Positions 1 to 51,830 of a stretch of DNA of 51,830 nucleotides are shown here, piece after piece. The translations under genes were made by a program, and so were the position numbers. The stretch is from a bacterium (GTDB taxonomy: Archaea > Micrarchaeota > Micrarchaeia > Micrarchaeales > CABMGC01). Within the stretch, counting starts at the first letter, position 1; each line of letters starts with the position of its first letter. The notes beneath the pieces are model-generated. The model saw nothing but the letters and a program-made list of their open reading frames with translations, was not told the origin of the DNA and searched no databases. The stretch spans positions 1 through 51,830 of the forward strand of contig JAKBPE010000008.1 of assembly GCA_021829835.1 (NCBI GenBank). Reading direction: 5' to 3'.

Positions 1-96
1 TTTTGGGTGATTTTCCTCTAAGATATGGGGATAAAAACCTCAATTTACGCTGGTAAAAGTCGATTTGGCGAATTGATTTAGAGCAAAGGACTAGAG

Positions 97-121
97 ACTT
101 CGCTACTCAAAGTGGCGAGGT
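97..121. other. Imperfect hairpin upstream of the first gene
   Basis: Two 10-base arms, ACTTCGCTAC and GTGGCGAGGT, pair with two G-T wobbles around a 5-base loop. It lies in the 222 bases before the first gene. It could be the end of an upstream RNA or a chance structure. I see no convincing coding sequence in positions 1-222, and no known RNA family is recognised. Confidence 0.25.
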
Positions 122-222
122 TAAGATATTAAGATATAATTATTTACGTTGATTGTCTAATTTTTGCTTGAAAAATCGAATATCTTTAAGAACCTTGGTT
201 TCCTATTCTTTCTGTGATTTAA

Positions 223-597
223 ATGGCAGCAGCAAAGAAAAGTTCGCCGAATTTGGCAGGAGGGATCCTAGCATTTCTGGGATCGCTGGTATACCTTTAT
301 GTAGTTTTTACATGGTATGCTGGAGGAGCAGCACTTGGCCCATGGGTAAGCGCATCGCAGTTCTTCGGGCCGTTCGTAGTGGCTTTTGCGATAGTTAGCG
401 CAATAACTCTATTCTTCCTGAGCATAGGAATGATGGCAGGGAAGATGGATGGCGAGATGGCAAAACATGCAATCTGGAAGTTTGTCATGATAGCTGGAAT
501 AACCGAGATAATAGTTACTGGAGGAGGAGCTATGTTCTGGGCAGCGATACTCGGTTTCATACTGACATTCGTTGGAGCCATGACACTCCAGATGTAA
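223..597 (+). CDS. Small three-helix membrane protein of unknown function
   Basis: The 124-residue protein has a short Lys/Ser-rich N-terminus and three to four hydrophobic segments at about residues 12-32, 43-68, 83-103 and 105-122. It contains no charged catalytic motif I recognise. The ATG at 223 follows a GTGAT ribosome-binding-like sequence and lies about 30 bases after a possible TATA element (CTTTAAGA, near 183-190). A long T-rich tract follows the stop codon. The gene converges on the giant surface-protein gene. It could be an accessory membrane subunit of the neighbouring envelope cluster, but that rests on proximity only. Confidence 0.75.
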   Translation: MAAAKKSSPNLAGGILAFLGSLVYLYVVFTWYAGGAALGPWVSASQFFGPFVVAFAIVSAITLFFLSIGMMAGKMDGEMAKHAIWKFVMIAGITEIIVTGGGAMFWAAILGFILTFVGAMTLQM

Positions 598-612
598 AGT
601 AGGCTCTGATCT

Positions 613-660
613 CTTTTTTTATTTTTTTCTTTTATTTTTTATTTTTATTTTTCTATTTCT
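613..660 (+). terminator. Poly-T transcription terminator
   Basis: Successive runs of T broken by single A or C residues begin about 15 bases after the stop codon of the 124-residue protein. T-rich tracts on the coding strand are the usual intrinsic termination signal of archaeal RNA polymerase. Confidence 0.6.
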
Positions 661-723
661 TTTGCTCTTGTCCTTATAGGTTTTGTATCTCTTCTCTTTG
701 AAATAGTTATATTCCGGTTCTTT

Positions 724-3700
724 TTACCTGTTCCTCCTATGGCTGGAGGGTTTTTTGGAGTGTGAATGCCTTCTTTGATTCTTCTTGTGATGCTCTTTTC
801 TGTATAGGATTATTGCAAGGACTACGAATACAGTGACCACTATTCCGATAGCGCTGACATCTCCGACTCCGAGCTCGAAGAGGCCTATTGATGCGATAGT
901 TGCTGATTCGTTTGGCGCCCAGTTATAGCTTATGGCATTGAAGGCAACTGGTACGGCAGGAAGCGCACCTATTATGCTGTTAACTGAGCCTACCAATGGT
1001 TCCTGGATTGCTGTGAGAGGTTGAACTGAATCGCCGTAGTATACGGCTTGTATATTGACCTGGCCTATACCGCAGGCGTTTGTGCTGTAGGTGAAGAAAC
1101 CATTAGATGCTGTTGATGTTACACCAACTAAGCCATATTCGCTGTTGCATATGCCATTTCCAGTAACAGCATTTGGAATGCAGAAGGCCTGACCTGACGA
1201 TTGTGATGGACATGTCGCAGGAAGCCCGAATGCGCCGTATATGTTGCAGGTATCTTGCGTTGTGTAAAGAAGTGATTGTGGAGGTGGACCGCATGATGAT
1301 GGCGCAGAATATGTAACTGTGCTGGCTCCAGCCTGAAGCCCTCTCCACATCGGATTTGCAAGATTGCAGGAGCTTGGATATGGTGTTCCTACAGGCATGT
1401 ATGGTGAAGTGGGAGAACCGAAGGCACATAACTGTGCCTGTTGCGGGTTCATTATGTTTCCGTTTGCAGTGACATAATTCATGTCCTGTCCCATGTATAT
1501 GTATATGCTTCCTCCTGATAGGGGATTGAAGCTCTGATTTATATTTCCAAAACCGTTATACGAGTTCTCTCCAGCTATACCTGAGATTGTGAGTGTGGTC
1601 TGGTTAGAATTCTGGAAGTCTACACTGGCACTTACGTTTAGATTTATAGTAGTTATATTTGCCACATCTGCATCTATAGGTGCAAATATTGTATTGTTGA
1701 ATCTATCCAAGAATGCCAATATTATACGCTGGTAGCCTGAGAGCTGCGGGGCATAAAGCATGGTAGGATCCGAGAATATCTCTTCTTTGTACCAGTCGAA
1801 GAGGTTGACTGTGCCAGAGTATGGTGGCTGTGAATATTCAGGTATGAATATGTAATTAGAGGTATACGGAGATACCGATATGGTTATAGGAGCGTATGCA
1901 GGTCCGGAGTTAGGAAATGTTCCACTGTTGACAGGAGCTGAAGTTATCGTCTGATAAGACTGTGATGCCCTTGTGAATGTCTGTACAAGAAACTGAAGCT
2001 GCTGCATGGCATTAAGCAGATAAATTACTCCCCCAGGGCTTTCAGTTGCTACATATGAGCTAGAAAACAATCTGTCGCCGGTAGTATTGAGAAGTATATG
2101 ATGGCTTAAGAATAAGCCGTAATCTGAGAGGTTCTGTATATAGTATGGACCTCCGTTTCCATATTGGAGATAGGTATCTCCGCCTTCTACATTGGCTGTG
2201 AGATATGCAGATGAGACTTCAGGAGTCGGAGCGTATGAGTATACAGTCTGGCTCTGTATGCTTGGAGGCATATGTGAAAGTATACTTCCCGCAGCAAAAC
2301 ACGAGGAACAGCCTAATAAAGTAGCGTAGCATCCTGATGCAGGTGATAGGACAAAATTATAGAATGTTTGAGTAAGCTCATACGTATATTTGTAGCCTAT
2401 CAGCGCTTCGCCGCTCACTCTGCTGGAAAGTGCCACTGATGAGGGAATATTATTTCCTGGAAGCTGAGTGAATGATGGAACAGATGTCTGGTACGGCTGG
2501 CCAAGATTTTGAGCCTGGGTTCCTGCTGTGAGTGCCGATCCACCTAGAATGCCTGATTGGCTGGTAGCACAGAGAGTAGGGCTCTGGAACTGCTGAAGCT
2601 GGCCACTACACTGTTCCTGAGTAGTAGTTGTTGCTGAGGTTGCTGCACCTGCGGCAGTGGTTCCTCCGTTTGTCAGGAATAGGTTTTGTGGTGTTCCACC
2701 GCCTCCTGTGAATTGGGAGTAGTACTGGTTTGCATATGCAAGAATCTGCTGTGAACCCTGATTCTCTTCATAGAAGAAGGGATCTCCGGTAGTATATATT
2801 GGAGGCTGTATATTAGCCATATTTGGATATGCGTTGCAGGTGCCTCCTCCTATTGTAGTATAACAGATAAATGGAGGCGTTCCTTCCCTGACTTTTGTAT
2901 AATTTTCAAGATTGAACTTTGAGATTAGAAGTTCAGGGTACTGAAATTCAGAAGGCTCATTCTGGTTTACATTGTTTCCGGTGTTTTGCGGCATTAGTAT
3001 TGATACGGTTCCATTTGCATCTACAGACATGCTTACGCTTGTACCGCATCCGGTAAAGAACTGTGATATCCAACTTATAACTGAACCTAAAGTGCTCTGT
3101 GCTGCTGAAACAGGCGTGCATCCAGTTGAAGATAGTTCAGGACCTACAGCATAGGTTGAACTTGGCAGTATAGTGGATTCTGTCTGTACACATGTTGGAG
3201 CGCCGCAGAAATTGAGACTTCCTACAGTTGCAGAGATTATCCAGCCATACGGAGGATAGGTTTCTTTCGGAGAGAGCGTTGTTGCCAGAGAGTAGTAATT
3301 GGTACTTAGTGAGTAGGCATCGCTTACGCATTTGTAGTTGTATCCGGAGGGTATTGGAGTTACATATCCTTCTCCGACAGAAACAGAGGAAGCGGATCCG
3401 CAAGGTGAGTTGATGTCTGGCTCTGGAACGCAGCCTGCACTACAGGAGCTGGGGGGAGGCGCATTTGTGCCTCCGGTATAACATGCATTGGTATCCAGAT
3501 TTGCATTTGAACAGGTATTCTGTGCAAAGATATCATTGAATTTTGAAGGGTCTATAGGTACGCTTGCACCTGTGGAGTTTATAGCCCTGAGCATTAGTAT
3601 GTTAAAATTGGTGCCACTTGCGAGTTGGCCTTTCCAATTGTCTAATACATATAGGTAACCGTTTATGTTTGCGATAGCAAGAGGATGATGATTTCCGGGT

Positions 3701-6700
3701 TGATCCAAATCTGCACTCTGTATGGTAGAGCCTGACTGAACATTTGATATTGGAATTGGGTAATTGAAGAGACCACCATTATTCAACCAGTATGCTATGT
3801 CAAGCACAGCGGTGTATCCTGGAGTTGTTGTAAGTGAAGAAAGCTGTGATGAAGTTGAAGCTTGTTGCTGCGATGCGCTTCCTGAAACTCCAGGATTTGC
3901 TCCAGGATATACCTGTCCGAATGTCAGCGGTATTGTATATAGATATCCGAGATTGGTTCCGCTGAAGACCAGAATACCTCCATAATTGGGGCTTGCGAGA
4001 TATACATTCTCGCCACTTGGCGACGATGCTATTTCTGTGAATGTCGGCAGGGATATCCCTGATGTTGTAGTAGGCACATGGCCTACTGAAAATTGATCGC
4101 AGATTGCACTCGCTGTTGGAGGGCATATCTTTCCGTTTATTAGTACATTTGCAACCTTTACTACTAGAGGATTGTTTCCGTTTGTTGTTGTAATTCCCGT
4201 AAGGAAGATATCTCCGTTGGCGTCAGTGGAAATATTGTATGGAACAAAATTGCAAGATGGATTTAGATAGTTTTGAGTTGATCCGAGAGGTATGGCATAT
4301 GGGTCTGTTGGTTGTGTTAGTGAAGGTTCTAGTCCAGACGGTGAACATAAGCCATAGACCTGGGGCTCCACAGTCAATGAGGTAGTACTTGTCTGTCCAG
4401 TGGCAGCGTCTTTTACGTAGTAAACATATGAGCCCACAGGAAGGCCTGATGGAGTGGAGTAGGTTGCTTCCCCTGTACCTGAGGCTATTGTTGTGCCAAG
4501 AGGGGATTGAATAAAACAGGGATCAGTTGATGGTGTGCAATATGCATTTATAGTCGTACCTTGGGGATAGTTTACTGTACTGGTCTGAGCGGTTATTAGA
4601 ACCTGTCCGGTTGAGGCAGAAGACTGTGCTGCTTGGAAGGTAAGATTGTAGCTTTCATTTCTTCCATTAAAAGGAGCACCGGAAATGAGTCCTGAAGAGG
4701 TCTGCTGTGGATTTGTAGGCAGTGTAGTTGTTGTTCCTGGGCCAGTAGTGGTAGTGCCTGGAGTTGTTAGAGTAGTACCCGAAGTTGCTGCACCAAAAAG
4801 ACTTGTTATAGGTATTATATCTACGATATATGATTGGTATGCCTGCACATTCATGACATTATACCAGTAGTTGCTCCATGTCTGACTCCATGTAGACTGG
4901 CATGTGCTCTCGCTTGAACATATAGCATCAGAAGTTCCTAAAGGAGGAAGAGGCACGTTTGTTGCATTGTAATACCCTCTTGGAAAATTTTTTATTATAG
5001 CTATCTCGTATGCGCTATTTTGATTTGGATTCTGGAACAATACGTATACATATCCGTTTCCCGGGGATGTCATTGATATAGGACTTGTAATCCCGTATGC
5101 TGACATCTGCGAGAGGTATGGTGGTGTAGAGATTATACCTGTTGTTGCTATAAGGCCTGCGCCTGTTCCTCCGTTTTCACATGGATCTCCTGCTGGCATG
5201 TACTGACAGTAGGCACTGTTTCCATATCCACCGCAGGCGCTGGGGCCATATGTGCACCATGGGTTGAAGTTTGTGCCTCCGTCGCTTAGAACGTATGCGT
5301 CCTGAAATGATCCTACTACAGTAGTAGCGCTTCCGGTACATGAGCTGAATGTAGTTCCAGTACAACTTACCATATTAGGATGTGCACAGTTGTTTATCTG
5401 CATTATGCCTACGTCAAGACTTTCCTGACCTGCGTTTGCACCTTTTGTGCATACTTTGCCGTTATTATGCATGTTTTGAGAGTTGAGTGAGCTTTCAGCC
5501 TCGCTTATTGCAACTACAGTATCAAGGCCCAGGGTAGTCACGGTATCTCCGGTATTCTCAAATCCTGCCTGCTGGGCACATGCGTCAGCCTGCTGTCTAG
5601 ATAGGACAATTGAGCTGGTAGGACAAGAGCCCAGAATTCCTGGATTTGGATTTGATAGTAGGGAAGTAGGAGTAACTGGAGTAGTACCGGTTGAAGAAGG
5701 ATTCGTAGCTGAAGGGGTAAGAGTCTGTGATGGAAGATTCGTTGGAGTGCCTGTTGTTGGTGAAATTGTGCCTGACAGCGAAGGTGTTGATACCCCTCCG
5801 CTTGAGGTAAACGTATAATACATCACTGGATTTGGATTTGCAGTCAGATTTATGCCTGAGCCGCTCTGCGGCAGATATGATAGTACATTATTCTGGTTTT
5901 GAAATATGAATATTCCGGGAAGATTTATAGGAAACTGGTCTATAGAATAATTAGGAGTATAATATGTCCACGGATTAAATATACTCTCGGATTCACGGGT
6001 TAGTCCCTGAATCTGCCCAGGAACTCCTGGTGTAAGCGCTATGCTGTAATTGAAGTATAGAAGAGGCAGGACATTGGTATCGATTGTTGCTTCTCCGAAC
6101 GTACCTAGAGTTGGAGCAAGATAGTAGAGTCCTGTAGAAGAAGGGGAACCGGGAACTGAAGAAGGCGAAGGAGCGCCTGAGATTGGCTGGTATAATGTAC
6201 GCTTCTGGTTAGTATTGTTTGGTAGGGTATCCTTTCCAGTGTAGGGAAGGTCACTTGCGCTTCCTGCACCTGTAGGAACGCATTGCCCATTTATGACTGC
6301 ACCTCCGATGCACTTTATAGTTCCGATTACTGCTGATGTTGGACTTGTGGCTGAACCTGCTATCTGGGAGCCTATAGCACCTGAAATCGAAGGCTGTATT
6401 GCTCCTGGAACCTGAGTATTAAGCATGCTTGCTGCCGGCTGGCCGTTCAGGCTTATCAATTCATTAAAAGGAATATAGTTGTTGGACATGCTTGTGAGGC
6501 TTGTAGATTCTCGATAATTATATGACCAGGTACAGAAACCTGTGGTAAGCAGAAGGCCTCTTGCAGCATCACTGTTCTGAGCTGATGGGTTGTTAAAATT
6601 TGCATACTCTACATTCCAGGTCCAGATGGCATTCTGTGCCATGGAAGGCACCTGTTGGAATATGTATGAATCGGTACTATATCCGTTTGAGAGCATACCG

Positions 6701-9700
6701 TCAACTTCTGGAGAGTATGTGAGGACATTTAGAGATAAAATTCCGGGATTTTCAACGCTGAGAGGTTGTACTATGGAGTATGCACATGTTGATAGGAGCA
6801 CTGCCTCTGCCTGAAGAGGGTTTGAGATTGCTGAGGGGCTTGGCAGAGGAATACACGGACTGTTCGTATGCACTGTTGTGCTTATGCTGATTATTGTATC
6901 TAGTGTGCTTCCTACAGCAATGCATGCGTCTCCTGCGACATTCATGCCCTGATTTGCCTCGAAATACATATCATTTGTAGGATCCGGGGAGGGAGCTGTT
7001 GGACATGTAAGAAACCATGGTGCATTCTGCTGATTGTATACCGCCACCTGGGTTGCAGGAGAAAATTGGTAAGGAGCACTTACAGATATCGTCTGCTTCT
7101 GCGGTATCAGATTTATGTTTGTGGATATCGATTGTCCAGGGGATATTCCCTGCGCTGCAGGTTGGGCTGGCTGCGATCCTGACTGAGATGAAGAAGCGGT
7201 TCCAGACTGCTGATATACCTGATTGTTAAGAGTTGCATTCGATGTTATAGTGATGGCATGTATTCCGAGAGCTTGATCGCCTATTGTGCTAGAAGAAGAG
7301 GAGGAAGATGGAGATGAGCTTTGTGATGAACCTGACGTGCCGGGATTTATAACTATGGATGAACCTATTGATTGGTTGGTGTTGAATGGCGTGCTGACTG
7401 AACCTATTCCTGTGACTGTAACCACTGAAGATCCGAAGTTTGAGAGAACGAAGTATGCGTTCAGGGCTGCGCTGGCATATCCTACTGTGCTTCCTATTGC
7501 ACCTATCATGCCTGAAGGTACGCCTGAAGCTGCCATTGCTTTTCCAAGATCTATATTTAATCCAGAAGTCAATGTTGCTCCTCCTATACCTACATTCGCG
7601 CCTAGTGTTCCTGAAACTATTCCCCCGGCGCCGTATGTTGTACTTGTACCGAAACCGGAGAGTATGTTCCCGAGACCTAGGCCTGGTATGCTACCTAAGT
7701 TGAGCCCGGGTATATTGAAATTTGATAAATCCAGTCCGGGTATTCCTGGGAGAATGCCGTTTGGAAGCCCGGGAAGAATGCCCTGAAGGTTTGGCAGAGG
7801 CCCAAATAGATTTTGTATGCCTTCACATGCGACAGCTACCAGGCAGCCTCCGCCTCCTAAGGAGCCTATCCCGGGTATTCCGAAGCCGTTTCCGAAGCCT
7901 AATCCGCTTATATACTGATTTATATCGGGAAGCGGTTCATTTAGAAGGCCTGAAAGGCCAGGTATTCCTGGGAGAAGGCCTGAAAGGCCTCCAAGACCAC
8001 CTACAGTGCTCTGAGGAAGTATGAAATTTACGCTTGAGAGTGCTGAAACTGGAAGTATGCCTCCCAGAAGAGTGCCGTAGCCCGTAGTAAGGCCTACAGC
8101 TGCGGATGTTCCACCATTTAGACCTGATACTGCAGTTATTCCCACAGGAAGATTGCCTAGATTCAATGCAAAAGCTGCTGTGGTTGGCTGGTTTAGAACG
8201 CCAGATTGCATTGCTGAAAGAGCCTCCAGCGCTGTACCATAGCCGCCGTTTGCCATAAGGCCTGCAGCATAAGGATCTCCGGACATAAGACCCATTGCCC
8301 CATATGCCATAGGGCCACCATAATATCCGCCCAATGCGCCGAGACTTGTTCCTACAGTGCCTCCTGAACCATACATATTCATCAGTTCTCCAGATCCCAT
8401 GAGTCCTGTAGACCCTGAATATGCTCCCGCATAGGTAAGCCCGTTGCCTAGGGTAGTGCCTCCCTGCAGAAGTGCGAGAGCGCCTCCTGCAGCTTCAAGG
8501 GATGTAGATCCAGTAAGTGCACCTACAGCAAAGAGAGGATTTGATCCTGACTGGAGCAGAGACAAGGCGTAGCCCGCCTGCATGAGGTGAGATGAGCCTG
8601 AAAGCATTGCCATTGCCATTGTTAAAGAGCCTATGTTTCCTCCACCCTGCATGGCTGCGAGTGCATAGCTTGCAGGAAGTGCGTAGTTGCTATAGCCAAG
8701 CATTGAAGCTGCTGATAAAGCAAAATATCCTGCGTTTACATTTTGATAATACTCTCCGCCAAGCATTGCTGCGTCCATCAGAGCAGCAGAGCCTGTAGAT
8801 GCGCCGACTCCTGCAACCAGGCCGGGCACGCCTCCCATAGAATAGCCTCCCATAAGGGAGCCTGCTGCAATAAGCCCCATGTTGCCGGTTGCTGCTCCTG
8901 CAGATTCCAATAAATATCCATAGTTTGTGCCTGGGAGCCCTGCCTGTACTTGGTAAAGTGCACCGGTGCCTAGCGCCGCTGCGGTTGGAGAGCCCGAGTA
9001 TGCAGAAAGTGCTGTACCTATTCCTAGAAGCTGGCCTGAATTTAGGCCTGCGCCGAGTTCAGAACCTACGACGTATGATACTGAAGAGGATATCGCACCG
9101 GGCACTGCGACAGGAAGGGCCATCTGCAACGCAGTCATTGCGCTGTATGGAGTAAGGCCTTGCGTTGCCGCGCCTATTGCGAGACCGAGGCCTGCAGAGG
9201 ATCTTCCTGCAATAGATGGCATCTGATCAAGAAGTATGTAACTCAGCTGGCCGGCATTCATGTACTCGGGATTTGTGGCTGTTACCATGTAAGATCCGTT
9301 TGATATCTGTGTGTATGGCACACCTGTTGGAGGTGCTCCGAGTACAGAACCGAATTGATAAGGATTTACAGCATACCCGCCAGGATAACTTCCGCCTAGA
9401 TATGAAGGTATTGATGTCTCAAGGGAAGATCCCATGTTCGATGCAAAATCTTCCGAGGCATAAGCGGCTATGCCGCTTCCGAGGTTTTGTGAAACCTGTG
9501 AGGATAAGCTGCTGCTGAGCTGGGCTGAAAGCTGTGATGAAAGATCAGAGGCAAGCTGGGTTGAGAGTGAGTATGATATATTCTGGATGAGGTTTTTGCT
9601 GAGCTTCGTTGTAGTATTGCTTGAAATTGCTGATGCGCTTGCCAAATAAATGGACTGGTTGAGCTGGTTCTTCAGGCTCTGGTTTATTAGGACAGATATA

Positions 9701-10524
9701 TTGTTCTGAAGTCCGGCCGTGGCAAGCGCCGTGGGGATGCTGTTCTTCAGGGATGTTGCTAAATCTGCATCTACTGCTGTGGACAAGGTCTTTGATAGCA
9801 TTGGCTGCATTGTCTTGGTGAGATTGCTGTTCAGGCTTGAAGCTATATATGAGGATATCTGGCTTGGAGTTGGCCCTGATGTTCCTGAAGGGGTGTTGTC
9901 TCTTGTGTAATTTATGGCTCCTGAAGCCACTATAGGTATTACTTCAGATAATGATTGGGAGAGGCTCTGGGAGAGCGCTGGAGGCAGATTGTTGTATAGC
10001 GATGAGCTTAATGATGCTCCCAAAGAAACGGCTATTGCCTTTGGAAGGACAGTGGCCATGCTTGCAGGGAGCGTGTAAGAGAGGCTCTGGGAGAGCGTGG
10101 ATGATAATGGGTTTACATATGATTTTGCTATGTTTATGGCAGTCTGGTTTGTGCTCTGATTTACAGCAGCGGGCAGGGCAGAATTAAGCGAGTTTGAAAA
10201 TACATTGTAAAGTACAGTCTGGTTGAGCGACTGATTTAAGGCGTTATATACAGCATAGGATACTGATGCAGGAAGCGTCACGTTGAAACTTATTGCATTT
10301 ATCGGTATTTCCATGTTTGTAGAATATTTTGTCAGTGTGCCGTTAACAGGATTCGTAGCCGGTACTGTGACATTCACATTTAGGACAGTAGGAGGTATGT
10401 TTATGGTTATATTCTGCGCTGAGAAAGAGGGAGTTGCAGCATTTAGTAGGGAGATGAGTGAGAGAAGAGTAATTATAGAGATCAGAAAAGGAATCCTGTT
10501 TTTCCGGTAAATATTATGACGCAT
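724..10524 (-). CDS. Giant secreted membrane-anchored surface protein with an internal lysozyme/SLT-like domain
   Basis: The protein is 3266 residues long. It starts with a signal peptide (basic residues, then a hydrophobic stretch ending near NAATPSFS). It ends with one membrane helix (about residues 3210-3235) and a Lys/Arg/His/Ser-rich tail, so most of it should lie outside the cell. Residues about 40-400 are Leu/Ser/Asn repeats with a helical periodicity, 420-840 are Gly/Ala-rich, and 840-960 are Gly/Leu/Pro-rich. The rest is beta-rich with Thr/Pro linkers, many Cys residues and many N-x-S/T sites. Residues about 1660-1790 resemble a lysozyme or VirB1-type transglycosylase: AISEAESSLN (likely catalytic Glu1677), DVGIMQINN, then GGTNFNPW. 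I chose the ATG at 10524 because GGAG precedes it; a TTG lies three codons upstream. It adjoins the VirB6-like operon. A role in contacting or locally opening another cell's envelope is inference. Confidence 0.85.
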   Translation of the reverse strand: MRHNIYRKNRIPFLISIITLLSLISLLNAATPSFSAQNITINIPPTVLNVNVTVPATNPVNGTLTKYSTNMEIPINAISFNVTLPASVSYAVYNALNQSLNQTVLYNVFSNSLNSALPAAVNQSTNQTAINIAKSYVNPLSSTLSQSLSYTLPASMATVLPKAIAVSLGASLSSSLYNNLPPALSQSLSQSLSEVIPIVASGAINYTRDNTPSGTSGPTPSQISSYIASSLNSNLTKTMQPMLSKTLSTAVDADLATSLKNSIPTALATAGLQNNISVLINQSLKNQLNQSIYLASASAISSNTTTKLSKNLIQNISYSLSTQLASDLSSQLSAQLSSSLSSQVSQNLGSGIAAYASEDFASNMGSSLETSIPSYLGGSYPGGYAVNPYQFGSVLGAPPTGVPYTQISNGSYMVTATNPEYMNAGQLSYILLDQMPSIAGRSSAGLGLAIGAATQGLTPYSAMTALQMALPVAVPGAISSSVSYVVGSELGAGLNSGQLLGIGTALSAYSGSPTAAALGTGALYQVQAGLPGTNYGYLLESAGAATGNMGLIAAGSLMGGYSMGGVPGLVAGVGASTGSAALMDAAMLGGEYYQNVNAGYFALSAASMLGYSNYALPASYALAAMQGGGNIGSLTMAMAMLSGSSHLMQAGYALSLLQSGSNPLFAVGALTGSTSLEAAGGALALLQGGTTLGNGLTYAGAYSGSTGLMGSGELMNMYGSGGTVGTSLGALGGYYGGPMAYGAMGLMSGDPYAAGLMANGGYGTALEALSAMQSGVLNQPTTAAFALNLGNLPVGITAVSGLNGGTSAAVGLTTGYGTLLGGILPVSALSSVNFILPQSTVGGLGGLSGLLPGIPGLSGLLNEPLPDINQYISGLGFGNGFGIPGIGSLGGGGCLVAVACEGIQNLFGPLPNLQGILPGLPNGILPGIPGLDLSNFNIPGLNLGSIPGLGLGNILSGFGTSTTYGAGGIVSGTLGANVGIGGATLTSGLNIDLGKAMAASGVPSGMIGAIGSTVGYASAALNAYFVLSNFGSSVVTVTGIGSVSTPFNTNQSIGSSIVINPGTSGSSQSSSPSSSSSSSTIGDQALGIHAITITSNATLNNQVYQQSGTASSSQSGSQPAQPAAQGISPGQSISTNINLIPQKQTISVSAPYQFSPATQVAVYNQQNAPWFLTCPTAPSPDPTNDMYFEANQGMNVAGDACIAVGSTLDTIISISTTVHTNSPCIPLPSPSAISNPLQAEAVLLSTCAYSIVQPLSVENPGILSLNVLTYSPEVDGMLSNGYSTDSYIFQQVPSMAQNAIWTWNVEYANFNNPSAQNSDAARGLLLTTGFCTWSYNYRESTSLTSMSNNYIPFNELISLNGQPAASMLNTQVPGAIQPSISGAIGSQIAGSATSPTSAVIGTIKCIGGAVINGQCVPTGAGSASDLPYTGKDTLPNNTNQKRTLYQPISGAPSPSSVPGSPSSTGLYYLAPTLGTFGEATIDTNVLPLLYFNYSIALTPGVPGQIQGLTRESESIFNPWTYYTPNYSIDQFPINLPGIFIFQNQNNVLSYLPQSGSGINLTANPNPVMYYTFTSSGGVSTPSLSGTISPTTGTPTNLPSQTLTPSATNPSSTGTTPVTPTSLLSNPNPGILGSCPTSSIVLSRQQADACAQQAGFENTGDTVTTLGLDTVVAISEAESSLNSQNMHNNGKVCTKGANAGQESLDVGIMQINNCAHPNMVSCTGTTFSSCTGSATTVVGSFQDAYVLSDGGTNFNPWCTYGPSACGGYGNSAYCQYMPAGDPCENGGTGAGLIATTGIISTPPYLSQMSAYGITSPISMTSPGNGYVYVLFQNPNQNSAYEIAIIKNFPRGYYNATNVPLPPLGTSDAICSSESTCQSTWSQTWSNYWYNVMNVQAYQSYIVDIIPITSLFGAATSGTTLTTPGTTTTGPGTTTTLPTNPQQTSSGLISGAPFNGRNESYNLTFQAAQSSASTGQVLITAQTSTVNYPQGTTINAYCTPSTDPCFIQSPLGTTIASGTGEATYSTPSGLPVGSYVYYVKDAATGQTSTTSLTVEPQVYGLCSPSGLEPSLTQPTDPYAIPLGSTQNYLNPSCNFVPYNISTDANGDIFLTGITTTNGNNPLVVKVANVLINGKICPPTASAICDQFSVGHVPTTTSGISLPTFTEIASSPSGENVYLASPNYGGILVFSGTNLGYLYTIPLTFGQVYPGANPGVSGSASQQQASTSSQLSSLTTTPGYTAVLDIAYWLNNGGLFNYPIPISNVQSGSTIQSADLDQPGNHHPLAIANINGYLYVLDNWKGQLASGTNFNILMLRAINSTGASVPIDPSKFNDIFAQNTCSNANLDTNACYTGGTNAPPPSSCSAGCVPEPDINSPCGSASSVSVGEGYVTPIPSGYNYKCVSDAYSLSTNYYSLATTLSPKETYPPYGWIISATVGSLNFCGAPTCVQTESTILPSSTYAVGPELSSTGCTPVSAAQSTLGSVISWISQFFTGCGTSVSMSVDANGTVSILMPQNTGNNVNQNEPSEFQYPELLISKFNLENYTKVREGTPPFICYTTIGGGTCNAYPNMANIQPPIYTTGDPFFYEENQGSQQILAYANQYYSQFTGGGGTPQNLFLTNGGTTAAGAATSATTTTQEQCSGQLQQFQSPTLCATSQSGILGGSALTAGTQAQNLGQPYQTSVPSFTQLPGNNIPSSVALSSRVSGEALIGYKYTYELTQTFYNFVLSPASGCYATLLGCSSCFAAGSILSHMPPSIQSQTVYSYAPTPEVSSAYLTANVEGGDTYLQYGNGGPYYIQNLSDYGLFLSHHILLNTTGDRLFSSSYVATESPGGVIYLLNAMQQLQFLVQTFTRASQSYQTITSAPVNSGTFPNSGPAYAPITISVSPYTSNYIFIPEYSQPPYSGTVNLFDWYKEEIFSDPTMLYAPQLSGYQRIILAFLDRFNNTIFAPIDADVANITTINLNVSASVDFQNSNQTTLTISGIAGENSYNGFGNINQSFNPLSGGSIYIYMGQDMNYVTANGNIMNPQQAQLCAFGSPTSPYMPVGTPYPSSCNLANPMWRGLQAGASTVTYSAPSSCGPPPQSLLYTTQDTCNIYGAFGLPATCPSQSSGQAFCIPNAVTGNGICNSEYGLVGVTSTASNGFFTYSTNACGIGQVNIQAVYYGDSVQPLTAIQEPLVGSVNSIIGALPAVPVAFNAISYNWAPNESATIASIGLFELGVGDVSAIGIVVTVFVVLAIILYRKEHHKKNQRRHSHSKKPSSHRRNR

Positions 10525-10644
10525 GCGCTCCAATCCACAACGAGATTACGATATCAAGCTATTTATTATTATCCATAATAAACTAACGACTGTATATTTA
10601 CAGGAGGAGTTTACAGAGGAAACGGAAAGGGGCTTAATCACAAA

Positions 10645-10656
10645 ATTATATAAATT
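10645..10656 (+). promoter_or_regulatory. TATA box for the beta-propeller gene
   Basis: The sequence TTATATAAAT lies at 10646-10655, about 30-35 bases before the GTG codon at 10685. Archaeal transcription normally starts about 25 bases after the TATA centre. This predicts a nearly leaderless message and supports the GTG rather than the in-frame upstream ATG at 10523. Confidence 0.55.
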
Positions 10657-10684
10657 ACATCTTCCTTTTAGATTTGGTGTACTT

Positions 10685-11962
10685 GTGCATATAGAAAGAC
10701 GGCATCTGCTTTTTGCTATAATTATAATCTCGGCTTTGCAGCTTGTAAACGCATACAGTCCTTCGTTTATTCAGCTTCCTGTAGGCAGTCTTCCTCGCGG
10801 CATAGTGATAAATCCCTCAACAAATGTCGGATACGTGGCAGATTATGGAAATGGGAATGTCACGTTCGTAAATTTGGGCAGCAGGAGCATAATAAATGAA
10901 GTTAATGCTGGAAGTGGAATCGAAGGCATAGCATTAAGCCCTGACAATGCATATGTTTATGTCACTAATTATAACGGATCTTCTATAAGCGCAATAAATA
11001 CCAACACCTATGCGGTTACAAAGATACCAATAACAAATAGTACGCCTTACGGGATTGCAATAACTCCGAATGGAGAATATGCATATGTTACTTCTCCGGG
11101 AATACCGGTTAATGGGATACAGCCTAACAGCACAGTGTATGTAGTAAGCCTTCAGACTGACAAGCCTGTAGCAGAGATTAAAGTAGGCAGGGGTGCTCAG
11201 GGAATCGCAATTTCGCCTAATGGCAGATTTGCGTATGTAGCCAATTATGACGACTCATCCGTCAGCATAATAAACACCACTACAAACAAGGTAATATCAG
11301 TAATTGCTGTGGGATACGGAGTAGACAATATAGCCATATCACCTAATGGAGATTATGTTTATACAAGCAATTACAACCTGCCTCTTGAACTCTATCTAGG
11401 GAGGCAATTCAACGGGAGTTCAAGCATAATAGATGGCAGGACAAATAAGTTTGTCAAGACAGTCATAGCTGGAGAGGGACCTGATGCGGTAGCTGTTTCG
11501 CCGACAGGAGCATATGCGTATGTAACAAATGCCGGAGATGGAACAATCAGCATAATAAACACCACCACTAACAATGTAACAGGAACGATTGTTGCAGGAG
11601 GTTTTGCAAAGAGCTTCTTTGACGGAATAGCCATATCATCAAATGGGAACTACGCATATCTTGCAGATCCTTATAACAATACTTTGGAGATAATTGACCT
11701 CAGGCTTGTGGCAGTGGAGCCGCCGAAGTTTTCAGTCATCCCTGTAGTTTCAACGCCTCAGTCACTAAATTCTACGCCTAGTGCACCTTCGCAGAGCTCT
11801 GGCAGTGGCAAGAGCAGTTCAGGCACAGCGCCTACCACACCGACAGTAAGCCAGCAGGCCGGCAGCTCCCCTAATTACACAATAATTTATGCAATGATGG
11901 GCGTAATAATAATACTGCTAGTTCTGGTCATCGCACTGCTTATGAGAAGGTCTGGAAAGTGA
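10685..11962 (+). CDS. Secreted YVTN/NHL-type beta-propeller protein with a C-terminal anchor
   Basis: From the GTG at 10685 the product is 425 residues. It begins with a clean signal peptide (HIERRHLL, then a hydrophobic run ending LQLVNA). Repeats of about 42-50 residues follow, with the pattern GIAISPNG.YAYV.N..D.SVSIINTTTNKV; this is the YVTN-type surface propeller signature. A Ser/Pro/Gly/Thr-rich stalk and one C-terminal membrane helix ending in RRSGK anchor it outside the cell. The frame is open from 10523, but the extra residues would bury the signal peptide, and TATA spacing favours 10685. It is divergent to the giant surface-protein gene, and the two may share a regulatory region. 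A role in adhesion or S-layer contact is likely from the family, but no ligand can be read from the sequence. Confidence 0.85.
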   Translation: MHIERRHLLFAIIIISALQLVNAYSPSFIQLPVGSLPRGIVINPSTNVGYVADYGNGNVTFVNLGSRSIINEVNAGSGIEGIALSPDNAYVYVTNYNGSSISAINTNTYAVTKIPITNSTPYGIAITPNGEYAYVTSPGIPVNGIQPNSTVYVVSLQTDKPVAEIKVGRGAQGIAISPNGRFAYVANYDDSSVSIINTTTNKVISVIAVGYGVDNIAISPNGDYVYTSNYNLPLELYLGRQFNGSSSIIDGRTNKFVKTVIAGEGPDAVAVSPTGAYAYVTNAGDGTISIINTTTNNVTGTIVAGGFAKSFFDGIAISSNGNYAYLADPYNNTLEIIDLRLVAVEPPKFSVIPVVSTPQSLNSTPSAPSQSSGSGKSSSGTAPTTPTVSQQAGSSPNYTIIYAMMGVIIILLVLVIALLMRRSGK

Positions 11963-12121
11963 GCAATTTTTCAGATTAGAATCCGAGGTTTTTGTTTTAT
12001 ATTACAGCCCTTTTGCTCTTTTTTATGAGAGAGAAGGCTGGGACTTTCCGTGGCAAGCAATATTCCGTATTAGCATAATATAGAAACGGCTTGTGCTGCT
12101 GCATTTGATTGCCTGTTAGCA

Positions 12122-12949
12122 TTAGTTCTGAACTTGGAATAATTTTGTCATTTCTTCGAGATTTGTTATTCTGTAGTTCATACCATATAGGTGGTGGACC
12201 TCCCTGCCTACCACACGGATTATGCTTAGATCAAAAGAGTTGAATACGGTTTGGAGATGTGCAAGCTGATTGTTAAGTACGTCCATTGCTTCCTTCTGGC
12301 TCACTCCTACAGCAGTGGATTCTATATACATTATACTGTATGTTGGAAGCTCTCCGTCTGAAATTCGGTCTATTCTTGTCTGGATGATATTTATCTGGCG
12401 TTCTATCTCCTTTATTGTAAGTGCATTTGGCGTTGTGTTCTGTTCTTCCCTTGAAAGCTGGAACTCCAGATATCCTCTTTTGCCTTCCAGAGCCTCCCTA
12501 TATTTCTGTACATCCTCAGGCACTGATACCAGATTGAACTTAAAGGTAAAATTTGTATTCATTAATATGCGCTCCCATTTTTCAGGGCCTGATGAGAGGT
12601 TCTCCTCTTCTCCTGGAGTGATGTTCTCAGCTGAGAAAACATATTTGTAGATATTGCCAGTTAGATAGCCTGTTGCATAATAAAGCCCGTTTGCATTTTT
12701 AATAACACAGTTTTGGGTTTCAGGAACCATATGGTCCTTGGAGAGCTGTATCTGTACATTCATGCGCTTGGTTATGAATGGAAATACCAAAAAATCGGCG
12801 AAATTCATCGCCATTACAAAAAATAGCACTATTATGCCAATTACAAATACTATAGGGGAGAGAATACCATAGTTTGATGCGTTTGAGAGAACAAGCACTA
12901 TTACTGCAATCGATGTTCCCATGTACAATATAGTTTCCATCTCAACCAT
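12122..12949 (-). CDS. Bitopic membrane protein resembling PrgI plus VirB4 N-terminal domain, without ATPase
   Basis: The 275-residue product has two N-terminal membrane helices (about residues 8-25 and 29-55). A soluble domain of about 200 residues follows, predicted alpha/beta. The layout of short helical pair, loop NANGLYYATGYLTGN, paired central helices and a C-terminal strand-helix (DLSIIRVVGREV) recalls the non-ATPase N-terminal domain of VirB4/TraC proteins preceded by a PrgI-like helix pair. No Walker motif is present. Its ATG shares one base with the upstream stop (TAATG), so it is translationally coupled and is the last gene of the VirB6-like operon. The family assignment comes from pattern similarity and needs a profile search; the membrane topology is clear. 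Confidence 0.8.
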   Translation of the reverse strand: MVEMETILYMGTSIAVIVLVLSNASNYGILSPIVFVIGIIVLFFVMAMNFADFLVFPFITKRMNVQIQLSKDHMVPETQNCVIKNANGLYYATGYLTGNIYKYVFSAENITPGEEENLSSGPEKWERILMNTNFTFKFNLVSVPEDVQKYREALEGKRGYLEFQLSREEQNTTPNALTIKEIERQINIIQTRIDRISDGELPTYSIMYIESTAVGVSQKEAMDVLNNQLAHLQTVFNSFDLSIIRVVGREVHHLYGMNYRITNLEEMTKLFQVQN

Positions 12950-13791
12950 TAAGAACCACCAATTGTCTTCTGCCTCATCCGCTCGCTTATAGTTTCAGTA
13001 GGTATCATGAAATCGGGCTCTACGAATGAAAGTATCTCCTTCCCTGTTACTACTGATGCTGTTACTCCGAGAGTCGCGCTTATGCCTCCTGCAAGATCCT
13101 CGGCCTGCGAATAGGCAATATTTGCTGCTTCTTCTTCTGTACCGCCTATAGCGCTTACCATCGCATAAAGTACAAGCGACTGCGACCTTGAACTGCTGAC
13201 ATTGTCAAGGAGATTTCTCCACATTGTTATCTCTCCTCTTATACGCTCCTGCTCTCCGGATTTTAAAGATCCCGGATCTTTTGAAGCCTGCATATTCCTG
13301 TATCTCTCTTCTGATTTGTTGAGTATGTCCCTAAGTTTGTTTATGTAGTCGTCCTTGTTTATCATATACATCTGTGCGGAGAGCTTTATGGGATTCTTGC
13401 TTAGAGTAAGTATCCTTCCGAACATTTTAGATATCTCAGTCTTCTCTTCTTCGTTCATTTCAGTGGAAGATCGGTACATGGGTATTTTTACAAATGCACT
13501 CCCGTATATCTTTCCGTTTTCCCTTCTGACCATCGCGTTTTCAGATGGGGCGAGTGTCGATGCCTCACCGTCACCGAGGATTAGTGTTCTGTCTTTTCTA
13601 TTCTTTACAGCATCTAGCAGATATAGATAATCTTTGGTAAGGAATGCTGCAAGAGAAACAAATATGGCTATTATGGCAAGCAGCGTGTCCAGTACAAATA
13701 TATGAATTGCCTGCGAGATTACTGCGAATACTATGGCCATTGCAGTAAGCATGCCGAAAAGCATGAAGCGGGTGTTAGGCATTGGGCTCAA
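12949..13791 (-). CDS. Second PrgI/VirB4-N-like bitopic membrane protein
   Basis: The 280-residue product has two membrane helices within residues 8-50, then a soluble domain. The domain contains EEEKTEISKMFGRIL, a strand (IKLSAQMYMI), a long charged helix (DYINKLRDILNKSEERYRN) and a late EEEAANIAYSQAEDLAGG helix. The order resembles the N-terminal domain of VirB4 ATPases, in which a strand and two long helices precede a 'L..r...l...L' helix. No P-loop is present. Its start overlaps the 78-residue gene upstream by 17 bases. It is probably a distant paralogue of its downstream neighbour, and the two may form a pair that docks an ATPase encoded elsewhere. That partnership is inference. Confidence 0.8.
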   Translation of the reverse strand: MSPMPNTRFMLFGMLTAMAIVFAVISQAIHIFVLDTLLAIIAIFVSLAAFLTKDYLYLLDAVKNRKDRTLILGDGEASTLAPSENAMVRRENGKIYGSAFVKIPMYRSSTEMNEEEKTEISKMFGRILTLSKNPIKLSAQMYMINKDDYINKLRDILNKSEERYRNMQASKDPGSLKSGEQERIRGEITMWRNLLDNVSSSRSQSLVLYAMVSAIGGTEEEAANIAYSQAEDLAGGISATLGVTASVVTGKEILSFVEPDFMIPTETISERMRQKTIGGS

Positions 13792-14011
13792 CCTCGTAAT
13801 ACAGCTCTGTTACTGGTGTTTCTCCTAAAGTTTTGATTTTATAAAAGAGTATTGGCTTGTTGGTTAGTTCAAAGTGCATGTTACCACTATAGTAATTCAT
13901 CTTTATATGCCTTTTTTGCCTGAATGTTATTCCGATAGTTGGTTCTGCATGGCTAGAAGTGCGATCTGAATTTACAGCTTCAACGTTCAATGCGAAGTTG
14001 TGATTGTTCAT
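13775..14011 (-). CDS. Small soluble beta-rich protein in the VirB6-like operon
   Basis: This is a 78-residue protein starting at an ATG that overlaps the upstream stop as ATGA, which indicates translational coupling. The frame is open further upstream to 14125, but that part lies inside the preceding membrane-protein gene. The product has no signal peptide or membrane helix and is rich in alternating polar/hydrophobic strands (KPILFYKIKTLGE, VTELYYEVE). I recognise no family. Its fixed place between the polytopic subunits and the VirB4-N-like pair suggests a small adaptor of the same complex. Confidence 0.7.
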   Translation of the reverse strand: MNNHNFALNVEAVNSDRTSSHAEPTIGITFRQKRHIKMNYYSGNMHFELTNKPILFYKIKTLGETPVTELYYEVEPNA

Positions 14012-15096
14012 ATCTTCAGCCTTGAGGATAGCTGTGACATTCCGCCTATGAATTCTGCTATCTGCAGGATTATAGCATAGGTAAGCGCCATGATCAATGC
14101 CGGGTAGAATAGTACTGAAAGCCAATATGCATCCATTGAGACCTGGATGTTGTTCAGCGTCTGAACCAGTTGTGAATTGGGATTGAGCGCATTTGTTATG
14201 GCACCTGTTCCCGAGCCATACTGCTGCAACTGAGCCGTATTATAATTTGCCTGGGAGAGGGTGGTGCCTCCTGTGAAGTAGTATGCAACTGAGAAGAGTA
14301 AGGGCAATGCCACATAGAAGCCTATTGCTATTGCTATCATCATGCCTCCCATTGATCTGGTAGGTATAAGAGACCTTAGCACTACCCCGGGAATCAGGAA
14401 TACAGGTATTGCTATGTACATGAATGCCATTATAGCCCAGAATTCAGTATATAGAAGAGCAAGCACATCAAGCTGAATGTCTATCATGGTAAAGGCAGGA
14501 ATGAAGAAAAGATACTGCAGGGCATATTTGAAAGGCTCTGGAATGTATGTGCATCCGAGAGGCCTGCATACCTGAAGATTGATTCCTATGTAGAAGCTTT
14601 CCACTGCAACTATGTCAAAAAGCCTGTAAAGCTCCGTCTGAAGCGCCGTTATTGTATTCATTATGTAGTTTAGAGATGTAACATAGGGATTTGTAGAGAC
14701 TATGAGGCCTGGAACAAGACCGAATAAGACTCCGGTGACGGTGAGGAATAGAACTACTATCAGCGCGCTTGCGAGGGCTTCATAATACTCGCCTATTCCG
14801 AAATTTTTTATTCTCTCGTTCTTTAGCAGGATGCCTGCGCCGAAAAGCATGCTTGCAATGGAGAATGAAACGAAGACTGCAAGGAGTGCTATAGGCATCC
14901 ATTTCATCCAGTAGCTTGATAGTGCCGAGCTTATCTGCAGGCAGTACCAAGGAGCAACTTGCTGTATTGTGCTACTGCTGAGAAAGCCGCTGCATCCTGT
15001 CCCTGCATATCCTTGTGAGGCTGCCTGTGCAGTTATAAAGTGTGGAAGTATGAATAATGCCAGGAGAAAAATAAATATTTTTATTCTGGATTTCAT
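14008..15096 (-). CDS. VirB6/TrbL-like polytopic membrane protein (paralogue 6 of 6 in operon order)
   Basis: The 362-residue product has a signal peptide (MKSRIKIF, hydrophobic run, ITAQA) and about seven further membrane helices. An early helix is followed by a basic segment and GEYYEAL. Later comes IPGVVLRSLIPTRSMGG, then a long helix IAIAIGFYVALPLL. The same 'G..LRS...TR..GG' motif occurs in the five genes upstream and recalls the 'P...LF..tR' core of VirB6/TrbL channel proteins. A Gln/Asn/Ser-rich extracellular loop lies at about 285-320, and the protein ends with GGMSQLSSRLKI. It starts 7 bases after the upstream gene ends and couples to the 78-residue gene by ATGA. Function as a secretion-channel subunit is inferred. 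Confidence 0.85.
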   Translation of the reverse strand: MKSRIKIFIFLLALFILPHFITAQAASQGYAGTGCSGFLSSSTIQQVAPWYCLQISSALSSYWMKWMPIALLAVFVSFSIASMLFGAGILLKNERIKNFGIGEYYEALASALIVVLFLTVTGVLFGLVPGLIVSTNPYVTSLNYIMNTITALQTELYRLFDIVAVESFYIGINLQVCRPLGCTYIPEPFKYALQYLFFIPAFTMIDIQLDVLALLYTEFWAIMAFMYIAIPVFLIPGVVLRSLIPTRSMGGMMIAIAIGFYVALPLLFSVAYYFTGGTTLSQANYNTAQLQQYGSGTGAITNALNPNSQLVQTLNNIQVSMDAYWLSVLFYPALIMALTYAIILQIAEFIGGMSQLSSRLKI

Positions 15097-15103
15097 AATA
15101 CCA

Positions 15104-16207
15104 CTATAAGATTCTCACTAGCAATGAGAGGAGATCCATGCGCTCCCCTATCGCCTGAGAGAAATCAATTATGAATACATCTACTATTATAAGATTTATT
15201 AAAGGTATCAAGGTTAATCCGACCCAGACAATCCCAACATATGCAAAAAGATAAGTTGGCAGTATTGTTGCCAGGTTGTTACCTAACAGGTAGCTGAAAT
15301 ATACTCCTGCAGCATAAAGGACGCTTGATGCGCCTCCTGTAGCTACCCCAGATATAAGCAAACCACTCATAAAAGAGATGCTTGCCGGGTAGACATTATC
15401 GACTGCGACGTTTATGAATCCGTAATTTATTATGGTAAGTATTGGATATAGTATACCAATTCCAAGTGCAAAGGCAATCATTGCCCCGCCAAAAGTACGG
15501 GATATCCCGAATATTCTTGCTATAAGACCTAGTGACATCAATATGGCAAATATTACTGCTGCTGATGATAAGATTATCAACTGAAGGTCGTTCCCTAAGA
15601 CGAATACATATATTGCATCTACAAATGTGCCCAGATATTTGAAAGATATATCTGCATTTATGAAAGTTATCTCCGCTGAGAGCTTTCCGGAGAATACACT
15701 TCCAAGAAAGGAAGGATAGCTTATGCTGACTCCCAGAGTAGGCTGAACGGTACCCATGATGACCATCATATAGTACTGTTCAAGATTGAGCCTTGCTGAA
15801 AAATAGTTGAATGTCGACATATCACATACAGATAGGGAATATATGTTATACATGGAGCCGAGGCATTCTGTAGGAACTATCCCCATATTAGTATTAAGAT
15901 ATCCGAGCGGTAAATTATAGATGATGTTAGCCGCATATGCGAAGGCTATTATGAGAACTATCGAGAGCAATACATCATATATCTTTACCCTTGTCCATAC
16001 AGTTATGTCACTTCTTCCTGTAAATCTGAATAACGCATATATCAGGATAAGTAATCCCAGAATTGCAACTGCCGAGATTCCGGCAACAGAGAACCAGGCA
16101 GTATACATAGGTTGGAAGCATGAGTATAAATTGGTAGCAATGCAGTTTCCGCCTGGTGTCACTATCTGCAGAATGAACAATTGTATAATATTTTGTATAA
16201 ACATCAT
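15104..16207 (-). CDS. VirB6/TrbL-like polytopic membrane protein (paralogue 5)
   Basis: The 367-residue product has about eight hydrophobic segments. It shows the shared plan: helix plus charged turn (FRFTGRSDITVWTRVKIYDVLL), an extracellular Cys-containing loop (GIVPTECLGSMYNIYSLSVCDMS), then GLIARIFGISRTFGGAMIAFALG followed by a helix with a Pro (LYPIL). The shared motif reads ARIFGISRTFGG here, so the Ser after Arg is replaced. The C-terminus is IGERMDLLSLLVRIL. The ATG overlaps the upstream stop by four bases, again ATGA-type coupling. The protein probably assembles with its paralogues into one membrane complex. Confidence 0.83.
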   Translation of the reverse strand: MMFIQNIIQLFILQIVTPGGNCIATNLYSCFQPMYTAWFSVAGISAVAILGLLILIYALFRFTGRSDITVWTRVKIYDVLLSIVLIIAFAYAANIIYNLPLGYLNTNMGIVPTECLGSMYNIYSLSVCDMSTFNYFSARLNLEQYYMMVIMGTVQPTLGVSISYPSFLGSVFSGKLSAEITFINADISFKYLGTFVDAIYVFVLGNDLQLIILSSAAVIFAILMSLGLIARIFGISRTFGGAMIAFALGIGILYPILTIINYGFINVAVDNVYPASISFMSGLLISGVATGGASSVLYAAGVYFSYLLGNNLATILPTYLFAYVGIVWVGLTLIPLINLIIVDVFIIDFSQAIGERMDLLSLLVRIL

Positions 16208-17469
16208 ATCAGCCTCTCCAACAGCCTTCCGCTTGTGAGCGAAGGAGAACCCAGAAAGTCGCCTAAGGCTTCAAGCAGGTCAAATGATATCAGTAATGCT
16301 ATGGAAAAACCTATCAGGTTTAATACGGCGGTAGCTATGTAACTTATGTATGCGTCTATAAGCTGTATGAATACCTGTCCGGGATTTAAGAATGGAAGGC
16401 TCACTATGAATGTAAGTATTGATATGGCATGGGTTAGAAACCAGCTATATATACCAGATGAAGACTGGCAATTTCCAAATCCTGAATTTGGAGAGTTTAT
16501 TATACATGCGGAGTTAGTCGCAGTGTAGATTTGGGAGGAAGCCAGGGCAGTTACAGGATAGTATAATGCAGGAAAGATTATGTAAAAAGATATGAACAAT
16601 GCTAAAAGCGCTCCTCCTGCAGCCCTTGTCCATGGAAATGATCTTAAAAGCACTCCCAAGTATAGGAAGGCAGGAAATAGGAAGTATATTGTAAGCAGTA
16701 GGAAATTTGTAGTGACCCCCAGAAAGAGCGTGATTGATAAGGGAAGCAGAAGAAATACCACAAGTTGATAATACAGCTGAACTCCGTCAAGAGGTTTAAA
16801 TGTTATTGTTGGCACGAAATTTGAGAGGCCCGGAGTTGCCGGAGATGTTGTAAGGGAGAGTGAGCCTATAAGAGAGTAAAGAGGCAGGTTAGCAAGAGTT
16901 AGTATGAATGTTGAAATAGAGGGGCCTATTTGTGTGTTTATTATATTTTGGCATATGCCAGTGTACAGCGCAGTGCCGAATTGGGGAGAAGGCTGACTGC
17001 TATATGAGCTTGCAAGGGATCCGAAGAATCCTGCATAGCTTGACGTTGCTGCAAGCGAACCGGCAATAACCCCTATAAGTATTATATTTAGTACGCTTTC
17101 CAAAGCTTCAGTCCTTGCGAACTGTACAAGCTTGCTTATTCCGAATCCGTATCCTATACCATATGCAAGGGCAAGTATACAGAATACTGCAAGTACCACA
17201 AGAAGGGCAAGCTCTGCTATATTAAGGCCGAGATTCCCATTTACAAATACGCTTGGAAAGATTTGTGCGGTGCCTCCTCCAGTAGGCGCTACGTCGCTCC
17301 CACCAGTAGGAGGTAATGTTACCTGGTTGCTATAAAGGGCACTGCAGGTCTGGGTTGCGAATGTTCCTAGAAAACCTGCAGGAGCTGAAGGAGAAGACGT
17401 GGCAGATTGTGCACTGACACTGCCTATAAGAAGAATGCATAAAAAGATCAAAACTAGAATTTTCCTCAT
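16204..17469 (-). CDS. VirB6/TrbL-like polytopic membrane protein (paralogue 4)
   Basis: The 421-residue product has a signal peptide (MRKILVLIFLCILLIGSVSAQ) and about eight membrane helices. After a secreted N-terminal segment with a single Cys come a long helix, GISKLVQFARTEALESVL and another helix. The core reads LGVLLRSFPWTRAAGGALLALFISFYIIFPAL, matching the operon-wide motif. An extracellular loop with two Cys residues (NSACIINSPNSGFGNCQ) lies before the last helices. The end, LGSPSLTSGRLLERLI, matches the C-terminal pattern of other members. It ends by four-base overlap with the next gene and starts seven bases after the previous one. Confidence 0.85.
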   Translation of the reverse strand: MRKILVLIFLCILLIGSVSAQSATSSPSAPAGFLGTFATQTCSALYSNQVTLPPTGGSDVAPTGGGTAQIFPSVFVNGNLGLNIAELALLVVLAVFCILALAYGIGYGFGISKLVQFARTEALESVLNIILIGVIAGSLAATSSYAGFFGSLASSYSSQPSPQFGTALYTGICQNIINTQIGPSISTFILTLANLPLYSLIGSLSLTTSPATPGLSNFVPTITFKPLDGVQLYYQLVVFLLLPLSITLFLGVTTNFLLLTIYFLFPAFLYLGVLLRSFPWTRAAGGALLALFISFYIIFPALYYPVTALASSQIYTATNSACIINSPNSGFGNCQSSSGIYSWFLTHAISILTFIVSLPFLNPGQVFIQLIDAYISYIATAVLNLIGFSIALLISFDLLEALGDFLGSPSLTSGRLLERLI

Positions 17470-17476
17470 TATACCA

Positions 17477-19021
17477 CTATAGAAGCCTTCCCAGTCCTAA
17501 TAAGCTGGTATCTCCTCCGAGAAGCGAGGAGATCCCTTTTATTGAAGAGAGAAGTATCAGCAGGTTCATTATATTCAGAAGAACGCTTGATACGAATATA
17601 ATCCCATACATGTTTGATATGTTGAAGATGGAGGTAAGTATATTTTCAGGAGTGCATGAGAATCCACCTAGGAATGTGAGTCCAGGTGAAGGTATTCCTC
17701 CGAAGGTAGGCAGCGTTGTAAGAAAATCCTTTGCTGCAAGGATTAGCCCTACTCCTGGAATGAGATATGAGCCTGCTACTTCTGCCTCCCCATAGGTTAC
17801 GCTCCCATAAGGAGGCCAGCAGCCATTGTTGTTTAGTATGTAATCAAGTCTTGGATATACATAAAAATTGATGAATTGAGAATCATAATCTATCGGTGCT
17901 TGGCCCACTACAGTGACTTCCCCGGTTGGGGATATAGTCGAAGATGAAGACGTTTGGATTGGAAGTCCTGTAAGAAGCATAGAATTGTAAGGATTCGCTC
18001 CCTGGATTACTGGAGGTATGCCTATAGGACTGAGTGGATTGTTCGCATTTGCAAGTGCTGCGTATTCGAAAAGAGTAAGCATTGGATATAGAAACAGGCC
18101 TACAATAACTACAGATAGAATAAGCCCTCCTGCTCTTCTTGTCATAAATGATGATCGCAATATTATTCCTGCTGCTAACAAATATGGCCATCCGAATAGC
18201 ATTATGATTATTGCAATAAGCTCTATGACACCTAGATAGGTTACAAGCTGGGCCTCACTTCCTATAAGTAGAGTACCTCCTCTTATCTTTCCGTACAGGT
18301 TAAAAGGCGAGTATGAATAGGTAGCATTGAAAACTGCTGGTCCTGCCGGAGCTATTGCAGGGTTGGCTGCACAGGTTGCCGGATAACAGATGTTTTCAGT
18401 TACTACAAGAGCTGAAAGGGTTCCATACCAGTTTTCAAATATATTTAGGGCATTGATGTTTATTGCTGATTGTGAAGTGATGTTTGCTGCTATTGCATAG
18501 GTAGCTGCCAGCCCATAGTTTATATTTGTAGTTATATCACTGCTTCCTGAACTTGCAGGATTTATTATTCCGGAACAGATGGTGGCTGTTGGGCCTGGAT
18601 TTGATGCACCAGCAATCTGCAGCTGAGAATTGGTAAGATACAGGGGAGAAGTGCCAAGCTGGGCCGAGCTGCATATGTTAGATACTGATTGTGCAAGCTG
18701 TGTGTCAGATTGATAGATTGCACTCCCATAAAAATTAAGTGCGGATATTATTATCACAATTATTACAGCTGTGCCTACTACCTGGGCGAATTCGCCTATA
18801 GCCATCTGTTTTAACCTGCCGTTGTTTATCAGCGTTGCAAGAGCGTACATGACTATTGGTATCATTGCGGATACAAAGATACCTATCATGATGATTGGTA
18901 TCCAATTGTAAAATACATTTATGCTTGAAGTTATGGGATATATTGATTGTGCATGTCCTATTGGTAAATACCAAATAAAGACAAGAAGGATTGAGAGGGT
19001 TATAGGTAAGATTTTTCTCAT
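17477..19021 (-). CDS. VirB6/TrbL-like polytopic membrane protein (paralogue 3, largest)
   Basis: I chose the ATG at 19021 (514 residues). It is preceded by GGAG at eight bases and gives a clean signal peptide (MRKILPITL...GHAQS); the in-frame ATG at 19051 adds ten residues before it. About eight helices follow the family plan: INNGRLKQMAIGEFAQVV after the first mature helix, a large Asn/Ser/Cys-containing external loop (about 115-245), then AGIILRSSFMTRRAGGLILSVV with a Pro-containing helix. A second large external loop (about 320-460) carries Gly/Pro/Cys. The end reads GISSLLGGDTSLLGLGRLL. It lies between paralogues, four bases after the previous gene and seven before the next. Confidence 0.85.
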   Translation of the reverse strand: MRKILPITLSILLVFIWYLPIGHAQSIYPITSSINVFYNWIPIIMIGIFVSAMIPIVMYALATLINNGRLKQMAIGEFAQVVGTAVIIVIIISALNFYGSAIYQSDTQLAQSVSNICSSAQLGTSPLYLTNSQLQIAGASNPGPTATICSGIINPASSGSSDITTNINYGLAATYAIAANITSQSAININALNIFENWYGTLSALVVTENICYPATCAANPAIAPAGPAVFNATYSYSPFNLYGKIRGGTLLIGSEAQLVTYLGVIELIAIIIMLFGWPYLLAAGIILRSSFMTRRAGGLILSVVIVGLFLYPMLTLFEYAALANANNPLSPIGIPPVIQGANPYNSMLLTGLPIQTSSSSTISPTGEVTVVGQAPIDYDSQFINFYVYPRLDYILNNNGCWPPYGSVTYGEAEVAGSYLIPGVGLILAAKDFLTTLPTFGGIPSPGLTFLGGFSCTPENILTSIFNISNMYGIIFVSSVLLNIMNLLILLSSIKGISSLLGGDTSLLGLGRLL

Positions 19022-19025
19022 TGAA

Positions 19026-20264
19026 TCAGCTCCAGAAAGGCCCGCTTCCAATCATGCTACCTATTGTGCTTATTCCCTTATTAAGGCCTACAGCAAAGCC
19101 TATGGTTATACCCACATCAAGCCCTATAAGGAATATCGATTGGAATAAGAATTGGGCAGTATATTCAGTGAAATTGTTTATTACTCCGGGCAGATTGTAA
19201 AGTCCGGTTAATACCTCTTTCCCCGCGGATGCGAGGCCACCATTTGAACTTGCTATAGCTGCCCAAAAGTTCAGAGGTATGCCTATTAAAGGTGTTGTTT
19301 GCGACGGACATACGCCTATCCCATCAAGATTGCAATCTACGGTAGGATTGTTTAGAAGCTGGTTGAGAGGCAGGGAATTAAGCTGATATGGGAGAAGCTG
19401 TGTGGCGTAAGGATTGCATCCGCTCAGGCTGCCTAGGCAGTATGTCCAGCTTACTACATAATAATTCATGGCTATGGTGAGTGGAAAAACAAAATAGAAA
19501 GCAATGGATATTGCTATCAAAGCGTTTGAAGCTTCACGGAGCCTTGGCCCGGTAAATGATAGAGATCGCATTATTATAGCTACAGGAATCACAAGGGTAA
19601 GCGAGAGAGATTCTATCGCATAGAGAGCTAGGAATATTACAAACAAAAGGCCGAATGTTACTACGACCAATGGTTCCAGAATCAGGTATAGTATCGAATT
19701 GTAGTCATATATAATGGTAGCTGCCTGGTCATTCCCTCCCACTGCAATGGCTGGAAGTATCTTTAACCCAAGCACTCTTCCGGAGGTTATGGTTATTGGA
19801 GGTATGAAACTTGCTGCTAAAGATAAGACGTAGTTTACTATGAACGCGTCTATTATGAATAATACACCGGCAGACCACATCTGAGTGGTAAGCTGTATCC
19901 CTTTGTTGAAAAGAAGGTTGCTTATATAGTAGTTTGCAAACTGGAATGGATCACTGTAAGTATATGACGCTCCTTGTGTAAGTGCGCCTCCCACTTCGCA
20001 TGCTGCAAGCGATGCGGTAAACAGGACCGCTATGAGTATAATGCTGAATATGCCTTGGATGTATTCGTATTTTACTGCGCCCCTGAGCTTCTCTCTTGTG
20101 TTGGATGGAAGAAGGCCGCTTATTGCATATACTGCAGAGGTAACCATCAGCACCCCTATAACCAGGAGTACAGTCGCATTGATCCAGCCATCATAATTAA
20201 GGAACTTTAAATTGTATTGGCATTGGCCTATGAATGCTGTAGTTAAAAGTAAAAATGGTTGCAT
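19026..20264 (-). CDS. VirB6/TrbL-like polytopic membrane protein (paralogue 2)
   Basis: The 412-residue product lacks an obvious cleavable signal but has about seven membrane helices. The first mature helix pair encloses LLPSNTREKLRGAVKYEYIQGI, the family's charged turn ending in E.. . The core reads IPVAIIMRSLSFTGPRLREASNALIAISIAFYFVFPL, the most divergent version of the motif because TR..GG becomes an extended PRLREASN segment. An external loop with CLGSLSGC and DCNLDGIGVC supplies four Cys residues that could form disulfides outside the cell. Gaps to both neighbours are two to four bases, so it belongs to the same operon. Confidence 0.84.
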   Translation of the reverse strand: MQPFLLLTTAFIGQCQYNLKFLNYDGWINATVLLVIGVLMVTSAVYAISGLLPSNTREKLRGAVKYEYIQGIFSIILIAVLFTASLAACEVGGALTQGASYTYSDPFQFANYYISNLLFNKGIQLTTQMWSAGVLFIIDAFIVNYVLSLAASFIPPITITSGRVLGLKILPAIAVGGNDQAATIIYDYNSILYLILEPLVVVTFGLLFVIFLALYAIESLSLTLVIPVAIIMRSLSFTGPRLREASNALIAISIAFYFVFPLTIAMNYYVVSWTYCLGSLSGCNPYATQLLPYQLNSLPLNQLLNNPTVDCNLDGIGVCPSQTTPLIGIPLNFWAAIASSNGGLASAGKEVLTGLYNLPGVINNFTEYTAQFLFQSIFLIGLDVGITIGFAVGLNKGISTIGSMIGSGPFWS

Positions 20265-20266
20265 AA

Positions 20267-21709
20267 TTACACAAGTTTGAGTTTTCTGCCTAGACTGAGC
20301 CTTATGCTTCCGCCTAGCATTTTTGCTATGTTGTCAGTAAGCGAATAAAGAATCATTAAATCTATCACTCCTAGCACGTAGAACTGTAATATCAAGTATA
20401 AGTTGTATTCGACAAGCATGTTAAATAGTGGGAAGATGTTGCTTCCGCTGCTGAATGCCATTGGAAGATAACCCATTATGCTGGCAACTCCCTGTACGTT
20501 GGTAGCTATGTTATTTCCTACCGGATTATTGAAAATACTTGTTGTTGTGGTGACTATCGAGGAACATGCCGTACTTAAAAATCCTTGCGGCAGATTTGTA
20601 AGATTTTGACAGAATGAAAGCGCTGAGTTTGATGCCTGGACTAGAGGTGAAAAGCTGACTGGACCTAAAGGCGTACAGAAATTGGTTCCAACTACATTGC
20701 AGAACCAGTTTGATATTGGAGCGTTGAGTAGTATCAATATTGAAGGCCATATTATAGCTATGCCTATTGCAAACGCGATGAGAGTTCCTCCTATTCCTCT
20801 AAAAAGAGGTAGAGACCTCATTACTATGCCTATGGGAAAAAGCACCGCAAGGCCTAAAAAGATGAGGAATGGGAGTATCACTATCTGGGAAGAGTAGAAT
20901 ACCATAGCAGGAACTACAAGATACATTATGAAGTCGATAAGCAGGGAGGAAAACTGCCCAAGATATATAATATTTACTCCCAAGAGGAAACTTTGATATA
21001 GATATACACCACTTACTCCAGAGCGGAACACGGGGAAAGCGGCTAATGCAGGCAATAGTGTATCCAATGCGGGATTCGGAATAGGAATACCTGAAAAGGA
21101 GAGACTTATTGACTTTACAAATGATACATCAAATACGTAAGGTGCAAAATTGTCTATAGAAAGGTTAGCATGGTTGTTTACAGTGCAGAGGTAGTTTTCC
21201 GAGTAGAGTGCAAGGCTCTGAACGCTTGTAGGATACCCCTGTATTGCAGATGAACTCCCGTTTAGTATAAGGCCGATGCTGCTTACGAATGATATCGAGA
21301 GGAATATGATAGCTATAAGGACTGCTGTTTTTATTACTTCCCAATATTCTTTCTGTAGCCAGTTGTTTATGTTAGAGGAGGGAATAAGTTTACCAAGAGC
21401 GTACGCTATTGCAATTACAAGGAATGATATCATTAATGCAAGAATTGAGAGGGCTATTGCGCCACCAGGTATGTTATAAGTGAGACCGTAAGTATTCATC
21501 AGGTTCTGAAAATCCGAAGCGGAAGAAGCTGTTACAGCTGCATTGCCTGTAGGGATAGTGGTTCCCGTCTGTATCCCGAATAATGAATTGCATTCATAGC
21601 TTGGGCTGAATGCAGGTATACCTATTATTGTTGCATGTACAGAGGATACCATGAAGAGGGCCAGAATCAGGGATATGATTCCGGTTTTTGCTGCCCTATG
21701 ACTATCCAT
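20267..21709 (-). CDS. VirB6/TrbL-like polytopic membrane protein (paralogue 1, first gene of operon)
   Basis: The 480-residue product begins with a signal peptide (MDSHRAAKTGII, hydrophobic run, SSVHA). It has about eight helices. The charged turn is IPSSNINNWLQKEYWEVIKTAV, and the core is FPIGIVMRSLPLFRGIGGTLIAFAIGIAIIWPSI, close to the operon consensus. An external Cys-containing region (WFCNVVGTNFCTPLGP and SFCQNL) precedes the last helices, and the C-terminus is KMLGGSIRLSLGRKLKLV. The ATG lies about 26 bases after a TATA-like box, which suggests a leaderless operon message. Confidence 0.85.
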   Translation of the reverse strand: MDSHRAAKTGIISLILALFMVSSVHATIIGIPAFSPSYECNSLFGIQTGTTIPTGNAAVTASSASDFQNLMNTYGLTYNIPGGAIALSILALMISFLVIAIAYALGKLIPSSNINNWLQKEYWEVIKTAVLIAIIFLSISFVSSIGLILNGSSSAIQGYPTSVQSLALYSENYLCTVNNHANLSIDNFAPYVFDVSFVKSISLSFSGIPIPNPALDTLLPALAAFPVFRSGVSGVYLYQSFLLGVNIIYLGQFSSLLIDFIMYLVVPAMVFYSSQIVILPFLIFLGLAVLFPIGIVMRSLPLFRGIGGTLIAFAIGIAIIWPSILILLNAPISNWFCNVVGTNFCTPLGPVSFSPLVQASNSALSFCQNLTNLPQGFLSTACSSIVTTTTSIFNNPVGNNIATNVQGVASIMGYLPMAFSSGSNIFPLFNMLVEYNLYLILQFYVLGVIDLMILYSLTDNIAKMLGGSIRLSLGRKLKLV

Positions 21710-21730
21710 GACTGTTTATAATATAACAAG

Positions 21731-21740
21731 CTATAAAGTA
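21731..21740 (-). promoter_or_regulatory. TATA box of the VirB6-like operon
   Basis: On the minus strand ACTTTATAG is centred about 26 bases before the ATG at 21709, the spacing expected when transcription starts at the start codon. A second AT-rich stretch (TTATATTATAAAC) is only about 12 bases from the ATG and is less well placed. Confidence 0.45.
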
Positions 21741-21808
21741 TTGACGTAAAGATCGAAATATAGGAATCAAATTCAGAATCCCATATTTATGTGATTTTTT
21801 GTGAGTTG

Positions 21809-21872
21809 GTGATATCCTCCCTCACGTAAACGATTTGGGATTTCTCCCTCACGTTGTTAAATGAAGAGGATT
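21809..21872 (-). repeat. Solo tnpB right-end/omegaRNA-like fragment A
   Basis: Read on the minus strand, this ends with CGTTTACGTGAGGGAGGATATCAC, in spaced blocks, matching the ends of the tnpB elements at 39143 and 51301. It also shares TTAACAACGTGAG and GAAATCCCA blocks with the other solo copies (23784, 40448). There is no tnpB reading frame beside it. It is probably the remnant of an IS605-type element, lying between the VirB6-like operon and the 574-residue gene. Confidence 0.55.
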
Positions 21873-21936
21873 TTTGTGGAGAGGTATTTTTAGAAGTTAG
21901 TATTTTCATGCAAATCAGAATTCTATTGGATTATTC

Positions 21937-23661
21937 TTAATGCTTTATATGGATGATGTGGATCTCTTCTTGTGTCTTTTTGAGTATGTCCTCTGTGTTC
22001 TTTACAAAAGAGGAGATATTTTCAGCATAGGTAGTTGCAGAGCTTGTTTTAGTCAGTCCGAGGAGATAGTTGCTGTAGTATGGATTGGAAAGATGATGTG
22101 TTATTGATTTGTCAATAGGACCATACAGTTTGTTGTATATCCTTACATATGCATGATCGAATTGGCTTCCGTTTATCTCTCCTTTTTCATATTTTTCCTT
22201 TAGTTCTGAGAGTACTCCAGGAGTAGTTGATTCGTGTTGGGTAGTTTCTTGGGATAATGAAGTTGCAGAAACAGTTTGAGACTCTGTCTGCGAAGAAGAG
22301 CTTCCAGTATATTTTTCTACCTTCTCAAGTCGTTTTTTTACATTTTCATGCATTATTGGTGCTATATCCTTGAGGTTCTTTCCTTCTTTTATATTTGAGT
22401 CTATATCTTTGATAATGCTTTCAAGTTTTTGATAGGTATTTGGTTTTAGTGACTTGTCCATATTTTTTAGTTCTTTTTCAATTGAAGATTTTGCCAATTC
22501 CAGATCAGATAACGCAGCTTCTACATGCCCAGTATATAGAGTACCTTCTGGTTCTTTATCAGACTCAACTTCCTCTACACGTATCTGCCTTCTTAATTTT
22601 TGGATTTCTGTCAGTTCCTTCCAGGCATTTCTTGAGTTTAGCCTTTGGCCTGAAGAAACCTGCAATGGATCAATGGTCTTGCTGAGCAGTGGAGTAAATG
22701 CCAGAAGAATATCTGAAGTGTTGTATTTTTTGTTGTAATTATCCTCTAGGGATTTGAGTTTCTCTTTCTTCTCATCTATTGATTCCTGCCTACTTTTTAT
22801 CTCCTTGCCGGCTTCCCCATATAAAAGCGTTCTGAGGGCAGCCTGTTCCGCATAAGGTCTTGGAGTTGGTATTTTTTCGTCTTTTGTAGCTGATTCGGGC
22901 AGTTTTGGTTTATAAGTTCTGTATGTATCCTGTATAGATTTAGAGACACCCCATAAAATTGGTGTTGTCCAACGTAAAATAGTACCGAATTCTAGTTTTT
23001 TTTCCTTTTTTTGTGTATTTTTGGATTCCAGAGCTTCTTTTGAACCTCTTGGACCTTTCATAAGATTTAGCCTGGTTGCTGTTCCTTTTATTGCTGATGC
23101 GGCTGAACCTGCCAGAGTCTGCTGCTTGAGGATATTTGCGCCAGGAGCCTTTGCAGCTGAACCGCTAGCCTGATTCCCTTGTAGTTTGGAAGAAGAACTT
23201 CCTGGCTTTATGCCTCCTTCGGAAGCTGATCCCTTCTTGCCTCGCATGCCTCTTGCTTGGGCTAGAATACCTTCCAGCGTTCCGCGCCTTTTCTTTTCGT
23301 AATCGTTTTTACCACCCTTGTTTCTGGGTTTTGCCTTGTATTTAATGAAAGGATCCAGGTATGCCCTCATTCCATAACCGGATTTGGCCATTGATCCCCT
23401 GCTTGCACCTCCGTAAGATCCCATTCCGCTTAGGAGCTGGCTTATTCCAAAAACATTAAAGAAACTGAACCCTCTTGTTGAACCTGCCGCAGCGGCGATG
23501 AGTATTATTATTATCACTATCGGTATAAGCGCATTTATGGCACCTACAGAGAGTATAATCCATGGGATTGCTAAGATAGAGAGAAAAATTGCCGCGTAAG
23601 TTGCCTTAGGCGTGGCTTTTGATAGATGGCTTTTGGGTTCTGTCTCTTGGTTGTACATCAT
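21937..23661 (-). CDS. Two-helix membrane protein with long basic/coiled cytoplasmic domain, unknown family
   Basis: The 574-residue product has two hydrophobic segments at about residues 20-60. A Gly/Ser/aromatic stretch (FSFFNVFGISQLLSGMGSYGG) follows, then a strongly basic linker with many Lys/Arg/Gly/Ser residues (about 90-220). After that comes a charged helical region with likely coiled coil (ESIDEKKEKLKSLEDNYNKKY; about 290-450). A Ser/Thr/Gln-rich linker and a helical end complete it. A tandem ATG ATG marks the start, with AGGA just upstream and a TATATATGG box beyond. No family is recognised. Both flanks carry solo IS-end fragments in the same orientation. It could be a cytoplasmic partner of the adjacent VirB6-like complex or a transferred gene. 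Confidence 0.8.
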   Translation of the reverse strand: MMYNQETEPKSHLSKATPKATYAAIFLSILAIPWIILSVGAINALIPIVIIIILIAAAAGSTRGFSFFNVFGISQLLSGMGSYGGASRGSMAKSGYGMRAYLDPFIKYKAKPRNKGGKNDYEKKRRGTLEGILAQARGMRGKKGSASEGGIKPGSSSSKLQGNQASGSAAKAPGANILKQQTLAGSAASAIKGTATRLNLMKGPRGSKEALESKNTQKKEKKLEFGTILRWTTPILWGVSKSIQDTYRTYKPKLPESATKDEKIPTPRPYAEQAALRTLLYGEAGKEIKSRQESIDEKKEKLKSLEDNYNKKYNTSDILLAFTPLLSKTIDPLQVSSGQRLNSRNAWKELTEIQKLRRQIRVEEVESDKEPEGTLYTGHVEAALSDLELAKSSIEKELKNMDKSLKPNTYQKLESIIKDIDSNIKEGKNLKDIAPIMHENVKKRLEKVEKYTGSSSSQTESQTVSATSLSQETTQHESTTPGVLSELKEKYEKGEINGSQFDHAYVRIYNKLYGPIDKSITHHLSNPYYSNYLLGLTKTSSATTYAENISSFVKNTEDILKKTQEEIHIIHIKH

Positions 23662-23783
23662 ATTTCCTTGATGCGCTGATCAGAATTAGAATAAATCGCC
23701 ATATATAATATACTTATACATATGGATTCAGAATGCATATCCAGTGTTCCCTGTTTGGCCTGGCATTATTGCTCTCATTTATA

Positions 23784-23842
23784 GTGACATTCTCCAGCAC
23801 GTAAACTGTGTGGGATTTCCAGCTTACGTTGTTAAGAAAAAC
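23784..23842 (-). repeat. Solo tnpB right-end/omegaRNA-like fragment B
   Basis: The minus strand shows TTAACAACGTAAG, GAAATCCCACA, GTTTACGTG and GGAGAATGTCAC in the same order and spacing as fragment A and the tnpB element ends. No tnpB frame is attached. It sits in the gap between the 574-residue gene and the ribonucleotide reductase operon. Confidence 0.55.
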
Positions 23843-23935
23843 TTATGTAGACAGAAATTGGGAAACAGATTCAAGGAGAAGGCTGGATAGGATTCTGAGC
23901 ATTTATGCCTGGCCTTCTCCTTTCTGAAAAACGTC

Positions 23936-24934
23936 TTAATCCCAGGAGAGCTCTCCTCGGTTCTTATATTCTGTTACTCTTGTTTCAAAGAAGTTCTTTT
24001 CTTTCCTTAAATCCATGATCTCACTCATCCAAGGGAATGGATTTTCAGTATTGAATCTCTTTTTCAAGCCTATGCGCTCGAGTCTTCTGTCTGCAATGTA
24101 CTGCATGTAGTCTTTTATCATCTCGGTATTCAAACCTAGGATACCATTTGGAAGGGCGTCTTTCGCATATTGGATCTCCAAGTCTACACCTTTGAGTATG
24201 ATATCAGTTATCTCTTTCTTGAAGTCTTCAGTCCATATCTCAGGGTTTTCTTCGACTATCTGGTTTATAAGATCTGCGCCGAATGCCAGATGGACTGTCT
24301 CATCCCTTAATACATATTGGAATTGTTCACCTACGCCTACCATTCTGTTGCTTCTTAGAAGGTGAAGCATCATTGCAAAGCCCGCGTAGAAGAATACGCC
24401 TTCCATTACTATGTAATAACCTACCAGGTCGTAGACGAATTTTTGTATGTTTTCATTTCCTACAGTGTTGAAGTTTGGATCCAGAACCGATTTTGTCAGG
24501 TTTACTACATACTCGTCTTTGGCCTTTATTGTAGGGATTGTATTATACATATTGTATATCTCGTCAGGATCCAGACCTAATGAATCACAGCAGTAAAGGA
24601 ACATCTCAGTGTGTACTGCCTCTTCATAAGCCTGCCTTAGCAGATACTGTCTTGATTCGGGATTTGTTATATGTCGGTATATTGAGAGAATTATATTATT
24701 TGCAGTGAGGCTCTCTGCTGTAGAGAAAAATCCTAAATTCCATAATATCATTCTTCTTTCATCTTCTGAAAGGCCTCCTTTCTTTTTCCATAGCTCTATG
24801 TCCTGCTGCATGGGTATCTCTTCAGGTACCCAGTTGTTTGCTACCCCGGCCTTATAATGGGTTCTGGCCCATTCATATTTTATTGGCAGTATTTTGTTAG
24901 GATCCACTTCTGATGCGTTGAGAATTTTTTTCAT
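23936..24934 (-). CDS. nrdB: Ribonucleotide reductase small subunit, class Ic-like (Phe at the radical site)
   Basis: The 332-residue R2 subunit provides the oxidant that starts reduction of ribonucleoside diphosphates by NrdA. Metal ligands are visible as Glu74 (TAESL), Glu105 and His108 (EEAVH), Glu178 (VMEGV), Glu212 and His215 (RDETVH). Residue 112, four after His108, is Phe where class Ia enzymes have the radical Tyr. Together with Glu rather than Asp as the first ligand, this is the pattern of the chlamydial Mn/Fe class Ic enzyme. The spacings 31, 3, 4, 73 and 34 agree with the chlamydial positions as I recall them. The C-terminus (FFETRVTEY) carries the tail Tyr used in radical transfer. 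The ATG at 24934 has GGTGA five bases upstream; an in-frame ATG at 24964 overlaps nrdA. Confidence 0.95.
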   Translation of the reverse strand: MKKILNASEVDPNKILPIKYEWARTHYKAGVANNWVPEEIPMQQDIELWKKKGGLSEDERRMILWNLGFFSTAESLTANNIILSIYRHITNPESRQYLLRQAYEEAVHTEMFLYCCDSLGLDPDEIYNMYNTIPTIKAKDEYVVNLTKSVLDPNFNTVGNENIQKFVYDLVGYYIVMEGVFFYAGFAMMLHLLRSNRMVGVGEQFQYVLRDETVHLAFGADLINQIVEENPEIWTEDFKKEITDIILKGVDLEIQYAKDALPNGILGLNTEMIKDYMQYIADRRLERIGLKKRFNTENPFPWMSEIMDLRKEKNFFETRVTEYKNRGELSWD

Positions 24935-24947
24935 TTGATTCACCTTA

Positions 24948-27923
24948 TTATTGGCAGGCTTCACACTCTTCGTCTTCGCCCATCACTCTTCCGTCTATTC
25001 TGCATACCTTTGACTGAAGATCGAAGTCTTGTTGCTGTATGGGTTCAACAGCCTCTGCTATGCGGTTAGAACTTGGTTCTTCTTCCGCTTGAACTGAGAT
25101 TGGAGGCACTTGGATTGGATTATTATCGGTAGTTGTTTTCTCTTTGCTTGCAGGGTTTTCTGAAGGGAGGTAGGTATATGAACTTGGCTGCCGCTTTGGC
25201 TCAGTTTCCCCGATAGTTTTAGTCTCCGTCTCTATTACTATAGGAGCTGTTCTGTTGGTTATCTCCAGTGTGCTTTTCTCTATTGTAGATGCGGCAATCG
25301 TCCTTAGATAGTATGTTGATTTGAGGCCCATCTTCCAGGCATACAGGTATATGTCGGAAAGTCTCTTCCCGGAACTTGTTGCTGAAAATATGTTTAGAGA
25401 CTGGCTCTGGTCTATCCATTTTGCCCTTCTTGCCGCTGACTCTATCATCCACTCTGGATCTATGTCAAACGCTTCTTTGTATTTGTCCTTCAATGCTTTT
25501 GGTATTGATTCTATCTGCTGGAGATTTCCATCTTTCTCCTTTATTTTTTCAAGCATTGTCTTATTCCAGAGTTCGTTTGCTTTGAGATCCTCGACTAAGA
25601 AAGTATTTACCACAGTGAATTCGCCGCTCATATTTGATTTTACATATATGTTTTTGTATATCGGCTCTATTGATGGATAACATCCGGCTATATTGGATAT
25701 TGTTGCGGTAGGGGCCAGAGCCAGAGTGTTTGAATTTCTCATACCGTGCTTTCTTATTGATTCCCGGATGACTTCCCAGTCCATTTTCGACGTTCTTGGT
25801 ACACCTATCTTCATGCCTCTCTCCTGTTCTAAGAGATCTAACGTATCTATAGGAAGAATGCCCCTGTCCCACTTGGAACCTTTGAAGGTCTCGTATACTC
25901 CTCGTTCCTTTGCGAGCTCTGAAGATGCTAGTATCGCATAATAAGAGATAAATTCCATGATCTCGTCTGAGAAGTCAAGGGCCTCTTTGGAATCGAAATT
26001 CTTTGAGATGGAGTAAAGTGCATCCTGGTAGCCCATTATGCCAAGACCCACAGGCCTGTGCTTCATGTTTGAATTTTTGGATTCTACAGTAGGATAATAG
26101 TTTAGGTCTATCACATTGTCAAGCATGCGCATGGCGGTAATGACAGTATCCTTTAAGATATCCTTATTTACTTCTCCGTTTGAGATATGCTTTGCCAGGT
26201 TTATTGAACCCAGATTGCATACGGCTGTTTCGTCCTTAGAAGTATTTAATGTTATTTCGGTGCAGAGATTGGAGCTGTGCACTACTCCGACATGATCTTG
26301 TGGGGATCTTACATTTGCAGGATCTTTGAAGACTATCCATGGATGGCCTGTTTCAAAGAGTGAAGTTATCATTTTACGCCAAAGAGTTTGTGCCTTTACC
26401 GTTTTGAAGAGCCTTATCTCCCCTTTGGCTGCCTTATGCTCATACTCAGTGTACTTTTCCTCAAATTTTTTCCCATATGTATGGTGAAGTTCTGGAACTT
26501 CATCAGGCGAGAATAGAGTCCAATCGGAATTTTCCATCACTCTTTTCATGAATAGATCAGGTATCCAGTTGGCAGTATCCATGTCATGTGTCCTTCTTCT
26601 TTCATCTCCTGTGCTTTTTCTCAGGTCCAGAAAGTCCTCTATGTCAAGATGCCATGTTTCAAGATATGCGCATGTTGCGCCTCTCCTCTTTCCACTCCTG
26701 TTTATTGCCACTGTCGTGTCGTTCGCTATTTTTAGGAACGGAATGACCCCTTGGCTTTCGACATTGGTGCTTTTTATGAGAGAACCGGTTGCCCGTATAT
26801 TAGTCCAGTCGTTGCCTAGTCCGCCTGACCATTTTGAGAGCTGGGCATTATCGCCTATGCTCTTGAATATGTGAGTTAGGTCATCTTCTACAGTTGTAAG
26901 ATAACAGGAACTTAACTGAGGCTTTACAGTCCCCGAATGAAATAATGTAGGTGTCGAAGGTACGAATCTCAGCGAAGAGATCATCTCATAAAACTTCATT
27001 GCTTTTGAATCCCTGTCCTTCTCATTTATGGAAAGACCCATTGCCACACGCATCCAGAAGAATTGTGGAGTCTCTATAGGCAGGCTTGTCTTTTTGTCTT
27101 TTATAAAATACCTATCGTATAAGGTTTGAATGCCTCGGGAGTTCATCAGCATATCCCTTTCGAGAATAAGTATTCTTGAGAGTTTTTCAAGATCGAACTG
27201 AAGCAGTTCCTTTGCAAGAAGGCCTTGTTCTACTCCTTTTTTTATGGAATTGGGAAAGGACTTTGAATAAGACTCATTTATGTCTTTTGAAAATCCCGGA
27301 TTTAGTGCTTCTTTGTATAGCGATGCGAGGAAGAGCCGGGTAGTTATGGTTTCGTATGAAGTAGGGTCTTTTTCTATCATTGCCTTGGCTGACATAATTG
27401 CAAGCTTGGCTAGATCTGATGTTTTTATGCCTTCGTATATTCCCGCTTCTATGCTTCTTACAAGATAGTCTATGTCTACAACTCCTTCAAAGCCTGCACA
27501 TGCCCTTGCAACATGAGCCCTGAGTTTTGCGTTGCTGAATACTTCTTTGCTACCATCTCTTTTTGTAACTGAAATCTTTCCGGATTCTATCTCTTTTATT
27601 ATCTCTTTCTGTCGCTGCTCCCTTATTTCTCTGTGGCGTTCCCTGTAAAGGATATATGCCTTTGCAACATCGAAAAGGCCGAACTCCATTAATGTCCTTT
27701 CCACAAGATTCTGGATTCCTTCGACATCAGGCGTCTTGTATCCTTTGTATTGTACTTCTATTCCTTTAAGGACATGTTCGGTAAGTGCGTTGACATCTAT
27801 ATTTGAAGTGTTTCCGCGGGTGGAAAGAATTGCCTTGCGTATAGCGCTCCCTATTTTTTCAGGCTTAAACTCAACTGTCTCCCCATTTCTCTTTTTCACG
27901 TTAGAAAATTTGTCCCATGCCAT
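24948..27923 (-). CDS. nrdA: Ribonucleotide reductase large subunit with two ATP-cone regions
   Basis: The 991-residue catalytic subunit reduces ribonucleotides to deoxyribonucleotides in the cytoplasm. Residues about 10-100 form an ATP-cone (KKRNGETVEFKPEKIGSAIRKA). A second cone-like segment (SVTKRDGSKEVFSNAKLR) lies at about 125-215. The ten-stranded barrel shows SSCYLTTVEDDL, NLCTEITL and AVCNLGSI with the three active-site Cys, then PTATISNIAG. The extreme C-terminus CEACQ supplies the shuttle cysteine pair. The GTG at 27941 is also in frame, but a TATA box is centred 26 bases from the ATG at 27923, favouring a leaderless start there. It precedes nrdB, whose start lies 13 bases after the nrdA stop. 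Confidence 0.96.
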   Translation of the reverse strand: MAWDKFSNVKKRNGETVEFKPEKIGSAIRKAILSTRGNTSNIDVNALTEHVLKGIEVQYKGYKTPDVEGIQNLVERTLMEFGLFDVAKAYILYRERHREIREQRQKEIIKEIESGKISVTKRDGSKEVFSNAKLRAHVARACAGFEGVVDIDYLVRSIEAGIYEGIKTSDLAKLAIMSAKAMIEKDPTSYETITTRLFLASLYKEALNPGFSKDINESYSKSFPNSIKKGVEQGLLAKELLQFDLEKLSRILILERDMLMNSRGIQTLYDRYFIKDKKTSLPIETPQFFWMRVAMGLSINEKDRDSKAMKFYEMISSLRFVPSTPTLFHSGTVKPQLSSCYLTTVEDDLTHIFKSIGDNAQLSKWSGGLGNDWTNIRATGSLIKSTNVESQGVIPFLKIANDTTVAINRSGKRRGATCAYLETWHLDIEDFLDLRKSTGDERRRTHDMDTANWIPDLFMKRVMENSDWTLFSPDEVPELHHTYGKKFEEKYTEYEHKAAKGEIRLFKTVKAQTLWRKMITSLFETGHPWIVFKDPANVRSPQDHVGVVHSSNLCTEITLNTSKDETAVCNLGSINLAKHISNGEVNKDILKDTVITAMRMLDNVIDLNYYPTVESKNSNMKHRPVGLGIMGYQDALYSISKNFDSKEALDFSDEIMEFISYYAILASSELAKERGVYETFKGSKWDRGILPIDTLDLLEQERGMKIGVPRTSKMDWEVIRESIRKHGMRNSNTLALAPTATISNIAGCYPSIEPIYKNIYVKSNMSGEFTVVNTFLVEDLKANELWNKTMLEKIKEKDGNLQQIESIPKALKDKYKEAFDIDPEWMIESAARRAKWIDQSQSLNIFSATSSGKRLSDIYLYAWKMGLKSTYYLRTIAASTIEKSTLEITNRTAPIVIETETKTIGETEPKRQPSSYTYLPSENPASKEKTTTDNNPIQVPPISVQAEEEPSSNRIAEAVEPIQQQDFDLQSKVCRIDGRVMGEDEECEACQ

Positions 27924-27944
27924 ATAACCAACACACAACACATT

Positions 27945-27953
27945 GTATATAAG
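27945..27953 (-). promoter_or_regulatory. TATA box of the nrdAB operon
   Basis: CTTATATAC on the minus strand is centred about 26 bases before the nrdA ATG at 27923, so transcription should begin at or next to the start codon. Confidence 0.55.
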
Positions 27954-28115
27954 AGCTCAAAAACCACCATATGTTGTGGTTAAGAAGCCCCTACCATATT
28001 GGAAGGCATCTATATAAACGATTTCCATTTGGTAGATTTCGTAGAGTATTTGGATTTTGATGTGAAGTATATAAAGATATACCATTTTTACTGCTTGAAG
28101 AGCTTCCGAGGGGAA

Positions 28116-28640
28116 TTATCTGCCTTTCACCTTTGGTTTCTTTGCTTGCAGCCTGTCGAGTTTTCCTAGCGAATAATAAGATAGTACCAAATTTACCAGT
28201 ATTGCTATTCCTACCAGCCATTCCTGGTTTGATGCTACAAAAGAGATTGCTCCGCTTACGCCAATAATATTTACGCCGATGCCGTATAGAATTGTTGAGA
28301 GTATTGGGGAGCTGCAACCGCAGCTTGTAATCAAGCCTCCTGCTATGGTAGTGATTGCGCTCGTGGCCCCTTCTCCTGCCGCAAGGATGCGGTTTTTGAA
28401 GGAAATATGAATCTGGTATATGCTTATTGTCATAAGAAGCGAAGAGGTGAGTGCAAGCACGTATATGAAATAAGAAGGCAGTGTTATCAGGAAGAGTCCA
28501 TGACTGCTTGCAGTTATAAGAAAATGAATCAGGAAGTAGTAGAGTATTGAAATTAGAGCAAACGCCAGAATCATTATAGGAGAGGAAAATATGCGCTTGA
28601 GAAATATGTATCTCATTTTATTTTGGATGTGTTTGGGCAT
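28116..28640 (-). CDS. Four-helix membrane protein with a CxC motif, partner of DUF929
   Basis: The 174-residue product has about four membrane helices and a conserved-looking GGLITSCGCSSPIL segment, with Cys107 and Cys109 at the start of the third helix. The ATG at 28640 is two bases after the DUF929 stop, and a TTG at 28646 overlaps that stop as TTGA; either start keeps the two genes coupled. The CxC pair beside a CxxC-containing secreted neighbour suggests a membrane step in thiol-disulfide exchange or metal handling. The family is not one I can name and the role is inferred. Confidence 0.8.
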   Translation of the reverse strand: MPKHIQNKMRYIFLKRIFSSPIMILAFALISILYYFLIHFLITASSHGLFLITLPSYFIYVLALTSSLLMTISIYQIHISFKNRILAAGEGATSAITTIAGGLITSCGCSSPILSTILYGIGVNIIGVSGAISFVASNQEWLVGIAILVNLVLSYYSLGKLDRLQAKKPKVKGR

Positions 28641-28642
28641 GT

Positions 28643-29755
28643 TCAATACCCGTTTGCACGCTCAATGGCTTTTATTGAAGAGAGAGAACATACTGGCGCA
28701 GTATTGTTTATAGAGGCACATACCATTGCCACGTAGAGGTCTGCGGCTGCATATTCGACTAAGCCGAAGGAGGAATTGTTTGGATTAGACAGCTGTGCGA
28801 GAACCTCAGCGTGGGTCATGTTTGTAAGCTGGTATTCGTTGTTTCCTATGGCGTTTCCTACATCTACGGCATCTGCACCGCCGAGCTGATAATCTCCCCA
28901 TATAGTATATGGAGTTCCCTGGAATGCAGTTGCCTGAACTCTGCTGAGATTTAGTATGTAGTCGAAGGAGTCTATATATGCGTTATTTCCTGTTGCATTC
29001 ACATTTTCTTGTATTATAGGTATTGGATTAAGGGCAAAACCTTCGCGTATAGGGTGCGTGTCCTCTATTGCTATGAAGTTCAGGTATTTGCTGTTGTAGA
29101 ATGAACCGAAATCATCTGAAGATTGGTTGTATTTTCCAGGTGCCCAATATAGGGTAGGAAAATTGGAATCTCCGAAGGAACTGTAGCCTTTGAACAGCGT
29201 AGAGAAGTTACCGAATCTTGAAAGAGCCAGAGCCATTGCCCATCTGTTCTCTCCGCAGAAGAAGCAGGTTATTGAACCCAGATAGATTACTGAAGGCTTT
29301 CCGTTTACTATAAATGCAGGTACTTTGTTTGCCGTGACTCCACCAACAAGGTTGCCGAATGTTCCATTCAGATACATGGCTCCTGCTTTTTCGAAATATG
29401 AGTCAGGAGCATTGTTTATTATTGAAAGTTCTGAAGAATTAAGCTGTGTGTTTATTCCGGTAAGTCTCTGCCCGAAGGACATGTTTGTAGTTATTGGTGG
29501 GTCGGTAGGCAGATAATAGAGTGGAGTTATAAGACTGCTAGTTATGTTGTATTTTGCATAGGATGCCTTGGATGGGACTGAAGATCCGGTACTGTTTATA
29601 TACACGGTTTTATAGACAATCTCAGCTTTCTGCATGAAGGAATATGAGGATAGAACTATGGCAACCAAGCTTATCACTATTGCCAGATAGCATAATCGCA
29701 TGAGTCGCTTTGTTGTTACTGTTTGTCCTTTTTGTATCCTTCTGTTTTTCGGCAT
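28643..29755 (-). CDS. DUF929-family secreted thioredoxin-fold protein
   Basis: The 370-residue product has an N-terminal membrane anchor (about residues 20-40) and then an extracellular domain. VIYLGSITCFFCGENRWAMALALSRFG carries a CxxC (Cys164, Cys167) in a thioredoxin-like strand-helix, followed by a Thr/Pro-containing YTIWGDYQL region. This is the pattern of the archaeal DUF929 family, seen mainly in acidophilic archaea. Many N-x-S/T sites support an external location. AAGGAT precedes the ATG, and TATA-like sequences lie in the region shared with the divergent tatD gene. It is followed at once by the CxC membrane protein. A role as a periplasm-like oxidoreductase is plausible but unproven. 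Confidence 0.85.
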   Translation of the reverse strand: MPKNRRIQKGQTVTTKRLMRLCYLAIVISLVAIVLSSYSFMQKAEIVYKTVYINSTGSSVPSKASYAKYNITSSLITPLYYLPTDPPITTNMSFGQRLTGINTQLNSSELSIINNAPDSYFEKAGAMYLNGTFGNLVGGVTANKVPAFIVNGKPSVIYLGSITCFFCGENRWAMALALSRFGNFSTLFKGYSSFGDSNFPTLYWAPGKYNQSSDDFGSFYNSKYLNFIAIEDTHPIREGFALNPIPIIQENVNATGNNAYIDSFDYILNLSRVQATAFQGTPYTIWGDYQLGGADAVDVGNAIGNNEYQLTNMTHAEVLAQLSNPNNSSFGLVEYAAADLYVAMVCASINNTAPVCSLSSIKAIERANGY

Positions 29756-29841
29756 TTAGGCTATCCTTTTATTTCAAATTATTGATATTATATTTTATAT
29801 ATGAGCATATATAAATTATTAGTTAGGAATTAGGTTGTTCT

Positions 29842-30606
29842 TTGGAGAATTTATCTCAGATAACCACTAGGAGAGTTAGTCTTGAAGAAGAAATACCTTT
29901 TACAGATGCACACTGCCATCTTGACCTCTTTTCTGAGCCAGAAAAGATATTTATGGAGGCACGGAAGGCAGGAGTAGGGATAGTTATAACCGCAGGGGGA
30001 AATTCGGAAGGTAACATCAAGACATTAGACATCGTACATGGTGGAATCTATGGAGTGGTAGGAATAAGCCCAGAATTTATGCTTCTGGAAGCGTGGAAAA
30101 TAGAGGAATTGAAGGATATTTTAAAGAGGAATAAGAATATCATAGGAATAGGAGAAATAGGGCTCGATGCTGTGATGGCAGAAAAATCTCCTCTTGAAAT
30201 TCAGGAAAAAGGTTTCATAAAGCAACTTGAAATAGCTTCATCAATGGAGATTCCTGTAGTGATCCATTCGAGAAAATCGCTGAGCAGGACATTTGAAATA
30301 CTGAAGGAATCTGCGATTAAGAATGTTGTTTTCCATTATTTTGAAGGCAATGAGAATGATGCCAAAGCTGCGGAGAAAGAAGGCTGGCTGGTTTCAATAC
30401 CGCCTATAGAATCATCAAGGCTTAAAAGAGTGATAAAAGTTCTTGATATAGAAAGCATTGTTGCTGAGACAGATTCGCCTGCAGTGGGAAGAAACCCTGC
30501 TGATGTCTTGTCGGTAATTGAAAAAATAGCTGAACTTAAAGGTATATCAACAGTAGAGACAGGCGAAAGAATGACCAAAACCATTAAAGAATACTTCTAC
30601 GTATAA
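29842..30606 (+). CDS. tatD: TatD-family metal-dependent deoxyribonuclease
   Basis: The 254-residue TIM-barrel hydrolase acts as a Mg-dependent 3'-5' nuclease in its family. Metal ligands are visible as TDAHCHLD (HxH), GEIGLDA, PVVIHSRK, VVFHYF and AETDSP in the canonical order. The start is a TTG at 29842; no ATG exists before the HxH motif, and a CATATATAAAT box lies about 30 bases upstream. The length is normal for the family. The stop is seven bases before the tRNA-Arg gene, so the two may be co-transcribed. Confidence 0.9.
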   Translation: MENLSQITTRRVSLEEEIPFTDAHCHLDLFSEPEKIFMEARKAGVGIVITAGGNSEGNIKTLDIVHGGIYGVVGISPEFMLLEAWKIEELKDILKRNKNIIGIGEIGLDAVMAEKSPLEIQEKGFIKQLEIASSMEIPVVIHSRKSLSRTFEILKESAIKNVVFHYFEGNENDAKAAEKEGWLVSIPPIESSRLKRVIKVLDIESIVAETDSPAVGRNPADVLSVIEKIAELKGISTVETGERMTKTIKEYFYV

Positions 30607-30613
30607 TGTATGA

Positions 30614-30711
30614 GGGCCCGTAGCTCAGCTTGGACAGAGCGGCAGACTTCTAATCTGATGGTCGCGGGTTCAAAGAAGTTCTCAGGAATTTTGAAAATCC
30701 CGCCGGGCCCG
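30614..30711 (+). tRNA. tRNA-Arg (anticodon TCT) with an intron in the T-loop
   Basis: The acceptor arms GGGCCCG (30614-30620) and CGGGCCC (30704-30710) pair perfectly, with G as discriminator. The D-stem GCTC/GAGC and anticodon loop CTTCTAA give anticodon TCT. The T-stem GCGGG (30664-30668) pairs with CCCGC (30699-30703), but 30 bases lie between them instead of seven. Removing about 23 bases (roughly 30674-30696) restores the loop TTCAAAT. The inserted part starts and ends inside complementary TTCAAA and TTTGAA, which fits a bulge-helix-bulge splice site. The exact cut is ambiguous by a base or two because of repeated A. The CCA end is not encoded. The top pair of the anticodon stem is G-A. 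Confidence 0.88.
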
Positions 30712-30727
30712 AATTCAGGTGTTTTAT

Positions 30728-30997
30728 ATGACAGATGAAGACAAAAAGCATGAGGAGACAATATCCCAGATAAAGCAGCAGATAGATGTATTGCTGAATG
30801 ACAACAGCGTGCCTAGGAACGTAAAGAGTGCACTTGACGAGGCAAAAGGCGCCTTGGAAAAGGATGATGGCTACGCAGTAAAAGCATCAAATGCAACCTA
30901 CAAGATAGATGAGGTAAGCAATGATATCAACCTTCCACCATATGCAAGAACAGTTATATGGAATATACTAAGTCTGCTTGAATCAGTAAAGGATTGA
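30728..30997 (+). CDS. UPF0147 family protein
   Basis: The 89-residue acidic helical protein matches the archaeal UPF0147 pattern: a charged N-terminal helix, NDNSVPRNVKSALDEAKGAL and LPPYARTVIWNILSLLESV. Its function is not known. The ATG at 30728 has AGGTG six bases upstream, 17 bases after the end of tRNA-Arg. The MGMT gene starts one base after its stop, so the pair forms an operon. Confidence 0.88.
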   Translation: MTDEDKKHEETISQIKQQIDVLLNDNSVPRNVKSALDEAKGALEKDDGYAVKASNATYKIDEVSNDINLPPYARTVIWNILSLLESVKD

Positions 30998-30998
30998 G

Positions 30999-31307
30999 AT
31001 GAAAGTTAAAGATAAGCAGGTTCGGAAACTGCTTAGTCGTTATCATCTCACTGAGTTTGAAACTGAGGTTCTGATAGCAACTGCATTAATTGAAGAAGGC
31101 AAAACAATCACATATAAAGAACTTGCAGCAAGAATAGGCAGACCTTATTCATATAGGGCAGTAGGCAATGCCCTTGGAAAGAATCCTCTTGCACCTGTAA
31201 TACCCTGCCATAGAGTGATAAAAAGCAACGGTGAGTTGGGAGGTTATTCCGGAAAGGGAGGAATACGAAGGAAGGAAAACCTGCTCAGGTCCGAAAAGGC
31301 GATATGA
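30999..31307 (+). CDS. ogt: Methylated-DNA-protein cysteine methyltransferase, catalytic domain only
   Basis: The 102-residue protein transfers alkyl groups from O6-alkylguanine to its own cysteine. The active-site motif is VIPCHRVIKSNG with Cys70, preceded by the helix-turn-helix region (TYKELAARIGRPYSYRAVGNAL) whose Arg flips the base, and followed by GGYSGKGGIRRKENLL. It lacks the N-terminal domain of longer Ogt/Ada proteins, as do the smallest MGMT-like proteins. The Cys distinguishes it from alkyltransferase-like proteins that have Trp there. The start lies one base after the UPF0147 stop, with AGGATTGAG overlapping that stop. Confidence 0.9.
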   Translation: MKVKDKQVRKLLSRYHLTEFETEVLIATALIEEGKTITYKELAARIGRPYSYRAVGNALGKNPLAPVIPCHRVIKSNGELGGYSGKGGIRRKENLLRSEKAI

Positions 31308-31453
31308 ATTTTACAGATGTTGTAAGACTCATTTAGACCACTTTTCCTTGCCTTTATAAACGTTATGTTTTTGAGTAGGGCATTAATGAAGCTTATTATA
31401 TCAAGAAAAATAAGAATATTATTGGTAATGCCATGCAATTAGAGAGGGTTAAA

Positions 31454-31888
31454 ATGGAGGGAAGAAAGGAGATATTCCAGACCCCTCTAGGTATGGTTTC
31501 AGTAATGAATCTGAATTTACCAGTAAGTAGCATGGAAGATTTGTCATCTTTTCTTTACAAAGAAAGGATCAGAAAGCTTACAGTTTTTGAAGTTATTAAG
31601 ATCCTGGGAGGCAATGAAAACCTATGGGAGGTTCTTAAAGGAAGAGAGTTTCCACTCGCAGGAAAGAGTGTTCAGGAAAACAGAAACAGTCCACTAGATG
31701 CGGCAATTGATATCCAAAAAGGGAAAGGAATGCCTTTATTGAAGGTTTTTACAGATTTTGAAGAGACACTTTATGGATTCGGATTTAAGCTTAGGGCATG
31801 TGCAGGCTTTGAGCCAATATATACTATTGTAGGAACTGAGAGGTTAATTGCACTTAGAGATCCTGATATTTCAGGAATAAAAAGATGA
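31454..31888 (+). CDS. Unknown protein, first of a tandem family of four
   Basis: The 144-residue soluble protein has no signal peptide. It shares a layout with the next three genes: a helix-rich centre (VFEVIKILGGNENLWEVLKGREF), then a strand-rich part, and a C-terminal block GFEPIYTIVGTERLIALRDP that corresponds to 'N.(I/M/L)VG(I/V)' endings in the others. I chose the ATG at 31454 because a GAGAGGG ribosome-binding-like sequence precedes it; the frame is open from an ATG at 31433. A TATA-like TTTATAAAC near 31353-31361 may be its promoter. The family is not recognised. Confidence 0.72.
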   Translation: MEGRKEIFQTPLGMVSVMNLNLPVSSMEDLSSFLYKERIRKLTVFEVIKILGGNENLWEVLKGREFPLAGKSVQENRNSPLDAAIDIQKGKGMPLLKVFTDFEETLYGFGFKLRACAGFEPIYTIVGTERLIALRDPDISGIKR

Positions 31889-31898
31889 AGTGAGATAT

Positions 31899-32393
31899 AT
31901 GGAAACCACTATAAAAAAACCAGGTATAGAAGAAATAAAGTTTGTAGGAATGAAGGGCGTACATGTTGCAGCAATAGGAAGTACGTCGATAAATAAGCCT
32001 AACTTTTCGCCTGAAAGAATACTGACAGGCGAGGGATTGGTTATGCCTCTATTTCCAGGAATACTGCGGGAAGTTTTGGAGAATAGAGATCTGTTGAATA
32101 TACTTAGAGGAAGGACCTTCATGGTTCAGCCAGAGCCTTATCTTAGTATAAATGACCATGACTATAGGGGCAGATACAGATTAAAAGAGGGAGTAATTGA
32201 GAGAGGAGGTATTATATCCGAGAATACAGTAATTATATTTGGGGGAGAGGGGAGATGGTTCCTTAAGGTAATGGGGGATGTGATGACAAGACTTTATGAA
32301 GCCCGTTTTGCAGTAGAAAGAGAGTTTGTTATCAATAAAGAAGAAACTACACGGAGTAGAATAAATACAATAGTAGGAATTAGGCGCGAGTGA
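31899..32393 (+). CDS. Unknown protein, second of a tandem family of four
   Basis: The 164-residue product resembles the previous one: ILREVLENRDLLNILRGRTFMV aligns with the first member's FEVIKILGGNENLWEVLKGREF, and the end INTIVGIRRE aligns with YTIVGTER. It is rich in charged residues and beta-strands and has no membrane segment. The ATG at 31899 follows AAGTGAG; a GTG at 31890 is also in frame. It starts ten bases after the first member, so both probably share one message. A hairpin-plus-T-run terminator follows about 50 bases downstream. Confidence 0.72.
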   Translation: METTIKKPGIEEIKFVGMKGVHVAAIGSTSINKPNFSPERILTGEGLVMPLFPGILREVLENRDLLNILRGRTFMVQPEPYLSINDHDYRGRYRLKEGVIERGGIISENTVIIFGGEGRWFLKVMGDVMTRLYEARFAVEREFVINKEETTRSRINTIVGIRRE

Positions 32394-32445
32394 GATGTGT
32401 CTAAGACAATAAACAGTTCATAGTTGGTAATGGGACAATAGTAAT

Positions 32446-32475
32446 CTGCTAAAAGGAATTTTTAGCAGTTTTATT
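32446..32475 (+). terminator. Perfect hairpin followed by T-rich run
   Basis: CTGCTAAAA (32446-32454) and TTTTAGCAG (32460-32468) form a perfect nine-base-pair stem with loop GGAAT, followed at once by TTTTATTATA. This looks like a factor-independent terminator after the first two paralogues. The trailing T/A run may also serve as TATA box for the third. Confidence 0.6.
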
Positions 32476-32509
32476 ATACCCACATGTTGAAAAAGAAATT
32501 GGTGGGATT

Positions 32510-33049
32510 GTGCTGAATTTTGAGAGGAAGCTGGAAGGATTTAGTAATGAAAGACATATATTTTTTGATAGGATAGACGCGGGGGCACAGCGTGGTTTCT
32601 TTGTGGCTAACAGAAGTATGGACTTTGATAGATCATTAAAGATATTAGAAGCATCTGGCCTGAAGATGCCTAGAGTTCTTGATATAATTAGGCATGGAAG
32701 CGAAGATGAAGCATTATTTAGAAAGATAGTGGGAAGATTCTGGGTAGGGGATTCTCATGAAATTGGAGAAATAAATACAGAATATGTTTTCAATAGAGAT
32801 AAACTAGTTGAGCGTGGGGCAGATATAGATATAAATAGGGGAATTTTTATACACGCGGGAAAGGGCCCACGTATACTAGAAGTGCATGGAGATAGATATG
32901 CTAATTATTACAGAAGGAGATTTGATTTATATGGAAATGACGGTTCAGACATGATCCCAAATATGGTAGTCGGGATTAGAGATGGAGGTATAATTCCCAT
33001 GAAGATCCTGGGTTTTGACTCATTCGCTGGAGTCTTAAGGCGGGCGTGA
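32510..33049 (+). CDS. Unknown protein, third of a tandem family of four
   Basis: The 179-residue soluble protein begins at a GTG with GGTGG just upstream and a TTATTATAC box about 35 bases before. Central MPRVLDIIRHGSEDEALFRKIVGRFWVG aligns with the helical centre of its neighbours. ILEVHGDRYANYYRRRFDL followed by NMVVGIRDGG matches the second member's FLKVMGDVMTRLYEARFAV and NTIVGIRRE. No catalytic motif stands out. It has its own promoter-like region and so may be expressed separately. Confidence 0.72.
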   Translation: MLNFERKLEGFSNERHIFFDRIDAGAQRGFFVANRSMDFDRSLKILEASGLKMPRVLDIIRHGSEDEALFRKIVGRFWVGDSHEIGEINTEYVFNRDKLVERGADIDINRGIFIHAGKGPRILEVHGDRYANYYRRRFDLYGNDGSDMIPNMVVGIRDGGIIPMKILGFDSFAGVLRRA

Positions 33050-33158
33050 AACATAGTCAGGATTGCGTATTGCTTAAATTTTCTTAATATCCATCATTTG
33101 AAGCAGAATTGCAGATAGCCTTTTATATGAGTACAGATGCAAAATAGGTAGAGACGTT

Positions 33159-33716
33159 ATGGAAGTTAGTTTGAAGACCTTTAGACCGCAGGAAGTTTCA
33201 GGCTTATTCGCTGGAAGGCGGGATGGATTTCACATTATGCGGAAGGAGGATAATGTAGATTATAGAAATTGGAAAGAAACGCTTGACAAAGCTATGCTTA
33301 AGCCAGTTAGTTTGGAATATGTTTTGGAAAAGCTTATGCGTGAAGACTTCAGATTTGTTAGATATAGAATGCAAGGGCTCGCATTTTATGTCGTAGGGGG
33401 AGATGGGAATTCATCAATAATAAATTACAACGACACCAAGACTAGAGGAATCTTTAGGATGTTGACTGATCGAAGAGGATCTATCGTTAAAATCAGGAAG
33501 GTGGATGACAGGAAGGTAGAGAACCCAGAACATATGATTTTTATAAATGGCAATGATACTAGGCCTATTGTGCTGAGGATAATCGAGGATAGCCCGAGAT
33601 ACAGATTTGCACTTACCGATGATTCAGTAATGCCAAGTATAGTGAATTGTTTAGTCGGTGTTCCTAAAATAGAGGAGAGTAGAGCTAAGATAATAGACCT
33701 TCTCAGAAAACAATAG
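33159..33716 (+). CDS. Unknown protein, fourth of a tandem family of four
   Basis: The 185-residue soluble protein shares the family plan: LEYVLEKLMREDFRFVRYRM in the centre, PIVLRIIEDSPRYRFALTDD in the second half and NCLVGVPKIE near the end. It is the most divergent member and has an additional 15-residue C-terminal tail. A TTTTATATG box lies about 34 bases before the ATG. The gene converges on the lipoprotein operon. No function can be assigned from sequence. Confidence 0.72.
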   Translation: MEVSLKTFRPQEVSGLFAGRRDGFHIMRKEDNVDYRNWKETLDKAMLKPVSLEYVLEKLMREDFRFVRYRMQGLAFYVVGGDGNSSIINYNDTKTRGIFRMLTDRRGSIVKIRKVDDRKVENPEHMIFINGNDTRPIVLRIIEDSPRYRFALTDDSVMPSIVNCLVGVPKIEESRAKIIDLLRKQ

Positions 33717-33854
33717 AAGCTTATTCTTAAGTTATTTTTTAGTATATAAACAACAGAAGGCAGTTTTCTCACTTTTGTTTACTAAGTGTGGTATAAAATT
33801 TGGCTTGTGTATATATTATTCAACGAAAGAGTTGAAGCTATTTGTTATTTGGAG

Positions 33855-34658
33855 TTATCTGCCACCATGACCTCCGCCACCGAAGCCTCCGTGCATTCCT
33901 CCGCCGAAGCCTCCTCTTCCGAATCCACCGTAGCCGCCAAAACCTCCGCGGCCATAGCCACCGTAGCCGAAGCCTCCTCTTCCGAATCCTCCTCTGTCAA
34001 AGCCTCCATAGCCGAAGCCTCCCCAGCCGTAGCCGCCCCAGCCGAATCCACCGAAGAATGGGAAGCCAAAACCTCCGAAGAATGGGAATCCAAGGAAAGG
34101 ATAACCGAAGCCATAGCCGTAGCCCATTCCGTAACCCATGCCGTAGCCGCCCATGCCTAGGCCATAAGCTCCACCATATGGATAATAGCCGTTGCCACCA
34201 TAGGCGTAAGGCGAACCGTAGTTATATGGAATTGTGTAATTAGGATTCTGAGTAGCATTTGGAGGAATCTGCTGCTGAGGCATCTGCTGTGGTTCCTGCT
34301 GAGGCATTTGTTGAGATTGCCCTAGTGTCTGCTGATTGTATTGTTGGATCATCTGATTTGTTGGATTATTATTGCTTCCGTTTCCCTGTTGCTGAGGATA
34401 TTGTGTTGTAGGGTAGTTATTAGGTGTGTCGTATCTGTAAGTATAGTAACCTGGACCTGGAGAACATGCATTCAGGCTTAATATCGCAGCCATTCCAGCT
34501 ACAGCAAGGCGTTGTATTGGCCCGGTTCTTGCTATAGGACTTCTGGCTTCCAGATTAGGGTTGTTGCTTCTTAGAACTGATCGCATGTCAATTATGTTAT
34601 ATCTGTTTCCAAATGAGGTATTTTCCCGGTGTTGTCTGGTTTGTAGGGTTGTTTCCAT
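33855..34658 (-). CDS. Lipoprotein-like Gln-rich and Gly/Tyr/Phe-rich surface protein
   Basis: The 267-residue product has an unusually long basic N-terminus (about 48 residues) before a hydrophobic stretch ending AAILSLNAC, which resembles a lipobox. A Tyr/Pro/Asn/Gln-rich linker with QQMPQQEPQQM repeats follows. The second half is made of glycine-rich repeats (GGFG, GYG, GGYGRGGFG) ending in GGHGGR, which would form a flexible or aggregating coat-like segment. AAGGT precedes the ATG. It is the last of four co-directional genes and lies 12 bases after the previous one. Strong low complexity makes any homology search unreliable. Confidence 0.8.
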   Translation of the reverse strand: METTLQTRQHRENTSFGNRYNIIDMRSVLRSNNPNLEARSPIARTGPIQRLAVAGMAAILSLNACSPGPGYYTYRYDTPNNYPTTQYPQQQGNGSNNNPTNQMIQQYNQQTLGQSQQMPQQEPQQMPQQQIPPNATQNPNYTIPYNYGSPYAYGGNGYYPYGGAYGLGMGGYGMGYGMGYGYGFGYPFLGFPFFGGFGFPFFGGFGWGGYGWGGFGYGGFDRGGFGRGGFGYGGYGRGGFGGYGGFGRGGFGGGMHGGFGGGGHGGR

Positions 34659-34670
34659 TTTTTATTACCT

Positions 34671-34991
34671 TTATCTGCGCCAGCCGTAGCCGCCCCAGCC
34701 TCCACGCCAGCCCCCCCAGCCCCAGCCTCCCCACCATCCGCCATAAACAGGCATGAGCATTGGAGCAACAGGATAATAACCATAACCAGGATAGACCCCT
34801 ACAGGATATGGATATGTTACACATCCTTGAAGTAAAAGTGCACCGGCAAGAATTGCTGCACTTATAATGCTTGATCTTCTTACAGAAGGTCTTCTTTCAG
34901 TGCTTATGGGTGGTTGTTCTCCCCTTTGTAGAACTTTGATTTCTAATGCGTTTATAGGTTGTCTGGTTCGCATTGTTGTTTCATTTGCCAT
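34671..34991 (-). CDS. Small lipoprotein-like Gly/Trp/Tyr-rich protein
   Basis: The 106-residue product starts at the ATG at 34991, which has GGTGA five bases upstream; an in-frame ATG at 35027 lies inside the previous gene. A charged N-terminus of about 45 residues precedes AAILAGALLLQGC, a good lipobox-like end. The mature part is Tyr/Pro/Val-rich and then Gly/Trp-rich (GGWWGGWGWGGWRGGWGG). It is paralogous in layout to the genes on either side. Confidence 0.8.
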   Translation of the reverse strand: MANETTMRTRQPINALEIKVLQRGEQPPISTERRPSVRRSSIISAAILAGALLLQGCVTYPYPVGVYPGYGYYPVAPMLMPVYGGWWGGWGWGGWRGGWGGYGWRR

Positions 34992-35008
34992 TTGTTTCAC
35001 CTTTTTAA

Positions 35009-35584
35009 TCAGTTTCTCTGTATGCATTGTAGGGCTTGGGAGCCAGTATTGTATACGTTCCCATAATTTACATTGTAGTTTATATCATAATAAGTACCGC
35101 ATTGGTTATAGCCTATGCCATTATTGGTGCCGTTATTGTTTTCTTGGGATATTGGTGGCAATGAAGGCTGTTGGTATTTAGGCGTAGACTGTTGACCTGG
35201 AGAATAACTGTTGTTTTGGTATAGTGGCGCCTGTGGCTGTGGATTTACAGGAGAATACCCAGGAGGATAGTATCCCGGATAGTAGCTGTTGCCCGGAGAA
35301 GTCTGTGGCTGTTGATAATTAGGTGTTGTGGGAGTTGGGCGATAGCCTTGAGGATATTGTTGGTATGTTCCAGGGTAAGTGCCATAATAGCCAGGATATG
35401 CTGATCCCGGATATGGTGTACATCCTTGCTGTAGAAGAAGAGCACCGGAAAGAATTGCAGTTGGTAGGAGCCATGCTGGATTCCTTCTGGTTTTCTGGGC
35501 TGACATAATATCAGCCTTTTCTACCGTAAGGTCAGAGATGGTCCTTTCCTTGATTTGGATTGTAGTGTTTGTTTTTGTTATCAT
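35009..35584 (-). CDS. Lipoprotein-like Pro/Tyr/Gln-rich protein with shared C-terminal tail
   Basis: The 191-residue product has a charged N-terminus, then AILSGALLLQQGC as lipobox-like sequence. The mature protein is Pro/Tyr/Gln/Ser-rich (YPGYYPPGYSP), suggesting an extended fibre. The C-terminal block NNGIGYNQCGTYYDINYNVN and final LQCIQRN closely match the end of the adjacent 316-residue protein, with two extra Cys residues here. AGGTG lies six bases before the ATG. It is the second gene of the four-gene operon. Confidence 0.8.
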   Translation of the reverse strand: MITKTNTTIQIKERTISDLTVEKADIMSAQKTRRNPAWLLPTAILSGALLLQQGCTPYPGSAYPGYYGTYPGTYQQYPQGYRPTPTTPNYQQPQTSPGNSYYPGYYPPGYSPVNPQPQAPLYQNNSYSPGQQSTPKYQQPSLPPISQENNNGTNNGIGYNQCGTYYDINYNVNYGNVYNTGSQALQCIQRN

Positions 35585-35599
35585 GTTTGCACCTGTTTA

Positions 35600-36550
35600 T
35601 CAATTTCGCTGGATATTCTGAAGGTCTGTGTTGTTGATATCATAATAATATCCACGGTAGTTATATCCTATGCCATTGTTCTGGTATGCAGGCGCCTGGG
35701 GCTGCTGATATGAATATGGCTGTGAAGACTGTTGCTGGTTTTGGTTGCTATATGGCATATTATGCATTGTTTGGCTCTGTGTTGCTTCCTGCTGTGAAGT
35801 GGTGTTTTTGCTTATCTGCACTATTTTGCCTTCAGATCTTGCCTGGAATAGAGGACCAAGATTATAGCCTAGCTGCTTTATAAGCGTGCTTACTTCAGAT
35901 ACCGCAATGCTGTAGTTTGGCGTTCCGTAAACATCAGTAAGGATGACAAGTGGCCCTGCATTTGTCCATATTACATCACCAAGGCGGCCGTCTGGTGACA
36001 TCCTTATGTCATAATTTCCGAAGGAAGTTACTGGAGTTGTTACAGGAGCATCTATCACTCCTGCTGGAGGGAGAATTCTCTGAGATCGTAGCGCATATGT
36101 GAGTGTATCGCCAGGTACAAAGGCTGACCTAGGGTAATTAGGCGTAACTTTTGCTTGAGGTTTCTGGTACTGTGGCTTAGGTGCATGATAAGTATGCTGT
36201 GGGGCCTTCTGCTTTTCATGTATTTCTGTATGCTTCTTTGTCTGTGTCTGGTTGCAGTTTATTGTTACATGGCTGTTAGACCCTGCTATTATTACATTAT
36301 TGGTGCCACATACCTGAGACTGGCTCTTCCCGTCTACTGTTATTGATGTCTTAGGTGCTTTTGAATCAGAATTTTCGGTAGACGTTCCGTTTAGAAAACC
36401 GTGCTTTGAATTTTCTACAGATACCTGTGATGACTGTGTCTGCTGAACATCCTGATTTGCATAAGACCTATATGCAGGCATAAGTGCCGATGCTAGTGCC
36501 AGACCTGAAACTGACACAACGGTTATAAGTGGTTTTGATTTGTTGGTCAT
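35600..36550 (-). CDS. Secreted Gln/Ser-rich protein with shared C-terminal tail
   Basis: The 316-residue product starts at the ATG at 36550, preceded by AGATGATAA and an ATATATAT TATA box about 30-40 bases upstream; an in-frame ATG at 36643 lies beyond the promoter. A signal peptide (TNKSKPLITVV...SALMPAYRSYA) leads to a Ser/Thr/His/Lys-rich region. A folded-looking domain follows at about residues 145-255 (PGDTLTYALRSQRILPPAG through VSTLIKQLGYNLG), then a Gln/Ser-rich linker. The end NNGIGYNYRGYYYDINNTDLQNIQRN, in blocks, repeats the tail of the next gene. This folded domain may be the effector part of an otherwise fibrous set. Confidence 0.8.
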   Translation of the reverse strand: MTNKSKPLITVVSVSGLALASALMPAYRSYANQDVQQTQSSQVSVENSKHGFLNGTSTENSDSKAPKTSITVDGKSQSQVCGTNNVIIAGSNSHVTINCNQTQTKKHTEIHEKQKAPQHTYHAPKPQYQKPQAKVTPNYPRSAFVPGDTLTYALRSQRILPPAGVIDAPVTTPVTSFGNYDIRMSPDGRLGDVIWTNAGPLVILTDVYGTPNYSIAVSEVSTLIKQLGYNLGPLFQARSEGKIVQISKNTTSQQEATQSQTMHNMPYSNQNQQQSSQPYSYQQPQAPAYQNNGIGYNYRGYYYDINNTDLQNIQRN

Positions 36551-36769
36551 TTTATCATCTTTTATTCTAATATAATATCTTGTATTTTTTGATATATATA
36601 TCTTTACAGAGTATTTATTGGTTACTATATACTCACTCGGCAAAAGACGTATTTTCCGCAGTAGTTTTATGGTTTTGTTTTACAGGCTTTTTGGGCTTGG
36701 ATGCCTCCTGAGGTTCTTAACACTTAATATATTTTGAGGGGTAAAAGATATTTTGCAAGGTATAAGATT

Positions 36770-37864
36770 ATGGAGAATGGAAATATTGCAGAAAGGCTCA
36801 AAAAAGTATTTGAAAATACCAGGAGCATTGACAAGATAGTACTTGTAAATACAGGTACACAAGACCCTAATTTTCTTTATATCACAGGATTTACAAGCGG
36901 CCTTTTTGAGTATAGTTATCTTGTTCTAGAAGCAACAAGTGCAGTTTTATTTACTTCTGTTCTTGAATATGAAACAGCCAAAGAACAGAAGAGAGACGGG
37001 CTTGAGGTAGTTAAGATAGAGAGTTCCGAAGATTTAAGAAAAAATATGGAAGAGAAGCTCAGAGGATTTAGGCTAGGGATAAACGGGGCCTTTCTCCCAT
37101 ATAATATTTACGAGGCCATTATGAAGCGCTACAATCCTGCATCAGTAGACGATGTTTCAGATGCATTTGCAAAAGCCAGGCTGGTGAAGGATGAGGAGGA
37201 AATAGGCAGTATAAAAAAGGCAGTGAGCATAACAAAATGGGCGCAGATGCTCATACAGAAAGAATTCAGGGAAGGAATCACAGAGATGGAACTCGCTTCC
37301 AAATTCGATAGTCTGAGCCTCTCTATGGGAGCGCAGGGAGCCTCTTTCAGAACTATTGTATGTTTTGGCAAAAATGCAGCATTGCCACACCATTATCCTG
37401 ACAGCACTAAACTTAAAGATGGAGATCTCATACTGATTGACGCTGGCTGCGTATTCAATAATTACGCGTCTGATATCACAAGGACATTCATATTCAATAA
37501 GGAAAAGATCGATCCTGAGATTCTTGCAAAGATGGAAGAAATAATAAAAGTAGTTAAAGATGCACAGGTAATGGCAATCAGAGCCGTCAAGCCGGGAATG
37601 AAAGGCAGAGATATAGATAAGGTAGCTAGGGATTATATAGAAAATTTCGGAGGCGGAAAGTATAAGGGAATGTTTATACATTCGCTTGGGCATTCGGTAG
37701 GGCTGGAGGTGCATGATGGGGCGGGATTTTCTCCAGGAGAAGAGACAGTATTGAAGGAAGGCATGGTAATAACAGTAGAGCCAGGAATATACATCAATGG
37801 ATTTGCCGGAGCAAGAATAGAGGATGACATACTTATAACGAAAGATGGCGCTTCGGTAATTTGA
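36770..37864 (+). CDS. pepQ: M24-family aminopeptidase (Xaa-Pro dipeptidase-like)
   Basis: The 364-residue cytoplasmic peptidase has a creatinase-like N-terminal domain (about 1-130) and a pita-bread catalytic domain. Metal ligands are visible in order: LIDAGC (Asp), YASDITRTF (Asp), HSLGHSVGLEVHD (His), TVEPGIYI (Glu) and ARIEDDILI (Glu). It probably removes residues before proline or cleaves X-Pro dipeptides. I prefer the ATG at 36770, which has AAGGT upstream and lies after a TAATATATTT box at about 36724; the frame is open from 36734. tRNA-Pro starts five bases after its stop. Confidence 0.92.
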   Translation: MENGNIAERLKKVFENTRSIDKIVLVNTGTQDPNFLYITGFTSGLFEYSYLVLEATSAVLFTSVLEYETAKEQKRDGLEVVKIESSEDLRKNMEEKLRGFRLGINGAFLPYNIYEAIMKRYNPASVDDVSDAFAKARLVKDEEEIGSIKKAVSITKWAQMLIQKEFREGITEMELASKFDSLSLSMGAQGASFRTIVCFGKNAALPHHYPDSTKLKDGDLILIDAGCVFNNYASDITRTFIFNKEKIDPEILAKMEEIIKVVKDAQVMAIRAVKPGMKGRDIDKVARDYIENFGGGKYKGMFIHSLGHSVGLEVHDGAGFSPGEETVLKEGMVITVEPGIYINGFAGARIEDDILITKDGASVI

Positions 37865-37869
37865 GAGAT

Positions 37870-37942
37870 GGGGAGCTCTGCTAGCTTGGTAGGCTTCAGC
37901 CTTCGGGAGGCTGCGACCCGAGTTCAAATCTCGGGCTCCCCG
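37870..37942 (+). tRNA. tRNA-Pro (anticodon CGG)
   Basis: Acceptor GGGGAGC (37870-37876) pairs with GCTCCCC (37935-37941), with G as discriminator. The anticodon stem CAGCC/GGCTG encloses TTCGGGA, giving anticodon CGG. The T-arm CCGAG-TTCAAAT-CTCGG is canonical. The D-stem is weak: only three pairs plus a T-T mismatch. CCA is not encoded. No intron is present. A T-run immediately downstream (TTTTTATTTT) should terminate transcription. Confidence 0.92.
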
Positions 37943-38100
37943 TTTTTATTTTGGGGTTATATATAAAGCATAGATTTTGTGCTTTTATCTTTTAATCTAG
38001 TAATATTTTAAGGGGGAATTGTGTGGATACAAGCCTTCTGCTTTTATAAAGCTAATTGTAAAGCCATTTATATTTCAAATGAGAAATTTAGATAGATATA

Positions 38101-39102
38101 ATGGCAGAAGCAGTTAAAACTCCAACTATTGAGAGAGTAGCCAAGCTAGAAGCATTGGGAGAAGGATTAGAGAAAGCCGTGTCATCCTTAAATAGAGAAC
38201 CTCCAGTAATCATATTTCATCCTTCAAGATTGCCACCAAGGCTGGAATTTAATGAATTATTCGCTATCTCAAGAGGGAATGCAGTAGAGCATGATGTAAG
38301 AAAAGGAAGTGATGGGTATTCGATACAGCAGGGCATGTATACAGATAGGTTAAATGTATGGAATGCTGTGGGCACTATAAAAAGATTCGTAGAGATATTT
38401 GGTATGGAGAGAGCTTCAGAGATTATGGAGCTTGTGAAAAGGAGAACTGGAAGTGAGAATCCTACTATTGAAGAAGTTAAAAGAAATCTTCTTGTAAAAG
38501 ACCTAGGTATAGAGGAACTTCAAAGATTTGCAAGGCTTGGAGGGGAGCAGATACTAAGCTTAGGCCAATTTTTAGATATTTATCAAGGGGCCAGACGCAG
38601 CGGTGCTAACCCGGGCAGATTATCAGTAGATTTCAAAGATGGAGATGTAACTATATCTGGTGGGGATCCTTCGCTTGCTGTAAGTGCAACAGAGGAATTT
38701 GTAAAGCAAACGGAGAGGAGAGGAATTGGCGGAGATGCCGTATTTATGGCAATTCAATATAATGTCCCTGCTCTGCTTGCGTCTAAAAAGATATTCGGCC
38801 AAAAAACTAGAGTAGTCGGAGCCATATCAAGTGATATAATAAGGATTCATGGAAAAGATCCCTTTGCAGAGTTTGCAAGAACATTAGTAGAAAATGCAGG
38901 TGCTGAATGGCTTGCCGTCAAGAGAGTAGAATTAGATCTGATACAAAAGATTGTTGATCCTGATATTGTAACATATCGAGGAACTTCCGGAATTCCTCAA
39001 ATGATGATTTATTTCCCTCCGGCTGAAAGCAGTGATATAAAACTTGTTTTAGAAACGCTAGTTAGATATCCTAACATAGGGGCAGTTCAGATAGATGCAT
39101 AA
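38101..39102 (+). CDS. Unknown 333-residue soluble protein
   Basis: The product has no signal peptide or membrane segment. It is mixed alpha/beta, with recognisable stretches such as PPVIIFHPSRLPPRLEFNE, a helical middle (IKRFVEIFGMERASEIMELVKRR) and a Gly-rich loop VDFKDGDVTISGGDPSL. The C-terminal part (VVGAISSDIIRIHGKDPFAEFARTLVENAGAEW) resembles an alpha/beta barrel half, but I cannot assign a family. A TTTATATTT box lies about 30 bases before the ATG. Downstream is the tnpB element, whose right end begins 40 bases after the stop, so tail-to-tail insertion did not disrupt it. Confidence 0.8.
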   Translation: MAEAVKTPTIERVAKLEALGEGLEKAVSSLNREPPVIIFHPSRLPPRLEFNELFAISRGNAVEHDVRKGSDGYSIQQGMYTDRLNVWNAVGTIKRFVEIFGMERASEIMELVKRRTGSENPTIEEVKRNLLVKDLGIEELQRFARLGGEQILSLGQFLDIYQGARRSGANPGRLSVDFKDGDVTISGGDPSLAVSATEEFVKQTERRGIGGDAVFMAIQYNVPALLASKKIFGQKTRVVGAISSDIIRIHGKDPFAEFARTLVENAGAEWLAVKRVELDLIQKIVDPDIVTYRGTSGIPQMMIYFPPAESSDIKLVLETLVRYPNIGAVQIDA

Positions 39103-39142
39103 ATGATAACACAACAACTGCAAGAATTAAAAATGTTAGATT

Positions 39143-39356
39143 GTGACATCCTCCCACCCGTAAACGGCGTGGGCTTCCCCTGCGTTCATGCAATCACTGC
39201 ATCCTGCAAAGGATGTGTTTTATCGGTTCTCAGTTCTTCGAGGACTGCCTCCCTTTGAGGTCTTACATCCTCTCCCTGAGCGTGACTTCCCCTCTGTCCG
39301 AGGGTAGCTGCTCTATGCAATATATTTATTGCGGCGTTTATGTCCCTGTCCTTCTG
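39143..39356 (-). ncRNA. Probable omegaRNA (reRNA) covering the tnpB 3' end and right end
   Basis: TnpB nucleases use an RNA made from the 3' end of tnpB and the transposon right end, with the guide taken from the flank. Here about 120 bases within the tnpB 3' coding region (39236-39356) differ at only about two positions from the second element (51360-51480). The adjacent coding sequence diverges, so RNA structure rather than protein is probably conserved. The terminal hairpin CCCACGCCG-TTTA-CGGGTGGG-like lies at the very end. The guide would be read from bases just below 39143. Confidence 0.6.
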
Positions 39357-40400
39357 CATACCGCATCTATTGCAGATGTATGTTCTTTTCGAGAGCGGCA
39401 TTTCCTGAATATTGCCACAATTACTGCATTCCTTTGAGGTATTTCTTGCATCCACTTTGACTACACTTATACCAGCACTTTCAGCCTTGTATGAGAGAAG
39501 TTGGATGAACCTCTTCCATGAAGCATCTTGAATTGAACCTGCCAATCTGTGGTTCTTTAACATGTTTTGTATATGAAGGTCTTCCACTGCAAATGAAGTG
39601 TATCCTGAATTTACAAGAGTGTCTGAAAGTTTATGCAGGTAGTCATCTGACTGGTTTGTAGAATATTCGTATGCTTTTTGAGCATTGTTTTTGCTCTTTC
39701 TCTTCTCTTTGAGCCTTTGTTCCTTCTTGCGACTATCTTCTGCCACTTTGCAATCTTCTTTCTTTTTTTGTTGCGTGAATTTCGGTTTTTCTATCTTTGT
39801 TCCGTCTGACATCGCAACAAATGAATCCAATCCCAAGTCTATTCCGACTGGATTGGTATTCTTGACTTCTGGGACTTTGATGTCGTTTATGGCAGTGAAG
39901 ACTGCATAATAATTTCTTCCTTCCCTCTTTATTGTGAGCGTCTTTATTGTGCCTTCTATTTTCCTATGTAAATCTATTGGCATTGTTCCTATTCTTGAAA
40001 CTCGTAGTCTGCTCTTTTTTACTGAGAAAGAACCATTGCCCTGGGGATATGTTATTGACTTATATCTCTCTCTTGACCTGAATCTTGGGAATCCTGCCTT
40101 CTTGTTTCCCTCCTTGATTCTTCTGAAGAAGTTCTGGTATGCCTTGAGAAGCCTGTATTCAATTTCGCATCTTGTCTGCGAATAGAGTTTTAGGTATCTC
40201 TTGTCTTCTTGGATTATCTCTTTTACGAACCTGTTGAATCGAGCCATCGAAATCTTTGCCTTTCCGTTTTTATAGGATTCGATTGACTTCTCAAGGATCT
40301 TGTTGTAGAATTGCTGTGCAAGGATTAGACGTTCATCTATCTCCTCCTGCCTTGTGACATCAGGGTAGATTCTGAATTTGTATGCCCTTGTCAGCTCCAT
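39186..40400 (-). CDS. tnpB: TnpB RNA-guided nuclease of an IS605-type element
   Basis: The 404-residue protein appears intact. It begins with the family's N-terminal RAYKFRIYP strand and helical region. RuvC-I Asp188 lies in VGIDLGLDS, RuvC-II Glu273 in FAVEDLHI, and RuvC-III Asp351/353 in DRDINAAINI. The zinc ribbon is CSNC (325-328) and CNRC (343-346). Known TnpB proteins are RNA-guided DNA nucleases that cut DNA next to a short motif and favour retention of the transposon. The last about 40 residues are encoded by the RNA scaffold region. All catalytic residues remain, so activity is possible. Confidence 0.95.
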   Translation of the reverse strand: MELTRAYKFRIYPDVTRQEEIDERLILAQQFYNKILEKSIESYKNGKAKISMARFNRFVKEIIQEDKRYLKLYSQTRCEIEYRLLKAYQNFFRRIKEGNKKAGFPRFRSRERYKSITYPQGNGSFSVKKSRLRVSRIGTMPIDLHRKIEGTIKTLTIKREGRNYYAVFTAINDIKVPEVKNTNPVGIDLGLDSFVAMSDGTKIEKPKFTQQKKKEDCKVAEDSRKKEQRLKEKRKSKNNAQKAYEYSTNQSDDYLHKLSDTLVNSGYTSFAVEDLHIQNMLKNHRLAGSIQDASWKRFIQLLSYKAESAGISVVKVDARNTSKECSNCGNIQEMPLSKRTYICNRCGMQKDRDINAAINILHRAATLGQRGSHAQGEDVRPQREAVLEELRTDKTHPLQDAVIA

Positions 40401-40447
40401 GCGTTTTATATCGTTATTTATATTTATACACTTTTCTGCGGTTCGCT

Positions 40448-40512
40448 TTCATCCCACCCATAAATGGTGTGAGATTTCTCGCTCACATCGTTAAAGAAAT
40501 CCGCATTGCGGA
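40448..40512 (-). repeat. Solo tnpB right-end/omegaRNA-like fragment D
   Basis: The minus strand shows TTTAACGATGTGAG, GAGAAATCTCACACC, ATTTATGGGTGGGATG, matching fragments A and B in order and spacing. It lies just upstream of tnpB, where the element's left end is expected, so it is either part of that end or the right end of an older element next to it. The 40401-40781 gap contains this fragment, AT-rich sequence and a possible 35-codon frame. Confidence 0.45.
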
Positions 40513-40677
40513 GGAGACATGCTTGATTTCCACTATTTGATTTTCTACTGAAAATCATAAAATAGGGAGATAGAATAAATATGCGACTTTAAGTGGATAT
40601 TACAGATAAAAAAAATACAATAAACTCATAAAAACAATTGAAATTTAAAAAGGCAGAGTTAGTTTAAAAATTAGGAA

Positions 40678-40785
40678 ATGAACTCAGAAGATACAAGACT
40701 AGATGCTCCTTCCTTAGTAGCTTCCCTTTTCCATAAAGATCTCGGGAAGAGAGATATTATAACTACAGGCTCACTGAGTTTTTAG
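40678..40785 (+). CDS. Possible small protein of 35 residues
   Basis: An ATG with AGGA just before it and an AATTTAAAAA TATA-like box about 30 bases upstream opens a 35-codon frame (MNSEDTRLDAPSLVASLF...) ending in TAG. The frame overlaps the convergent lysA stop by a few bases. Promoter spacing is good, but length and lack of recognised relatives leave it uncertain; it could be a remnant of a deleted gene. Confidence 0.3.
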   Translation: MNSEDTRLDAPSLVASLFHKDLGKRDIITTGSLSF

Positions 40786-42077
40786 TTTGTGTGCTCTGAA
40801 TTCATCCTTATTGAAGCTTCGGGAAAGTCCAATGTTGCAAAATAGTCAGATGTTGTTTCTGCCCTTCTTATCAATTCTACAGTGCCGTCTTCATGCATTA
40901 GGATCTCTGCACTTCTTAATTTACCATTATAGTTGAAACCCATAGCATATCCGTGTGCGCCTGTGTTATGTATTGCAAGTATATCGCCAGTATTTATCTT
41001 GGGCAGTTTCCTGTCTATGGCAAATTTATCATTATTCTCGCAAAGTGATCCGACTATGTCATAAGTATGATCATTTGGAGACTCTTCCTTTCCCATTACA
41101 GTTATATGATGGTAGGCGCCGTACATCCCTGGGCGCATGAGATTGGCCATTGATGCGTCTACGCCTATATATTCCTTGTAGGTACTTTTTGTGTGTATGG
41201 CTTTTGTTATCAGGTAACCGTGTGGGCCTGTAACCATTCTGCCATTCTCCATGAGTATTTTGAGTGGAGAAAGATTGTTTGTAACTATATTGTCGTTATA
41301 TAGATTTCTAATCTCTTTTGATACATAATTCAGATCTACTTCTTTCTGTTCTGGTTTGTAAGGAATCCCTATTCCTCCTCCGAGGTTTACAAACTCAAAA
41401 CGTATGTTTAATGTGTCTGATATCTCTTTAACCAGGTTGAAGAGCATTCTTGCTGTCTCTACGAATGCTTCTGGGTTCAATTCATTTGATGCAACCATGG
41501 TATGGAGGCCAAATCTTTTCACGCCTTTATCTTTCATTATCCTGTATGCTTCCAGCAGTTGGTTCTTTGTCAGTCCGTATTTCGCCTCTTCGGGCTTGCC
41601 TATTACGTTGCCTTCTGATGTTTTGCGGAGATGCCCTGGATTGTAACGGAAACATATCAATTCTGGTATTCCTGCACTTTGTTCTAGAAATGGGATATGT
41701 GTTATATCATCTAGATTTATTATTGCGCCTAATTCGAAGGCCTTCCTGAATTCTTCCGGTGGAGTATCGTTGGATGTGAACATTATCTCTTCCCCTCTAA
41801 AACCGAGTTTTTCTGCAAGAAGAAGCTCGGGAAGGGAACTGCAATCTACTCCTTGGCCTTCTTCCTTGAGTATTTTTATTATATATGGATTAGGGCACGC
41901 TTTGACTGCAAAATGGTTTTTGAATCCTGTAACCCATGAGAAGGCTTTGTTCAACTTTCTCGCGTTCTCTCTGATCCCTTTTTCTTCGTATAAATGGAAT
42001 GGAGTAGGATACTTTTCTATTATTCTGTCGAGTTGAGACTTTGTAAAAAAGAGATCATCATTGTTATTCATAAGCAT
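40782..42077 (-). CDS. lysA: Diaminopimelate decarboxylase (fold III PLP enzyme)
   Basis: The 431-residue enzyme probably converts meso-diaminopimelate to L-lysine. The PLP lysine is in HFAVKACPNPYI (about residue 54). Gly-rich phosphate-binding FVNLGGGIGIPY follows, then MENGRMVTGPHGYL. The active-site Cys/Glu lie in VGSLCENNDKFA, and the barrel ends with the HNTGAHGYAMGFNYNG substrate loop. Related decarboxylases for other amino acids share the fold, but the aminotransferase immediately upstream (seven bases away) is DapC-like, supporting the lysine route. ATG codons at 42077 and 42071 are both possible starts. Confidence 0.85.
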   Translation of the reverse strand: MLMNNNDDLFFTKSQLDRIIEKYPTPFHLYEEKGIRENARKLNKAFSWVTGFKNHFAVKACPNPYIIKILKEEGQGVDCSSLPELLLAEKLGFRGEEIMFTSNDTPPEEFRKAFELGAIINLDDITHIPFLEQSAGIPELICFRYNPGHLRKTSEGNVIGKPEEAKYGLTKNQLLEAYRIMKDKGVKRFGLHTMVASNELNPEAFVETARMLFNLVKEISDTLNIRFEFVNLGGGIGIPYKPEQKEVDLNYVSKEIRNLYNDNIVTNNLSPLKILMENGRMVTGPHGYLITKAIHTKSTYKEYIGVDASMANLMRPGMYGAYHHITVMGKEESPNDHTYDIVGSLCENNDKFAIDRKLPKINTGDILAIHNTGAHGYAMGFNYNGKLRSAEILMHEDGTVELIRRAETTSDYFATLDFPEASIRMNSEHTN

Positions 42078-42084
42078 CGCTTCT

Positions 42085-43269
42085 TCACATGTTCAGATTT
42101 TCCTTTATAAGCCTGGAAGCGAGTTCTGTATCTTCCAGTGAAGGAACTAATGCCAGCCTGAAATAGTTGTCCGCATTAGGTGCGTTTCCCAGGGCAAGCA
42201 TGCCTCCTGGTGTTATGTTTATGCCTATTTTTGCTGAATTATCAAGCATTAGCATGGATTTGGCAAATGATATGGAACTTGATGGAGATCTTGCCCAGAT
42301 GTAGAAAGTAGAATCTGCCCAGTATTTTATCCCTACCTCATCAAGTGCGGATGTAATTAACTTTCTCTTTTTGTCATACGCATCACGCATTTTCCGTACA
42401 TGCTCCTCGTCGTTTAATGCAGAAATGGCAGCTTCCTGTATTGCATTTGGAATTCCCGAATCGATTTGTGTTCTGAACTTTCTATAGTAGTTTATTAGCT
42501 CTTTTCCGCCTACGACAAAACCTACTCTGATTCCTGTTGCGTTGCTTCTCTTTGAGAGAGATTGGAAGGCTATTATATTGTTCCAATCGTCAGTATATTC
42601 AAGTATGGAACGGGGTATTTTGTTTGTATACATCTCAGTATATGCTTCGTCTGATGCTATTATGGCGTCATATTTCTCTGATAGATAGATGAGCTCGCTG
42701 AAGAAACTGTCGCCTGCTATTGCAGTAGTTGGATTGTTAGGATAATTTATCCAGATTAATTTTGTTCTGCCCTCTCTAAGTATAGATTCTATCTCATTTA
42801 AATCTGGAAGAAACCCGTTTTCTTCCTTTAATTGATAGAATCTTGGGATCCCTCCAGCGAAAACTGTTCCGGCTTTGTATGGAGGGTAGCCTATGGAAGG
42901 CATCAGGACATTATCTCCTTGGTTCACAAATGTGAATGGCAGATGAAAAACAGCTTCTTTTGAGCCTGCAGTGGAAGTTATCTGAGAGTTAGGATCTGGA
43001 CTCACATTGAACCTTCTGTGCATCCATTCGGATGCCGCATTTCTGAATTCTTTCATGCCTATGTAGCTGGGATAGCCTGAACTTTTGTGCCTTTCGGCAC
43101 CTGATTGCAATCCTTTTATAGCATTCTCATAGAGAGGCTCGGTAGGATCTCCTACTCCGAAATCCAATACTCTGAAGCCGTTCAGTTTTGCTTCTTCTTT
43201 GGCCTTATCTACCTCTGCAAATGCATAAGTCATAAATCCGTTGAGTCTTTCGCTTGGTTTTACTTGCAT
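42085..43269 (-). CDS. dapC: Class I/II aminotransferase, DapC-like
   Basis: The 394-residue PLP enzyme has the fold-I pattern: FGVGDPTEP near the N-terminus, INYPNNPTTAIAG, ASDEAYTEMY and the Schiff-base lysine in FQSLSKRSNATGIRVGFVVG. The SLSKRSN form is typical of N-succinyl-LL-diaminopimelate aminotransferases, though LL-diaminopimelate aminotransferases are close relatives. It lies seven bases upstream of lysA, so they form an operon for the late lysine pathway. GGTG precedes the ATG. Substrate is inferred from context. Confidence 0.85.
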   Translation of the reverse strand: MQVKPSERLNGFMTYAFAEVDKAKEEAKLNGFRVLDFGVGDPTEPLYENAIKGLQSGAERHKSSGYPSYIGMKEFRNAASEWMHRRFNVSPDPNSQITSTAGSKEAVFHLPFTFVNQGDNVLMPSIGYPPYKAGTVFAGGIPRFYQLKEENGFLPDLNEIESILREGRTKLIWINYPNNPTTAIAGDSFFSELIYLSEKYDAIIASDEAYTEMYTNKIPRSILEYTDDWNNIIAFQSLSKRSNATGIRVGFVVGGKELINYYRKFRTQIDSGIPNAIQEAAISALNDEEHVRKMRDAYDKKRKLITSALDEVGIKYWADSTFYIWARSPSSSISFAKSMLMLDNSAKIGINITPGGMLALGNAPNADNYFRLALVPSLEDTELASRLIKENLNM

Positions 43270-43333
43270 AAAAACACCATATATTTGTATTTTCCCACAC
43301 GCACCAGTTATCTAAACATATTTACGTAAACTA

Positions 43334-43747
43334 TTATTTCCGTATTAATGGGCCGATTACCATGGTACTGCAGGATACCGCTGGTCCATCTTGTTCAAGA
43401 TATACAGCAGTCCTGACCCAAGGTGCCCAAAATTCAGGATCAATAATATTGCGTACTGAACGGATTATCTCTGCCATTACTATTTTAATTTCAATTCCAG
43501 AATCTCCGAGATTCATGGCTTTTTTTGCGTCTGCATATGCCTGCTCAAAATAGCCGCTCTTGAGATTGGCGGATGAGCGGAGGAGGTAAGCTTTCGGATC
43601 TTCTGAATTGAGGTCTATCGCTTTTGTATAGTGTTCCAGTGCTTTCTTGTAATTCCCTTTCCGAAATTCATCGTTGCCGGCTTGGATTGCTCTTCTATAT
43701 ACGAATGGCTGTGACCTTGAAGCGAAGTCTATAATCTCTGCATTCAT
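43334..43747 (-). CDS. TPR-repeat protein
   Basis: The 137-residue soluble protein carries at least two tetratricopeptide repeats: FRKGNYKKALEHYTKAIDLNSEDPKAYLLRSSANLKSGYFEQAYADAKKAMNLG, in blocks, with the usual G/A/Y/A/P positions. The C-terminal third lacks repeats and contains two Trp residues and ends SCSTMVIGPLIRK. Such proteins mediate protein contacts. A GTATATATACT palindromic TATA-like box lies about 30-40 bases before the ATG, and GTGGG lies just upstream of it. It probably has its own promoter, 64 bases upstream of dapC. Confidence 0.82.
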   Translation of the reverse strand: MNAEIIDFASRSQPFVYRRAIQAGNDEFRKGNYKKALEHYTKAIDLNSEDPKAYLLRSSANLKSGYFEQAYADAKKAMNLGDSGIEIKIVMAEIIRSVRNIIDPEFWAPWVRTAVYLEQDGPAVSCSTMVIGPLIRK

Positions 43748-43936
43748 ATTCCCACGTTCCGGATCTATTTGCCTTTATTTAGTATATATACTGTATGTTA
43801 TTGTACTAACAGAAATTTATTGGATGTTTCTCTCTATTTAAACATTCCTGAATTTTAGAGGGTACTGTGATGAAGTTGCGCATTGGCAGGATTTAGGTCT
43901 GAAGATAAAAATTAGATTCAAATCAAGAATTAGAAA

Positions 43937-43955
43937 GGGCTATAAATAATAGCCC
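43937..43955 (+). promoter_or_regulatory. TATA box inside a perfect inverted repeat before cmk
   Basis: GGGCTAT and ATAGCCC form seven-base perfect arms around AAATA. The TATA element TATAAATA (43941-43948) lies within it, centred about 25 bases before the cmk ATG, so the message should be leaderless. A symmetric site over the TATA box could bind a dimeric repressor, or form by chance. Confidence 0.45.
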
Positions 43956-43968
43956 GACTAATATTAGT

Positions 43969-44532
43969 ATGGAATCCATAGTACTGTCAGGTCTACCAGC
44001 TGCTGGAAAGACTACAGTAGGAGGCATACTCTGCGATATTCTCGGATTTAAACTCCTTGGAGGAGGAGACATATTAAAGGAAATGGCAGCCGAGCGTGGT
44101 TTTAAGGTAACAGGGAAGGAGTGGTGGGATACCCCAGAAGGAGCTAAATTCCTTAAGGAGAGGGAGAGTAATCCGAATTTTGACAAGGAAGTTGACAGGA
44201 AGCTTGGCGAGAAGATAAAAAGAGGAAATATTGTAGTAACTAGCTATACGGCCCCTTGGATAATAGACGCAGGATTCAAAGTATGGCTGAATGGAAGCAC
44301 TTCGAAGAGAACTGAGAGAATGGCTAAAAGGGACGGCACTGACATTGAAGACATGGCGAAAGTGGTAAAGTTAAGGGATAGTGAAAACAAGAAGCTTTAT
44401 AAGAATCTTTACAATATAGATTATGGTAAGGATCTTTCCCCTTTTCATCTCATAATAGACACTAATGAGATAACTCCGGAGAAGGTTGCTGAGATAATAG
44501 TAAATAAGTATAAAGAGAGAAATCCAAGGTGA
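43969..44532 (+). CDS. cmk: Archaeal-type cytidylate kinase
   Basis: The 187-residue kinase phosphorylates CMP/dCMP with ATP. The P-loop GLPAAGKTT is at residues 8-16, followed by GGGDILKEMAAERG (nucleotide-binding start) and the lid region with RTERMAKRDGTD. The size and motif order match the archaeal Cmk group. The four-base gap to rpl14e, with a GGTGA site, makes a two-gene operon; cmk next to ribosomal protein genes is a known archaeal arrangement. Confidence 0.93.
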   Translation: MESIVLSGLPAAGKTTVGGILCDILGFKLLGGGDILKEMAAERGFKVTGKEWWDTPEGAKFLKERESNPNFDKEVDRKLGEKIKRGNIVVTSYTAPWIIDAGFKVWLNGSTSKRTERMAKRDGTDIEDMAKVVKLRDSENKKLYKNLYNIDYGKDLSPFHLIIDTNEITPEKVAEIIVNKYKERNPR

Positions 44533-44536
44533 AAAA

Positions 44537-44791
44537 ATGGCATTGATAGAAATAGGAAGAGTATGTATAAAAAAATCAGGACGAGATGCTGGAGACAAGG
44601 CCGTACTTACAAAGGTCTTTGATAAGAATTTTGTAGAGGTTATGACACATTCGAGGCCGAAACCTAGGAAGATAAATGTGAAGCATTTGGAATTCCTGAA
44701 CGAGAAGGTAGACGTGAAGAATACAGGGGAACTTAATTCAGTCTTGGAGATATCTGAAAAAAGAGTTCCTGAAGCTGCAAAGAAGAAGTAA
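44537..44791 (+). CDS. rpl14e: Large-subunit ribosomal protein L14e
   Basis: The 84-residue protein matches archaeal L14e: IEIGRVCIKKSGRDAGDKAVL (KOW-like start), a central strand FVEVMTH, and RKINVKHLEFLNEKVDV. The Lys-rich tail ends in KKK. GGTGA lies five bases before the ATG. It is present in archaea and eukaryotes but not bacteria, so it is one of the clearest domain markers in the window. T-rich sequence follows after about 40 bases. Confidence 0.94.
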   Translation: MALIEIGRVCIKKSGRDAGDKAVLTKVFDKNFVEVMTHSRPKPRKINVKHLEFLNEKVDVKNTGELNSVLEISEKRVPEAAKKK

Positions 44792-44968
44792 TAATAGCAG
44801 AGAAGGCTGAGAGTACTACTGCCCTTCTTCTTTTTATTTTAGTATTTTGTAGTCCTTTTAGAGAGAGCTTCTCTTTTGTCTTTCTAATTTTATTCTGGTA
44901 GGCTTTCAGTTTGCCTGATTAATCAGCAGGAATAAATGGCTTTACGTTTTTTATTATGTGATGTTTGC

Positions 44969-46291
44969 ATGGCCATCAATATAGGAAAAAATTCTAAAAG
45001 GATAATAGAAAGGGACAAAAAGATCATGATAACGACCACCAGGGGTTCGTATAGGTTTGTTGCAGCAAGAGGAGAAGGGGATTTTGCATTTGATGCGGAC
45101 GGCAACAGATTCATAGACTTTTCCAGCTTTGTATCAGTTTATAATCTCGGAGTTAATGCAAATAAGGAGGTAAGAAACGCAATAAAAAAACAGGTGGATG
45201 TGCTTATGCATGCGGCATTCACTGATTATTACTCTGAATTGCCTGTAGTCTTTGCCGAGAATCTTATGAAGATGATGCCTGGCGGTTTTGGCAGGGTATT
45301 TTATTCAAATTCTGGAACAGAGGCTATAGAGACAGCCATGAAACTTGCAAGGCTCTTTACAAAAAGAGAGTATAATCTTGCATTTTATGGAGGCTTCCAC
45401 GGAAGGACAATGGGATCTCTCTCGCTTACAGCTTCAAAGACCAGGCAGAGAGAAGGGTTCGGTCCTTTTAATTCAGCACTGCATGCGCCTTATGCCTATT
45501 GCTATAGATGTCCTTTTGGGAAGGAGTATCCGGGTTGCGGAATGGAATGCGTGGATTACATAAAGAAATATACACTTGAGAAAGAGGCTTCCAAGAAGGA
45601 GGTCTCGGCAATATTCATGGAACCTATACAGGGGGAAGGAGGATATGTAGTTCCTCCCAAAGAATTTGTTAAGGGAATCAGGGAGATTGCAGATGATAGC
45701 GGAGCTATTATGGTTTCAGATGAAATACAGGCAGGATACATGCGCACAGGAAAATTCCTGGCCCTTGACAACTTCGGAGTTAAAGCTGATATATATACCA
45801 TGGCCAAGTCAATAGGAGGAGGCATACCGATGGGGGTTACAGTAACAAAGAAATCGCTTGGGGACATAGAGCCTGGAGCTCATGCAAATACCTTTGGTGG
45901 AAATCTAGTAGCTGTAGCTGCGGCTGAGGCCTCGCTTTCATATCTCAGGAGGAACATGAGGAGCATACAGTCAGGAGTAGTGAAAAAAGGAAGGCTGATT
46001 ATGAAAAGGCTTGAAGAGTTGAAGGAGAGATACGAGATTGTTGGAGATGTCAGAGGCATAGGACTCATGATAGGAGTTGAGTTTGTAAAGGACAAGAAAT
46101 CAAAGAGATATGGAGTTGAAGAGCGGGAAAAAATAATCTCAAAGTGTTTCGATAGCGGTCTATTGCTCCTGCCTGCAGGAAGTTCCACTATAAGGATAAT
46201 ACCGCCTCTTACGATTTCCATTCAGAACCTTGAGAGAGGCATGGACATTTTTGAAGATGCGGTTGAGTCGGTAGCTGAAGGCAAGGCATGA
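44969..46291 (+). CDS. Class III aminotransferase / amino-acid racemase-like enzyme
   Basis: The 440-residue PLP enzyme shows the ornithine/GABA aminotransferase family order: DADGNRFIDFSS, FYSNSGTEAIETAMK, GGFHGRTMGSLSLT, MEPIQGEGG, SDEIQAGYMRTG and the Schiff-base lysine in MAKSIGGGIPMG. The YCYRCPFGKEYPGCGMEC insertion with four Cys residues is typical of archaeal members, some of which act as broad-specificity racemases or 4-aminobutyrate transaminases. I prefer the ATG at 44969 (GTGATG upstream); ATG at 44936 is possible. It converges on the PolD operon. Substrate cannot be fixed from sequence. Confidence 0.88.
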   Translation: MAINIGKNSKRIIERDKKIMITTTRGSYRFVAARGEGDFAFDADGNRFIDFSSFVSVYNLGVNANKEVRNAIKKQVDVLMHAAFTDYYSELPVVFAENLMKMMPGGFGRVFYSNSGTEAIETAMKLARLFTKREYNLAFYGGFHGRTMGSLSLTASKTRQREGFGPFNSALHAPYAYCYRCPFGKEYPGCGMECVDYIKKYTLEKEASKKEVSAIFMEPIQGEGGYVVPPKEFVKGIREIADDSGAIMVSDEIQAGYMRTGKFLALDNFGVKADIYTMAKSIGGGIPMGVTVTKKSLGDIEPGAHANTFGGNLVAVAAAEASLSYLRRNMRSIQSGVVKKGRLIMKRLEELKERYEIVGDVRGIGLMIGVEFVKDKKSKRYGVEEREKIISKCFDSGLLLLPAGSSTIRIIPPLTISIQNLERGMDIFEDAVESVAEGKA

Positions 46292-46321
46292 AACTGAAAT
46301 CTAGGCTGTGGTCTGCAGTTC

Positions 46322-49300
46322 TTACATATATCTTCCAAGATTGAACTGGCCTGTAGTATTATTCTTCATTGCTTCTTCAGGAACTGCGAATATGCTGCTT
46401 ATCTCCTCTCTTACAAGCACTAGACGCTGTTTTATATATGGGTCAAGATCATATCTCTCGGCTAGGCTTATAGCCATCCCAAGATATTTCTCTATTCCTG
46501 CCTTGGAGATAGTAAGTATCAATTTTCCTCCGTCTTTTGAGCATTTGCCGCTTAATGGAACTCGCCTGTATTTGGAGTTGCATGAAGAGCATCTGAAGTT
46601 CTGCCTTGAGAAAGAGTGTAGATTTCCTATAAGGTCAGGGATGAAGTGGCTTACTATGAGCTTTCTTGCTGCATCTGGCTTGTCTATTGCATATATGCGG
46701 TCCATGAGGGCGAACTCTCCGTCTACCTTTTCCTGCATTGTCTTGAATTGTGTGTATTGAGATTTCTTGGGTGAATTCTCCAATGCTTTTGCTGAAGATC
46801 CGTGGGTAAACCATATGTTGCTGTATACTGCTTCTGTTCCTAGGCGCTTCTCTACTATTTCAACATTAACATCTGAAGGATAGGCATACGCGAAAGTTTT
46901 TTCATAGAATTCCAGTCCATAGGATTCTGTTGCCTCCATGGCGTGGGCTTCATCGTCAATTTCCTCCGGAAGAAGATTTAGGGTAAGCACAAGCGGTGCG
47001 TCCATGCTCCCGCCTACACTTGTAGGCAGGAATTCCCTTGAGAAGTTTAAGAGTGCATCAAGAAGAAGCATTGTAGTGTCTTCGTCTCCGTCGCAATTCC
47101 TTCTTCTTGCTGAGATGGTGTATGGATGGGAGAGTCCGACATTTACTTCTGCAAAGCCTATCACTCGGTTTAGAACTCCGCATGAGGTGTGAGGAGATAG
47201 CGTAATTACAAGATGCCCTATCAGATCCCTATAGTCGGAGATGTTGTAGAATTTTTCAAGGCCATATAGATCCGAAAGAAGCTGGTCTACAAATCTCGAT
47301 ACTTTTGTGAAGTATATGCCTGCCTTCTTGCTTAGTATGCAGTCCTGATGCTTAAGCTCGACTAATTGAGAGGGATCGGTAAGCTCATTTCCTTTGTAGT
47401 CCTTTGTATAATTGAGCTCTCTGAGTTTATCTATTGAGACACCTATTTCAGAAGGATAGAAATGGGTTATGGGAACGTCTGTGGCGTCAAACCGTGATGT
47501 TCCGTCTTTGAATATGAAGACTCCGTTCTTGGAGCGGAGAATACCTTTTTCGAGAGGCTCTGCAACTTTGTCTCTGTTCGGGAGGCTTTTCAGGCATTTT
47601 ATTACATCGGGGAGTTTGTTTATGCCTAGGTTCTTTATAGCTATAGATATGTCTTTCGAGAGATCTACTGTTCTTTCATTGTATGCTGATGTTCTTGAGC
47701 CGCATTTTTCGCAGCTGTCTCCTTCTGCAATGCTTCCGCAATTCTGGCATCTTTTTAGTATTATTGCCCTGTCGTCACAATCATGGCAGTAGGCCGAGTC
47801 TATTGTCCTTTTGCATTTTGGGCAGTAGTAATTAGCCATCATCACTTTCAATCCTGATTTGAGCTTTTTTGAGTCTACCAGGTATGCCTTTGTCAGATTA
47901 TGATCGTTGCCTCCGTATGTTCCTATAGGAAATATCAGATTCAATGCAGGTTTCATCAGGCGTTCTTTGGCTTTTTCAGGCCTGCCGATTCTCGCACCTA
48001 TGAATGTGGATCTCTTCGGTATCTGAAACGGAGCCACTGAATTCACGAATGCAAGTGCATCTGCAGCTTCACCGGCATTTTGATATCTTTTTTCTGCATT
48101 TACGCTGTCTATTATTCCTGAAGAGGATGTGAATCCTAGGGAAGCGACGAGGCTCTGCGCATTTTCTTCATATATGACTATTTTTCCGGAGATCAGGCGA
48201 TGGGGAACCTGGAGCAGTTCAAGAGTTCTTTTGGTATCCTTATCAAAATCCAGTTCCAATGACACGATATCAAACAGGCTTGCATGTCTTGCCACTGTAG
48301 AAGACATTCTTGCGGCTAGATTGCTCAATGCTTTTAAGTCTATAGTCTGGAATTCGTAAAGGAATTTCGGATGTATAGGTATGCCATGCTTTACAGCTAT
48401 GGTAAATGCATCCTTGAATGATGGATCTGCTGCATTCGCACTGGATCCCGATTTGCTCTTGAGCTGAAGCTCCCAGAGCTCTTCCACGTAACTGCTGGGC
48501 TGGAGCTGCGTATTTGATTTTTTGAAATCTCCGAATGTTGCAAGCATATCCCCTATCGATATTATTTCGGATACATCCTGCTTTATCTTCAATGCGGTCT
48601 CTACATCATTGACTCTGAAGGCATCTCCTGATTTAAGCACTACGAAGGGGCCTTCTATGCTGTCTACAGGCACAGCTACGCATCCCTTTCCGGGATATTC
48701 TATCCTGAGCTGAGTCCCTATTGCTATAAAGCTATCAAGTATAACCATTGTTGCCGGATTGAACCCTTTTGAGGCTATTCCGGTCAACCTGCTTCTCCCG
48801 TATCTAAGCCTGAAGCCGCCAGACTTTCCAGGATATGCGAGTATGGGCCTTCCGGCTACAAGTTCTTCGAGGAATACTGCCGCGTCTTCTTTCGAGGCAG
48901 ATTTCTTCGACACTGATTTTATTACTCCATTAAGCCATTCCCATTCGAGGCCGACACTCTTTGTCTCTTTGAGCATTTTTTTGGCTTTCTGCGCTATTCC
49001 TTCACATATTACAAGCGAGATTCCTCCCCTTACCCTGTTTGTTATTGGGATCTCCTTTCCTGTTGAATCTATCCTGCGCAGATTGCCATTTACGCTTACC
49101 TCTATCGATTCGGTTGGTACTCCGTCTACGCATACAGGACAGTTTTCTACTATAGTACGTATGTCTTCTGGAGGAGGCCTGTATTGAAGCCTTGCCGCGC
49201 GTGTGTGGTATAGCTCTGCTTCCTCGACATATCTCTCTATTTCCGCTTTGGTTGGCTTGTATCTGTCTATACCGAATATCTTTCTTACATAATCCGTAAG

Positions 49301-49762
49301 TGCCACCGATAATGCTGCTGCAGTGCCTCCTGCTCCCCTTATAGGCCCTGCGTATGATATTGCAAGATATGAAGTTCCGTCTGGATTTTTGTAGCTGTCT
49401 ATGCCTTTTATGCCTTCAGTAGGCGCGACCAGTACTCCCTCAGTGAGTATTGCGGTGCCTACTCTGACAGCCAACTCTATTCTTTTTGTCTGCTCGTAAC
49501 TTGAGAACTCATCACTTCTGCATATCTCATCTGCAACTTCAAATGCGAGGCCGCTTCTACTCTGCTTGTCTAGTTTCTTCCTTATGATCTTGCTAATGCC
49601 TTTTACGCCTATAAGACCCTCTACCCTGCTTGCAAGGTCTGGAGCTGGAAGTATCTCCACCTCTGTTTTTGGATCAAGGCCCTTCGCTCGGGCTTTTCCA
49701 GCCAATTCATAGGCTTTGTAGAAGTCTTTTGATAAAATTTCAAAATATTCCTTGTTATCCAA
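46322..49762 (-). CDS. polC: DNA polymerase D large catalytic subunit DP2
   Basis: The 1146-residue subunit holds the polymerase active site of the archaeal replicase PolD. Its double-psi-barrel core includes NCDGDED at about residue 890, with the catalytic Asp residues, and HTSCGVLNRVIGFAEVNVGLSHPY just before. Zinc-binding regions are CPKC/CHDC and CQNC/CEKC (about 645-690) and CSSC (about 1060). The N-terminus EYFEILSKDFYKAYELAGKARA matches known DP2 starts. The TTG at 49762 gives this start, five bases after the DP1 stop, with GCGTGA as ribosome-binding site. The ATG at 49804 would add 14 unusual residues and overlap DP1. No intein is present. Confidence 0.96.
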   Translation of the reverse strand: MDNKEYFEILSKDFYKAYELAGKARAKGLDPKTEVEILPAPDLASRVEGLIGVKGISKIIRKKLDKQSRSGLAFEVADEICRSDEFSSYEQTKRIELAVRVGTAILTEGVLVAPTEGIKGIDSYKNPDGTSYLAISYAGPIRGAGGTAAALSVALTDYVRKIFGIDRYKPTKAEIERYVEEAELYHTRAARLQYRPPPEDIRTIVENCPVCVDGVPTESIEVSVNGNLRRIDSTGKEIPITNRVRGGISLVICEGIAQKAKKMLKETKSVGLEWEWLNGVIKSVSKKSASKEDAAVFLEELVAGRPILAYPGKSGGFRLRYGRSRLTGIASKGFNPATMVILDSFIAIGTQLRIEYPGKGCVAVPVDSIEGPFVVLKSGDAFRVNDVETALKIKQDVSEIISIGDMLATFGDFKKSNTQLQPSSYVEELWELQLKSKSGSSANAADPSFKDAFTIAVKHGIPIHPKFLYEFQTIDLKALSNLAARMSSTVARHASLFDIVSLELDFDKDTKRTLELLQVPHRLISGKIVIYEENAQSLVASLGFTSSSGIIDSVNAEKRYQNAGEAADALAFVNSVAPFQIPKRSTFIGARIGRPEKAKERLMKPALNLIFPIGTYGGNDHNLTKAYLVDSKKLKSGLKVMMANYYCPKCKRTIDSAYCHDCDDRAIILKRCQNCGSIAEGDSCEKCGSRTSAYNERTVDLSKDISIAIKNLGINKLPDVIKCLKSLPNRDKVAEPLEKGILRSKNGVFIFKDGTSRFDATDVPITHFYPSEIGVSIDKLRELNYTKDYKGNELTDPSQLVELKHQDCILSKKAGIYFTKVSRFVDQLLSDLYGLEKFYNISDYRDLIGHLVITLSPHTSCGVLNRVIGFAEVNVGLSHPYTISARRRNCDGDEDTTMLLLDALLNFSREFLPTSVGGSMDAPLVLTLNLLPEEIDDEAHAMEATESYGLEFYEKTFAYAYPSDVNVEIVEKRLGTEAVYSNIWFTHGSSAKALENSPKKSQYTQFKTMQEKVDGEFALMDRIYAIDKPDAARKLIVSHFIPDLIGNLHSFSRQNFRCSSCNSKYRRVPLSGKCSKDGGKLILTISKAGIEKYLGMAISLAERYDLDPYIKQRLVLVREEISSIFAVPEEAMKNNTTGQFNLGRYM

Positions 49763-49766
49763 AAAA

Positions 49767-51296
49767 TCACGCCAGTGAGTTAAAATCCATGCTCCACAAT
49801 GCACCGTCCTTTGTATTGTATATTGGAAGTATTGCAGGAGTAGGCATATGGCCTAGTTTTACCTGATATGAGGTTCTTGCCTGCCATGTTCCGCTGTTTA
49901 TTATCTGTGTTCCATGATAATCTGCATATCCGTTTTTGTGCAGATGCCCCATATGGAGGATGTCAGGCACTTCGTCCATTACCAGAGAGTCTTTTCTGCT
50001 TGGCATTATAGGGTTGTCGCCGTATATCGGAGAGAGGTGCCTTTTCTTCAACACCTCCCTCATTGCAGTCTCAGGCTTCGAGTAGCTGCAGCCTGGGATT
50101 GCCTGTATTATAGAATCCAATGATGCTCCATGATATGCAAGTATGTTTATTCCATGCACTTTGACATAGCCGGGATTCGATACAAGATGTATATTGTCTT
50201 TTTTGAAGTCTTTTATCAGTTCATCTCCAAGAGGAGGCTGCGGTTCTGCAAGCTGCAGCGCATCGTGGTTTCCCGCCAATACGAATACCTCCACATGCTC
50301 TGGTATCCTCTCCAGATATGAAAATAACGAGGCATATTGTTTGTATATGTCATTTATGCTAAGTTCCCTGTCTTGGTTTGGATAGACGCCTATTCCATCG
50401 ACAAGGTCTCCGCTTATGACCAGATATTTTATCTTCTCTGCTATATCCTTTCTTGCATCAACCCCGCCATTAAGCCATTCTATGAATCTCTCAAAATGCT
50501 TTTCCAGAAATAGCTTGCTGCCCACGTGTATGTCTGAAGTAAAGGCTATTGCTATATCTTCTTCTGTCTGTTTTATCTTTCTTATAGGTATGTCCGGCCA
50601 TATAACTCCTGTTGCTATCAGGAACGGAGTTGATACCTTTCCTTTTATGGCTATAACTTCATCATTTACTATCTTAGAGGCGAAATCGAAAAGCTCATGC
50701 ATCTCCTTTCTTGAGGTTCTCTCAGGCTTTATAAAAAGAACTTTTGCGGTGCCTGATTCGTCTTCAAGAGTTAGCATTATATGGCCTTTCTTGGTTATGC
50801 TCTTCTCATAGACCATCCCTATTACGGCTATCTCCCTTCCATTTGCGTATATTTTTAGGTTTTCTATCTTGTTTGTTATTCCTACGCCGCTCATCCTATT
50901 TCTCTCTATTATAGATCTTAGCTTCTCGAACCTGTTCCTGAAATATGCTGAAAAGTCTTCAACCATTGCAGGAGTCTTTTCTATTGCGGCATTCCTTATG
51001 CTGAATTCTGAACTTACATCTTTTGCAGTCTCGTGTTTATTTATAGTGCCTTTTATTTCATATGTGATTTTGGCTTCAGCACTCGGCTCTTTTTTTATCT
51101 CCTCGATTATCTGCTCCAGGATCTTCTTGTCGATTATCTTGGGTCCATGGTATACTTCAAAGAATGAGATTAGCTTATTTGAAAGCCTTTCAATCCCTAT
51201 TGATGAGATCTCCTTGTCGGTTATCTCTGAGCTTATGACAGCCTTGCCGTTCAGCCTTTGGGCAAGTTCAGTAACAAGGATCCCATCTTCTTTCAT
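49767..51296 (-). CDS. polB: DNA polymerase D small subunit DP1 (proofreading exonuclease)
   Basis: The 509-residue subunit has an N-terminal region, an OB-fold (about 155-220) and a calcineurin-like phosphodiesterase domain. Visible motifs are DIHVGSKLF, ISGDLVDGIG, LAGNHDALQ, YHGAS and MGHLHKNGYADYHGT, complete for Mn-dependent 3'-5' exonuclease activity. The ATG at 51296 is preferred; an upstream in-frame TTG at 51314 is inside the mobile-element end. GGAGGGTG just upstream serves as ribosome-binding site and belongs to that element. It forms an operon with DP2. Confidence 0.95.
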   Translation of the reverse strand: MKEDGILVTELAQRLNGKAVISSEITDKEISSIGIERLSNKLISFFEVYHGPKIIDKKILEQIIEEIKKEPSAEAKITYEIKGTINKHETAKDVSSEFSIRNAAIEKTPAMVEDFSAYFRNRFEKLRSIIERNRMSGVGITNKIENLKIYANGREIAVIGMVYEKSITKKGHIMLTLEDESGTAKVLFIKPERTSRKEMHELFDFASKIVNDEVIAIKGKVSTPFLIATGVIWPDIPIRKIKQTEEDIAIAFTSDIHVGSKLFLEKHFERFIEWLNGGVDARKDIAEKIKYLVISGDLVDGIGVYPNQDRELSINDIYKQYASLFSYLERIPEHVEVFVLAGNHDALQLAEPQPPLGDELIKDFKKDNIHLVSNPGYVKVHGINILAYHGASLDSIIQAIPGCSYSKPETAMREVLKKRHLSPIYGDNPIMPSRKDSLVMDEVPDILHMGHLHKNGYADYHGTQIINSGTWQARTSYQVKLGHMPTPAILPIYNTKDGALWSMDFNSLA

Positions 51297-51300
51297 AAAT

Positions 51301-51480
51301 GTGACACCCTCCAACGACTAAAAGTCGTTGGCTTCCCCTGCATTTGCAGGGTATGTTCTCAGTTCTTCGAGGACTGCCTCCCTTTGAGGTCTTACATTCT
51401 CTCCCTGAGCGTGACTTCCCCTCTGTCCGAGGGTAGCTGCTCTATGCAATATATTTATTGCAGCGTTTATGTCCCTGTCC
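51301..51480 (-). ncRNA. Probable omegaRNA of the second tnpB element
   Basis: The 51360-51480 part is nearly identical to 39236-39356 although both overlap coding sequence. The element end forms a strong stem with arms CCAACGACT and AGTCGTTGG. The guide segment just past the end would match the first bases of the DP1 gene. Confidence 0.55.
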
Positions 51481-51830
51481 AACCTCATGCCGCATCTGCC
51501 GCAGTTGTATTCTCTCACAGATAGTGGCATGTCCGTTATGTTGCCACAATTACTGCATTCCCTTGAGGTATTTCTTGCATCTATTTTTATTACCTTCATA
51601 CCAGCACTTTCAGCCTTGTATGAGAGGAGTTGGATGAATCTGTTCCATGAAGCATTTTGTATTGACTGGGCGAGGCGATGGTTCTTCAGCATGCTTTCTA
51701 TATGCAATGATTCTACTGCAAATGAGGTGAATCCTCCATGCACCAGTTTGTCAGATAGTTTATGCATAAAGTCGTTGGACTGGTTGGTTATTCCTTTCCA
51801 TTCCTCCTGAAGCCTGAACTTCGCATCTTC
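51318..51830 (-). CDS. tnpB: TnpB nuclease, C-terminal part (N-terminus beyond window)
   Basis: The visible 170 residues continue the frame to the window edge (EDAKFRLQEEWKGITNQSNDF before the first internal Met, in blocks). RuvC-II Glu is in FAVESLHI, the zinc ribbon is CSNC and CGRC, and RuvC-III is DRDINAAINI. It is about 80 percent similar to the intact copy over the shared part. The visible part has no frameshift. Whether the N-terminal half is intact cannot be judged here. Confidence 0.9.
   Translation of the reverse strand, partial: EDAKFRLQEEWKGITNQSNDFMHKLSDKLVHGGFTSFAVESLHIESMLKNHRLAQSIQNASWNRFIQLLSYKAESAGMKVIKIDARNTSRECSNCGNITDMPLSVREYNCGRCGMRLDRDINAAINILHRAATLGQRGSHAQGENVRPQREAVLEELRTYPANAGEANDF

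Follow-up and report, generated by a model that had tools for sequence, protein, structure and literature searches.

The closest archaeal systems that have been described are Ced in Sulfolobales and Ted in Thermoproteales, both of which derive from type IV secretion systems (T4SSs). Their parts are CedA/TedA, CedA1/TedC, CedB/TedB, CedD and CedE. Archaea are reported to lack homologues of VirB3 and VirB8, and the N-terminal domain of VirB4 is matched in one part by CedB and in another by CedD (PMC11868833). Multiple VirB6 proteins are known from the bacterial Rickettsiales vir homologue (rvh) T4SS, of which Rickettsia has five copies (PMC2653234) and Anaplasma and Ehrlichia have four (PMC7648143), with divergent extensions.

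The locus described here belongs to Micrarchaeota, which are tiny and probably host-dependent archaea. The window, by which we mean the whole stretch of 51,830 nucleotides that was analysed, is contig JAKBPE010000008.1 of a genome of 992 kb in 38 contigs that is 89% complete. An earlier note, made from the letters alone, had supposed a DPANN-like archaeon, and the source genome is in fact from Micrarchaeota. The note had also proposed that nine tightly packed genes at positions 12122 to 21709 belong to a type IV-like machine. A CedB/VirB4-class ATPase, VirB2-like pilins and proteins of the VirB4 N-terminal type have now been found, and bear out that idea. We assign a probability of about 0.72 to the reading that this operon codes for the membrane core of a T4SS-derived machine in most Micrarchaeota, including a proposed hetero-hexamer, a pilus and inward transport. 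The parts of the open-licence literature that our search covered, on type IV secretion or conjugation in Micrarchaeota and on Ced or VirB4 in DPANN archaea, hold no description of this system.

The operon and its gene order in Micrarchaeota

All nine genes are present on the minus strand, and a tenth lies upstream of them (TM, predicted transmembrane segments):

21937..23661, minus strand: 574-aa protein with an N-terminal TM segment and a long charged tail; place kept in relatives
20267..21709, minus strand: VirB6-like subunit 1 (A), 480 aa, 7 TM; ORF, with a position-1 orthologue in the order's other arrays
19026..20264, minus strand: VirB6-like subunit 2 (B), 412 aa, 7 TM; ORF, with orthologues in the order's arrays
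17477..19051, minus strand: VirB6-like subunit 3 (C), 524 aa as listed, 6 TM; ORF and relatives
16204..17469, minus strand: VirB6-like subunit 4 (D), 421 aa, ~8 TM; ORF and relatives
15104..16207, minus strand: VirB6-like subunit 5 (E), 367 aa, 5 TM; ORF and relatives
14008..15096, minus strand: VirB6-like subunit 6 (F), 362 aa, 6-7 TM; ORF, relatives and AlphaFold model
13775..14011, minus strand: 78-aa soluble protein; ORF, with an orthologue in one other locus (L013)
12949..13791, minus strand: B1, 280 aa, two N-terminal TM helices and a VirB4 N-terminal-type domain; relatives and profile
12122..12949, minus strand: B2, 275 aa, paralogue of B1; relatives, profile and Foldseek

Spacings among the nine ORFs are +2, -26, +7, -4, +7, -4, -17 and -1 bases. 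As the note had stated, six of the products are polytopic and one is small and soluble. The six have 5 to 8 predicted transmembrane helices each. The small protein, whose ORF shares 4 bases with the end of F, was seen only in the window's genus. The true start of C may be an internal ATG; its C-terminal tail, GDxxLxGLxRLL, is kept in relatives. We count the 574-aa gene into the operon, and it is probably the first gene, because it has the same place upstream of the six genes in relatives (L013, L043, L069, L072, L073 and L085). Related proteins also occur upstream of a second, smaller locus, here called locus B, in L028. No protein of the window exceeded the cut-offs of Pfam and NCBIfam. A neighbouring giant lysozyme-like protein was considered as a VirB1 of the system and rejected, because it is confined to the window's genus.

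The nearest named record for F (JAJZKQ010000005.1) is 95% identical. Matches to F, some of which are paralogues, are found in 56 of 60 relatives and matches to B1 in 54, and a B2-type protein is present in 201 of the 223 genomes of the phylum. The note had called for a search for the same gene order in related genomes, and most relatives in the window's order have it: a pilin, a protein with six transmembrane helices (6-TM), A to F, B1, B2, an ATPase of ~505 aa, and then a downstream set that comprises, in sequence, a protein of ~100 aa (s98), a zinc protein, a protein of ~245 aa (s245) and one of ~800 aa (p800). Some genomes lack members of this series. Elsewhere in the class, family f15 (L099) follows this order and starts with two pilins. 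The operon is broken up in the window's genus and in one further genome (G048). In five families (f21, f22 and f24-f26) none of the parts was found in the genomes tested; some genomes of f23 have one polytopic gene and encode a two-helix protein. Locus B consists of genes for a pilin, one polytopic protein, one two-helix protein, an ATPase, small proteins and a 740-aa P-loop protein. The last is found in 43 of the 60 relatives and was not found in the window's genome. A tblastn search of plasmids with the locus-B protein gave no match.

The motor, the pilins and a divided VirB4

The window contains no secretion-type ATPase, and the note had reasoned that one must lie elsewhere. It is on another contig of the same genome (C27, L067:2822-4357), together with s98 and the zinc protein (L067:2822-5049). 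In most relatives the ATPase gene is directly downstream of B2. The note had added that lack of a co-occurring ATPase in related genomes would speak against such a machine; the class is represented in all 60 relatives, with a near full-length orthologue in 57. By its sequence, the ATPase belongs to the CedB/VirB4/TraC class. The protein on C27 exceeds the Pfam cut-offs for DUF87, AAA_10 and P-loop_TraG. Its orthologues match the NCBIfam CedB, CedD and VirB4 CD1110 models with E values of 1e-16 to 1e-19, TraC also being among their best NCBIfam relatives, and when the proteins of locus B are included CedB gives 1e-18 to 1e-23. These scores are far under the equivalog cut-offs, and we therefore call the protein a homologue of CedB and not CedB proper. 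Both Walker motifs are conserved in 26 sequences, A as VGITGxGKS and B as LDEAWK. Walker A starts at residue 67-72, and thus there is no room in the ATPase for the N-terminal domain of VirB4.

Proteins B1 and B2 appear to supply this domain. They had been described as bitopic, a description that does not hold, since each has two N-terminal helices, followed by a soluble domain of ~215 residues of the VirB4 N-terminal type. Profiles of B1 and B2 match each other (P 96.5%, E 7e-10), and their family matches the N-terminal protein of a split VirB4 from Bacillales over 170 columns (P 96.2%, E 2e-9). In plasmids, this Bacillales protein is encoded between PrgI and a VirB4-type ATPase. All other reference families gave P <=2.5%, except the N-terminal regions of ATPases (55-73%). 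The Bacillales protein in turn matches residues 22-209 of a full-length VirB4, the first half of the N-terminal domain (P 86%); residues 205-394 correspond to the N-terminal end of the ATPase that is its partner (P 97.7%). We route the link to VirB4 through the Bacillales family because the direct match of the B1/B2 profile to full-length VirB4 is not significant. Nothing significant was found in the PDB with B1 and B2 profiles. The AlphaFold model of B2 is weak (pLDDT 49); in a Foldseek search of 350,542 chains, R388 VirB4/inner-membrane-complex chains occur five times in its first 30 hits, none of them significant alone. With a domain of the VirB4 N-terminal type in B1 and B2 and only the P-loop domain in the ATPase, VirB4 is, on profile evidence, split into three proteins: the membrane-anchored N-terminal parts B1 and B2, and a soluble motor.

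Further parts are scattered over the window's genome. Three VirB2-like pilins were found by profile (E 2e-29 to 4e-22): contig C12 (L141) encodes two of them along with the 6-TM protein, and the third, which carries an additional domain of ~270 residues, is on C6 (L140). Proteins s245 and p800 are encoded on C38 (L142). In other genomes, a single operon encodes the six polytopic proteins together with the ATPase, pilins, s98, zinc protein, 6-TM protein, s245 and p800. The pilin of one relative exceeds the cut-off of PF04956 (TrbC/VirB2), and the best pilin of the window's genome scores 20 bits against a cut-off of 27.9. The best PDB hit of the pilin profile is the R388 pilin TrwL (E 0.0018); the p800 profile found nothing significant there.

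Six VirB6-like proteins and a possible machine

The note had called the six polytopic proteins VirB6/TrbL paralogues. They are true paralogues: pairwise profile comparisons gave P of 96.7-99.7% and E of 4e-10 to 8e-26, and an unrelated membrane family taken as a control stayed at P <3%. All six also match the one polytopic protein that locus B encodes, subunit D most closely (P 99.9%, E 3e-31). The sequences do not demonstrate a VirB6/TrbL identity, as there is no significant match to a VirB6 profile. PF04610 (TrbL) matches nothing in the whole genome, no TrbL match of Pfam being found in any of the six, and their profiles match neither VirB6 candidates of Bacillales nor the haloarchaeal 'type IV secretion system protein' (P <=1.5%, even with 300 sequences). 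The profile of F found nothing significant in the PDB. Structure predictions used only sequences from the window and from two other loci (L013 and L014), and their alignments are shallow for this reason; Foldseek gave no significant hit for the AlphaFold models. For the low-confidence model of F (pLDDT 55), the best TM-score among the hits listed is that of VirB6 in 7o3v (0.41 by target, E 5.4). The N-terminal part of the six proteins aligns with the pilins (P 61%, E 8e-5), a likeness also reported for CedA1/CedA and VirB2/VirB6 (PMC9905601). The link to VirB6 is based on this likeness, the place between pilin and ATPase genes, the topology and the one weak structural match. We therefore call the proteins VirB6-like and do not claim membership in the family.

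The number of these genes is nearly constant. Counted with the family profile on DNA, exactly six genes are present in 43 of 44 arrays that are complete or nearly so on their contig, the remaining one (L120) giving no clear gene count. The 43 comprise 25 in the window's order and 18 in nine other families; they were drawn from search hits, not as a random sample, and were not selected by number. Recurrence of these six genes, identically ordered, in 25 arrays, with six-gene arrays in 18 more, is far beyond chance. Seven genomes (G062, G069, G114, G127, G142, G143 and G144) have two six-gene arrays, and in the first three a lone polytopic gene is present as well at another place (L118, L129 and L132). 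A tree was built from 242 sequences; for each of them, the closest sequence from a different locus is one of the same array position (242/242), and all 39 sequences of position 2 and all 39 of position 5 form clades (support 0.55 and 0.95, respectively). Six clean lines are seen within the window's order. Between this order and distant families, positions 2-5 are clear in the tree, positions 1 and 6 are not, and assignment by profile is mixed, and for these reasons we do not claim six orthologous lines across the phylum. The note had regarded six copies in one operon as unusual; several VirB6 copies in one operon have a precedent in Rickettsia. Its idea of a hetero-oligomer is strengthened by the constant number.

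In the machine that we propose, six VirB6-like subunits would each occupy one fixed place in a hetero-hexamer that serves as inner-membrane channel or as the base of a pilus, with B1 and B2 docking it onto a hexameric ATPase. A conjugative-type pilus, made of pilins drawn out of the membrane, would touch a host or neighbouring cell, and DNA or other host macromolecules would be moved inward by the motor. The cargo may be DNA, imported as in Ced and Ted, or there may be exchange with a host as in Patescibacteria. We favour a hetero-hexamer because six distinct, co-ordered proteins that are hardly ever lost would be placed over a six-fold motor. VirB4 is a hexameric ring, in R388 a hexamer of dimers, but R388 VirB6 is a pentamer (PMC9259494), and the odds on a hetero-hexamer seem to us about even. 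Slightly below even we place the fuller proposal of an obligate six-paralogue hetero-hexamer with a three-polypeptide VirB4 motor at the contact with a host, and two such channels side by side in several families.

The same T4SS-derived machine could be built differently, with each of the six proteins forming its own homo-oligomeric channel or acting as a specialised accessory such as a surface domain, pilin guide or substrate selector. The extended VirB6 paralogues of Rickettsiales can be read in this way, and versions of 700-1100 aa occur at some array positions here too (L117 and L128). Independent channels should gain and lose members, however, whereas six are present in 43 of 44 arrays, their order is fixed and duplication has produced whole arrays of six, and we consider this arrangement unlikely. 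A closer competitor, which we hold to be quite possible if rather less likely than not, is that the same machine serves host attachment by exchanging proteins or nutrients and not by importing DNA. Its near phylum-wide presence in archaea that have small genomes and are probably host-dependent would fit such a role, as would the essential role of T4SS genes in growth of the epibiont Ca. S. epibionticum (Saccharibacteria; PMC12102498) and the VirB4-type giant proteins of Nanohaloarchaea, proposed for host interaction (PMC10266531). No protein substrate is indicated here, however, and the archaeal relatives whose function is known (Ced) move DNA.

Several observations count against the reading that we favour. 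VirB8-VirB11, a coupling protein and a relaxase were not identified among the conserved genes beside the arrays, and six-gene arrays are unlinked to the ATPase in many families. In addition, the six proteins lack a VirB6 profile match, and the P-loop domain of the ATPase resembles HerA too, its class including the HerA repair helicases; on these two points, the operon could encode a membrane complex on a HerA-like ATPase that carries out no transport across the envelope. We consider this very improbable, since VirB2-like pilins, VirB4 N-terminal-type proteins, the ATPase and the six genes share one operon in several genomes of three families.

If the T4SS-derived machine is the correct reading, it is a concrete and almost universal candidate, with a long parts list, for material exchange between DPANN archaea and their hosts in one phylum. 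The near-constant six versions of a probable channel protein suggest a ring of six unlike subunits, whose stoichiometry could be tested by genetics and contrasted with the VirB6 pentamer of R388. The split VirB4 is a natural system for studying motor and membrane anchor separately.

Comparison with described systems

The rvh T4SS resembles the Micrarchaeota system in its several tandem VirB6 paralogues, some with very long extensions, in its occurrence in host-dependent organisms and in the scattering of its components over several loci. Unlike the arrays described here, it has four or five copies, a number that varies among genera, and it is bacterial, with VirB8-VirB11 and VirD4. Bacillales plasmid conjugation systems (MPF-FATA type) share a split VirB4, which is encoded beside PrgI in several plasmids, and Patescibacteria share the near-universal presence of VirB4 in ultrasmall epibionts (PMC12102498); these systems differ in having one VirB6 candidate, a whole or two-part VirB4, PrgI and cell-wall hydrolases. 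The SPEARE giant proteins of Nanohaloarchaeota likewise combine a DPANN lineage, a VirB4-class (VirB4/TraG-like) ATPase and a proposed role in host interaction (PMC10266531), but their ATPase is fused to a giant adhesin, and no six-gene array has been reported for them.

Among archaeal systems, Ced and Ted are the most similar. They too are archaeal T4SS derivatives with a VirB2-like pilin, a polytopic VirB6-like protein and a CedB-class ATPase. No relaxase is known in them, just as no coupling protein or relaxase was seen among the neighbour genes in Micrarchaeota, and the division of VirB4 N-terminal parts between CedB and CedD (PMC11868833) is like the divided VirB4 described here. However, whereas Ced and Ted have one or two VirB6-like proteins, the Micrarchaeota system has six; its VirB4 is in three parts, with ATPase-free, membrane-anchored N-terminal proteins; and it adds s98, the zinc protein, s245 and p800, in a different phylum.

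Genes around the operon

The operon of VirB6-like paralogues is adjoined by a gene for a giant secreted protein, and further genes of the window are listed with it here.

724-10533, minus strand: giant secreted protein, 3269 aa, adjoining the operon
10523-11962, plus strand: predicted surface beta-propeller protein with a C-terminal transmembrane (TM) helix, beside the giant gene
33855-36643, minus strand: run of low-complexity Gly/Tyr/Pro-rich genes, secreted or lipoprotein-like
39186-40400 and 51318-51767, minus strand: two TnpB-like transposon genes

Residues 1653-1761 of the giant protein match the SLT_3 lysozyme-like domain at 25.9 bits, which is under the cut-off of 27, and the SLT_3-like domain recurs in 4 of 60 relatives, only within the window's genus. 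Export of a lysozyme-like domain by an archaeon is odd. The predicted beta-propeller protein is also present at L013, a locus with operon orthologues. The second TnpB-like gene is short, and its C-terminus is near-identical to that of the first.

Other components of the T4SS-like systems

Three further elements were located at the loci compared.

L041:917-3322 and L142:8190-10571: p800, a protein of ~800 aa
L140:8552-9733: fusion of a VirB2-like pilin with an extracellular domain of ~270 residues, rich in Ser and Gly
L027-L036: locus B, a second, compact T4SS-like locus that has a single VirB6-like gene and encodes a P-loop protein of 740 aa

Found in 29 of the 39 genomes tested, p800 has two TM helices, a large extracellular part and a well-conserved cytosolic C-terminal domain; no relative was found in Pfam or the PDB. 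Long open frames of 373-403 aa that resemble the pilin fusion occur in genomes G001, G003, G004 and G005. The 740-aa protein is present in 43 of 60 relatives, its gene lying on another contig or far off in G007, G006 and others; a search of the window's own genome did not find it.

Extended members of second six-gene arrays

L117:4125-16331 and L128:6505-16750: second six-gene array, family f3

At some positions the proteins of these arrays reach 730-1140 aa, and these long members resemble the extended VirB6 proteins of Rickettsiales.
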